Below are positions 1-35,595 of a DNA stretch of 35,595 nt, piece by piece (within the stretch, counting starts at the first letter, position 1; each line of letters begins with the position of its first letter). A program made the translations under genes and the position numbers. The notes below the pieces were generated by a model. The model ran no database searches, was not told the origin of the DNA, and worked only from the letters and a program-made list of their open reading frames with translations. Source of the DNA: Magnetococcales bacterium WMHbinv6 (GTDB lineage: Bacteria > Pseudomonadota > Magnetococcia > Magnetococcales > Magnetaquicoccaceae); the NCBI GenBank assembly GCA_002753135.1, contig PDZV01000038.1, positions 4,491 through 40,085 of the forward strand. The letters are read 5' to 3'.

Positions 1-198
1 ATCGAGGGGGCGGAAGCAGATTTGTTCCGACAAGGAGGGGCATGGTTGGATCGGGTTGGGGTGATCCAGATAGAGTTGCACGACCGTTTCCGTTCGGGGT
101 GCAGCCGGGCCTTTTACAACACCACCAATCACTTTGAACACGAAACGTATCGGGGGGAAAATATTTTTTTGCTGCGCAAAGCCTATTGGGCGGGGTGA
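1..198 (+). CDS. FkbM family methyltransferase, C-terminal fragment (cut by window edge)
   Basis: Only the last 65 codons are in the window; the frame is open from base 1 and ends at TGA 196-198. The peptide begins IEGAEADLF and continues with IELHDRF, CSRAFYNTTNHFE and GENIFLLRK. IEGAE followed by a downstream IELHDR..GCS stretch is typical of the C-terminal half of FkbM-family SAM-dependent methyltransferases, which O-methylate sugars or polyketide-type substrates, often in surface polysaccharide clusters. The N-terminal SAM-binding part is off the left edge, so the substrate cannot be guessed. About 200 bases without a gene follow (199-401); they contain a short inverted repeat (TGTGTC/GACACA near 355-385) but no clear terminator. 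Recognition is from motifs only. Confidence 0.75.
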   Translation: MEGAEADLFRQGGAWLDRVGVIQIELHDRFRSGCSRAFYNTTNHFEHETYRGENIFLLRKAYWAG

Positions 199-401
199 CG
201 CGGCAACCGCATTTCACGGACTGGGGAGAAGGTAAACCACCGTTGAGTCTCCGGCAGGGGGGGTCAAGCTGAAGATCGCGCCCAATAAACGCAGTCTGGG
301 ATCTTGTAGAAGTGCTGGGGGATGTTCCAAGGAGCGCTTACGCGCAACGGCGGTTTGTGTCATTCGTGTTGAACCGACACACATTATTGCATGCCCAATT
401 C

Positions 402-1484
402 TTAAACCGAAATCGGTTCTCCGATTATCACCACCTCTTTATTTTCCCCTCCTTTACGCGCAAGAACATATTTGCCGTCGGCCATCGCAATGCGTATATC
501 CTTGTGCGTATCACTCAGAATCTCTTTTAACCTTTCCACCGACGGATAACCATCATCACGATACGAAATACATACAATTGCTTGCGAGAAACGTTTCAGG
601 AGAAGCTTAAATGCCTCCTCTTCATCCTCAGCAGAAAACCAACTCTGATCTGGTTTATAGATTGGTTTGTGCGCATAACCGGTATTGACAGATGACTTAA
701 AATCATAATACATTACAAGAGAATCAAGAAAATGATAAAAATTAAAATAATTTGTTTCAGAATAGTTTCTTTTTCTTGAATATGGTGTATCAATATATAC
801 AAAATCCACATCGGTACGTAACTCAAAAGCATCATCATTGGCAAAGTAACATTTTCCAGGTTTTTGTATTGCTTTATATTCCTGTAATTCTCGATAAAAT
901 TTAATCATATGAAGTTCTATTGGTGTATCCCAAGTCTTCTTATTGCCAAACGATCTTTGTACATTCTGCTCTCTCATGGAAAGATTGGCCCTATGAAAGA
1001 GATTATACGGCCTTTTTATTAAAGCAGTTTGGAATAGGCAATAAAAAGCCTCCGATTTTTTTATCTCATCTTCAATTGAAAGAATGTTTTGCGTAATCAC
1101 ATCAATTTGCTCATTCTCAAATTTAGTATAAAATATATTATCGTAAATGTCTGATATATGTTGTTTATAATCAACGCCATCTTTCTTTTGAAACAAACTT
1201 TTTAATTCGTCAACACCAAGACGCATTCCACCTTCAATAAACAATGCTTTCGCATTTACATAGTTTGCCTTCAAAATATCATTATACAAAACATCTTTAC
1301 CCATACTTAACAATAAATGTGTAACAGAACCCGTTCCTCCAAACGCATCCAGACAAGTCTTAAATTCATAGTCGGCAAACAAATTGGCAAGAAACGGTAA
1401 ATATTTTCTCTTACTGCCTTGAAACCGCGTACTGGGCATTGACGCAAAAGTAACTTGATTAGAAAACAAATTGAGCTGCAACAT
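402..1484 (-). CDS. D12-class DNA adenine N6-methyltransferase, partner of the EcoRV-like endonuclease
   Basis: Predicted 360-residue N6-adenine DNA methyltransferase of the Dam/D12 class that would protect host DNA from the endonuclease encoded just upstream. Visible motifs: the N-terminal FQGSK box (about 21-25), the SAM-binding motif DAFGGTG (about 46-52) and motif IV as IDTPYS with Asp near 232, so DTPY replaces the usual DPPY; RNYSETNYFNFYHFLDSL follows, as in this class. I chose ATG at 1484, four bases after the endonuclease stop (TAA 1491-1489). An ATG at 1526 is in frame but would overlap the endonuclease gene by 38 bases and add nothing conserved. The gene is visibly AT-rich compared with the GC-rich recA/parC block, which points to horizontal acquisition together with its partner. 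The sequence specificity is inferred from the neighbour, not from the methylase. Confidence 0.85.
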   Translation of the reverse strand: MLQLNLFSNQVTFASMPSTRFQGSKRKYLPFLANLFADYEFKTCLDAFGGTGSVTHLLLSMGKDVLYNDILKANYVNAKALFIEGGMRLGVDELKSLFQKKDGVDYKQHISDIYDNIFYTKFENEQIDVITQNILSIEDEIKKSEAFYCLFQTALIKRPYNLFHRANLSMREQNVQRSFGNKKTWDTPIELHMIKFYRELQEYKAIQKPGKCYFANDDAFELRTDVDFVYIDTPYSRKRNYSETNYFNFYHFLDSLVMYYDFKSSVNTGYAHKPIYKPDQSWFSAEDEEEAFKLLLKRFSQAIVCISYRDDGYPSVERLKEILSDTHKDIRIAMADGKYVLARKGGENKEVVIIGEPISV

Positions 1485-1488
1485 GACG

Positions 1489-2274
1489 TTAACCTGTTTT
1501 GAGATTTTTATACCGAATATATTCATTAATGTTACTGTATGGAGGTCTATTCATCTCCACCAATTTAGCCATATCTCTAGTAAGATAATTCATCCAATAG
1601 TCATCAAATACCTTTTCACCAAGTTTACTGAAAGGGCCATTACCATCAATAAGATCACTGATATTTGTAACAGATCCTATATTTTTCGTATTACCGCTTC
1701 CCGGGCAATCTGACGCTATACGATATTTTTCCTGTACAAAAAATTTAAAATCATTGATTACTGACTGGATATCAAACAGTTGATCCAAAGAATATTTTTT
1801 CCTCTCATCAATATTTTTTTCAACTCTTGAATAGATTAAACCAAAGACAAGGTGACTAGCATAGCTTGAATAAGGAAAACGCACATTTTTGGCTGAAGAC
1901 CTATCTCTGAAATATCCTGTAAACGCACCAAGCGTCATACCATTTACCGTATTTGAATCAATACGATATGAACTTTTTATGTCAACAGCATATTTATTAT
2001 TATTCTTGTCAACAAATGTCAAATCCGGGTAATGATTTTGAAAGTCAGAAAGAATAATTTGAAAATTATACCTCTCAGCAAATGAAACAAATTTTGGATA
2101 AATTAACAATTCCATAATTTTTGAAACAACTTTTGTATCGACGGAGATCGTGTAAACATTCTTCTTTGTATCAATAAACCCTTTTACAATCCAGTCCCCT
2201 GTATCGGTTGCCACGTCTTCAGCAAAGGATTGAGCGTATTCGGCTAATTGTTCTGAAAAAATGGTGGACATCAT
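1489..2274 (-). CDS. EcoRV-like type II restriction endonuclease (predicted GATATC)
   Basis: About 261-residue type II restriction endonuclease, close to the size of EcoRV (245). It aligns by eye with EcoRV along most of its length: SVDTKVVSKIMELL, QNHYPDLTF, AVDIKSSY, MTLGAFTGYFRD, FVQEKYRIASDCPGSGNT, NIGSV and DYWMNY all have EcoRV counterparts. The catalytic set Glu55, Asp84, Asp98 and Lys100 matches EcoRV Glu45, Asp74, Asp90 and Lys92. The base-reading R-loop GSGNT (about 192-196) and the Q-loop QN before HYPD are kept, so GATATC recognition is the best prediction. The start is ambiguous among GTG 2280 (overlapping the previous stop as GTGA), ATG 2274 and ATG 2271; GAGGTGA just upstream suits 2274 or 2271. 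Strongly AT-rich. It is co-directional with the upstream Sel1 gene and probably translationally coupled to it. Confidence 0.9.
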   Translation of the reverse strand: MMSTIFSEQLAEYAQSFAEDVATDTGDWIVKGFIDTKKNVYTISVDTKVVSKIMELLIYPKFVSFAERYNFQIILSDFQNHYPDLTFVDKNNNKYAVDIKSSYRIDSNTVNGMTLGAFTGYFRDRSSAKNVRFPYSSYASHLVFGLIYSRVEKNIDERKKYSLDQLFDIQSVINDFKFFVQEKYRIASDCPGSGNTKNIGSVTNISDLIDGNGPFSKLGEKVFDDYWMNYLTRDMAKLVEMNRPPYSNINEYIRYKNLKTG

Positions 2275-2276
2275 GC

Positions 2277-3482
2277 TCACCTCGGCCTGCCGTTGCGCAC
2301 CATCTCATCGGCCTGGGCGATCTGTTCCGGGTTCATTTGTCGGGTGACGGTGGCGCAAAAGCGGCCCAGGTTGGGGTTGCGCAGGGCGGCGCGGTTGAGC
2401 CAGACGTAGGCTTGTACCAAATCCTTGCCCACACCGCGCCCTTTGGCATACATCACCCCCAGATTGAACTGCGCCATCACCTCACCCTGCACCGCTGCCC
2501 GCAGGTAGTGACGCACCGCCTCCTCTTCGTCCTGAATGACTCCCTCGCCCTTTTCGTAGATCACTCCCAGACTGAACTGGGCAGCGCTGTTGCCCTGTTC
2601 GGCGGCTTGTTGAAACCATTTGACCGCCTCGGGCAGGTCCACCTCGGTGCCACTGCCTTGCTTGTAGAGCAGACCCAACAGATTCTGCGCCCGGGCATCC
2701 CCCTGTTCTGCAGCCAGACGTGCCCAGCGCAACGCCTCTCCGGCATCCTGGGTAACGCCACGTCCGCTGTGAAACATCAACGCCAAATTGAACTGTGCCC
2801 GTGGCTCACCTTGATCGGCAGCCAGGCGAAACCAATGCAACGCCTCGGCAAAAGATTGCCCCACCCCTCGTCCTTCCAGATACATCGCCCCCAATTCAAA
2901 GCGGGCCAAGGCGTTGCCCTGATAGGCGGCACGACTGAACCAGTGAATCGCCTCCAGATCGTTGCGCTCCAGATATTTGCCGCTGTAATACATCCGTCCC
3001 AGGTTCAACTGGGCAATCGGATGGCCCTGATCAGCCGAGCGCCGCAACCACTGCAGGGCTACGGCATCATCCCGGGCCACCTCCTGCTCTCCTTTGTGGT
3101 AGAGACGGGCCAAGGCAAGTTGCGCCTCCATATCCCCTTGTTCGGCCAACTGGTGCAAGCGCTTGACAACACTGACCTCCTCCTCCACTTTCGCCTTTGC
3201 TGGCACCTCCGGCAAAACCGGACTCTCTGGCACCATCTCTGCGGGCAAAGCACCGCTGGCATAGGGTTGCGCTTCGCTCTCTTTGTTGTGTACCGTTGCT
3301 GCCGCCCGCTTGCGTCCGGCAGAGATCCGCCGGGCCATCGACCGCTCACGCAAAAATGGTCGATGCCTGCTGCGTCCTTCATGCAGCGGATCATACTGAC
3401 GGTGCCGCCACCACAAATATCCGGCCACCAAGATCATGACCACACAGCCCGCCACGATGATCCCGAATATGTTTGTCATCAT
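2277..3482 (-). CDS. membrane-anchored Sel1-like (SLR/TPR) repeat protein
   Basis: 401 residues. Residues about 5-22 form one hydrophobic segment (IFGIIVAGCVVMILVAGY) followed by basic WWRHR, so a single N-terminal anchor with a cytoplasmic body is likely. A charged linker runs to about residue 110, then about seven Sel1-like repeats of 36 residues follow, each with the A.QG...AQ..LG.MY..G.GV..D..EA..W...AA pattern. Sel1 repeats are protein-interaction scaffolds; the partner is not evident. Start ATG 3482 (a second ATG directly follows) has GAGGGGG upstream. It lies 36 bases downstream of parC on the same strand, and its stop codon overlaps a possible GTG start of the endonuclease gene. The last repeat and the C-terminal tail look complete, so the restriction genes did not truncate it. 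Confidence 0.9.
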   Translation of the reverse strand: MMTNIFGIIVAGCVVMILVAGYLWWRHRQYDPLHEGRSRHRPFLRERSMARRISAGRKRAAATVHNKESEAQPYASGALPAEMVPESPVLPEVPAKAKVEEEVSVVKRLHQLAEQGDMEAQLALARLYHKGEQEVARDDAVALQWLRRSADQGHPIAQLNLGRMYYSGKYLERNDLEAIHWFSRAAYQGNALARFELGAMYLEGRGVGQSFAEALHWFRLAADQGEPRAQFNLALMFHSGRGVTQDAGEALRWARLAAEQGDARAQNLLGLLYKQGSGTEVDLPEAVKWFQQAAEQGNSAAQFSLGVIYEKGEGVIQDEEEAVRHYLRAAVQGEVMAQFNLGVMYAKGRGVGKDLVQAYVWLNRAALRNPNLGRFCATVTRQMNPEQIAQADEMVRNGRPR

Positions 3483-3518
3483 AACCCCCTCAACAGGCCA
3501 TCAACAGACTCTTGCACC

Positions 3519-5825
3519 CTAATCCACCCCCTCCAGTGGCAACTCCACCGTTACCCCCGACAAGCTCTCTTCCCGATAGAGGGTCGAAGCCCCCCCATGG
3601 CCGACAAAACTTGCCCCACTCAAAAAGCCGTAGGGCAGCAGGCCGCCGCGCTGGGCCCGACTGCCTTGCCATGAAGTCAAATCGGTCAACCGTTTCTGCC
3701 GTTTGCCGGAGTCCAACAGCACCCCTTCTTCCGGGTTGAAGGTGATCACATCCACCAGCCACTCACCACGGGCCAACCGTTGAATGCGCACCCCTTTGCC
3801 TTTGGGCATCAAGGGAAACTCCTGCAGCGAACAGACCAGTAACATGCGCTGGGTCATCGCCGCCACCAGGCTCCCCAGCACCGGTCGCAGGTGCAGCAGT
3901 TGATCTTCCGGTTTAAACATCACCACCTGCTTGCCCGCCCGATGGGTAGAGATCAGGTCGCTGCCCTTGACGCGAAACCCCTGACTCAAGCGGGTGGTCA
4001 ACAGATATTCCCGCGCCCCGTCCACCACCATCGCCCAGACCACCGGGTCCATCCCCTCCATATCGAACAACACCGTCAGCGGTTCGCCGAAACCTTTGCC
4101 GGCTGGCAATCGGTCGGCCAAGACGGAAAATATTTTGCCGGAACGACTGACAAAAGAGATGGTATCCGTGGTATAGCCGCGCACCGTCTGCAGCAGGGTA
4201 TCATCCCCTTTGAAGCGTATTTTGCTCACATCCGGCTCTTCATATCCGCGAATCGCTTTAACCCACCCCTTGCTGGACAAAATGAGCGTCAACGGCTCAC
4301 GCAGGGTCATCTCTTCCGGTTTCAACACCGGCTCCTGGGGTGGCAAAGAGAGTTCGGTCCGCCGGGCATCGGCAAACTCCTGCCTTGTCTGTTGCAATTC
4401 GTCGCCAATTGCCTGCCACAACAGGCTCTCATCGGCCAACAAGGCGCGCAACGAGGCAGCGCGCGCCTCTTTTTCCGCCATCTCGCGGCGAATATTCATC
4501 TCCTCCAGACGGCGCAAGGCGCGCAAGCGCAAATTCAATACCGCTTCCGCCTGCTCGGCATCCAACCCAAAACGGCTCATCAGCACCGGAGCCGGTTCAT
4601 CGTGCTCCTTGATGATGGCAATCACCTCATCGATATTGAGATGGACCAACAGGTAGGCGGCCAACAGATGCAATCGCGCACTGATACCGGCCAGTTCATG
4701 CTGGCAGCGCCGGGTCCAGACCTCAAAACGGTGGTCGAGCCAGGCCCGCAACATACCTTTCAGATTCAACACCTGTGGCCGGGTGCTGGCGGTGATCACG
4801 TTCAGATTGACGGCGACACGCACCTCCAGATCGGTATTTTTGAACAGATAGGCCATGATCCGTTCCGGATCCAGGCGGCTTGACTGGGGTTCCAGCACAA
4901 TGCGGATGGCGCTGTCCGACTCATCGCGCACATCGGCCAAAAAGGGCGATTGTTTGCCGAGGATCAATTGAGCGATGCGTTCGATCAGGCGGGATTTGCT
5001 GACCTGATAGGGAATTTCAGTGATCACCAGACGCCAGGCACCACGTGGTCCACCCTTTTCGTAAGGCACCTCCTCTTTGTGCCAGCGGCTGCGCAGACGA
5101 AAGCTCCCCTTGCCGCTCTGGTAAACCTCCAACCGTTCCTCTTCCGAGGCGACCAACACCCCGCCGGAGGGAAAATCGGGCCCCGGCAAAACCCGCAACA
5201 ACGCCGCCACTTCCACCTGCGGGTTGTCGATCAGCATCCGGCAGGCATCAAGAATTTCCGCCACGTTATGCGGTGGAACAGCGGTGGACATGCCGACGGC
5301 AATACCGGTGGAACCGTTGGCCAACAGGTTGGGAAAACGGGCAGGCAACACCCACGGCTCGCGGGAAGAGCCGTCATAGGTATCGATGAAGTCGACCGTA
5401 TCCCGGTCCAAATCCTCCAGCAGGGCGCTGGCAACCCGGGTCAAGCGGGCCTCCGTATAACGCATGGCCGCCGCGCTGTCGCCGTCCACATTGCCAAAGT
5501 TGCCCTGACCATCGACCAGCGGATAGCGCACGGCAAACTCCTGCGCCAGGCGGACCATGGCATCATAAGAGGCCTGGTCGCCGTGCGGGTGGTATTTACC
5601 GATCACATCGCCGACCACCCGCGCCGATTTTTTGTAGGCCGAACCGGGATCCAGATGCAGACCTCGCATGGCGAACAAAATCCGCCGATGGACCGGCTTG
5701 AGTCCATCGCGGACATCGGGCAACGAACGGCTGATGATGGTGGAGAGGGCGTAGGCCAGATAGCGACTCTCCAACTCCAAGCGGATCGGGGCATCGGCAA
5801 TCAGGCCGACTTCAGCCATGCTCAT
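3519..5825 (-). CDS. parC: DNA topoisomerase IV subunit A (ParC)
   Basis: 768-residue A subunit of topoisomerase IV, the type IIA topoisomerase that decatenates daughter chromosomes with ParE. The winged-helix/tower core is complete: [14 protein letters not shown] (about 37-50), the resistance-determining segment [15 protein letters not shown] (about 76-90), and catalytic Tyr123 in [10 protein letters not shown] glutamine occupies the position of E. coli GyrA Ser83 and an Asp the position of Asp87; Gln there is usual in alphaproteobacterial ParC, so I do not read it as a selected mutation. The C-terminal half carries the degenerate beta-propeller strands typical of ParC rather than a clear GyrA box. 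Start ATG 5825 overlaps the recA stop by four bases (ATGA), so translation is probably coupled to recA. ParE is not in the window. Confidence 0.95.
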
Positions 5826-6967
5826 GACAGATCCTCAAACTCCGTACCAGTTTCCGCCTCCGTTTCGACCTCGGCACCCCGACGACCATAGCCCCGGCCA
5901 CTGTTTTTGCCGCTTTTCATCACCGGGGTGGTAAAAGAGACACCGCCTGCTGCCGCGTTGCTGCGATCTTTGGCGGACATGCCGTTGGCCACGCGCAACT
6001 GATCTTCCAGTTCGTGGAGCATAGCCGGATTTTCATTGAGAAATTTTTTAGCATTCTCCCGCCCCTGGCCGATGCGTTCACCGCCACGGGCATACCATGC
6101 CCCCGATTTTTCCACCAGGCGGGCTTCCACCGCCAAATCCAGCACCTCCCCGGCGATGGAGATACCGGTGCCGTAATCGATATCAAACTCGGCGCTGCGG
6201 AAGGGGGGGGCCATTTTGTTTTTGACCACCTTTACCTTGGTGCGGTTGCCGACCACCTCTTCTTTGTCTTTGAGAGAGCCGATGCGGCGAATATCCAGGC
6301 GCACCGAGGCATAAAATTTCAGGGCATTGCCACCGGTGGTGGTCTCCGGATTGCCGAAGGTGACGCCGATTTTCATGCGAATCTGGTTGATGAACAGGAC
6401 AATGGCATTGGATCGGGAGATGGAGGCGGTCAACTTGCGCAGGGCGTGCGACATCAGACGGGCCTGCAGGCCAACGTGCGAATCGCCCATATCCCCTTCA
6501 ATCTCCGCTTTCGGGGTCAAGGCAGCCACCGAATCGACCACCACCAGATCCACCGCCCCGGAACGGACCAGCATGTCGACAATTTCCAGCGCCTGCTCGC
6601 CGGTATCGGGCTGGGAGATCAGCAGTTGATCGACATCCACCCCCAAATGGCGGGCATAGGAGGGATCCATGGCATGTTCGGCATCGACGAAGGCGGCCAC
6701 ACCGCCCAATTTTTGTGCTTCTGCCACCACATGCAGCGCCAGAGTGGTTTTACCCGACGATTCGGGGCCGAACACCTCGATCACCCGCCCCCGTGGCAAA
6801 CCACCAATGCCCAACGCCATATCCAACCCCAGAGAACCGGTCGAAACCACCGGAACCGCTTGCACCGCATCGGGACTCATGCGCATGATCGATCCCTTGC
6901 CGCATTGCCGTTCAATCTGGGCGATAGCCGCATCCAACGCCTTGGCCTTGTTGATGTCCAGTGCCAT
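5822..6967 (-). CDS. recA: recombinase RecA
   Basis: 381-residue RecA, the ATP-dependent strand-exchange protein of homologous recombination and the SOS co-protease. Walker [10 protein letters not shown] lies at about 67-75, followed by [30 protein letters not shown], the L2-region [20 protein letters not shown] and the conserved IKVVKNK-type stretch (here [12 protein letters not shown]). The C-terminal tail is acidic ([16 protein letters not shown]), as is normal. Start ATG 6967 is set by [15 protein letters not shown], the standard RecA N-terminus, and by AGGAG about ten bases upstream; an in-frame ATG at 7030 would add 21 unrelated residues. parC begins within the recA stop. Having parC and a Sel1 gene downstream, rather than recX or alaS, is an uncommon arrangement. 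Confidence 0.98.
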
Positions 6968-6977
6968 GAGGACTCCT

Positions 6978-7004
6978 TTTTGTACGATGAAAGTGTTCAC
7001 AAAA
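6978..7004 (-). promoter_or_regulatory. possible operator-like inverted repeat upstream of recA
   Basis: TTTTGT (6978-6983) and ACAAAA (6999-7004) form six-base arms separated by 15 bases, immediately upstream of the recA ribosome-binding site. The position would suit an SOS operator, but the sequence fits neither the enterobacterial CTGT-N8-ACAG form nor the alphaproteobacterial GTTC-N7-GTTC form well. No convincing -35/-10 pair was found for recA. Recorded as a weak candidate only. Confidence 0.2.
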
Positions 7005-7118
7005 CGAGCGGGCCGCACCATTTTCAGCAAGCGACCCTGCCAAGCCTTCCGATTACCGGTTTTACGGTCCTAGGGTAACAGATTTTGACGTCTGAAAACA
7101 AAGACCAAAAAGAACCTT

Positions 7119-7147
7119 TTGCCAATTCACGAAAAAATGCGTATCTT
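7119..7147 (+). promoter_or_regulatory. sigma70-type promoter for pilT
   Basis: TTGCCA at 7119-7124 and TATCTT at 7142-7147 are separated by exactly 17 bases, which would start transcription near 7154, about 50 bases before the pilT ATG at 7206. This also argues against upstream in-frame ATGs as the real start. Prediction from consensus match only. Confidence 0.45.
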
Positions 7148-7205
7148 GTGCAGGTCGTGGAACGGACGGCAATGGCTGCTACAGGTTGTACAAGGATCCC
7201 CATCG

Positions 7206-8243
7206 ATGGAAATTGCGGAATTATTGGCCTTCGGAGTCAAAAACAGTGCCTCCGACCTGCATCTTTCGGCAGGCATGCCCCCTTTGATCCGCGTCGACGG
7301 CGACATGCGCCGCATCAACCTGCCTGACCTGGACCACGAACATGTCCACGCCTTTGTCTACGACATCATGAACGACAAGCAGCGCAAAGAGTACGAAGAG
7401 TCGTGGGAGGTTGATTTTTCCTTTGAGTTGCCGGGTCTGGCCCGTTTTCGCGTCAACGCCTATCATCAACATCGCGGTGCCGCTGCCGTTTTTCGTACCA
7501 TTCCTTCGACCATTCTCACCCTGGAACAGTTGGCCGCCCCGGCCATCTTCAAGGAGTTTGCCGAAATGCCCCGTGGTCTGGTGCTGGTCACCGGCCCCAC
7601 CGGTTCCGGCAAATCCACCACCCTGGCGGCGATGATCGACCACAAAAACCAACACGAATACGGCCATATTCTCACTCTGGAAGATCCGATCGAATTTGTC
7701 CATCACTCGCAAAAATGTCTGATCAACCAACGGGAAATCCGCCGCGACAGCCACAGCTTTGCTGCCGCCCTGCGCTCGGCCCTGCGTGAAGATCCCGATA
7801 CCATCATGGTCGGCGAAATGCGCGACCTGGAGACCATCCGTCTGGCTCTTTCCGCCGCCGAAACCGGTCATCTGGTCTTTGCCACCCTGCATACCACCTC
7901 TGCGGCCAAAACCATCGACCGGGTGGTCGATGTCTTTCCGGCGGCGGAAAAAGAGATGATCCGCACCATGCTCTCCGAATCGCTGCGGGCCGTCATCTCG
8001 CAACATCTGCTAAAAAAACGCAACGGCGGTCGCGTCGCCGCCCACGAAATCATGGTCGCCACGCCCGCCATCCGCAATCTGATTCGGGAAAATAAAATTG
8101 CCCAAATGTACTCCTCTATCCAGACTGGTCGTAAATTGGGTATGCTGACTTTGGAACAATCTTTGCTTGAACTGGTTACCGCCGGCACAATCAGCCGCGA
8201 GGTGGCGCGTGACAAAGCCAATATCAAGGAGTCTATCGTTTAA
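7206..8243 (+). CDS. pilT: type IV pilus retraction ATPase PilT
   Basis: 345-residue secretion-type hexameric ATPase that depolymerises the type IV pilus for twitching and retraction; it acts at the cytoplasmic face of the inner membrane. Walker A GPTGSGKST at about 130-138, the Asp box around LTLEDPIEF, Walker B IMVGEMRD and the His box GHLVFATLHTTSA are all intact. The C-terminal AIRNLIRENKIAQM and LGMLTLEQSL stretches are characteristic of PilT rather than PilB. The start ATG 7206 (MEIAELLAFG) follows an AAGGA and matches the PilT N-terminus; in-frame ATGs at 7119 and 7137 would add 23-29 unrelated residues and precede or overlap the likely promoter. It is followed after 28 bases by two FlgO-like envelope genes on the same strand; no pilus subunit or assembly gene is nearby. 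Confidence 0.95.
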   Translation: MEIAELLAFGVKNSASDLHLSAGMPPLIRVDGDMRRINLPDLDHEHVHAFVYDIMNDKQRKEYEESWEVDFSFELPGLARFRVNAYHQHRGAAAVFRTIPSTILTLEQLAAPAIFKEFAEMPRGLVLVTGPTGSGKSTTLAAMIDHKNQHEYGHILTLEDPIEFVHHSQKCLINQREIRRDSHSFAAALRSALREDPDTIMVGEMRDLETIRLALSAAETGHLVFATLHTTSAAKTIDRVVDVFPAAEKEMIRTMLSESLRAVISQHLLKKRNGGRVAAHEIMVATPAIRNLIRENKIAQMYSSIQTGRKLGMLTLEQSLLELVTAGTISREVARDKANIKESIV

Positions 8244-8271
8244 TCCTGTTGCCATCGGAAAAAGAGATTTC

Positions 8272-8943
8272 ATGAAAAAATTGATGAATATCCACCCTCT
8301 CAGATTTGCATTGTCCGCCTTGGCCCCGGTTGCGTTGGCGATGGGTCTGACGGTTGCAGCCCTGCCTGCTGCCGCTGGATCCCTCTCCTCGGCCCTGAAC
8401 CTGGAGCCACAGCCCGGTTCCTCCTTTTTGGAGGTTCCCGCCGCCGCCAACGGAGAAGCCGATTTGATCCGCGTCGGCTATATGCTGGCCGATGGGCTGG
8501 TCGCCGAACTGCGGAAAAACCATCCGCCCCTGGGTTACCACCACCCCATGCTGGTTGCCACCTTCGTCAACCGCAGCAATATGGACATGAGTTCGGAAAT
8601 GGGTATGGTCATGGCCGACCATATCTCCTCACGGGTTACCCAGCACGGTTATACTGTCCTGGAGCCCAAACTGCGCAAAGAGTTTTCCATCCGCAAAGAG
8701 CATGGCGAATTTATGCTCTCCCGCGATATCGATAAACTGTTTCAGGAAAACCGCGCCTACGCTGCCATTGTCGGCAGCTATACCGAATCGCGCAGTCTCC
8801 TTGATTTTACGGTGAAAATTGTCGAAATCAAAACCCGTCACGTGCTGGCATCCGCCGATCTGCGCCTGCCCCTGGGTGAAAACGCCCGTGACCTGTTGAT
8901 GAATCTGGGTGGGGGAACCAGCATGGAGGTGGTTGATAAATGA
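8272..8943 (+). CDS. FlgO-family exported protein (first of pair)
   Basis: 223 residues. The N-terminus is basic (MKKLMN) followed by a hydrophobic stretch ending near ALPAAAGS, a signal peptide of the Sec/SPase I type; I see no lipobox cysteine. The mature part follows the FlgO outer-membrane protein pattern: ADGLVAEL, LVATFVNRSNMDMSSEMG, ISSRVTQHGYTVLEPKLRKE, HGEFMLSRDI, YAAIVGSYTES, and a final strand ending HVLASADLRLPL. FlgO proteins in Vibrio are outer-membrane proteins linked to flagellar function; here no flagellar gene is present and the neighbour is pilT, so a role in the pilus-bearing envelope is an inference. Start ATG 8272 follows AAAAGAGA. The stop overlaps the start of the next gene by four bases (ATGA). 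Confidence 0.75.
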   Translation: MKKLMNIHPLRFALSALAPVALAMGLTVAALPAAAGSLSSALNLEPQPGSSFLEVPAAANGEADLIRVGYMLADGLVAELRKNHPPLGYHHPMLVATFVNRSNMDMSSEMGMVMADHISSRVTQHGYTVLEPKLRKEFSIRKEHGEFMLSRDIDKLFQENRAYAAIVGSYTESRSLLDFTVKIVEIKTRHVLASADLRLPLGENARDLLMNLGGGTSMEVVDK

Positions 8944-9527
8944 GCATCCGCACCGCAAGCAAACCCCTCGCCCTACTGGCCCTGCTCTCTGCCGTCACGC
9001 CACTGCTCAACGGTTGTTTGACACAGCACCCCGATTATCCGCTGGTCTCGCAACCGGTGGGTGAACAGCGGCATCTGGGTCTGGAAGAGGCCAGCTATCT
9101 GGCTGCCGACAGCCTGGTGGTGCAAGCCCGCGACAAACTCAAACCCCGGCAGACCATTCTGCCCGCCAGCTTTGTCGATGACAGAAATCTGGAACAATCC
9201 TCGGCCATGGGTCGCATGCTGGCGCAACAGGTCTCCTCTCGCCTGACCCAGGCCGGTCATTCGGTGATCGAAATCAAGCTGCGCAAGAGTGTCCGTCTGG
9301 TCAAGGGTGAGGGTGAAGGTCAATTTCTCCTCTCGCGCGAGCTGGAAAAAATTGCCGAGTTCCACAACGCCTCTGCCGTCCTGGTCGGCAGTTATGTCGC
9401 CACCCCCAGCATGCTCTATGTCAACACCCAGTTGGTGCTGGTCAAAGGTGGGGTGGTTGTCGCCTCGCAGGATTATAAAATTCCCCTCACCCGCGAACTG
9501 CGGGCCCTGCTCGAACCAGGCACCTGA
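8940..9527 (+). CDS. FlgO-family lipoprotein (second of pair)
   Basis: 195-residue paralogue of the preceding protein. It begins with a signal sequence that ends in a lipobox, LLNGC (Cys near 26), so it should be a lipid-anchored outer-membrane protein. The FlgO-type pattern recurs: AADSLVVQARDKL, ILPASFVDDRNLEQSSAMG, VSSRLTQAGHSVIEIKLRKS, GQFLLSREL, ASAVLVGSYV and GGVVVASQDYKIPL. It overlaps the previous gene by four bases, so the two are probably made in a fixed ratio; one lipidated and one soluble partner suggests an envelope complex (inference). A strong terminator follows about 45 bases after the stop. Confidence 0.8.
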   Translation: MSIRTASKPLALLALLSAVTPLLNGCLTQHPDYPLVSQPVGEQRHLGLEEASYLAADSLVVQARDKLKPRQTILPASFVDDRNLEQSSAMGRMLAQQVSSRLTQAGHSVIEIKLRKSVRLVKGEGEGQFLLSRELEKIAEFHNASAVLVGSYVATPSMLYVNTQLVLVKGGVVVASQDYKIPLTRELRALLEPGT

Positions 9528-9571
9528 TCCCGCCCTTACGGGCTTAAGATCCAGGCTTCCCGACTCTGTTT

Positions 9572-9609
9572 AAGGCTTCCCGACTGTTTGGCAGCGGGAA
9601 GCCTTTTTT
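9572..9609 (+). terminator. rho-independent terminator after pilT-flgO-like operon
   Basis: An 11-bp perfect stem (AAGGCTTCCCG at 9572-9582, CGGGAAGCCTT at 9595-9605) with a 12-base loop is followed by a T run to 9609. The left arm with its following bases (AGGCTTCCCGACT.TGTTT) is also present once more just upstream at about 9553-9571, a short direct duplication. Confidence 0.9.
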
Positions 9610-9625
9610 GCCCCTTTGACAACGA

Positions 9626-10219
9626 TCAACTCAACCACTGGGCCAGAATATCGGGATGGATTTCCCAACCAAAAAAGCCGGCAAACCCCAGCAAGGAGCC
9701 AAAACCACCAAAAAAAATCGCCAGCAGCAGCAACCAGCGATGCCGTGTCAAGGCACTGATGCCCAACATGGCGATGGCGATGCCCATTCCTGCCTCGGCC
9801 ATATCAAACTGATCATCGCGAAAATTAAGATCTTCGTAGGTTTTTTCCCAATCCTTGGCCTGTTGTTGCAACGCCTCCTTCTCTTTCTGGTAGCGTTCTA
9901 TCTCCTGTCGGGCGGTGGCGATGCGCTCATGCAAGGCCGACAGATAGTCCGCCGCTGCCCCGGTGCTGCGCACTTGATCCAACAGCAGGCTTTGCAGCTG
10001 GTTATCGGCAATATTCTGCTTGGTACTCTTGGCCTGATAATAGGCCCAGGTATCCGCCGCCTTGACCTGCGCCTGGCTCATCGCCTGGGCAATATTGCCA
10101 TCTTTGACATTGAAAATACCCATCAAAATAGCCAATACGGTCACCAAAGCGGAGGTGATGTTGTTGTATCTCTCCTCTTCTGCCGCACGATCGGTCTCGT
10201 TTGGGGTCTGCTCTGCCAT
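9626..10219 (-). CDS. DUF4337-like membrane protein
   Basis: 197 residues. One N-terminal hydrophobic segment (about 22-36, ITSALVTVLAILMGIF) is followed by a long, charged helical stretch with likely coiled coil (about 85-130, IATARQEIERYQKEKEALQQQA) and two C-terminal membrane segments (about 142-155 and 162-185, the second rich in Gly/Phe). The motif AADTWAYYQAKSTKQ is characteristic of DUF4337 proteins, whose function is unknown. Start ATG 10219 is chosen because AGGAGG sits just upstream; an in-frame ATG at 10273 lacks such a site. Transcribed convergently with the pilT operon and divergently from the ODP operon. Confidence 0.75.
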   Translation of the reverse strand: MAEQTPNETDRAAEEERYNNITSALVTVLAILMGIFNVKDGNIAQAMSQAQVKAADTWAYYQAKSTKQNIADNQLQSLLLDQVRSTGAAADYLSALHERIATARQEIERYQKEKEALQQQAKDWEKTYEDLNFRDDQFDMAEAGMGIAIAMLGISALTRHRWLLLLAIFFGGFGSLLGFAGFFGWEIHPDILAQWLS

Positions 10220-10367
10220 GTTGTTTCCTCCTGAAGGGTTGCCATGGATGATGCCCTCTGTGGCACCTGCCAACCTGCATCATACCCTCTCTGCCAGCAC
10301 AGAGACAGGAGAGAAACAACCATTGACACCCGAAAGTGGGCACCCGATACTTGCCACCACAGTGATC

Positions 10368-10390
10368 ATGTTGCCGGGTATTGGCAACAT
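10368..10390. promoter_or_regulatory. candidate operator: 8-bp inverted repeat upstream of the ODP-GGDEF-GH17 operon
   Basis: ATGTTGCC (10368-10375) and GGCAACAT (10383-10390) are perfect inverted arms around a 7-base spacer, 50-73 bases upstream of the ODP gene start and within the divergent spacer it shares with the DUF4337-like gene. The symmetry and spacing fit a dimeric regulator site, but a hairpin in a leader cannot be excluded. Confidence 0.4.
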
Positions 10391-10440
10391 CTGGCGAAGG
10401 GAGTTCGCATTTTGACCATCTGGGACGATAAGGAAAACGT

Positions 10441-11286
10441 ATGCACACCATCCTCAATCATAACATTGATCTGGACAAACCTGTCCAATTGAATCGCGGC
10501 GTTTATTGGGTCGGTACGACTTCGACCGGCGGTGGCGTGCCGGCCAATCCCTACCTGATTATCGATAACGATGAGGCGGTGTTGATCGATGGCGGCAGCC
10601 GCCCCGACTTCAGCACCATTATGCGCAAAATTTTGCAAACGGGTATCTCACCAGAGCAGATTCGTTATCTGGTCTACCAACATTATGACCCGGACCTGTG
10701 CGGTTCGATTCCCAATCTGGAACAGATTATCGGCCATAAAAATCTGCGCATCGTCTCAAAAAAAGAGAATATTCCCTTCATCCGTCACTATTCGGTGCAA
10801 TCGGAGATTCTCTGCATCGACGAGATGCAGCGCAGTTTAAGCCTGCAATCCGGTCGTCAGCTGCATTTTCATCCCACACCCTATGCCCATTCGGCAGGCA
10901 GTTTTGTCACCCTGGATCAAGCCAGCGCCGTCCTGTTCAGCAGTGATTTATGCGGCAGTGTCTGCCTCTCCAAACAGTGGAATCTCTTTGTTGAATTGCC
11001 TGACCACTGTTTAAGCTGTTTTCCTGCGCCAGAATATCAGCAGGCCGCCTCGTGTGGCAAACTGCATGACTGCCCCTGGCAGGCCGTGCATGCGTTCCAC
11101 CGCGAAGTGATGCCCAGCAGCCGCGCCTTGCACCATGCGGTCTCGGTTCTCGCAAGCATCGATGCCGACATCGTCGCGCCACAACATGGTTTTATCTACC
11201 CGGGCAAAGAATCGATTCAGGCAGTCTACCGTTTTCTGCGCGGACTCAACGACATTGGCATCGATCACATTCTTGGTCCGGCGTGA
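10441..11286 (+). CDS. ODP-type metallo-beta-lactamase-fold protein (putative O2/NO-binding di-iron sensor)
   Basis: 281 residues with the metallo-beta-lactamase fold of flavodiiron proteins but no flavodoxin domain. Motifs: LIIDNDEAVLIDGG (about 39-52), VYQHYDPDLCGSIPNL (His81, Asp83, Asp85), PTPYAHSAGSF (His150), LFSSDLCGS (Asp169) and APQHGFIYPG (His249). Together these give a di-iron ligand set in the order expected for ODP (oxygen-binding di-iron protein) domains, which bind O2 in bacterial chemotaxis and c-di-GMP signalling proteins. ODP versus a general MBL hydrolase is decided by the HYDPD variant and the downstream GGDEF gene, so it is partly inferred. Start ATG 10441 has AAGGA upstream. 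The next gene starts 12 bases after the stop. Confidence 0.8.
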   Translation: MHTILNHNIDLDKPVQLNRGVYWVGTTSTGGGVPANPYLIIDNDEAVLIDGGSRPDFSTIMRKILQTGISPEQIRYLVYQHYDPDLCGSIPNLEQIIGHKNLRIVSKKENIPFIRHYSVQSEILCIDEMQRSLSLQSGRQLHFHPTPYAHSAGSFVTLDQASAVLFSSDLCGSVCLSKQWNLFVELPDHCLSCFPAPEYQQAASCGKLHDCPWQAVHAFHREVMPSSRALHHAVSVLASIDADIVAPQHGFIYPGKESIQAVYRFLRGLNDIGIDHILGPA

Positions 11287-11298
11287 CGGAGAGAAGCG

Positions 11299-12021
11299 AT
11301 GATCGAACACAATCTTCTCTTTTTCTCCATGGAATCGGGGTTACATCGATCCTATGGGGCCATGATGACCCGTCTGTTGGAACAACAGGCACAACTGGCT
11401 GACCAGCAGATCAACGAACAACTGCTGCAGGCGCTGGTACAAGAGTTTGTCCGGGTGGAACGACAATTGGCGGAAGCCCATCGTCAGGTGGTTGCCCTCT
11501 CCCGCACCGATGGCTTGACCGGTATTGCCAACCGGCGCTGGTTTGACGAATCTCTGCACAGCGAATGGTCCCGGGCCGTGCGCGGCTCTGGTACCTTGGG
11601 CATGTTGTTGATGGATATCGACTGCTTCAAACTCTACAACGACAACTACGGCCACCCCGCCGGAGATGCCTGTCTGCGCCAGGTAGCGCAAGCGGTGCAA
11701 AAAGTGCTGCACCGCCCCCCCGATCTGGTGGCCCGTTATGGCGGTGAAGAGTTGGTCTGCCTGCTGCCCGGCACCAATCTCGCGGGGATCAAAAGGGTGG
11801 GTGAACAGATTTTGCAGGCCATCCGGGCGCTGGCCATCCCCCATCACTTTTCCAAGGTGCCAGACGGTATCGTCACGGTCAGCATCGGTGGCAGCGCCTG
11901 CCAACCCACTGCCGAGCTTGAGGCCGCCTCCCTGTTGCAGCAGGCCGACCAAATGCTCTACCATGCCAAAGAGAATGGCCGCAACCAGTTGACCGTCGCC
12001 CAGGAAACAGGGCAACGCTAG
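11299..12021 (+). CDS. GGDEF diguanylate cyclase
   Basis: 240 residues. An N-terminal helical region (about 15-68, rich in Glu/Gln, likely coiled coil) precedes a complete GGDEF domain: RTDGLTGIANRRWFDE, LMDIDCFKLYNDNYGHPAGD, the active-site motif GGEEL (about 148-152) and VTVSIGGSA. RPPD lies five residues before GGEEL, which is the position of the inhibitory I-site, so product inhibition is predicted. It makes c-di-GMP from two GTP. No sensor domain is fused; the ODP protein encoded 12 bases upstream is the obvious candidate for that role, through the helical N-terminus (inference). Start ATG 11299 follows GGAGAG. The GH17 gene starts nine bases after the stop. Confidence 0.93.
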   Translation: MIEHNLLFFSMESGLHRSYGAMMTRLLEQQAQLADQQINEQLLQALVQEFVRVERQLAEAHRQVVALSRTDGLTGIANRRWFDESLHSEWSRAVRGSGTLGMLLMDIDCFKLYNDNYGHPAGDACLRQVAQAVQKVLHRPPDLVARYGGEELVCLLPGTNLAGIKRVGEQILQAIRALAIPHHFSKVPDGIVTVSIGGSACQPTAELEAASLLQQADQMLYHAKENGRNQLTVAQETGQR

Positions 12022-12030
12022 GGAGTGATC

Positions 12031-13662
12031 ATGCGTTTTCTGCCTGCTCTGGCGGCCTGGCTGGCCGCCTTGCTGTTTGCCACCCTCTTCTGGCACCACA
12101 GAGGTCAAGAGGTGGTGCTGCCTGATGTTCCTGCCGGGCGTTATCAATGCCTCTCCTACGCCCCCTTCCGCGACGGGCAGACCCCGTATGATCCCCATCT
12201 GTTTATCACCCCGGCGCAGATTGAAGAGGATTTAACACAGCTGGCCCCTCTCACCGCCTGCGTGCGCACCTATTCGGCCACGCAAGGGCAAGGGGCTGTG
12301 GTGGAACTGGCGGAGAAAAATGGGCTGCAGGTACTGCTTGGCACCTGGATCGGACCGGACAAGGAGATCAACGGCCAACAGATAGCCGCCACCCTGGCAG
12401 TGGCCAAACCCGGCGTGGTGCGCGCCTTGATTGTCGGCAATGAAGTGCTGCTGCGGCGCGAATTGAACGCCGCCCAGTTGATCGAGGTGCTGCAAACAGT
12501 GCGCAACCGCACCTCCCTGCCCATCACCTACGCCGACGTTTGGGAGTTCTGGCTGCAAAATCCTCAAGTTGCCGAACATGTCGACTTTCTCACCATCCAC
12601 CTGTTGCCCTACTGGGAAGATCATCCGGTCGGTGTGGCACAAGCCCTGAAGCATGTGCAGGATATTCTCGTCAAAATGCGGGCCACCTTTCCCGGCAAGC
12701 CAATTCTGGTAGGAGAAATCGGCTGGCCCAGTGCCGGTCGCAGCCGTCAGGATGCCGTGCCCGGTCGGATCGAACAGGCCCGCTTTATCCGCGAATTTAT
12801 CGCCCTGACCAGCCGTCAGGAGATAGCCTATAATTTGATCGAAGCCTTTGATCAACCCTGGAAACGGTTTCAGGAGGGGACAGTGGGCAGCCATTGGGGA
12901 CTCTTCGACCATGCCCGACAGGTAAAATTTCCTTTGACCGGTCCGGTCAACGCCCTGCCAAACTGGCCTCTGCCGGTGGCTCTGGGCGCATTGCTTGCCC
13001 TGCTGTTGTTGCTGCGTTGCGGGCAACTTTCTCTGCCCCGTCTATTCGCCCTGGCCGCGTTGGGCTTTGCCAGCGGCGGGCTGGTTTTTTGGCGTTGGCA
13101 ACAACTGAGCGAGGCCAGTCAAAACCGCCTGGACTGGGCCCTGGGCGTGGCCGGGTTGGGTCTGCTGCTTGCTGCCACCGCCATGATTGCCGCTTTGGTC
13201 AGCAACAGCAAACCCTCCTGGCTGACCGCCTCCCCCTGTACCCTGCAGCAACTGCGCAACCTGCTGCGCCAGCGTCGCCGACCGACTGAGATGACAACCG
13301 AACAGGTGTGGAGTGGCCTGTTGCAGGCGGCAACCCTCTTTTCAGCGACCTTGACTGCCCTTTGTCTGGTCAGCGATGGACGGTATCGAGACTTTCCGAC
13401 CAGCTTGTATTTTTTGCCGGTGCTGTTGCTCTGGCTGCGCTGGTGGTTGCAGGGGGTTCGCCCGCAGGGGCGTTTGGAAAACGTATTGGGCGTGATGTTG
13501 CTGCTTTGTGCGGCCTGTGGTGTGGCCATCGAACTGCCGGTCAATCGGGAGGCGATGCTGTGGCATGGCCTGTTGTTGGCTATGGCGGTGCCGCTGCTGC
13601 CGTTGACAGCGTGGCGTCATGGCGGGGCCGGACATCCCACACCGCCAGCAGGCCCAGTATGA
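12031..13662 (+). CDS. membrane-anchored glycoside hydrolase family 17 (beta-1,3-glucan) protein
   Basis: 543 residues. An N-terminal hydrophobic segment (about 5-21) is followed by a GH17-type barrel: CLSYAPFRDGQTP, VRTYSAT, LLGTWIGPDKEIN, the acid/base motif VGNEVL (Glu138) and the nucleophile motif VGEIGWPS (Glu229). From about residue 310 the chain has several membrane segments. This catalytic-plus-polytopic arrangement is found in bacterial GH17 proteins encoded near NdvB-type glucan synthases, where they act on beta-1,3-glucans by hydrolysis or transglycosylation. Start ATG 12031 has AGGGAG about six bases upstream; a GTG at 12025 is in frame but too close to it. No synthase is in the window. 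The 3' end overlaps the opposite-strand gene 13580-13963 by 83 bases. Confidence 0.85.
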   Translation: MRFLPALAAWLAALLFATLFWHHRGQEVVLPDVPAGRYQCLSYAPFRDGQTPYDPHLFITPAQIEEDLTQLAPLTACVRTYSATQGQGAVVELAEKNGLQVLLGTWIGPDKEINGQQIAATLAVAKPGVVRALIVGNEVLLRRELNAAQLIEVLQTVRNRTSLPITYADVWEFWLQNPQVAEHVDFLTIHLLPYWEDHPVGVAQALKHVQDILVKMRATFPGKPILVGEIGWPSAGRSRQDAVPGRIEQARFIREFIALTSRQEIAYNLIEAFDQPWKRFQEGTVGSHWGLFDHARQVKFPLTGPVNALPNWPLPVALGALLALLLLLRCGQLSLPRLFALAALGFASGGLVFWRWQQLSEASQNRLDWALGVAGLGLLLAATAMIAALVSNSKPSWLTASPCTLQQLRNLLRQRRRPTEMTTEQVWSGLLQAATLFSATLTALCLVSDGRYRDFPTSLYFLPVLLLWLRWWLQGVRPQGRLENVLGVMLLLCAACGVAIELPVNREAMLWHGLLLAMAVPLLPLTAWRHGGAGHPTPPAGPV

Positions 13663-13963
13663 AGCCGGCAGCAGCCCAGGAGACATTATAAAAGGCCAAT
13701 CCGGCAGCTCCCACCGCCATGGCCAGACCTCCCCAGAGCATACCTGGTGCCAGCAGAGCAATCCCCCCCAGGGCCGCCGCCAGATAACCGATCAGTTGAT
13801 GGTGAACCGCCAGAATCAACCCCAGACGCAACGAACACCACCAGGGCGGGGTCGCTGCCTGGCAGAGCAAACCGATACTCTCCGGCTCCACCCCATAGCG
13901 ACGGACCAACCCCATCGCGGCCCAGATCAGCAGCGATCCTCCGACAATCAACCAGTGCTTCAT
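13580..13963 (-). CDS. small polytopic membrane protein, convergent with GH17
   Basis: 127 residues, almost entirely hydrophobic: segments near 3-18, 44-60, 62-75 and 79-98, with a conserved-looking PPWWCSLR motif and two other cysteines or tryptophans. The family is not certain; similar small membrane proteins accompany GH17/NdvB-type glucan loci, which would fit this position, but that is a memory-based inference. Start ATG 13963 has a GAGAAGAGA purine run upstream. Its last 83 bases are antisense to the end of the GH17 gene. Because that gene's C-terminal tail is hydrophobic and low in conserved residues, either reading frame could tolerate the overlap. If it is not a gene, the open frame is an antisense shadow, but the membrane pattern beyond the overlap argues for a gene. 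Confidence 0.6.
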   Translation of the reverse strand: MKHWLIVGGSLLIWAAMGLVRRYGVEPESIGLLCQAATPPWWCSLRLGLILAVHHQLIGYLAAALGGIALLAPGMLWGGLAMAVGAAGLAFYNVSWAAAGFILGLLAVWDVRPRHDATLSTAAAAPP

Positions 13964-13981
13964 TCTCTTCTCTTTCCCTTG

Positions 13982-14062
13982 CGACACTTTTGATACTTTT
14001 CATCGGTTTTTCCCGTAAAGAATAGACCTGAAGAAAAGCCCAAGACGAGGTCAAAAGTGTCG
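13982..14062. repeat. 12-bp perfect inverted repeat (57-bp spacer)
   Basis: CGACACTTTTGA at 13982-13993 and TCAAAAGTGTCG at 14051-14062 are exact reverse complements flanking 57 bases, directly upstream of the small membrane protein gene. It could be a pair of regulator half-sites or the ends of a tiny palindromic element. No function can be read from it. Confidence 0.5.
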
Positions 14063-14154
14063 ATCTGTCGCGGCTATCACACTGCCACCATCTTGCCCTA
14101 AGCTGCTGTTCATTTTACACAAACCAGCAATAAAATCAATCCTTCTCCAGGGTG

Positions 14155-14286
14155 TGTTGACATTTGAGGCTCGGCAGCCTTCAGACAAAGCGCGGGGAGG
14201 CTCGACTGCGCAACATACGCGGCCATAGTGAGCAGGGGAGCCTCGGCACAACGCAGAATCAAGGCCTCCAAGGCCAAAGGTCAACA
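14155..14286. repeat. 132-bp palindromic repeat element (type 2)
   Basis: The ends TGTTGACATTTG (14155-14166) and CAAAGGTCAACA (14275-14286) are inverted copies with one mismatch. The interior has GAGGCTC twice and GAGCCTC once, giving internal pairing. It ends six bases before the type 1 element, so two unrelated palindromic elements sit side by side between two genes. Only one copy of this type is visible in the window; that it is a dispersed repeat is inferred from its structure. Confidence 0.5.
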
Positions 14287-14291
14287 GACAT

Positions 14292-14453
14292 TAGGAGCCT
14301 AGCGAAAATAACTTGGACATCTTGCTTGTCTTTTGCTCCTCCTGCTTCGTTGCAAAAACGTTTACATACTAAAAGTATGCGCACGTTTTTGCGCCTAGCA
14401 GGAGGAGCAAAATCCGGCGCAATCTGCACAAGTTATTTTCGCCAGGCTCCTTA
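14292..14453 (-). repeat. 160-bp palindromic MITE-like element, copy 1
   Basis: Terminal inverted repeats of about 24 bases: the left end reads AGGAGCCTAGCGAAAATAAC and the right end is its complement with one or two changes. The centre contains CATACTAAAAGTATG and the paired blocks GCTCCTCCTGC and GCAGGAGGAGC-like sequence, so the element can fold almost end to end. A second copy lies in the opposite orientation at 25334-25495. It encodes no transposase, so it is best described as a MITE-like or large REP-like element. A peptide frame through it (SFAPPASLQKRL...) is the same in both copies and is a product of the repeat, not a gene. It ends four bases before the stop codon of the sensor kinase gene and may serve as its transcript end. 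Confidence 0.85.
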
Positions 14454-14456
14454 CGC

Positions 14457-16373
14457 TCAACGCGCCAAAGGGTGATGTACCGCATACTGATTGATCACCT
14501 CCAGCAATCGCTTTTTGCGAATCGGTTTGGTAAGATAGAGGTCACAGCCGGCCTGCTGACTGCGCGTCTCTTCGCCCTCCAGGGCATGGGCAGTCAGGGT
14601 GATGATTGGCAGACGCTGTTGCCCCTGCTCCTGTTCCCAACGGCGAATACGCCGCGTCGCTTCATAGCCGTCCATCACCGGCATTTGCACATCCATCAAC
14701 ACCAACTCAATGCCACCTGCCAACACCCGCTCATAGGCTTGCAGGCCATCGGCCACCACCTGCAGACGATGACCACTGCCCTGGAGAAAAATACGGATCA
14801 ACTCCTGATTCTCCACCATATCCTCCACCAAGAGAATGGATAAAGCCCCCTCTCGACCGGCGTTGCAACGGTTTTGTACCGGCATCTCTGCCGCTTGCAA
14901 CGGCAGCCAAAGGCGGAAACAGCTGCCTTGACCAATCCGGCTCTCGACCTCAATGCTCCCCTCCATACGCTCCGCCAGGCGACGCACCAGGGCCAATCCC
15001 AAACCTACCCCACCATAATGGCGCGTGTAGCTGCTGTCCACCTGGGTAAAATAGTCAAAGATGCGGTGCAAATCGCCTTTGGCAATGCCAATACCGCTAT
15101 CCTCAACCTGCAGCAGCAGTTTTGACCCATCCTGATCGGTCCCGACACGCAACCACACTCCGCCCCGGTCAGTAAATTTAATCGCGTTATCAAGCAGATT
15201 GCTTAATATCTGGCGCAGGCGCAGGCCATCCACCATCAACCATGGCGGCACATCCGCATGGATCTCGTATTGCAACGACAACCGCTTGGCCGCCGCAATA
15301 TCCTGAAACGGTTCCATCACCTCTGCCAACAACACCCGTAACGCCACCGCTTTCGTTTCCAAACGCAAACGATCCGTCTCCAAGCGGGATAAATCGAGGA
15401 TTTGATTGACCATGATTATCAAATGGTTGCCCGCCCCTTGCAAGCGGGCGAGCAGCTCCTTCTGTCTGGCATTAACAGCCGTCTCTTGCAGCAAATCGCT
15501 CATACCGATCATGATGTTGATCGGGGTGCGGATTTCATGGCTCATCAAGGCCAAAAATTCACTCTTGGCCTGACTGGCCCGCTCCGCCGCCTGACGCGCC
15601 TCCTCTAATGCCCTCTCTGCCATCCGCTGTTCGGTCACATCCCGCATCACCGCCATGACCGAATGGATATCCTCTGCTACCACCTCGACCGTGGAGATTT
15701 CCACGATACGTTTTTGTCCATCTTTGCGGGTGATCGTCCACGACTCCGCCTGCAGGTGATCCCCACAACGCATGCGCTCCATGCGCTGCCGCGCCTTCTC
15801 CTGCACCTCTGGATCCACATAGACCGTCTGATACCAACCCAGACGATTGATTTCTGAGAGCGTATAACCGGTCAGGCGCTGCATGGCCGGATTCCATACC
15901 GTAAAATGAACATAAGGGGGCTGACAAACGCCATGACAGACCGCAATCCCATCCACCTCTGCCGCAATCACCGATTGGGCAAAAGCCTCAGCACGCATAT
16001 CTTCATGCATGACAACCACTTCACGCACCTGTTGCTGCTGATCAAAGACCGGATACAAGGTGGTCCGCAGCTGCAGCTGACCCTGTATCTGCCCACCACT
16101 TTCCCGCCTCCGATCATACAGCAGCGGACCAACCACCCGAACCTCTCCTCTAAAGGCGCGGCGCACCTCCTCTTTCACGCCCAACTGATCCAACTCCTGA
16201 TCCTGTAGCACGTTGTAACCAACCTCTTGCAGCCAGGACAAGCTCACACCCCACATTTTTTCCCACGCCGAATTGACCAGCACCGGCCTGCCATCGGCAG
16301 CAAAAACCTGCATCGCGACCGGACTGGCCGCCATTATCGCCTGCAATCGCCTCTCTGCTTGATCTTCCGACAT
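14457..16373 (-). CDS. hybrid sensor histidine kinase (PAS-PAS-HisKA-HATPase-REC)
   Basis: 638 residues without a membrane segment, so cytosolic. Order: PAS-like region about 10-135; second PAS with PAC about 155-250 (ending VMAVMRDVTEQRMAE); HisKA with the phosphorylated His279 in MSHEIRTP; HATPase with the N box LLDNAIKFTD, G1 box DSGIGIA and GVGLGLALV; a C-terminal receiver with phospho-acceptor Asp561 in LVLMDVQMP. All catalytic residues are present. Start ATG 16373 (MSEDQAERR) is chosen because the PAS domain begins shortly after; an in-frame ATG at 16490 would add 39 residues that overlap a receiver remnant and show no domain. No partner regulator is adjacent. The receiver is similar to the broken receiver fragment immediately upstream. 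Confidence 0.92.
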   Translation of the reverse strand: MSEDQAERRLQAIMAASPVAMQVFAADGRPVLVNSAWEKMWGVSLSWLQEVGYNVLQDQELDQLGVKEEVRRAFRGEVRVVGPLLYDRRRESGGQIQGQLQLRTTLYPVFDQQQQVREVVVMHEDMRAEAFAQSVIAAEVDGIAVCHGVCQPPYVHFTVWNPAMQRLTGYTLSEINRLGWYQTVYVDPEVQEKARQRMERMRCGDHLQAESWTITRKDGQKRIVEISTVEVVAEDIHSVMAVMRDVTEQRMAERALEEARQAAERASQAKSEFLALMSHEIRTPINIMIGMSDLLQETAVNARQKELLARLQGAGNHLIIMVNQILDLSRLETDRLRLETKAVALRVLLAEVMEPFQDIAAAKRLSLQYEIHADVPPWLMVDGLRLRQILSNLLDNAIKFTDRGGVWLRVGTDQDGSKLLLQVEDSGIGIAKGDLHRIFDYFTQVDSSYTRHYGGVGLGLALVRRLAERMEGSIEVESRIGQGSCFRLWLPLQAAEMPVQNRCNAGREGALSILLVEDMVENQELIRIFLQGSGHRLQVVADGLQAYERVLAGGIELVLMDVQMPVMDGYEATRRIRRWEQEQGQQRLPIITLTAHALEGEETRSQQAGCDLYLTKPIRKKRLLEVINQYAVHHPLAR

Positions 16374-16392
16374 GGTCACACCCGAACAGGTT

Positions 16393-16665
16393 CTACACCA
16401 AAAAATGTTTTGCGAATTGTACTCTGCTTTCAAATTCAAGGCGCGAAAAAAGGGGCTCCCGCCTCCAAGCAAGGGCAGCTTGCCAGACAAGCTGCCGGAT
16501 CAGGGGCAACAGGTGCTGCTTGCGCACCGGTTTGGCCGGATAATGGTCACATCCGGCCATGCGACTGCGCACCTCTTTGCCGCTCAGGGCACTGGCCGTC
16601 AAGGCGACAACCGGCAGGCGCGTCCGTTGCTTTTCGCTTTTCCAGCGGCGAATGGGATTGGGCAA
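16393..16665 (-). pseudogene. C-terminal remnant of a response-regulator receiver domain
   Basis: The frame PIRRWKSEKQRTRLPVVALT, then ASALSGKEVRSRMAGCDHYPAKPVRKQHLL, reproduces the second half of a hybrid-kinase receiver domain, including the conserved Lys of the AKPVRK motif. It parallels IRRWEQEQGQQRLPIITLTA in the kinase gene just downstream. The phospho-acceptor half (the DVQMP..DGYEATR part) is missing: upstream of PIRRW the frame reads unrelated sequence. No start codon with a ribosome site is present. I read it as what is left of a second hybrid kinase or regulator, probably a tandem paralogue lost by deletion. About 270 bases without a gene follow to the next start. Confidence 0.7.
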
Positions 16666-16813
16666 GGCAAAAGGAAACCTCTGTGCGCCCAGCCATTAAA
16701 TGCTAATTTTGCTTGTTAGTCAAATTTACCAATAAACCGTTCCCTCTGGCAACTCATTTTAGCACAAACCGACAGCTGCAGACTCAATGTTGGCGATTGC
16801 CACGTGACAATCC

Positions 16814-16843
16814 TTGTTGCAAGCCATCATTTTCCTCTATTAT
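16814..16843 (+). promoter_or_regulatory. possible sigma70 promoter of the GGDEF/EAL gene
   Basis: TTGTTG at 16814-16819 and TATTAT at 16838-16843 are 18 bases apart, in an AT-rich stretch about 95 bases before the start codon. An alternative -10 (TATAGA at about 16849) exists, so the exact start is uncertain. Confidence 0.35.
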
Positions 16844-16936
16844 TTTGCTATAGAGAAAATTTATCGTGCTTTTTTACATCGTGAAACATCGTTGCGAAAC
16901 ATCGTCTGCCAGGGAAGGAGAGAGGGGTTTTCGAGG

Positions 16937-19618
16937 ATGACATCAACCCATAACGATCTCATTGCTGCCAAAAGGCATATTATCATTCAATGGTTCGTTG
17001 CTCTATATTTATTGATATTGCCATCTGCGTCCCATGCCGAACGCACGCTGTCGGTCGGCGTCTATGACAACCAGCCCGGTGTTTTCAGCGAAGCCAACAG
17101 CGGACAAATCCGCGGCTTTTATATCGATATTCTTGAGTATGCCGCCAACAAGGAGGGCTGGAAACTCAACTACCAACTCGATACCTGGCCCAACCTGCTC
17201 AAACAACTGGAACAGGGGGAGATCGATCTGCTGGTGGCCATCGCCCACACGCCAGATCGGGCCAAACGATTTGAATTTACCAATGAAATGGTCTTTTCCA
17301 ACTGGGGTCAGGCCTATGTGCGTGACAGCAAGTTGCAATCGGTTCTCGATCTGACCGACAAACAGATTGCCGGTGTGGCCAACGACATCTACTCGACCAA
17401 TTTCAGCCAACTCTTGAAAGGGCTCAACATCTCCCATCACTGGCAGGAGCATGCCACCTATCAACAGGTGATGCAGCACGTAGCCAACGGCAAGGCTGAT
17501 GCTGCCATCCTGCCCCGCTCTGCCGGTTTTGTCCTCGAAAAACAGTTCAATCTGATCCGCAGCCCGATCATCTGCTGCCCGATGGAGGTCCGTTACGCCG
17601 CCCCCAAAAACAAAAATCAAGAGATTCTCAGCCGTCTGGATGGACATCTCAAGGAACTCAAGGCCGATAAATCCTCTTATTATTACCAGTCTTTCAACCG
17701 TTGGTATACCGACAGCGCCCAGGAAGGTATGCCAGCCTGGATGCTCTGGACCGCCCTCACCGTTGCTGGCGGTTCCCTGGTGATCATGGTGGTACTGCTG
17801 ATCCACAAAAAGCGCAAAGAGAAAGAGCTGGCCCAGGCGCAAATGATCGCCATGCTGAAAACCCAGGAGTCACAAAGCGTACAGACCCTGAATATTCTGC
17901 TCAAAACCGCCTTGATTCCCATGTCGCTGGATCAACAGCTGCGCCATATTCTGGAAACACTGTTTACCATGAGTTGGTTTCCTCTGCTGCCCCAGGGAAC
18001 CATCTACCTGGTCAATCAGGATAAAGGTGCGTTGCAACTGGCCGCCTGTGTCGGTTTGGATCCCGAACAACTGGAACACCCGGAACTGCCCGGCAAAAGC
18101 AGCTTGAATCCGGAAAATCCGGCCATCAACTACCATGTTGATCGCGCCCATGGCCATTACCAGATCCCCATCCAGTCGGCCAACAGCGTCTTCGGCCTGC
18201 TCAATCTGTATGTGCCGGCAGAACACCAGGCGCAACAAAAAGATAAAGAGTTTCTCACCTCGGTGGCCATGACCATCGCCGCCATGGTGGAACGCAAATA
18301 TCTGGAATACAAAGTACAAAAACAGGCCGAAATCGATGAACTGACCGGTTTGCCCAACCGGGCACTGTTCCACAATCGCCTGGAACGGGCCATCGCCGTT
18401 GCCGATCGCACCCATACGGAAGTGGTGTTGATGTTCATTGATCTGGATCGCTTCAAGCAGGTCAACGACACCATGGGCCATAAAGCCGGTGATCACCTGC
18501 TGCAGGAGGCGGCCAAACGACTGCTGGCCTGCGTGCGCACTACCGACACCGTCTCCCGCCTCGGTGGGGATGAATTTACCATCATTCTGCCCAAATCGAC
18601 CCCTCTGGTCTACGTCGAATATATTGCCCTGCGCATCCAACAGGAGATGGCGGCCCCCTTCCATCTCGAGGAAGGCGTCGCCGAAGTCTCTGCCAGCATC
18701 GGCATCACCATCTATCCTCGCGATGGGGCGGACATGGATCAGCTGCTGCAAAGTGCCGATACCGCGATGTATCATGCGAAAAATTCCGGGCGCAACTCCT
18801 TCAGCTTTTTTGATTACGCCATGATGGCCGAAGCCATCGAACGGCTGGAAATCGAAAAAGCGCTGAAACTGGCCATGGAAAAAGAGGAGTTGCTGGTTTA
18901 TTACCAACCAAAGGTCAATCCGCTTACCGGGCGCACCGCCGGCATGGAAGCACTGGTCCGCTGGAAAAAAAATCAATCCGAATTTGTCTCACCGGGGCTG
19001 TTCATCCCCATCGCCGAACAGTCGGCCTTGATTGTCACCATCGGCACCTATGTTCTGCATCAAGCCTGTCGGCAAACCAAACGCTGGCTCGATGCAGGCT
19101 ATGGCCCTCTGTGCGTCTCGGTCAATCTCTCGGTCCGTCAGCTAAAACAAGAAGAGGTTCTGCTCAACACTCTGCAGGAGATTCTCCAGGAGACCGGTTT
19201 GCCTGCCTCTGCCCTGGAGGTGGAAATTACCGAAAGCATGATGATGCAAAATGTCAACAGCGTGGTGGCCCTGTTGCACAAGGTGCGCGACCTGGGAATT
19301 AAAATCTCCATCGATGATTTTGGTACCGGCTACTCTTCCTTAAGCTCCCTGAAACATCTACCGATCCAAACCTTGAAAGTGGATCGCTCCTTTATCACCG
19401 GTGTCGGCGAAGATCAGGATTCGGCAGCCATCGTGCAGGCCATCATTGCCCTGGCCAAACAATTGAATTTGAAAATTGTCGCCGAAGGGGTGGAAAATCG
19501 CCAACAAGTGCAATTTCTCTCCCAGTTGGGCTGTGATGAAATCCAAGGCTACTACTACGGCAAACCGATGAGCAGTGAGGATTTTAGCGCCTTTTTGCAA
19601 CAACCGCCGACGACTTAA
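16937..19618 (+). CDS. periplasmic-binding-domain sensor with GAF, GGDEF and EAL domains
   Basis: 893 residues. A signal sequence or N-terminal anchor (about 16-35, ending SASHA) leads to a type 3 solute-binding domain (about 37-262, LSVGVYDNQPGVF through LDGHLKELKADKSS) in the periplasm. One membrane span follows (about 270-290), then a GAF-like domain (about 310-460), GGDEF with intact LGGDEF (543-547) and an upstream I-site RTTD, and EAL with EALVRW (671-673), EITESMMM, DDFGTGYSSL, KVDRSFI and VAEGVEN. Both cyclase and phosphodiesterase residues are present, so either or both activities are possible. It probably couples a small periplasmic ligand such as an amino acid to c-di-GMP turnover. 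ATG 16937 is preceded by a GAGG; an in-frame start at 16814 lies on the likely promoter. It converges with the VOC gene two bases away. Confidence 0.92.
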   Translation: MTSTHNDLIAAKRHIIIQWFVALYLLILPSASHAERTLSVGVYDNQPGVFSEANSGQIRGFYIDILEYAANKEGWKLNYQLDTWPNLLKQLEQGEIDLLVAIAHTPDRAKRFEFTNEMVFSNWGQAYVRDSKLQSVLDLTDKQIAGVANDIYSTNFSQLLKGLNISHHWQEHATYQQVMQHVANGKADAAILPRSAGFVLEKQFNLIRSPIICCPMEVRYAAPKNKNQEILSRLDGHLKELKADKSSYYYQSFNRWYTDSAQEGMPAWMLWTALTVAGGSLVIMVVLLIHKKRKEKELAQAQMIAMLKTQESQSVQTLNILLKTALIPMSLDQQLRHILETLFTMSWFPLLPQGTIYLVNQDKGALQLAACVGLDPEQLEHPELPGKSSLNPENPAINYHVDRAHGHYQIPIQSANSVFGLLNLYVPAEHQAQQKDKEFLTSVAMTIAAMVERKYLEYKVQKQAEIDELTGLPNRALFHNRLERAIAVADRTHTEVVLMFIDLDRFKQVNDTMGHKAGDHLLQEAAKRLLACVRTTDTVSRLGGDEFTIILPKSTPLVYVEYIALRIQQEMAAPFHLEEGVAEVSASIGITIYPRDGADMDQLLQSADTAMYHAKNSGRNSFSFFDYAMMAEAIERLEIEKALKLAMEKEELLVYYQPKVNPLTGRTAGMEALVRWKKNQSEFVSPGLFIPIAEQSALIVTIGTYVLHQACRQTKRWLDAGYGPLCVSVNLSVRQLKQEEVLLNTLQEILQETGLPASALEVEITESMMMQNVNSVVALLHKVRDLGIKISIDDFGTGYSSLSSLKHLPIQTLKVDRSFITGVGEDQDSAAIVQAIIALAKQLNLKIVAEGVENRQQVQFLSQLGCDEIQGYYYGKPMSSEDFSAFLQQPPTT

Positions 19619-19620
19619 AA

Positions 19621-20202
19621 TCAGACGGTCAAATACAGCTCTTTGCCCGCCCCCGGCACGATGATCCGATCCTCCGGCAAAATCGGATCCGGCAACGGCC
19701 AACAGTAGGGTACTGGCTCCGCCCCATGCACCTTTTCCCATAACGTGGGATCGATGGCCGCTGGCAGCAGCGGCAAACCGTCTGCCAAACGGGCATTGCA
19801 GGTAAACTCAATCGGAATGCCGTTCGGATCATAGGAGTAGAGCGAATAGCAATAGCCATGATCGACCACATCCGATGCCGGAAAATCCCCCGCATCCAGC
19901 AAAGCCATCACCTCCCACAGGGCATCCTGATCGGTGACACCGATGGCGATATGGTCGAAAACAAAGGGACCGTTGACCGGTTCTCCATGTCGCTTGTAGG
20001 GAATTTTATCCACCCCAGCCCATTCAAAAAAAGAGATGCAGCTGTTTTCTCCGACTTCAAAAAAATATTGCCGGTTGCCGGGTTCCCCGGAAATCAACAC
20101 CAGGCGCATCCCCAACAAATCCCGCCAGAAATGAACCGTTGCCTCAGCGTCTGCCGTGGCAAAGGCGGTATGATGGATTCCTTGGTAAAAGATTCTTTCC
20201 AT
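19621..20202 (-). CDS. VOC family (glyoxalase/dioxygenase fold) protein
   Basis: 193 residues. The vicinal-oxygen-chelate pattern is clear: GIHHTAFATADAEATVHFWRDLLGMRLV at the N-terminus (metal ligand His in HHTAF), FDHIAIGV in the second module (His), and SYDPNGIPIEFTC with the C-terminal Glu ligand. Such proteins bind a divalent metal and act as glyoxalases, extradiol dioxygenases or resistance proteins; the substrate cannot be told here. A C-terminal extension of about 50 residues (LPAAIDPTLWEKVHGAEPVP) is longer than a minimal two-module VOC. Start ATG 20202 has AGGAG upstream. Transcribed alone, convergent with the GGDEF/EAL gene with only two bases between their stop codons. Confidence 0.85.
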   Translation of the reverse strand: MERIFYQGIHHTAFATADAEATVHFWRDLLGMRLVLISGEPGNRQYFFEVGENSCISFFEWAGVDKIPYKRHGEPVNGPFVFDHIAIGVTDQDALWEVMALLDAGDFPASDVVDHGYCYSLYSYDPNGIPIEFTCNARLADGLPLLPAAIDPTLWEKVHGAEPVPYCWPLPDPILPEDRIIVPGAGKELYLTV

Positions 20203-20613
20203 GAGAGTCGTCTCCTGTTCTTGTCGGAGTACCTCCCGTCCTCTTCTGCAGTGCTAATAAAACGGTCTCCGACAGTGGGTTTTTTATACACAGTTACCAG
20301 ATTCGACGCGACCCATTCCAAAAAGTTCCCAACCGTCCGTTCCTGAACCATCGAGGCAAGCTTGCTCTCCTCTGTTTGAGCACCGCGTGCGCTTCGCCTC
20401 TTTTGCCACCAACAGATGAGGCAACAGCTACTCTGGTGAAGATCGATGAGATGGCATTCCTCCGGGCGCAAGGGGTCTGGCAGGAACCGGAATTTATCAA
20501 TATAAGCTATTGATATTTGAGATTAATCTCTTGACTTTCGCCACAACCTTCCTTACCTTGCCAAGGCATGGGCCAAGCCCCCCATCGCCTTCTCGTCAGG
20601 GAGCAATGACACA
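20203..20613. promoter_or_regulatory. 411-base divergent spacer holding the metY control region
   Basis: No gene is supported here. The part next to metY contains a promoter with an adjoining perfect palindrome (listed separately) and ATCAAT (20496-20501) facing ATTGAT (20509-20514). AGGGAG at 20598-20603 is the metY ribosome site. A three-codon frame ATG-ACA-CAA-TGA (20606-20617) overlaps the metY start codon. The part near the VOC gene shows short open frames on the minus strand without ribosome sites or recognisable domains. Confidence 0.6.
20519..20559 (+). promoter_or_regulatory. metY promoter with 12-bp palindrome abutting -35
   Basis: TTGACT at 20531-20536 and TACCTT at 20554-20559 are exactly 17 bases apart, predicting a transcript start near 20566 and a leader of about 47 bases. 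GAGATTAATCTC at 20519-20530 is a perfect 12-bp palindrome that touches the -35 box, a good place for an activator or repressor of sulfur metabolism. The leader is too short for the common SAM riboswitches. Confidence 0.55.
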
Positions 20614-21894
20614 ATGAAACTGGAAACCAAAGCCATCCATGCCGGTTATCGTCCGGATCCGACCACCAAATCGGTCGCCGTCCCCATCTACCAAACCACC
20701 TCCTACGCCTTCGATGACACCCAACATGCCGCTGATCTCTTTGACCTGAAAGTGGCTGGCAACATCTATACCCGTATCATGAACCCGACCACCGCCGTTT
20801 TAGAACAGCGCGTTGCTGAACTGGAAGGGGGTATCGGTGCCCTGGCCCTCGCCTCTGGTCAGGCGGCGATCACCTACGCCCTGTTTACCATCTGCGAAGC
20901 GGGCGACAACATTATCGCCTCCAGTACCCTGTATGGCGGCACCTATAATCTGTTTGCCCACACCCTGCCGCAACTGGGTATTCAGGTCCGTTTTGCCGGA
21001 GATCGCGACGTGGCCAGCTTTTCCGCTCTGGTCGACGAGCGGACCAAAGCCTTTTATGTGGAATCGATCGGCAACCCCCTGGGCAATGTGGTCGATCTGG
21101 CGGCTTTGGCCGAGGCAGCACACCAGCATGGTCTGCCCCTGATCGTCGACAACACCGTGCCTACCCCGGCCATCTGCCGCCCCTTTGAACACGGTGCCGA
21201 CATTATCGTCCATTCGTTGACCAAATATATGGGGGGACACGGCAACAGCATCGGCGGCGCACTGGTGGACTCAGGACGTTTTCCCTGGGCAGAACATAAA
21301 AATCGCTTTCGGCGCCTGAATGAACCGGATGTCTCCTACCACGGTGTGGTCTATACCGAAGCCATCGGTCCTGCCGCCTTTATTGCCCGAGCCCGGGTCG
21401 TACCGCTGCGCAATATGGGAGCAGCCATCTCACAGTTGAACAGCTTTCTGATTCTGCAGGGGATCGAAACCCTGGCCCTGCGCATGGAACGCCATTGCAG
21501 CAACACCCTGGCCGTGGCCAAACATCTGCAACACCATCCGCAGGTGGCCTGGGTCAACTATGCCGGCCTGCCCGACCATCCCGATCATGCGCTGGTGCAA
21601 CGCTATTTCAACGGCATGGCCTCCGGCATTCTCACCTTTGGCGTCAAAGGAGGACGTAAAACCGGAGAACGGTTTATCGATGCCCTTAAACTGATTACCC
21701 ATCTGGTCAATATCGGTGATGCCAAATCGCTGGCCTGCCATCCCGCCAGCACCACCCATCGGCAACTGGCCCCGGAAGAGATGGTCAAAGCCGGTGTCTC
21801 GGAAGATATGGTTCGCCTCTCCATCGGCCTGGAACATATCGACGATATTCTGTCCGACATCGATCAGGCGATGACGAGCGCCACTCAGACATAA
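20614..21894 (+). CDS. metY: O-acetylhomoserine sulfhydrylase (MetY)
   Basis: 426-residue PLP enzyme of the Cys/Met metabolism family. It makes homocysteine (or methionine with methanethiol) from O-acetylhomoserine and sulfide in the cytoplasm. Typical features: ETKAIHAGYRPDPTTKSVAVPIY at the N-terminus, YTRIMNPTTAVLEQRVAELEGG, ASGQAAI, the PLP lysine Lys204 in SLTKYMGGHGN, and the C-terminal GDAKSLACHPASTTHRQL with the substrate-binding Arg in VRLSIGLEH. Length and sequence fit MetY rather than the shorter MetB/MetC/MetZ. ATG 20614 is set by MKLETKAIHAG and AGGGAG ten bases upstream. It stands alone between its own promoter and terminator. Confidence 0.93.
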   Translation: MKLETKAIHAGYRPDPTTKSVAVPIYQTTSYAFDDTQHAADLFDLKVAGNIYTRIMNPTTAVLEQRVAELEGGIGALALASGQAAITYALFTICEAGDNIIASSTLYGGTYNLFAHTLPQLGIQVRFAGDRDVASFSALVDERTKAFYVESIGNPLGNVVDLAALAEAAHQHGLPLIVDNTVPTPAICRPFEHGADIIVHSLTKYMGGHGNSIGGALVDSGRFPWAEHKNRFRRLNEPDVSYHGVVYTEAIGPAAFIARARVVPLRNMGAAISQLNSFLILQGIETLALRMERHCSNTLAVAKHLQHHPQVAWVNYAGLPDHPDHALVQRYFNGMASGILTFGVKGGRKTGERFIDALKLITHLVNIGDAKSLACHPASTTHRQLAPEEMVKAGVSEDMVRLSIGLEHIDDILSDIDQAMTSATQT

Positions 21895-21922
21895 TGGTCT
21901 GCTCGTAAACAACACCCCGTGC

Positions 21923-21959
21923 GGGGAGTCGGAGGCATGTTCCGACTCCCCTTTTTTTT
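21923..21959 (+). terminator. rho-independent terminator after metY
   Basis: An 11-bp perfect stem (GGGGAGTCGGA at 21923-21933, TCCGACTCCCC at 21941-21951) with a 7-base loop is followed by eight T residues (21952-21959). It lies 29 bases after the metY stop. Confidence 0.95.
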
Positions 21960-22070
21960 ACGTCTGTGGCTATCGCTTGCCTGCCAACCAGATCACAACC
22001 ACCCTTGCGGTACAGTGTGGCAACCATCACGCAAGCTGGCCCTTTGCAACCGATGAGGAGAACAAAAAAA

Positions 22071-22646
22071 ATGCAACGCCTGTTATCGATCACCATCCTG
22101 GCGCTACTGTGGAGCAGCGTTGGCCCGACGGCCACCCTCTGCGCCGGGGAGATGCCCACCCCCAGCTTTGATTGCCGCAAGGCGGAAACAGCGGTAGAAA
22201 ACATTCTCTGTGCCGATCCAGGACTGGCCCGGATGGATGTGGAGATGGTCTCGCTCTACAAACAGGCGTTACGCCAGAGCAAGCAACCGGAACAGTTGAA
22301 ACAACAGCAACGAAAATGGTTGCGCGAACGAGATGGCTGTATTACCCCCTCCTGCACCCGCTGCATTTATGAATGTCTTCCTGCCGTCTACCGGGAACGC
22401 ATCGCAGCGCTGCAACAACTGCTGCACAGCAACAGCGAACCATCGCAGGAGGTGGCCCGAATGATTGCCCGCTACGACACACTGAACGACCAATGCCGGG
22501 GCGGCTCCGGGGACGATCCGGCCACTCTGCGGGCCTGCGATGCCAGGGATCAGCTCTTCCAACAAATTCGCCAGAAACAATGGTGTTATGGACGCGACGA
22601 CCAGGCAGGCTATCAAAAACAGTGGCAACCGTGCGCTGCCCCTTGA
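22071..22646 (+). CDS. secreted LprI-domain (DUF1311) protein
   Basis: 192 residues with a signal peptide (about 1-25, ending near LCAGE). The mature N-terminus follows the LprI/DUF1311 pattern: SFDCRKAETAVENILCADPGLARMD, then LKQQQRKWLRERDGC and the paired cysteines of CTRCIYECLPAVYRERI. LprI-type domains are extracytoplasmic and, in the characterised mycobacterial case, inhibit lysozyme. The C-terminal half has four more cysteines (QCRGGSGDDPATLRACDARD, KQWCYG, QPCAAP), so it should be disulfide-rich. ATG 22071 is chosen for GAGGAGA upstream and for the signal peptide; in-frame upstream ATGs would bury the signal. Convergent with a second LprI-domain gene 38 bases away, so the pair may have arisen by inverted duplication. 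Confidence 0.78.
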   Translation: MQRLLSITILALLWSSVGPTATLCAGEMPTPSFDCRKAETAVENILCADPGLARMDVEMVSLYKQALRQSKQPEQLKQQQRKWLRERDGCITPSCTRCIYECLPAVYRERIAALQQLLHSNSEPSQEVARMIARYDTLNDQCRGGSGDDPATLRACDARDQLFQQIRQKQWCYGRDDQAGYQKQWQPCAAP

Positions 22647-22684
22647 ACGCTGAGCGCTTGGGAATAAATCTGCTCGCTGCCCGG

Positions 22685-23602
22685 TCAGCGCACATGCTGG
22701 CTCGCTTCGTGGATCTGCAGCTTGACCGGGCGGCTTTTCATCGCATACGAAGCCTTCACATCCACCGCCTGCCCGTCGTGCAGATAATAGAGCGAGATCA
22801 GGCAATGTCCCGGTTTATCCTCAACAATGCCGGTACTCCCCTTTAAATCCCACTGCGGGCGTGCCTGGCGGGCGGCGGCCATCACGTCCAGATAAAGCTG
22901 TTCGGCATCACAGCGCTGCGCCGTTGGCACCGCCGCCACGGGCATTGCCCCTTGCCGCAGATAAGTGGCCGCCAGAGTGCCACCATCATCACAAATCAGC
23001 ATGCGCCAATCCGGTTGCACCTTGCAGTGGCGTTCGACCGTTTCCCCCTGCTCCTGCACAATCAACAAGAGCGGATACTGGGCATCCTTCCAGGGTGAGT
23101 TGTGATCGCTTTGATAACGTCCCGGCGCTTCCCCCGCAACCAAAAGGCGGCCATCGGCCATAAACTGCAGCCTCTCCTTGCCAGTGAAACCACCCAGATA
23201 AACGGCAGGAAACGGAGATGGCTTGCCAGCCGCAGCGGTTGCCCCGGCATTGCCCAAGACAGATAACGCCTGCAACCGCTGCGGATAAATTTGCAACAAA
23301 CAGTCAGGCGTACTGCACAGGTTGCGCTCCTGTTGCAACCAGCTGCGCTGTGCCCGCTGCAACGCCTCTGGATCTGCAACCGAGCGCACGGCCTCTTTGT
23401 AGCGGGCCGACAACTCGGCATCCAGTGCCGCCAGCCGTTGATCGGCACAAATCATTTTTTCCACCGCTGAACTGGCCTTGCGGCAGTCAAATCCGGCTTT
23501 GAGAGGGGGAGTGGCCTCCTCTGCCGCCAGCCCGACCCCAGAGAAAAGCCCCAAAGCGAACAGAGAGCAGGCAAGTCCCCGCCGCCAATTGCGATACACC
23601 AT
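22685..23602 (-). CDS. secreted LprI-domain protein with C-terminal extension
   Basis: 305 residues with a signal peptide (about 1-27, ending GVGLAAEE). The LprI/DUF1311 domain follows (about 36-117): GFDCRKASSAVEKMICADQRLAALD, LQRAQRSWLQQERNLC, DCLLQIYPQRLQAL. Residues about 130-305 form a second, beta-rich region (VYLGGFTGKERLQFMADGRLL, RMLICDDGGTLAATYL) with several cysteines that I do not recognise as a named family. Start ATG 23602 has AGGAGGGTGAG directly upstream. It shares its N-terminal domain with the opposite-strand gene 22071-22646. The two stop codons face each other, with no clear terminator between them. A periplasmic or surface role, perhaps as an inhibitor of host or competitor lysozyme, is inference. 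Confidence 0.75.
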   Translation of the reverse strand: MVYRNWRRGLACSLFALGLFSGVGLAAEEATPPLKAGFDCRKASSAVEKMICADQRLAALDAELSARYKEAVRSVADPEALQRAQRSWLQQERNLCSTPDCLLQIYPQRLQALSVLGNAGATAAAGKPSPFPAVYLGGFTGKERLQFMADGRLLVAGEAPGRYQSDHNSPWKDAQYPLLLIVQEQGETVERHCKVQPDWRMLICDDGGTLAATYLRQGAMPVAAVPTAQRCDAEQLYLDVMAAARQARPQWDLKGSTGIVEDKPGHCLISLYYLHDGQAVDVKASYAMKSRPVKLQIHEASQHVR

Positions 23603-23641
23603 CTCACCCTCCTTTTTGCCGCGTGTTGCACCACCTTTGCC

Positions 23642-24403
23642 CTACTCAAGACAGCGCTGCACCCCGTGCAACACCGCCTCAGCCACCTGCTTCTGCCGCT
23701 CGGCATCGCGCAATAACAGCTCCTCCTGTCGATGAACAATCACCCCCTTGTCCAACAACACTGCGGGCATCTGCGCTGACTTCAAGAGCAGCAAATCATC
23801 AAAATAGTATACCCCGTTTGCTGCATCTGCCCATGGTCTGTTTTCTCCGGCAATGGCCTCGGCATGATGGCTGGTCGGCTGCAGACCTGCTGCCCGCAAC
23901 GCCTCGCCGATACGGGAGGCACAGTGCAAACTGGTCGCCAGCTGCCGGTTCAGGCGCGAGACAAAGAGCGAAAAACCAGAAAAACGGTCGGCGTAGTGTT
24001 GCTCACTCCCTTGCCATTGCCAGCTGCGCAAATAGTGCGGTTGCACCGAATCATGATGGATCGACAACAACAGTCCGGCCTGCCGGGCAGCCGCCAGGCT
24101 GGCACGGGCTGGCAAAGTCATCCCCTGCCCTGCCTCCTCCTGGAGCAACAGGGTCGGCACCCCGCCCGCCTCCAGCTGTCGGCGCACCACCTGCGCCAAG
24201 GCCGTATTGAATTGATACTCTGGCTCACCCCGGGCGCTGATGGCCCCCGGTCGCTGCGCAGTGTGGCCGACATCAATGGCAACCAAAGAATTCCCGGCCT
24301 GGACATTGCCCCCCGACAACGACACCAACAGCAGAGCGCTCATCAGCCCGAGGCGCAGCCAGGGTATCCAGCGGCTGACCCGAACAACAATAACCCCGTT
24401 CAT
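23642..24403 (-). CDS. N-acetylmuramoyl-L-alanine amidase (Amidase_3/AmiC-like), altered catalytic position
   Basis: 253-residue periplasmic zinc amidase that cleaves the bond between muramic acid and the stem peptide. N-terminal signal or anchor about 12-36 (ending NVQAG). Zinc ligands: His47 in VAIDVGHT, Glu62 in GEPEYQFN and His116 or 117 in SIHHDS. The final motif, PAVLLEaG or PSVLVETAF in typical members, is PAVLLDKGVIV here, so the catalytic Glu is replaced by Asp218. This may lower activity or mark a regulatory homologue. ATG 24403 has GGAGG upstream; an in-frame start at 24550 would add 49 residues without similarity. It lies 39 bases upstream of the LprI gene on the same strand, so it is probably co-transcribed: a cell-wall amidase with a lysozyme-inhibitor-like protein. 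Confidence 0.82.
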   Translation of the reverse strand: MNGVIVVRVSRWIPWLRLGLMSALLLVSLSGGNVQAGNSLVAIDVGHTAQRPGAISARGEPEYQFNTALAQVVRRQLEAGGVPTLLLQEEAGQGMTLPARASLAAARQAGLLLSIHHDSVQPHYLRSWQWQGSEQHYADRFSGFSLFVSRLNRQLATSLHCASRIGEALRAAGLQPTSHHAEAIAGENRPWADAANGVYYFDDLLLLKSAQMPAVLLDKGVIVHRQEELLLRDAERQKQVAEAVLHGVQRCLE

Positions 24404-24774
24404 CCAACCTCCATCCCAACACCCGCCACCCCCCGTTTCGACCCTGAAGCCCCTTTTTCCAGAGACGGCCTCTCTACAGCCAGCAGAAAATCTGCCCGCC
24501 GGAACATGCTGGTCGGCAGCCGCCATTTCCGCCACACCGACAGGTGGCACAATCCACTTCCAGACATAAAAAATAGATTTATTTCAGGTGGTTTAGCACA
24601 CAACCCTGCCCGACTCAAGCAGCGATCCGCAGCAGAGAGAAAAAAATGGTGCCAAATCGCGACAAAAAAAAACAGAGTCGCCGTCCATATAGGCAAGACC
24701 GGCATACAGCCGACAATAACCAACAACAGACTGGTTCACCACCAGCGCAACATAACACCGAGAAAGGAATCACA
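24404..24774. other. 371-base divergent spacer without a supported gene
   Basis: This lies between the amidase gene and the small lysine-rich secreted protein. The minus-strand frame stays open to 24550 but has no domain or ribosome site. An AT-rich stretch around 24564-24590 and A runs at 24649-24675 could hold promoters for either side; I find no pair with good spacing. Confidence 0.4.
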
Positions 24775-25005
24775 ATGAACAAATTGGGCATGAGCATGAT
24801 GGTGTTGGTCTCCTCCTTGGCCGTCGCCGCCACGGCATTCTCCGCCACGGAGGCAACACCGGCCAACAACGCCACCCCGGCGGTCAAGAGCGCCACCACC
24901 GCCGAACAACCGGCAGGCAAAAAAGAGGAAAAAGCGATCAAAGCGGATGGCACCGCCGCCAAAACAACGACCAAGGAACAGAAAACGCCCGAAGCCAAAA
25001 AGTAA
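24775..25005 (+). CDS. small lysine/alanine-rich exported protein
   Basis: 76 residues. A signal peptide (about 1-23, MNKLGMSMMVLVSSLAVAAT, ending AFSA) precedes a mature part made almost entirely of Ala, Thr, Lys, Glu and Pro (KKEEKAIKADGTAAKTTTKE), with no Cys, Trp or Tyr. It is probably an unstructured periplasmic or cell-wall protein. No family is recognised. ATG 24775 follows AAGGA; in-frame upstream ATGs (24646) would bury the signal sequence. A pair of strong hairpins follows the gene. Small secreted Ala/Lys-rich proteins can bind acidic polymers or nucleic acids, but nothing in this one proves that. Confidence 0.7.
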   Translation: MNKLGMSMMVLVSSLAVAATAFSATEATPANNATPAVKSATTAEQPAGKKEEKAIKADGTAAKTTTKEQKTPEAKK

Positions 25006-25022
25006 GGCCATCCATCCCCTGT

Positions 25023-25090
25023 GCTGCCGGTTACCGGCAGCGGCACGACCCAGAAAGAGGCGTGAAGCAAACTGGCTTCACGCCTCTTTC
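25023..25090 (+). terminator. two hairpins after the small secreted protein
   Basis: CTGCCGG-TTA-CCGGCAG (25023-25039) is a perfect 7-bp hairpin. The second hairpin is a perfect 16-bp stem (25053-25068 with 25075-25090) around the loop AAACTG. Only two Ts are at its right edge and no T run follows, so it may act as a processing or stability hairpin, or as a terminator on either strand. Confidence 0.6.
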
Positions 25091-25251
25091 CAATGGTGGT
25101 CTTAGCCTACTTTTTCCCCTTTTTGTCGTCTCACCAGCACCGTGATGAAACTTTTTTGTCTGATTGCCGTCTTATACTCAAAGAAAAAAGAGTGCAACAG
25201 ACAACAGTTGCCAAACTATTACGACAAACGGCAAATTGTTGCATTGCAGCA

Positions 25252-25280
25252 GTGACAAGGCGTTGCTTTGCCACTATACT
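25252..25280 (+). promoter_or_regulatory. sigma70-type promoter upstream of the cNMP/REC gene
   Basis: GTGACA at 25252-25257 and TATACT at 25275-25280 are exactly 17 bases apart, placing a start near 25287. The transcript would then carry the hairpin at 25301-25331 and the whole 160-bp palindromic element before the start codon at 25540. Confidence 0.5.
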
Positions 25281-25300
25281 TGAGATAATCGGGTGGAAGA

Positions 25301-25331
25301 GCAAACCGTTGCCCAAGGCAATTCGGTTTGC
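25301..25331. repeat. hairpin directly before repeat copy 2
   Basis: GCAAACCG (25301-25308) pairs with CGGTTTGC (25324-25331). Inside it TTGCC pairs with GGCAA around CAA, leaving a two-base bulge: a 13-bp stem. It ends three bases before the palindromic element and may be its former target or a separate leader structure. Confidence 0.6.
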
Positions 25332-25333
25332 CG

Positions 25334-25495
25334 TAAGGAGCCTGGCGAAAATAACTCGTGCAGATTGCGCCGGATTTTTCTCCTCCTGTCAGGCGCAAAA
25401 ACGTGCGCATATTTTTAGTATGTAAACGTTTTTGCAACGACGCAGGAGGAGCAAAAGACAAGCAAGATCTCCAAGTTGTTTTTGTTAGGCTCCCA
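25334..25495 (+). repeat. 160-bp palindromic MITE-like element, copy 2
   Basis: Reverse-oriented copy of the element at 14292-14453. It opens with AAGGAGCCTGGCGAAAATAA and ends with the complementary GTTAGGCTCCC, keeping the internal AGGAGGAGC arm and the GCGCATA..TATG core. The copies differ at scattered positions, including three changes in the right terminal repeat, so neither is a very recent duplicate. It lies between a good promoter and the start codon of the cNMP-binding/receiver gene, where it would form a large hairpin in the leader RNA. Confidence 0.85.
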
Positions 25496-25539
25496 AGGTG
25501 GGTTTTCACGTTGGCATGGGTTGTGATACAGGTGTGGTG

Positions 25540-26544
25540 ATGGAACTGACAGAGTCGCGAGAATTGGGCAAACTTTACCGCAAGGGAGAGATTATTTTTA
25601 AACAGGGTGATCGGGCCGGTCGCTTTTTCAGCGTGCAAAAGGGGCGGGTGGTCATGAACCGCACCTCAGCGACTGGCAAACAGGTGCAAATGGAGATCGG
25701 AGCAGGAGAAATATTCGGTATCGCCTCGGTTTTCACCCAAAATCGGGAGCGGTTTGCCACCGCCACCGCCGCCGAAGATACGGTGGTGGTCGGCATCGAC
25801 GAAAAATGGTTTATCGCCCGGATCCATCAAGATCCCTCCATCGCCTTTCGCATCATTCGCCATCTCTCGCACCGTCTCTTTGAGATGGGCCAGGCCGACG
25901 AAAAAACCGCCCCGGAGACATCAACCCGGCCTCGTCGTCCCAGCAGCCTGCACGTGGCCTCCAATCTGGCCAGTGGTGCCTTGCATGTGCAGGATTTCAG
26001 TACCGGGTATCATATTCTGTTGCTGGAAGACGACATCATTTTTGCCGAAATTGTCCGCGCCTGGCTCGGCAAAGCGGATGCAAAACGCAAAGATGGCAGC
26101 CGTTTGCCAACCTATCGATTAACCCATGTCTCCAGCTTGGCAGAGGCCGATGCTCTGTTGCACGAAGTCGAGTTTGATCTGATCCTGATGGATCTGCACC
26201 TGCCAGACGGCCATGGATACGAAGAGACCTTTCTGCCTCTGCTTGCCCAAGCCAGGCAGACGCCGGTTATTGTCCTGACCTCCCTCGACGATGACCAAAC
26301 CGCCATCCAGGCCGTTGAAGAGGGGGCCGAAGATTATCTGGTGAAACAGCAATGCAACCGCAAAAGCGTGCTGCGCGCCATCCATTACGCCATCTCACGA
26401 CATAAAAAACGGCTGCCTGCACCATACCCCTCTGCCCCCCTCGATGACAGCGCAAGCCATGCGGAGTGGTCGGACATGCCCTATGTCGGTGCCTTGCGCA
26501 ACTGGTTACACCGCTATGTTCACACCCCGGCACTGCCACTTTGA
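25540..26544 (+). CDS. cyclic-nucleotide-binding domain fused to a receiver domain
   Basis: 334 residues. The N-terminal CRP-type cNMP-binding fold covers about 5-120 (GEIIFKQGDRAGRFFSVQKGRV, GEIFGIASVFTQNRERFATA, VVVGIDEKWF). A linker rich in Pro/Arg/Ser follows, then a receiver domain about 165-290 with acidic pocket EDD, phospho-acceptor Asp218 in LILMDLHLPD, Thr in VIVLTSLDD and Lys in DYLVKQQ. There is no DNA-binding domain: the short tail after the receiver (about 44 residues) has none. It should therefore relay a second-messenger or redox cue to a phosphorelay, possibly with an orphan hybrid kinase such as the one at 14457-16373 (inference). ATG 25540 follows AGGTGTGGTG; in-frame ATGs at 25516 and upstream are close to or within the repeat. 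Confidence 0.85.
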   Translation: MELTESRELGKLYRKGEIIFKQGDRAGRFFSVQKGRVVMNRTSATGKQVQMEIGAGEIFGIASVFTQNRERFATATAAEDTVVVGIDEKWFIARIHQDPSIAFRIIRHLSHRLFEMGQADEKTAPETSTRPRRPSSLHVASNLASGALHVQDFSTGYHILLLEDDIIFAEIVRAWLGKADAKRKDGSRLPTYRLTHVSSLAEADALLHEVEFDLILMDLHLPDGHGYEETFLPLLAQARQTPVIVLTSLDDDQTAIQAVEEGAEDYLVKQQCNRKSVLRAIHYAISRHKKRLPAPYPSAPLDDSASHAEWSDMPYVGALRNWLHRYVHTPALPL

Positions 26545-26553
26545 GCGCTGAGA

Positions 26554-26579
26554 CTGCCGCCAACAACGGTTGGCGGCAG
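26554..26579 (+). terminator. hairpin after cNMP/REC gene
   Basis: An 11-bp perfect stem (CTGCCGCCAAC 26554-26564, GTTGGCGGCAG 26569-26579) with the loop AACG begins ten bases after the stop codon. There is no T run, so it is either a weak terminator or a 3' stability hairpin. Confidence 0.6.
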
Positions 26580-26721
26580 CGCCCGAAACCTCCGCATCAC
26601 CGCGCCAAAAAAAATGCTGCCACACGACAGTGACAACCCTTTCCGTCGTCTATACAGGCAACAGAAGTCCAACCACGCACAGCGCGTGATTATCCGATCC
26701 CTTCTTTGCCCCTGAACGCCC

Positions 26722-26859
26722 ATGTATACACAGATCAAGCGGTTATTCATCCTGTTATCCCTGCTGGCAAGCCTGCTGCTCCTCTCTGGTTGCCATCACC
26801 TGTTCCATTGGCATGGACATGGACATGGTCATGGACACTCAGGTTACTACCGGCGCTGA
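26722..26859 (+). CDS. 45-residue His-Gly lipoprotein
   Basis: A very short gene. It starts ATG 26722 (MYTQIKRLFILLSLLASLLL), reaches a clean lipobox LLSGC (Cys24), and then has HHLFHWHGHGHGHGHSGYYRR before TGA 26857-26859. The mature lipopeptide is about 22 residues with eight histidines, mostly in HG repeats, which should bind Ni, Zn, Cu or Co. It is too short for usual gene-finding limits. The next gene starts 17 bases later on the same strand and also encodes a His-rich exported protein, so the two may form a metal-handling pair (inference). I see no convincing ribosome site just upstream, which is the main doubt. Confidence 0.65.
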   Translation: MYTQIKRLFILLSLLASLLLLSGCHHLFHWHGHGHGHGHSGYYRR

Positions 26860-26876
26860 CACCCTCTGAGGCCAAC

Positions 26877-27155
26877 ATGAAAAAATGGATTATCCTTCTG
26901 CTGCTGCCCTGCTTTGCTTTCTCTGCCACCGCCTTCAGCCACGAGGCGTACCGGGATCCTCATCGCCACCAGCGCAAACATCACCACAACCGGCATGGGC
27001 AGCAGCACTACCGTTTTGCCGAAGCGTTGCAAATTTTTCAAAGCAGACAGCCATGCCCCTCCACTGGGGCCAGTTATGGTGCCTGCCCCGGCTATATCAT
27101 CGTCAAACATGCACGAGCCAACCACCCTTCCAGCTTTCACTGGCAAGTGCGCTGA
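26877..27155 (+). CDS. small secreted His-rich protein, degenerate HNH-nuclease-like C-terminus
   Basis: 92 residues. Signal peptide about 1-21 (MKKWIILLLLPCFAFSATAF). The mature part begins HEAYRDPHRHQRKHHHNRHG (a His/Arg-rich linker) and ends FQSRQPCPSTGASYGACPGY followed by IIVKHARANHPSSFHWQVR. The end resembles the small exported HNH proteins whose hallmark is CP.TG...G.CPGYVVDH..PL..GG.D.P.NMQW. The two Cys motifs and the final HWQ are kept, but the catalytic DH has become VKH and the central PLACGG segment is gone. It is therefore likely a non-catalytic relative of that family. Start ATG 26877 immediately follows AGGCCAAC; an in-frame start at 26706 would bury the signal. It follows the His-Gly lipoprotein by 17 bases. 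Confidence 0.65.
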   Translation: MKKWIILLLLPCFAFSATAFSHEAYRDPHRHQRKHHHNRHGQQHYRFAEALQIFQSRQPCPSTGASYGACPGYIIVKHARANHPSSFHWQVR

Positions 27156-27225
27156 ACCGCTTGCACCTCCAGCAAAATTTTCGGTGGACGTCGGGCTGCG
27201 AATTGTCTAACGTAAACCAAGAGGG

Positions 27226-28071
27226 ATGGATAAACAGGGTAACTTTGCGGGGTCAATGGCGATGCGTTTGGCAACACTGGGCAACAATTGGACAATGGGC
27301 TTACTGACGGGCATGGCTTTGTCTTGGCCGACGCCGGGCCATACAGTAGGCATCGGTGACGTATTGAATCAAGTGGCACCCTTGGCCACGCAGGCGGCCC
27401 CAATACTGGGTGAAAAACGGTCCACAGGCAGTAGTGACATTGCCGGACTCTCCTCCGGTGAAATGAGCGGCGGATTGAAAGAGGCTTTGGGCCTCGGCGT
27501 CAAACAGGCCATTCGCACCCTGGGACGTCAGAACGGCTTTGCCGGCGATGCACAGGTCAGAATTCCGTTACCTCCGGTATTGCAGCCCATGGAATCGCTC
27601 TTGGGCATGGGCGCTGCCAAAGGATTACGAGATCAGTTTATCAGCACGCTCAATCAGGCAGCAGAAAAAGCCGTGCCAGTCACCGCAGATATTTTTGCCC
27701 GCTCGATCAAGGAGATGACGATCGAGGATGCCGCCGCCATTCTGCGTGGCCCAGACAATGCCGCCACCGAATATTTCCGCAAAACCAGTTCCAAAAGCCT
27801 GTTGACCGCCATTCGTCCGATCGTTGCCGAAAGCACCCAGGCCGTTGGCGTCACCTCATCCTATAAAACGCTGATGGGAGCCGTACCGAGCGGTGGCCTC
27901 TCCATGTTATCTGGCGTCACCGGAACAGATGCCACCGATTTGGATGGTTACGTAACCAGCAAAGCGGTTGATGGCATTTTCATCAAGCTGGCGGACGAAG
28001 AAAAAAATATTCGCGCCAATCCGGCAGCCCGCAGCAGCAGTTTATTGAAAAAGGTCTTTGGAACCCTGTAG
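27226..28071 (+). CDS. DUF4197 family protein, probably exported
   Basis: 281 residues from ATG 27226 (269 if ATG 27262 is used). The DUF4197 signature is clear: GGLKEALGLGVKQAIRTLGR, QVRIPLPPVLQP, INxAAExAvP-like LNQAAEKAVPVTADIF, IKEMTIEDAAAILRGPDNAA, TEYFRKTSS and the C-terminal YVTSKAVDGIFIKLADEEKN ending LLKKVFGTL. The family is of unknown function and usually has a signal peptide; here the hydrophobic stretch about 21-40 would serve. The start is uncertain: AGAGGG touches ATG 27226 with no spacer, while GCGGGG lies 3-9 bases before ATGs 27256 and 27262. It lies 70 bases after the HNH-like gene on the same strand. Confidence 0.85.
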   Translation: MDKQGNFAGSMAMRLATLGNNWTMGLLTGMALSWPTPGHTVGIGDVLNQVAPLATQAAPILGEKRSTGSSDIAGLSSGEMSGGLKEALGLGVKQAIRTLGRQNGFAGDAQVRIPLPPVLQPMESLLGMGAAKGLRDQFISTLNQAAEKAVPVTADIFARSIKEMTIEDAAAILRGPDNAATEYFRKTSSKSLLTAIRPIVAESTQAVGVTSSYKTLMGAVPSGGLSMLSGVTGTDATDLDGYVTSKAVDGIFIKLADEEKNIRANPAARSSSLLKKVFGTL

Positions 28072-28091
28072 AGAGGGGGGCTGACGCCTGA

Positions 28092-28225
28092 ATGGCACAC
28101 TGGAACACTGTCGTTGCATGCAGTCAGCGAGTGAGGAACAGGCCGCAAAGGAAAGAACGACGCAAGAGAATCACGCACCACCCGCGTAGCGGGTGGTTTG
28201 ATGAAGGCCCCTTCAGGGGCCTTTT
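28092..28225 (+). other. structured intergenic element ending in two strong hairpins (possible ncRNA or mobile-element end)
   Basis: About 130 bases with no supported gene. The right part has ACCACCCGC-GTA-GCGGGTGGT (28177-28197), a perfect 9-bp hairpin with a 3-base loop. Six bases later comes AAGGCCCC-TTCA-GGGGCCTT (28204-28223) with a short T run, which can terminate the DUF4197 transcript. Before them is a purine-rich stretch (GAGTGAGGAACAGGCCGCAA). The order of purine-rich single strand, GC hairpin and terminator hairpin looks more like a folded RNA or an insertion-element end than a plain terminator. I cannot assign it to a named RNA family. Confidence 0.45.
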
Positions 28226-28348
28226 CCCTTATGAAGGAGGTGTGCTGGTTCAGCGTGAATATGACCGTGTTTGCCAGTCATTATCGCCTTCTTGCCGTAT
28301 CCACCATTCAGACAGTGCAGCCAAGATGCTAAAAATATTGAACAGGCC

Positions 28349-29260
28349 CTATAACGGCTTGGTCAGGGTCACCGTCAGCATATTTCCTTCCGCACTGTCT
28401 CGGGCACCGAACTCGGTCGTACCCCGGATCGAAATCGAGCTGCCAATGGCGGGAACAGCAACCACCACCTCTGGACCAATGCCAAAAACCCGGTCATGCA
28501 CGCTGGGGTTGGTGGCATCTTTACCCCGGTCGTCGCTCATCTGCCATTGGGCATAGCCGGCAACACCCACTTCAAAGGTGTCATTGAGCTTCTTGCCTAC
28601 CCCCACTTCAAAGTGGAAATCATCCCCTTTGCGCAGATCCCGTTGTTCCTGGTTGCCGTGTATTTCGTAACGCGACAAAAGAGAAGCTGAAAGCGTTTTG
28701 CCGGGATCAAAATACCAGGTTCCACCCAAGGTATACATCAGGCTGTAATAGCCCTTGCCCGCTGAAGAGGGATCCGTGCGATCAAATTCTCCCGTGGGAA
28801 AATAGACACCCAAAGCGGTTGCCGCATCCCAACTTTGGCCATGCCAGGAAAGCACCACCGGTTCAAGCAGCACATCGCCAATCCCAAGGCTGCTGAAATG
28901 CAGTTCGGTCGCACCAGGCCGCAGGCTCAGGTTGGTGTTGACCAAAGGAATAATCGCATCCATGCCAAAATCGGCACCAAGAAATTTTTTATCGGTAATC
29001 CAGATCAGGCGGTTGACCGTGGCAAAAACGTCGAGATCAAAATGATTCGCCACTTTATTGCCTGACTTGTCCTTAAAAGAATCTGCCTGATAAAACAAAT
29101 TATACCAGCGCCAATAAACGCCAGGCGGCGGCAGGCTGGCCGCTTTGATCCCTTCCACACCATTGACATAGTGCCCGTCGGCATGAACTGTGGCAGACAT
29201 GGCAACAAAAGAGGCCCCCATACAGAGCGAAGAAATCAACGAACCCGTCCGATGCATCAT
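28349..29260 (-). CDS. outer-membrane beta-barrel of the Phenol_MetA_deg type
   Basis: 303 residues with a signal peptide (about 1-26, ending TVHADG). The mature N-terminus HYVNGVEGIKAASLPPPGVY, followed by WRWYNLFYQADSFKD, is typical of proteins annotated as MetA-pathway phenol-degradation-like transporters. Repeated amphipathic strands (FHFEVGVGKKLNDTFEVGVA, GDVLLEPVVLSW, SISIRGTTEFGAR) indicate a beta-barrel. No aromatic degradation gene is near, so transport of phenolics is only the family label; diffusion of some hydrophobic compound is as far as I would go. ATG 29260 is chosen for GGGAG about nine bases upstream; ATG 29257 is adjacent. An in-frame start at 29299 adds a non-signal leader. 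Confidence 0.85.
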   Translation of the reverse strand: MMHRTGSLISSLCMGASFVAMSATVHADGHYVNGVEGIKAASLPPPGVYWRWYNLFYQADSFKDKSGNKVANHFDLDVFATVNRLIWITDKKFLGADFGMDAIIPLVNTNLSLRPGATELHFSSLGIGDVLLEPVVLSWHGQSWDAATALGVYFPTGEFDRTDPSSAGKGYYSLMYTLGGTWYFDPGKTLSASLLSRYEIHGNQEQRDLRKGDDFHFEVGVGKKLNDTFEVGVAGYAQWQMSDDRGKDATNPSVHDRVFGIGPEVVVAVPAIGSSISIRGTTEFGARDSAEGNMLTVTLTKPL

Positions 29261-29614
29261 ACCGATAATCTCCCTTGATGAAATCACAAACCAGCTCAAT
29301 CAATCTGTAAACCTACCCCTCTGATTTGAAGCTATGTGAAGTTGATTGCATCGTCAAGGCTTAACGCCTTCACAACAGCGTCTGTTTTTGCCAAATGTGA
29401 TAAAAAAACAATATTATCAACTCATTAGAGCACACGAAAGAACAACAACCACTGATAATTCTGCTTGTACCATACCATTTCCGCAACCCATAACCACCAT
29501 AATAAGATGTGCATTTACCCCCTGAATTGGATCGAAACAATAGAAAAACAGCCAGTTCACACATCGTTCTGCCATGCCGATATAGCAGTTTTTACCAACA
29601 ACTCCTGCAACCGA
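29261..29614. other. 354-base AT-rich gap without a supported gene
   Basis: This lies between the outer-membrane protein start and the end of the broken Rpn gene. It contains one hairpin, GTCAAGGC-TTAAC-GCCTTCAC (29353-29373, one mismatch), and AT-rich sequence near 29400-29420. The GC content drops visibly compared with both sides. Short open frames on either strand lack ribosome sites and domains. Confidence 0.4.
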
Positions 29615-30687
29615 TCAGGATGGATCGGCAAACACCTCCTCCAGGGTCGTAACCTCCAGCACGCGCAGGCTCCATGTTTCCAGCGTCAATGAGTCGGCAG
29701 CGCTAATTTTCTGGACAGCCCAGCTTGGAAGATCAGCAAAACGGCGTTCCAGCAGGCGCATCAGAAGTTGAGCCTCTCCCTCCTGACGCCCCTCCAGACG
29801 ACCCTCCTGACGACCCTCCTGACGGCCTATAGCGATCCATTCCGGTTTGTTTTTGGCCAAAATTTCCTGGGCAAATTGTGACATCATTTCGGTTTCCTCC
29901 TGAGGTTTGACGCGGCTAATGATCAACCGTACATGCTCTTCTTGTAGACAAGAGAAGGTGGTCAAAAGGTAAAGGACAATCGACACAAACAGATCAGGCA
30001 CTTCCATCAAGGCGAGGATGATCTCTTCCAGGGCCTCCATCTGTGCTTCTGGATCGCGGGTACCATATTTCAAGGCCAACAATCCAGCATACAAACGGGC
30101 TTCTTTGGCCAACATCGGGTTCGGAATCTCACCCAAATCAACGACCGGAAAACGAACGTTGACCAACCATGGCACAACAGCCTTGTCCGCATCGATCAGG
30201 GCCAGCAATTCGTTGGCAAAACACCATCTCTCTTTGCCGTGGTAGAGCAACAATGGCACGACTGCGGGCAACTTCTGCCAGCTTTCGTTTTCGCGGACTT
30301 TCTGCTCCATAAAAGCATACAGACCACGGAAAAGCTGCCAAGCCACTTTATGATCGGCATAGCTTTTGTGTTCGATCAGAAAGTAGAGCAAAAGCGTTTT
30401 TCCGCTGGCTGTCTTGGCCTCAAACAACCGATCCGAATAGCTGGCGCGCAAATGCTCCTCTACAAAGCTCCCCTCCACCAGTTGCGGCGGTTGCGCTGCG
30501 CAAGGCGTCAATGGCGTGATTGTCGCGATCTTCCTACAAAGCTCCCCTCCACCAGTTGCGGCGGTTGCGCTGCCAACAACCGGGAGATCTCTGGCGGCAG
30601 ATACTCCCGTAGAAAGGCCCCTGCTGTCTCCGGGCAAGAGAGAAGGGCCTTGAACAGGCGATCATGCGGTTGGAAAATTTCGCTCAT
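29615..30687 (-). pseudogene. Rpn/YhgA-type recombination-promoting nuclease, frameshifted by a 74-bp insertion
   Basis: PD-(D/E)XK nuclease of the Rpn family in two frames. From ATG 30687 it reads MSEIFQPHDRLFKALLSCPE, then GAFLREYLPPEISRLLAAQP and LVEGSFV, and then GRSRQSRH and a stop. The second frame contains the same LVEGSFV again and continues EEHLRASYSDRLFEAKTASG, LLLYFLIEHKSYADHKVAWQ to LEEVFADPS. Between the two LVEGSFV copies lie 74 extra bases: a 40-bp direct repeat (30460-30499 and 30534-30573) plus 34 unique bases. Removing 74 bases restores one continuous protein. The Asp of SYSDRL and Glu/Lys of LIEHKS are the likely active site. The tail has four GRxEG units (29779-29828) and a DUF4351-like end. 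No clear ribosome site precedes the start. Confidence 0.85.
30460..30573. repeat. 40-bp direct repeat inside the broken Rpn gene
   Basis: Two identical 40-base copies (30460-30499, 30534-30573) separated by 34 bases that have no visible source nearby. Since 74 is not a multiple of three, this is the event that breaks the frame. It is not a plain tandem duplication, because the 34-base part occurs once. Confidence 0.9.
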
Positions 30688-30855
30688 AAGGAGAGCATAT
30701 CAGCTTCGTGTACACAAGTCATTACTCATATTCCACTTACTTGGTATCCCCTTTACTGACCCGATCGCATCGGGTAAACCAGGAATCCAGCAGCAGAGTC
30801 ACCTGATTGAAGATGCCGCGCGTGGCGCATATGATAGCATCATGTATCCTCGCTT

Positions 30856-32529
30856 TTATTTCTGAGCGGTTAGAGGCTTTGCCCCTCCTTTGCGCTGCCT
30901 GGGCAGGCGAGCGGGCCGCAAAGGTGCCGCCAGAAGTGTTGGCGATGCCTGCTGACGGCGCGTGGCAGGCGCGTCTGGACCAGCCAGACGCGCCTTCGTC
31001 TGAACCGCTTGTGGTTTGGGTTGTGGGATGTGCCGGGTGGCGGTTGGAAGGCTACTGGATGCCTGCTGACGGCGAACGGCAGAAGCGTCTGGAGCAGCCA
31101 GACGTGCCTTCGCCTGAACCGCTTGTGGTTTGGGTTGTGGGGTGTGCCGGGTGGCGGCTGGAAAGCTACTGGATGCCTGCTGACGGCGCGTGGCAGGCGC
31201 GTCTGGACCAGCTAGAGGTGGCTTCGTCTGAACCTCTTGCGGTTTGGGTTGTGGGGTGCGCCGGGTGGCGGTCGGAAGGCTACAGGTTACCGGTTCGGCA
31301 GCACCAACCGTTGCAGGCGGTTTGGCTGTCTTGGACTTGGCCTTGCCTTTGGTTGGTGTCGGACCGGACTTTGCGGGCAGGGCTTCCGCAGCGCCAGAAT
31401 GATAGGGGTGTTCCGCATCAATGCGCACGGAACAGCGGATGGTCCGCTCGATATCGCGCAAAAATCCCCGCTCGCTGGTGTCGCAGAAGGAGATGGCCAT
31501 GCCATCCCGACCAGCCCTGGCAGTACGCCCGATGCGATGCACGTAACTCTCCGGTTCATTGGGCAGATCAAAGTTGATCACATGGCTGACGCCAGGCACA
31601 TCCAACCCTCGGGCGGCGATATCGGTCGCCACCAAAACGCGGAGACGACCATTCCGAAAGCCATTGAGGGCAGCTTCCCGGGCGTTTTGCGACTTGTTAC
31701 CGTGGATTGCCGACACCTCCACCCCGGCGGCTCCCAGGGTATCGGCCAAACGGTCGGCACCATGTTTGGTCCGGGTAAAAACCAGGGCCTGCCGAACTGT
31801 CTGGTTTTGCAGAACATCTTTCAAAAGAAGAATTTTATGCCCCTTCTCCACCAGATACACCTTCTGTTCGACGCGATCAACGGTGGTAGAGGTGGGCGCA
31901 ACCTCGACCCGCACCGGATTCTGCAGCAGGCTTTCGGCTAAGGAGGCGATCTCCTTGGGCATGGTAGCGGAAAACAACAGAGTCTGCCGGGTTGGCGGCA
32001 GTTTGGCGATCACTTTGTGAATATCGTGGATAAACCCCATATCCAGCATACGGTCGGCTTCATCGAGAACGAAAACTTCCAACCGCTCCAGAGAGATGAC
32101 ACCCTGCCCCATCAGGTCAAGCAGTCGACCAGGCGTGGCAACCAGGAGATCGACCCCTCGCACCATGGCACGAACCTGGCTGTGTTGGTTGACACCACCA
32201 AAGACCAGTGCGCGGGAAAGCTGCATTCTGGCACCGTAGGCAGCAAAGCTCGCATCAATCTGCGAGGCGAGTTCCCGGGTAGGGGCCAAGATGAGTGCCC
32301 GGGCATGCCCAGGCCGGGAGCGCGCCTGTCGTCGTCCCAGGCGATCGAGAATCGGCAAAGCGAACGCGGCGGTTTTACCGGTACCGGTCTGGGCGATACC
32401 CAACAGGTCCCGTCCAGATTGCAAATGGGGGATGGCTTGGGCCTGGATCGGTGTTGGTTGCGTGTAACCGGCATGGTGCAAAGCGGAGAGAATGGGGGAG
32501 AGCAGATTCAGTGCAGCAAAATCAGTCAT
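30856..32529 (-). CDS. DEAD-box ATP-dependent RNA helicase (RhlE-like) with repeated tail
   Basis: 557 residues. Core: Q motif [10 protein letters not shown] (about 25-34), Walker A AQTGTGKT (46-53), Ia APTRELA, DEAD (156-159), SAT motif in LFSATMP, and the C-terminal RecA-like lobe with [20 protein letters not shown] and [10 protein letters not shown]. It unwinds RNA duplexes in ribosome assembly or mRNA decay; the sequence is most like RhlE. After about residue 385 the tail is basic and Pro/Gln-rich and contains three 38-residue repeats ([18 protein letters not shown] type). Start ATG 32529 is set by [10 protein letters not shown], the usual RhlE N-terminus; the ribosome site (AGG, about 14 bases upstream) is weak. 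It lies alone between a broken nuclease gene and IS remnants. Confidence 0.93.
30940..31281 (-). repeat. three 114-bp tandem repeats encoding the helicase tail
   Basis: The block GCTGACGGCG recurs at 30951, 31065 and 31179, giving a period of exactly 114 bases (38 codons) and three copies with scattered differences. The boundaries are approximate. The copies encode the basic PQPKPQAVQ...[10 protein letters not shown] unit. The multiple-of-three period keeps the frame, so copy number could vary without breaking the protein. Confidence 0.9.
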
Positions 32530-32672
32530 TAAAAAGAGGTAACCTTTCAGAAAAGGCGGATCGCCGGCCATATTGCTAGCGAATGCTACCGTCTTTTCCG
32601 CCAAGGATGATTATCAACAAGCGCATTCTGCGACCGATCATGGGGCGATTGCCTGCAAGAGTCAAGCCCTAA

Positions 32673-32891
32673 CAACAAACCTCACATCAGTCAAGACATT
32701 ACAACTGGTTTACAGACGATGCGCCTGCGGCTCACTTTGAGCTGTTACCAAGCAAGTGTTGGATGGCCGACATATTCGATTATGCGCTTTATGGGCACGA
32801 TTGCTTCACCAATACATGGCAGATCGAAAGAGGCAAGGTCAATGCGCGTATCCATGGTTTCAATATACCAGAAATCCGCAACAAATACTAG
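32673..32891 (+). pseudogene. orphan coding fragment, family not recognised
   Basis: A frame open from the TAA at 32670 to TAG 32889-32891 encodes WFTDDAPAAHFELLPSKCWM, then ADIFDYALYGHDCFTNTWQI and ERGKVNARIHGFNIPEIRNK Y. The composition (aromatic-rich, balanced charge, no low complexity) looks like real protein, but there is no start codon near its 5' end, the only Met is in the middle, and no ribosome site is present. It ends one base from the stop of the opposite-strand IS66 tnpB, as if the insertion sequence or a deletion removed its neighbour. I take it as the 3' part of a truncated gene; I do not know its family. Confidence 0.4.
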
Positions 32892-33247
32892 GAAATACCT
32901 GAATATTGCAACGATTTATGCGGTTTGAAACGGGCAATATCGTAGCCATCCAAGAGCCAGTTGAGTTGCTGTCCCGTGATGACTTCCACCCTGGAATCCA
33001 TACGGCGCAGCCAGTGAAAACGATCCTGCTCAAGCCGTTTCTGCCAGAGGCAAAAGCCATTACGCTCCCAGCAGAGGATTTTGACCTGGTCCCGACGCCG
33101 GTTGCTGAACACATACAGCGCTGTCGCAAAGGGATTCAAACTCAACTCCCTCTCGATCATGGCGGCAAGCCCGTTGATTCCCTTGCGGAAGTCGATGGGT
33201 TCGAGACAGACATATACCTCCAGCAGATCTGCGGAAGGCCGCATCAT
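32888..33247 (-). mobile_element. tnpB: orphan IS66-family accessory protein TnpB
   Basis: 119-residue IS66 Orf2/TnpB, complete: VYVCLEPIDFRKGINGLAAM, LNPFATALYVFSNRRRDQVK, ILCWERNGFCLWQKRLEQDR FHW, and the C-terminal LLDGYDIARFKPHKSLQYS. IS66 elements normally carry tnpA, tnpB and the transposase tnpC in that order; here tnpC should follow at lower coordinates but unrelated sequence begins at the stop codon. Upstream only a few codons (SRMAASLP and a stop) might be the end of tnpA. The element is therefore a remnant that cannot move itself. TnpB is needed for IS66 transposition, but its exact role is not settled. Starts ATG 33247, followed by another ATG. Confidence 0.88.
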
Positions 33248-33286
33248 GGCAGTGATGCCGCCATGCGTGACTGCGGAAGGCTGCGG

Positions 33287-33685
33287 TCATGAAGCCTTTC
33301 CCGCCGCCCCCAACAAATCATCGACCCAATGCCGTGCCTCTTCCAACAATCCTTCCGCCTCCTCCAGGGTCAGCCCAGTAATCTCCAACTCCTCATAACG
33401 CAACAACACGGCAAAAGGGTTGAGCAGACTGAAATGATCGGCGGCAAAAGGAAAGGGGAGACTCCGATCCAGGATCAGATCCACCAGTTCATCCAGATCG
33501 TGAGTCCGGCGAAAGGTCACACCATGCCGCAACAACACCGCTTTTAGGCATTTTTCCACGGCTTGTTGTGCATGAAAACAGGCGGTTTCGGTGTCGATGC
33601 CGGGCTGGTTCTTGATAGCGTGAAAGACGGCTCGGTCTTGATCGGCCTTGCGCAACATCCGTTGGGCTTCATCCCAGGGAGTCAT
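33287..33685 (-). CDS. HEPN domain protein (partner of the MNT-type nucleotidyltransferase)
   Basis: 132 residues, all helical. The HEPN (PF05168-type) pattern is clear: LRKADQDRAVFHAI, ACFHAQQAVEKCLKAVLLRH, GVTFRRTHDLDELVDLI and a late FAVLLRYEE. HEPN proteins with an adjacent minimal nucleotidyltransferase form two-component modules, some of which are toxin-antitoxin pairs where the HEPN partner is an RNase. The RX4-6H active site of such RNases is not evident: RRTHDL is the usual substrate-binding-like position in this subgroup, so I do not call it a toxin. ATG 33685 has GGAGGA upstream and overlaps the end of the nucleotidyltransferase gene by 17 bases. Confidence 0.85.
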   Translation of the reverse strand: MTPWDEAQRMLRKADQDRAVFHAIKNQPGIDTETACFHAQQAVEKCLKAVLLRHGVTFRRTHDLDELVDLILDRSLPFPFAADHFSLLNPFAVLLRYEELEITGLTLEEAEGLLEEARHWVDDLLGAAGKAS

Positions 33686-33989
33686 GGAGGATCCTCCCTT
33701 CATGAAATGCCCAATAGATGGCACCGCCGGAGACTTGGCGGCGTTCTTCCATTTCCAAACGAGAACACACCAGGATATCTACAGGGATGCGCAATGGCCG
33801 CACGATCTGACGCAAACGGGCCATTTCCCGCACCCGATTATTAACCTCTGGTTCCACCACCAGCAGATCCAGGTCGGAATCTTCCCCCGCCCCGCCCCGG
33901 GCCTGAGAGCCAAACAGGATGATGCGAGACGGACCGGCAGCCTCAGCCAACAGAGCACCAATTTTTTGCACAATTTCCTCGCCAATCAT
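33669..33989 (-). CDS. minimal nucleotidyltransferase (MNT, NTP_transf_2)
   Basis: 106 residues of the pol-beta nucleotidyltransferase fold. The motif IILFGSQARGGAGEDSDLDL carries Gly27-Ser28 and the catalytic pair Asp39/Asp41; the third acidic residue is Asp71 in PVDILV. All are present, so it should be active. In characterised MNT-HEPN pairs this protein is the antitoxin and AMPylates its HEPN partner; here that is inferred from gene order only. GAGGAGG lies upstream of ATG 33989. The HEPN gene overlaps it by 17 bases, so translation is coupled. Confidence 0.88.
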   Translation of the reverse strand: MIGEEIVQKIGALLAEAAGPSRIILFGSQARGGAGEDSDLDLLVVEPEVNNRVREMARLRQIVRPLRIPVDILVCSRLEMEERRQVSGGAIYWAFHEGRILHDSLG

Positions 33990-34443
33990 AAAAAATCCTC
34001 CTCGGAAAACGGGTCCCTCATGGTATCGGCTTGGCTACCCGCACAAAATTTACAGCAGTTTACAGTCGCAATCGACGGTGGCTGTGCCTATAAGTTCCCG
34101 GCAACATGTCACGCCACATCTCACACACCCCACAGAACAGACAGGGAGAAATGGACGCTTACTCAAAACTTAAATGGTGGAGCATGTTTCTACTCGTCGA
34201 ACTTTTTCTCCAGTCGTGCTGCGGCGCAGCATGGAGAAGAAGTTCGACTTCATCTTGCTCGGCCAAGTGATGCAGGATATTGCATGTCATTGGCAGTAAA
34301 TGACTTTTCCATGGCCTGTCGGAATTTTTCCGTCGCCACAAGTAGCAGCTATGGACTCGGTTTCGATTGCCACTTGGACGACCAAGGCTGATTACGGAAT
34401 TTTCGGAGCCGATTTTCCGGAGAAAGCGGAGAAACTGGCAAGC
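33990..34443. other. 454-base gap with a 53-bp palindrome; no gene supported
   Basis: This lies between the nucleotidyltransferase and the second Rpn gene. It contains a long imperfect palindrome (listed separately). A plus-strand frame (about 34140-34391) is open but has no ribosome site and no recognisable domain. Nothing else is supported. Confidence 0.4.
34196..34248. repeat. 53-bp near-perfect palindrome
   Basis: The arms GTCGAACTTTTTCTCCA and TGGAGAAGAAGTTCGAC (34196-34212 and 34232-34248) pair with one mismatch, and inside them GCTGCG pairs with CGCAGC. The whole can fold as one hairpin. It has no T run for termination on either strand. It could be the relic end of an element or a dispersed hairpin. 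Confidence 0.75.
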
Positions 34444-35367
34444 TCACGAAGGATCTGCCAGTACGCCCTCCAGGGTCGGAGCATCCAGGATGCGGAGGCT
34501 CCACTCTTCCAGAGTGGACAGATCGGCATCGGCTATCTTCTGGTTGGCCCACGGTGGCAGGTCACCGAAACGGCGTTGGAGTTGGCGGGTCAGAATCTTG
34601 GCCTCGCCTTTCTTCTCGCCTGTCTGCTCTCCGATTTGCGCACCTTCCCGAAGAGCCTCCTCCCGTGCCAACTCAACCGCTCCTCGCGCATCCGCGATGG
34701 CAATACCGGCATTGTCATACATTTCCAACTCCTCCGCCGTCATATTGGCAACCCTGGCCATTTCGAAGGCATGACGAAACGGTGCTGAGCTCAGTTTTTC
34801 AGGAACCTCCTGTAGGGATCCGGCATACTTGATAAAGTAGATCCACCTATCGAGAATATCGTCCAATTCATCCAATGTCTTCGGGAACTTGGGAAGCTCA
34901 ACGAAAAAGTGAAGAATCTCCTGCAAGTAGGACTGTCCCGTGATCGTTTCCCGTGACTCGTGGCGCGAAACACAATGGTTGAAGCCGCTAAACAGGACAA
35001 AATCGGTGATGGTGATGGCAATCACTTGGTTCAGCTTGGGGTAGTCCTCACTCCGTTCGATCTGATGCGTGTATGCCTTGGCGGCGTTGTACTGGATCCG
35101 TTTCAAGAAGGCGGCCACCTTCTGGATCTGCATCTCGACGATATAGGTAACCCCGCGATGGTCCCGGCACTTGACATCGAGAATGGAATATTTCAGTTCC
35201 CGGATCTTCGGTGCCAGGAAGGGATCAAGGATGGTCAACTCGGCAATGCGCCGATCCCCTTCCAACCCGAGCAGGCTCTCCAGAAAACTGATGAGGACAT
35301 CCTTGGCACTCTCGCTGCCGAAGATCTTTTTGAAGGCAAAGTCGATGCGCGGATCGATGAATTTCAT
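34444..35367 (-). CDS. Rpn-family recombination-promoting nuclease / PD-(D/E)XK transposase-like protein
   Basis: 307 residues, intact. The N-terminal PDDEXK_2-type nuclease begins MKFIDPRIDFAFKKIFGSE and has the active site as ILDVKC (Asp64) and VEMQIQ (Glu78, Gln80). Residues 100-190 follow the family (ERSEDYPKLNQVIAITITDF). After about residue 230 a charged linker (EGAQIGEQTGEKKGEAK) leads to a DUF4351-like tail, RQLQRRFGDLPPWANQKIAD. Rpn proteins are DNA endonucleases that stimulate recombination and are common in accessory regions; many are annotated as transposases. The ribosome site before ATG 35367 is weak. The tail closely matches that of the broken Rpn gene at 29615-30687 although the nuclease parts differ. 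Confidence 0.9.
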   Translation of the reverse strand: MKFIDPRIDFAFKKIFGSESAKDVLISFLESLLGLEGDRRIAELTILDPFLAPKIRELKYSILDVKCRDHRGVTYIVEMQIQKVAAFLKRIQYNAAKAYTHQIERSEDYPKLNQVIAITITDFVLFSGFNHCVSRHESRETITGQSYLQEILHFFVELPKFPKTLDELDDILDRWIYFIKYAGSLQEVPEKLSSAPFRHAFEMARVANMTAEELEMYDNAGIAIADARGAVELAREEALREGAQIGEQTGEKKGEAKILTRQLQRRFGDLPPWANQKIADADLSTLEEWSLRILDAPTLEGVLADPS

Positions 35368-35443
35368 GGCTGAGACACCCGTTAACGAGGACTACAAAAC
35401 TGTCCGGTCAGTGTATCCCCTTGACAGAGGAAATGCCACCTGA

Positions 35444-35595
35444 TTCGTCGCCGTCCAACGCAGGTGTTCCGTTTCGGGATCCCCTGCCTACCAACTGGTG
35501 CAAGTCATCCGTCGGCGATTGCGTGCGCAAGGGATCAACGATCGTTGGAGCAGCCTGCGTGAGACGCTCAGTGGACAGTGCCGTATCACCGCCAC
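35444..35595 (+). pseudogene. IS1634-like (IS4-type) transposase, C-terminal remnant, cut by window edge
   Basis: From 35444 the frame reads FVAVQRRCSVSGSP AYQLV, then QVIRRRLRAQGINDRWSSLR, ETLSGQCRITA to the edge. AYQLVQVIRRRLRAQGI..W..LR..L..Q.R.T is the usual C-terminal end of IS1634-family transposases, which have HLF..VLAYQLV just before it. Here CACCTG (HL) lies at 35437-35442 but is followed by an extra A that makes TGA, and about ten unrelated codons separate VAV from AYQLV. The upstream transposase body is absent: the second Rpn gene starts about 75 bases to the left. It is therefore a decayed, truncated element. The rest lies beyond the right edge. Confidence 0.65.

Follow-up and report, generated by a model that had tools for sequence, protein, structure and literature searches.

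A putative two-protein signalling unit of a di-iron ODP and a diguanylate cyclase in a Magnetococcales bacterium, and its relatives with other outputs

Known ODP systems and related inputs

The ODP of Treponema denticola functions together with a receptor that has no sensor of its own (PMC7666581; PMC6978683). These two proteins, the ODP TDE2498 and the cytoplasmic receptor TDE2496, resemble the pair described here in that a separate ODP goes with an output without sensing module, and the solved ODPs from T. denticola and Thermotoga maritima (PDB 6qnm, 6r9n, 6qrq, 6qwo) have the same fold and the same di-iron ligands as the ODP reported below. They differ in that the outputs here are cyclases, kinases, phosphodiesterases or phosphatases that have an N-terminal adaptor in common and in that the ODPs here carry an additional insert with four cysteines. 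Already in 2019, ODPs were described that are coupled to separate outputs, that lie in operons with signalling genes or that form fusions with signalling domains (Muok et al., 2019; summary in PMC7319448). In that summary the adjacency to signalling genes is reported in general terms, and a shared adaptor, the swapping of four output classes and a four-cysteine insert are not among the features described. The statement in the initial annotation of our locus that no described system has its parts was therefore too strong, because a sensorless chemoreceptor with its ODP partner and signalling operons containing ODPs were, according to the summaries, both on record in 2019. Within the literature searched, the adaptor, the insert and the exchange of outputs among four classes nevertheless appear to be new beyond the summaries of the 2019 work.

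ODP input and GGDEF output are also combined in two fused proteins of the genome studied here (L001, 400-2226, minus strand; L002, 1339-3195, plus strand), and fusions of this kind are frequent among members of the order. Unlike the pair, they are single chains and lack the four-cysteine insert, and their linker is not detectably related to the adaptor, no homology of the two having been found (hhalign probability 1%). Separate gas sensors that control separate outputs are known from H-NOX proteins with their partner cyclases or kinases (e.g., Legionella Hnox1/Lpg1057 and Shewanella HnoX/HnoK), which, however, have the haem-containing H-NOX fold, bind NO and are not homologous to the ODP pair. 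A non-haem di-iron input to c-di-GMP enzymes is likewise found in hemerythrin-GGDEF and hemerythrin-HD-GYP proteins (e.g., VcBhr-DGC and Ferrovum Bhr-HD-GYP), but these have another fold and are fused in one chain. A census of c-di-GMP inputs from 2022 includes hemerythrin and H-NOX and does not mention ODP.

If the scheme proposed below is correct, a portable adaptor of about 60 residues puts four unrelated signalling enzymes under the control of a soluble di-iron sensor in ten or more phyla, with anaerobes or magnetotactic bacteria at oxygen gradients making up many of the hosts. A non-haem two-protein input would then have to be added to c-di-GMP signalling, and for many ODP neighbours that lack annotation it would become possible to predict the output class.

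The locus

The genes are located in a stretch of 35,595 nucleotides from Magnetococcales bacterium WMHbinv6 (the window), whose source genome is congeneric with Candidatus Magnetaquicoccus inordinatus UR-1. The closest homologue (74% identity) is in genome G004. The genes for the ODP, the cyclase and a GH17-type protein follow each other on the same strand (Table 1). The gap is 12 nt between ODP and cyclase, and between cyclase and GH17 it is 3 nt if the latter starts with GTG at 12025 or 9 nt if it starts with ATG at 12031, the start from which the initial annotation had counted its 9 bases. The ATG, which is immediately preceded by AGGGAG, is more likely the start; GGAGAG is found 5' of the ATG of the cyclase.

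Table 1. Features of the locus, in positions of the window
Feature	Position	Strand	Remarks
DUF4337 protein gene, divergent neighbour	9626-10273	-	Pfam DUF4337, E 6e-44
ODP gene	10441-11286	+	281 aa; Pfam ODP PF19583, E 2.2e-55
Four-cysteine insert of the ODP	11008-11073	+	C190, C193, C205, C211
GGDEF diguanylate cyclase gene	11299-12021	+	240 aa; PF00990, E 1.1e-46
Adaptor (helical N-terminal region of the cyclase)	11323-11502	+	Profile common to ODP partner proteins
GH17 membrane glucan enzyme gene (predicted)	12025-13662	+	phmmer to PDB 4wtp, E 7e-20

The ODP and its predicted metal sites

The ODP matches PF19583 with 188 bits (gathering cut-off 27.2) over profile positions 2-194 of 194. Its predicted di-iron ligands are H81, D83, D85, H150, D169 and H249; they align with the di-iron positions in 6qrq and 6qnm, two of the solved ODPs, and all six columns are invariant in the 88 aligned homologues (88/88). 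The AF2 model has a mean pLDDT of 90.3, and when it was used as a Foldseek query the best matches were the chemotaxis-sensor ODPs of T. maritima and T. denticola (top 6qrq/6qwo, E 1e-18, TM 0.72–0.74 by query length). Sequence and model thus support the assignment as a metallo-beta-lactamase-fold di-iron sensor protein with a complete predicted site.

The insert has the pattern CxxC-x11-C-x5-C, in the subfamily generally CxxC-x(n)-C-x(5-6)-C. Each of its four cysteines is at least 90% conserved across 72 aligned rows, one of them being missing in a few members (L045 and some Riflebacteria). The insert was found neither in the short ODPs L048-L050 nor in the ODP-GGDEF fusions examined, and none is visible in the alignments to 6qrq and 6qnm. 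We infer a metal site, either Fe-S or Zn, and the Zn could be structural; model confidence in this region is low, with a pLDDT of about 60.

ODPs of a second type without the insert (L049, 8841-14992, and L048) lie ahead of genes for giant PAS/GAF hybrid kinases. A gene for a response regulator-GGDEF protein lies near these ODPs, which would be another route from an ODP to c-di-GMP, by phosphorelay.

Pairing of ODPs with signalling outputs

When 84,980 species genomes were scanned, 80 loci were obtained, and 78 pairs were kept after duplicates and loci without a called partner had been dropped. The partner is HD-GYP-like in 27 pairs, a HisKA kinase in 18, a GGDEF protein in 17 and a SpoIIE/PP2C phosphatase in 16 (9 of these last calls checked by Pfam, the other 7 resting on a sequence motif). 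ODP and partner genes are closely spaced, with a median gap of −4 nt over the 78 loci, 76 of which overlap or are separated by no more than 13 nt. The phyla named in the records are Pseudomonadota, Thermodesulfobacteriota, Bacillota, Synergistota, Nitrospirota, Nitrospinota, Planctomycetota, Chloroflexota, Actinomycetota, Myxococcota, Mycoplasmatota, Methylomirabilota and Riflebacteria, which we count as at least ten because some of the MAG assignments may be contaminated. Many of the hosts are anaerobes.

On the ODP tree, a quick tree with several weak branches, the output class changes at least seven times. Besides the ODP of the locus, the window genome encodes a paralogue of the same subfamily with a histidine kinase gene behind it (L004), and the N-termini of this kinase and of the cyclase are 44% identical over 45 residues, the output domains being unrelated. 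In relatives the gene after the ODP encodes a GGDEF protein, a histidine kinase or, once, a GAF-HD-GYP protein. In the loci examined the paired output was always GGDEF, HD-GYP-like, histidine kinase or PP2C and never a sensorless methyl-accepting chemoreceptor. Since the same gene order is found in many genomes, the adjacency of ODP and cyclase is not due to chance, and the recurrence of the pair in at least ten phyla with exchanged signalling enzymes makes it look like a plug-in sensing unit. These findings support the view that ODP and cyclase are one conserved unit of two proteins.

Most of the HD-GYP-like partners show HHE..(D/N)G.GY with a variable last residue, often not P, and thus have a variant of the GYP signature (L089, L098, L104, L105, L114 and L120).

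The cyclase and its adaptor

The GGDEF domain of the cyclase is complete (159 bits, positions 3-161 of 161), with a GGEEL active site and an RPPD inhibitory site (I-site). The RPPD I-site is established as the site of product inhibition in GGDEF proteins, and its presence suggests that the cyclase is inhibited by its product in addition to its proposed control by the ODP. A recognisable sensor domain was not found in the cyclase. Its residues 15-69 are predicted by the structure model to form a single long helix that runs into the GGDEF domain, in agreement with the helical, sensorless N-terminus noted at the outset.

This N-terminal region of about 60 residues is shared by partners with different outputs. 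An un-iterated HMM built from the GGDEF partners alone found 67 of the 78 partners at E ≤ 0.01, including every histidine kinase and PP2C partner, and HD-GYP partners as well. The non-partner matches at E < 1e-5 among 4603 ORFs (L078, L096, L110 and L124) are all just downstream of an ODP, positions that fit true partner genes missed by ORF calling. In the genomes of 61 relatives the adaptor profile had 15 matches, 14 of them directly beside an ODP of this subfamily; the only one away from an ODP is weak (E 7.6e-5). Of the GGDEF and histidine kinase proteins of the window genome, only the two ODP partners match the N-terminal part of the partner profile, the dozens of others being matched in its downstream part alone.

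The adaptor of the window cyclase matched no Pfam family, and the adaptors of 72 members matched four families weakly, with one or two members each. A search of the PDB with the adaptor HMM gave no solved chemoreceptor and no convincing match, so that this search gives no support for a coupling element in common with the chemotaxis ODPs; the best of the weak matches was a designed helical-repeat fusion (E 0.014).

Between pairs with different outputs, adaptor distances correlate with ODP distances (r 0.34; null 0.14 ± 0.05; 0 of 2000 shuffles as high). Such coevolution across outputs is of modest extent, and co-inheritance may account for it. Taken together, the shared profile, the adjacency to ODPs, the changes of output and the tracked divergence suggest that the adaptor is the part recognising the ODP, and it is most likely the element that couples ODP and cyclase.

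The GH17 gene

The initial annotation had added the GH17 enzyme as a third part to the split ODP-cyclase unit. Its ODP with a di-iron site (as predicted from sequence), its cyclase with helical N-terminus and its division of sensor and cyclase between two proteins are supported by the results given above; the third part is not. The GH17 protein scores 25.6 bits against Pfam, under the cut-off of 28.2, but its GNE and GEIGWPS motifs are at places equivalent to those in 4wtp, and from its sequence it is predicted to be a GH17-type membrane glucan enzyme.

It should be noted that of the gene order seen in the window only the ODP-cyclase part recurs more widely: GH17 follows the pair directly only in the window and in Ca. 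M. inordinatus UR-1 (L037/L056), with the same order and similarly short gaps, and the other ODP-cyclase loci have no GH17 downstream. Conversely, GH17 orthologues without adjoining ODP-cyclase are present in six genomes (G003, G005, G006, G018, G021 and G040), and in L152 and L155, which have larger proteins containing GH17, the pair is likewise missing nearby. In the sister species G006 the locus (L148) is collinear with window positions 7055-9525 and 12022-13916, and 9526-12021, which comprises DUF4337, ODP and cyclase, is replaced by 875 non-aligning bases. Since the sister species keeps the GH17 locus without this block, block and GH17 are separable. Furthermore, Pfam recognised no c-di-GMP-binding domain in the GH17 protein. 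That GH17 is the dedicated output of the pair in a three-part unit leading from O2 to glucan is, despite the arrangement common to the window and UR-1, extremely improbable, and the three-part unit was rejected on the separate distribution and on the sister-species locus without the pair. GH17 is probably an independent local neighbour of the unit.

Proposed mechanism and alternatives

We consider it very probable that ODP and cyclase work together as a signalling unit of two proteins, in which the ODP senses and acts through the adaptor, GH17 being independent. The T. denticola ODP, which functions with its sensorless receptor, is a precedent for this. In this scheme the ODP would be a soluble sensor with a di-iron centre that takes up O2 or reacts to the iron or redox state, whereupon the conformation changes. 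It would act on the cyclase via the N-terminal helical adaptor, whose helix continues into the GGDEF domain, and would in this way set c-di-GMP synthesis. In other bacteria the same input of ODP and adaptor would serve a different output, namely an HD-GYP-like phosphodiesterase, a histidine kinase or a PP2C phosphatase. The nature of the signal (O2 or redox), the contact of the two proteins and the direction of regulation are what we infer here, and O2 may not be the physiological signal. A model of ODP and cyclase read through as one chain, without dimer context, had a pTM of 0.61 with both domains folding well, a value that does not amount to a confident docking.

Proteins with a metallo-beta-lactamase fold are often enzymes, and flavodiiron proteins also match the ODP fold. 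The ODP could accordingly be a flavodiiron-like enzyme that consumes O2 or NO, or else a hydrolase, with no more than a common operon linking it to the signalling genes. This is very unlikely, as judged from the pair having no flavodoxin or rubredoxin partner, from the partner being, in all cases and across at least ten phyla, a signalling output that carries the one conserved adaptor, and from chemotaxis sensors being the closest solved relatives. It is less improbable, though still unlikely, that the ODP reports redox or iron status mainly through the four-cysteine site and not O2 at the di-iron site. The conservation of the cysteines in this subfamily, their absence from the fused and short ODPs and the anaerobic life of many hosts speak for such a reading, whereas the invariance of the six di-iron ligands, the low model confidence of the insert and the possibility that its cysteines hold a structural Zn speak against it.

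Only tentatively, and with more doubt than belief, do we extend the two-protein scheme to a widespread, unnamed modular family, in which a dual-site ODP (di-iron plus a four-cysteine Fe-S or redox site) with one conserved helical adaptor and interchangeable outputs, namely synthesis and breakdown of c-di-GMP, phosphorylation and dephosphorylation, would integrate O2 with the redox or iron state.

Other genes in the window

Just upstream of the locus, after a gene for a type II/IV secretion ATPase, there are two consecutive genes for FlgO-family proteins (8167-9527, plus strand), a possible motility context. Downstream, a PAS hybrid histidine kinase (14457-16490, minus strand) and a GGDEF-EAL protein that also has an extracellular solute-binding domain (16814-19618, plus strand) are encoded, so that the neighbourhood contains further c-di-GMP and signalling genes. 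Near the start of the window an EcoRV-type restriction endonuclease (PF09233, E 4e-104) stands beside a D12-class adenine methyltransferase (402-2280, minus strand), the two forming a type II restriction-modification pair. Towards the other end, 29615-30637 and 34444-35367 (both minus strand) are PD-(D/E)XK/YhgA-like putative transposase genes, each with a DUF4351 tail.
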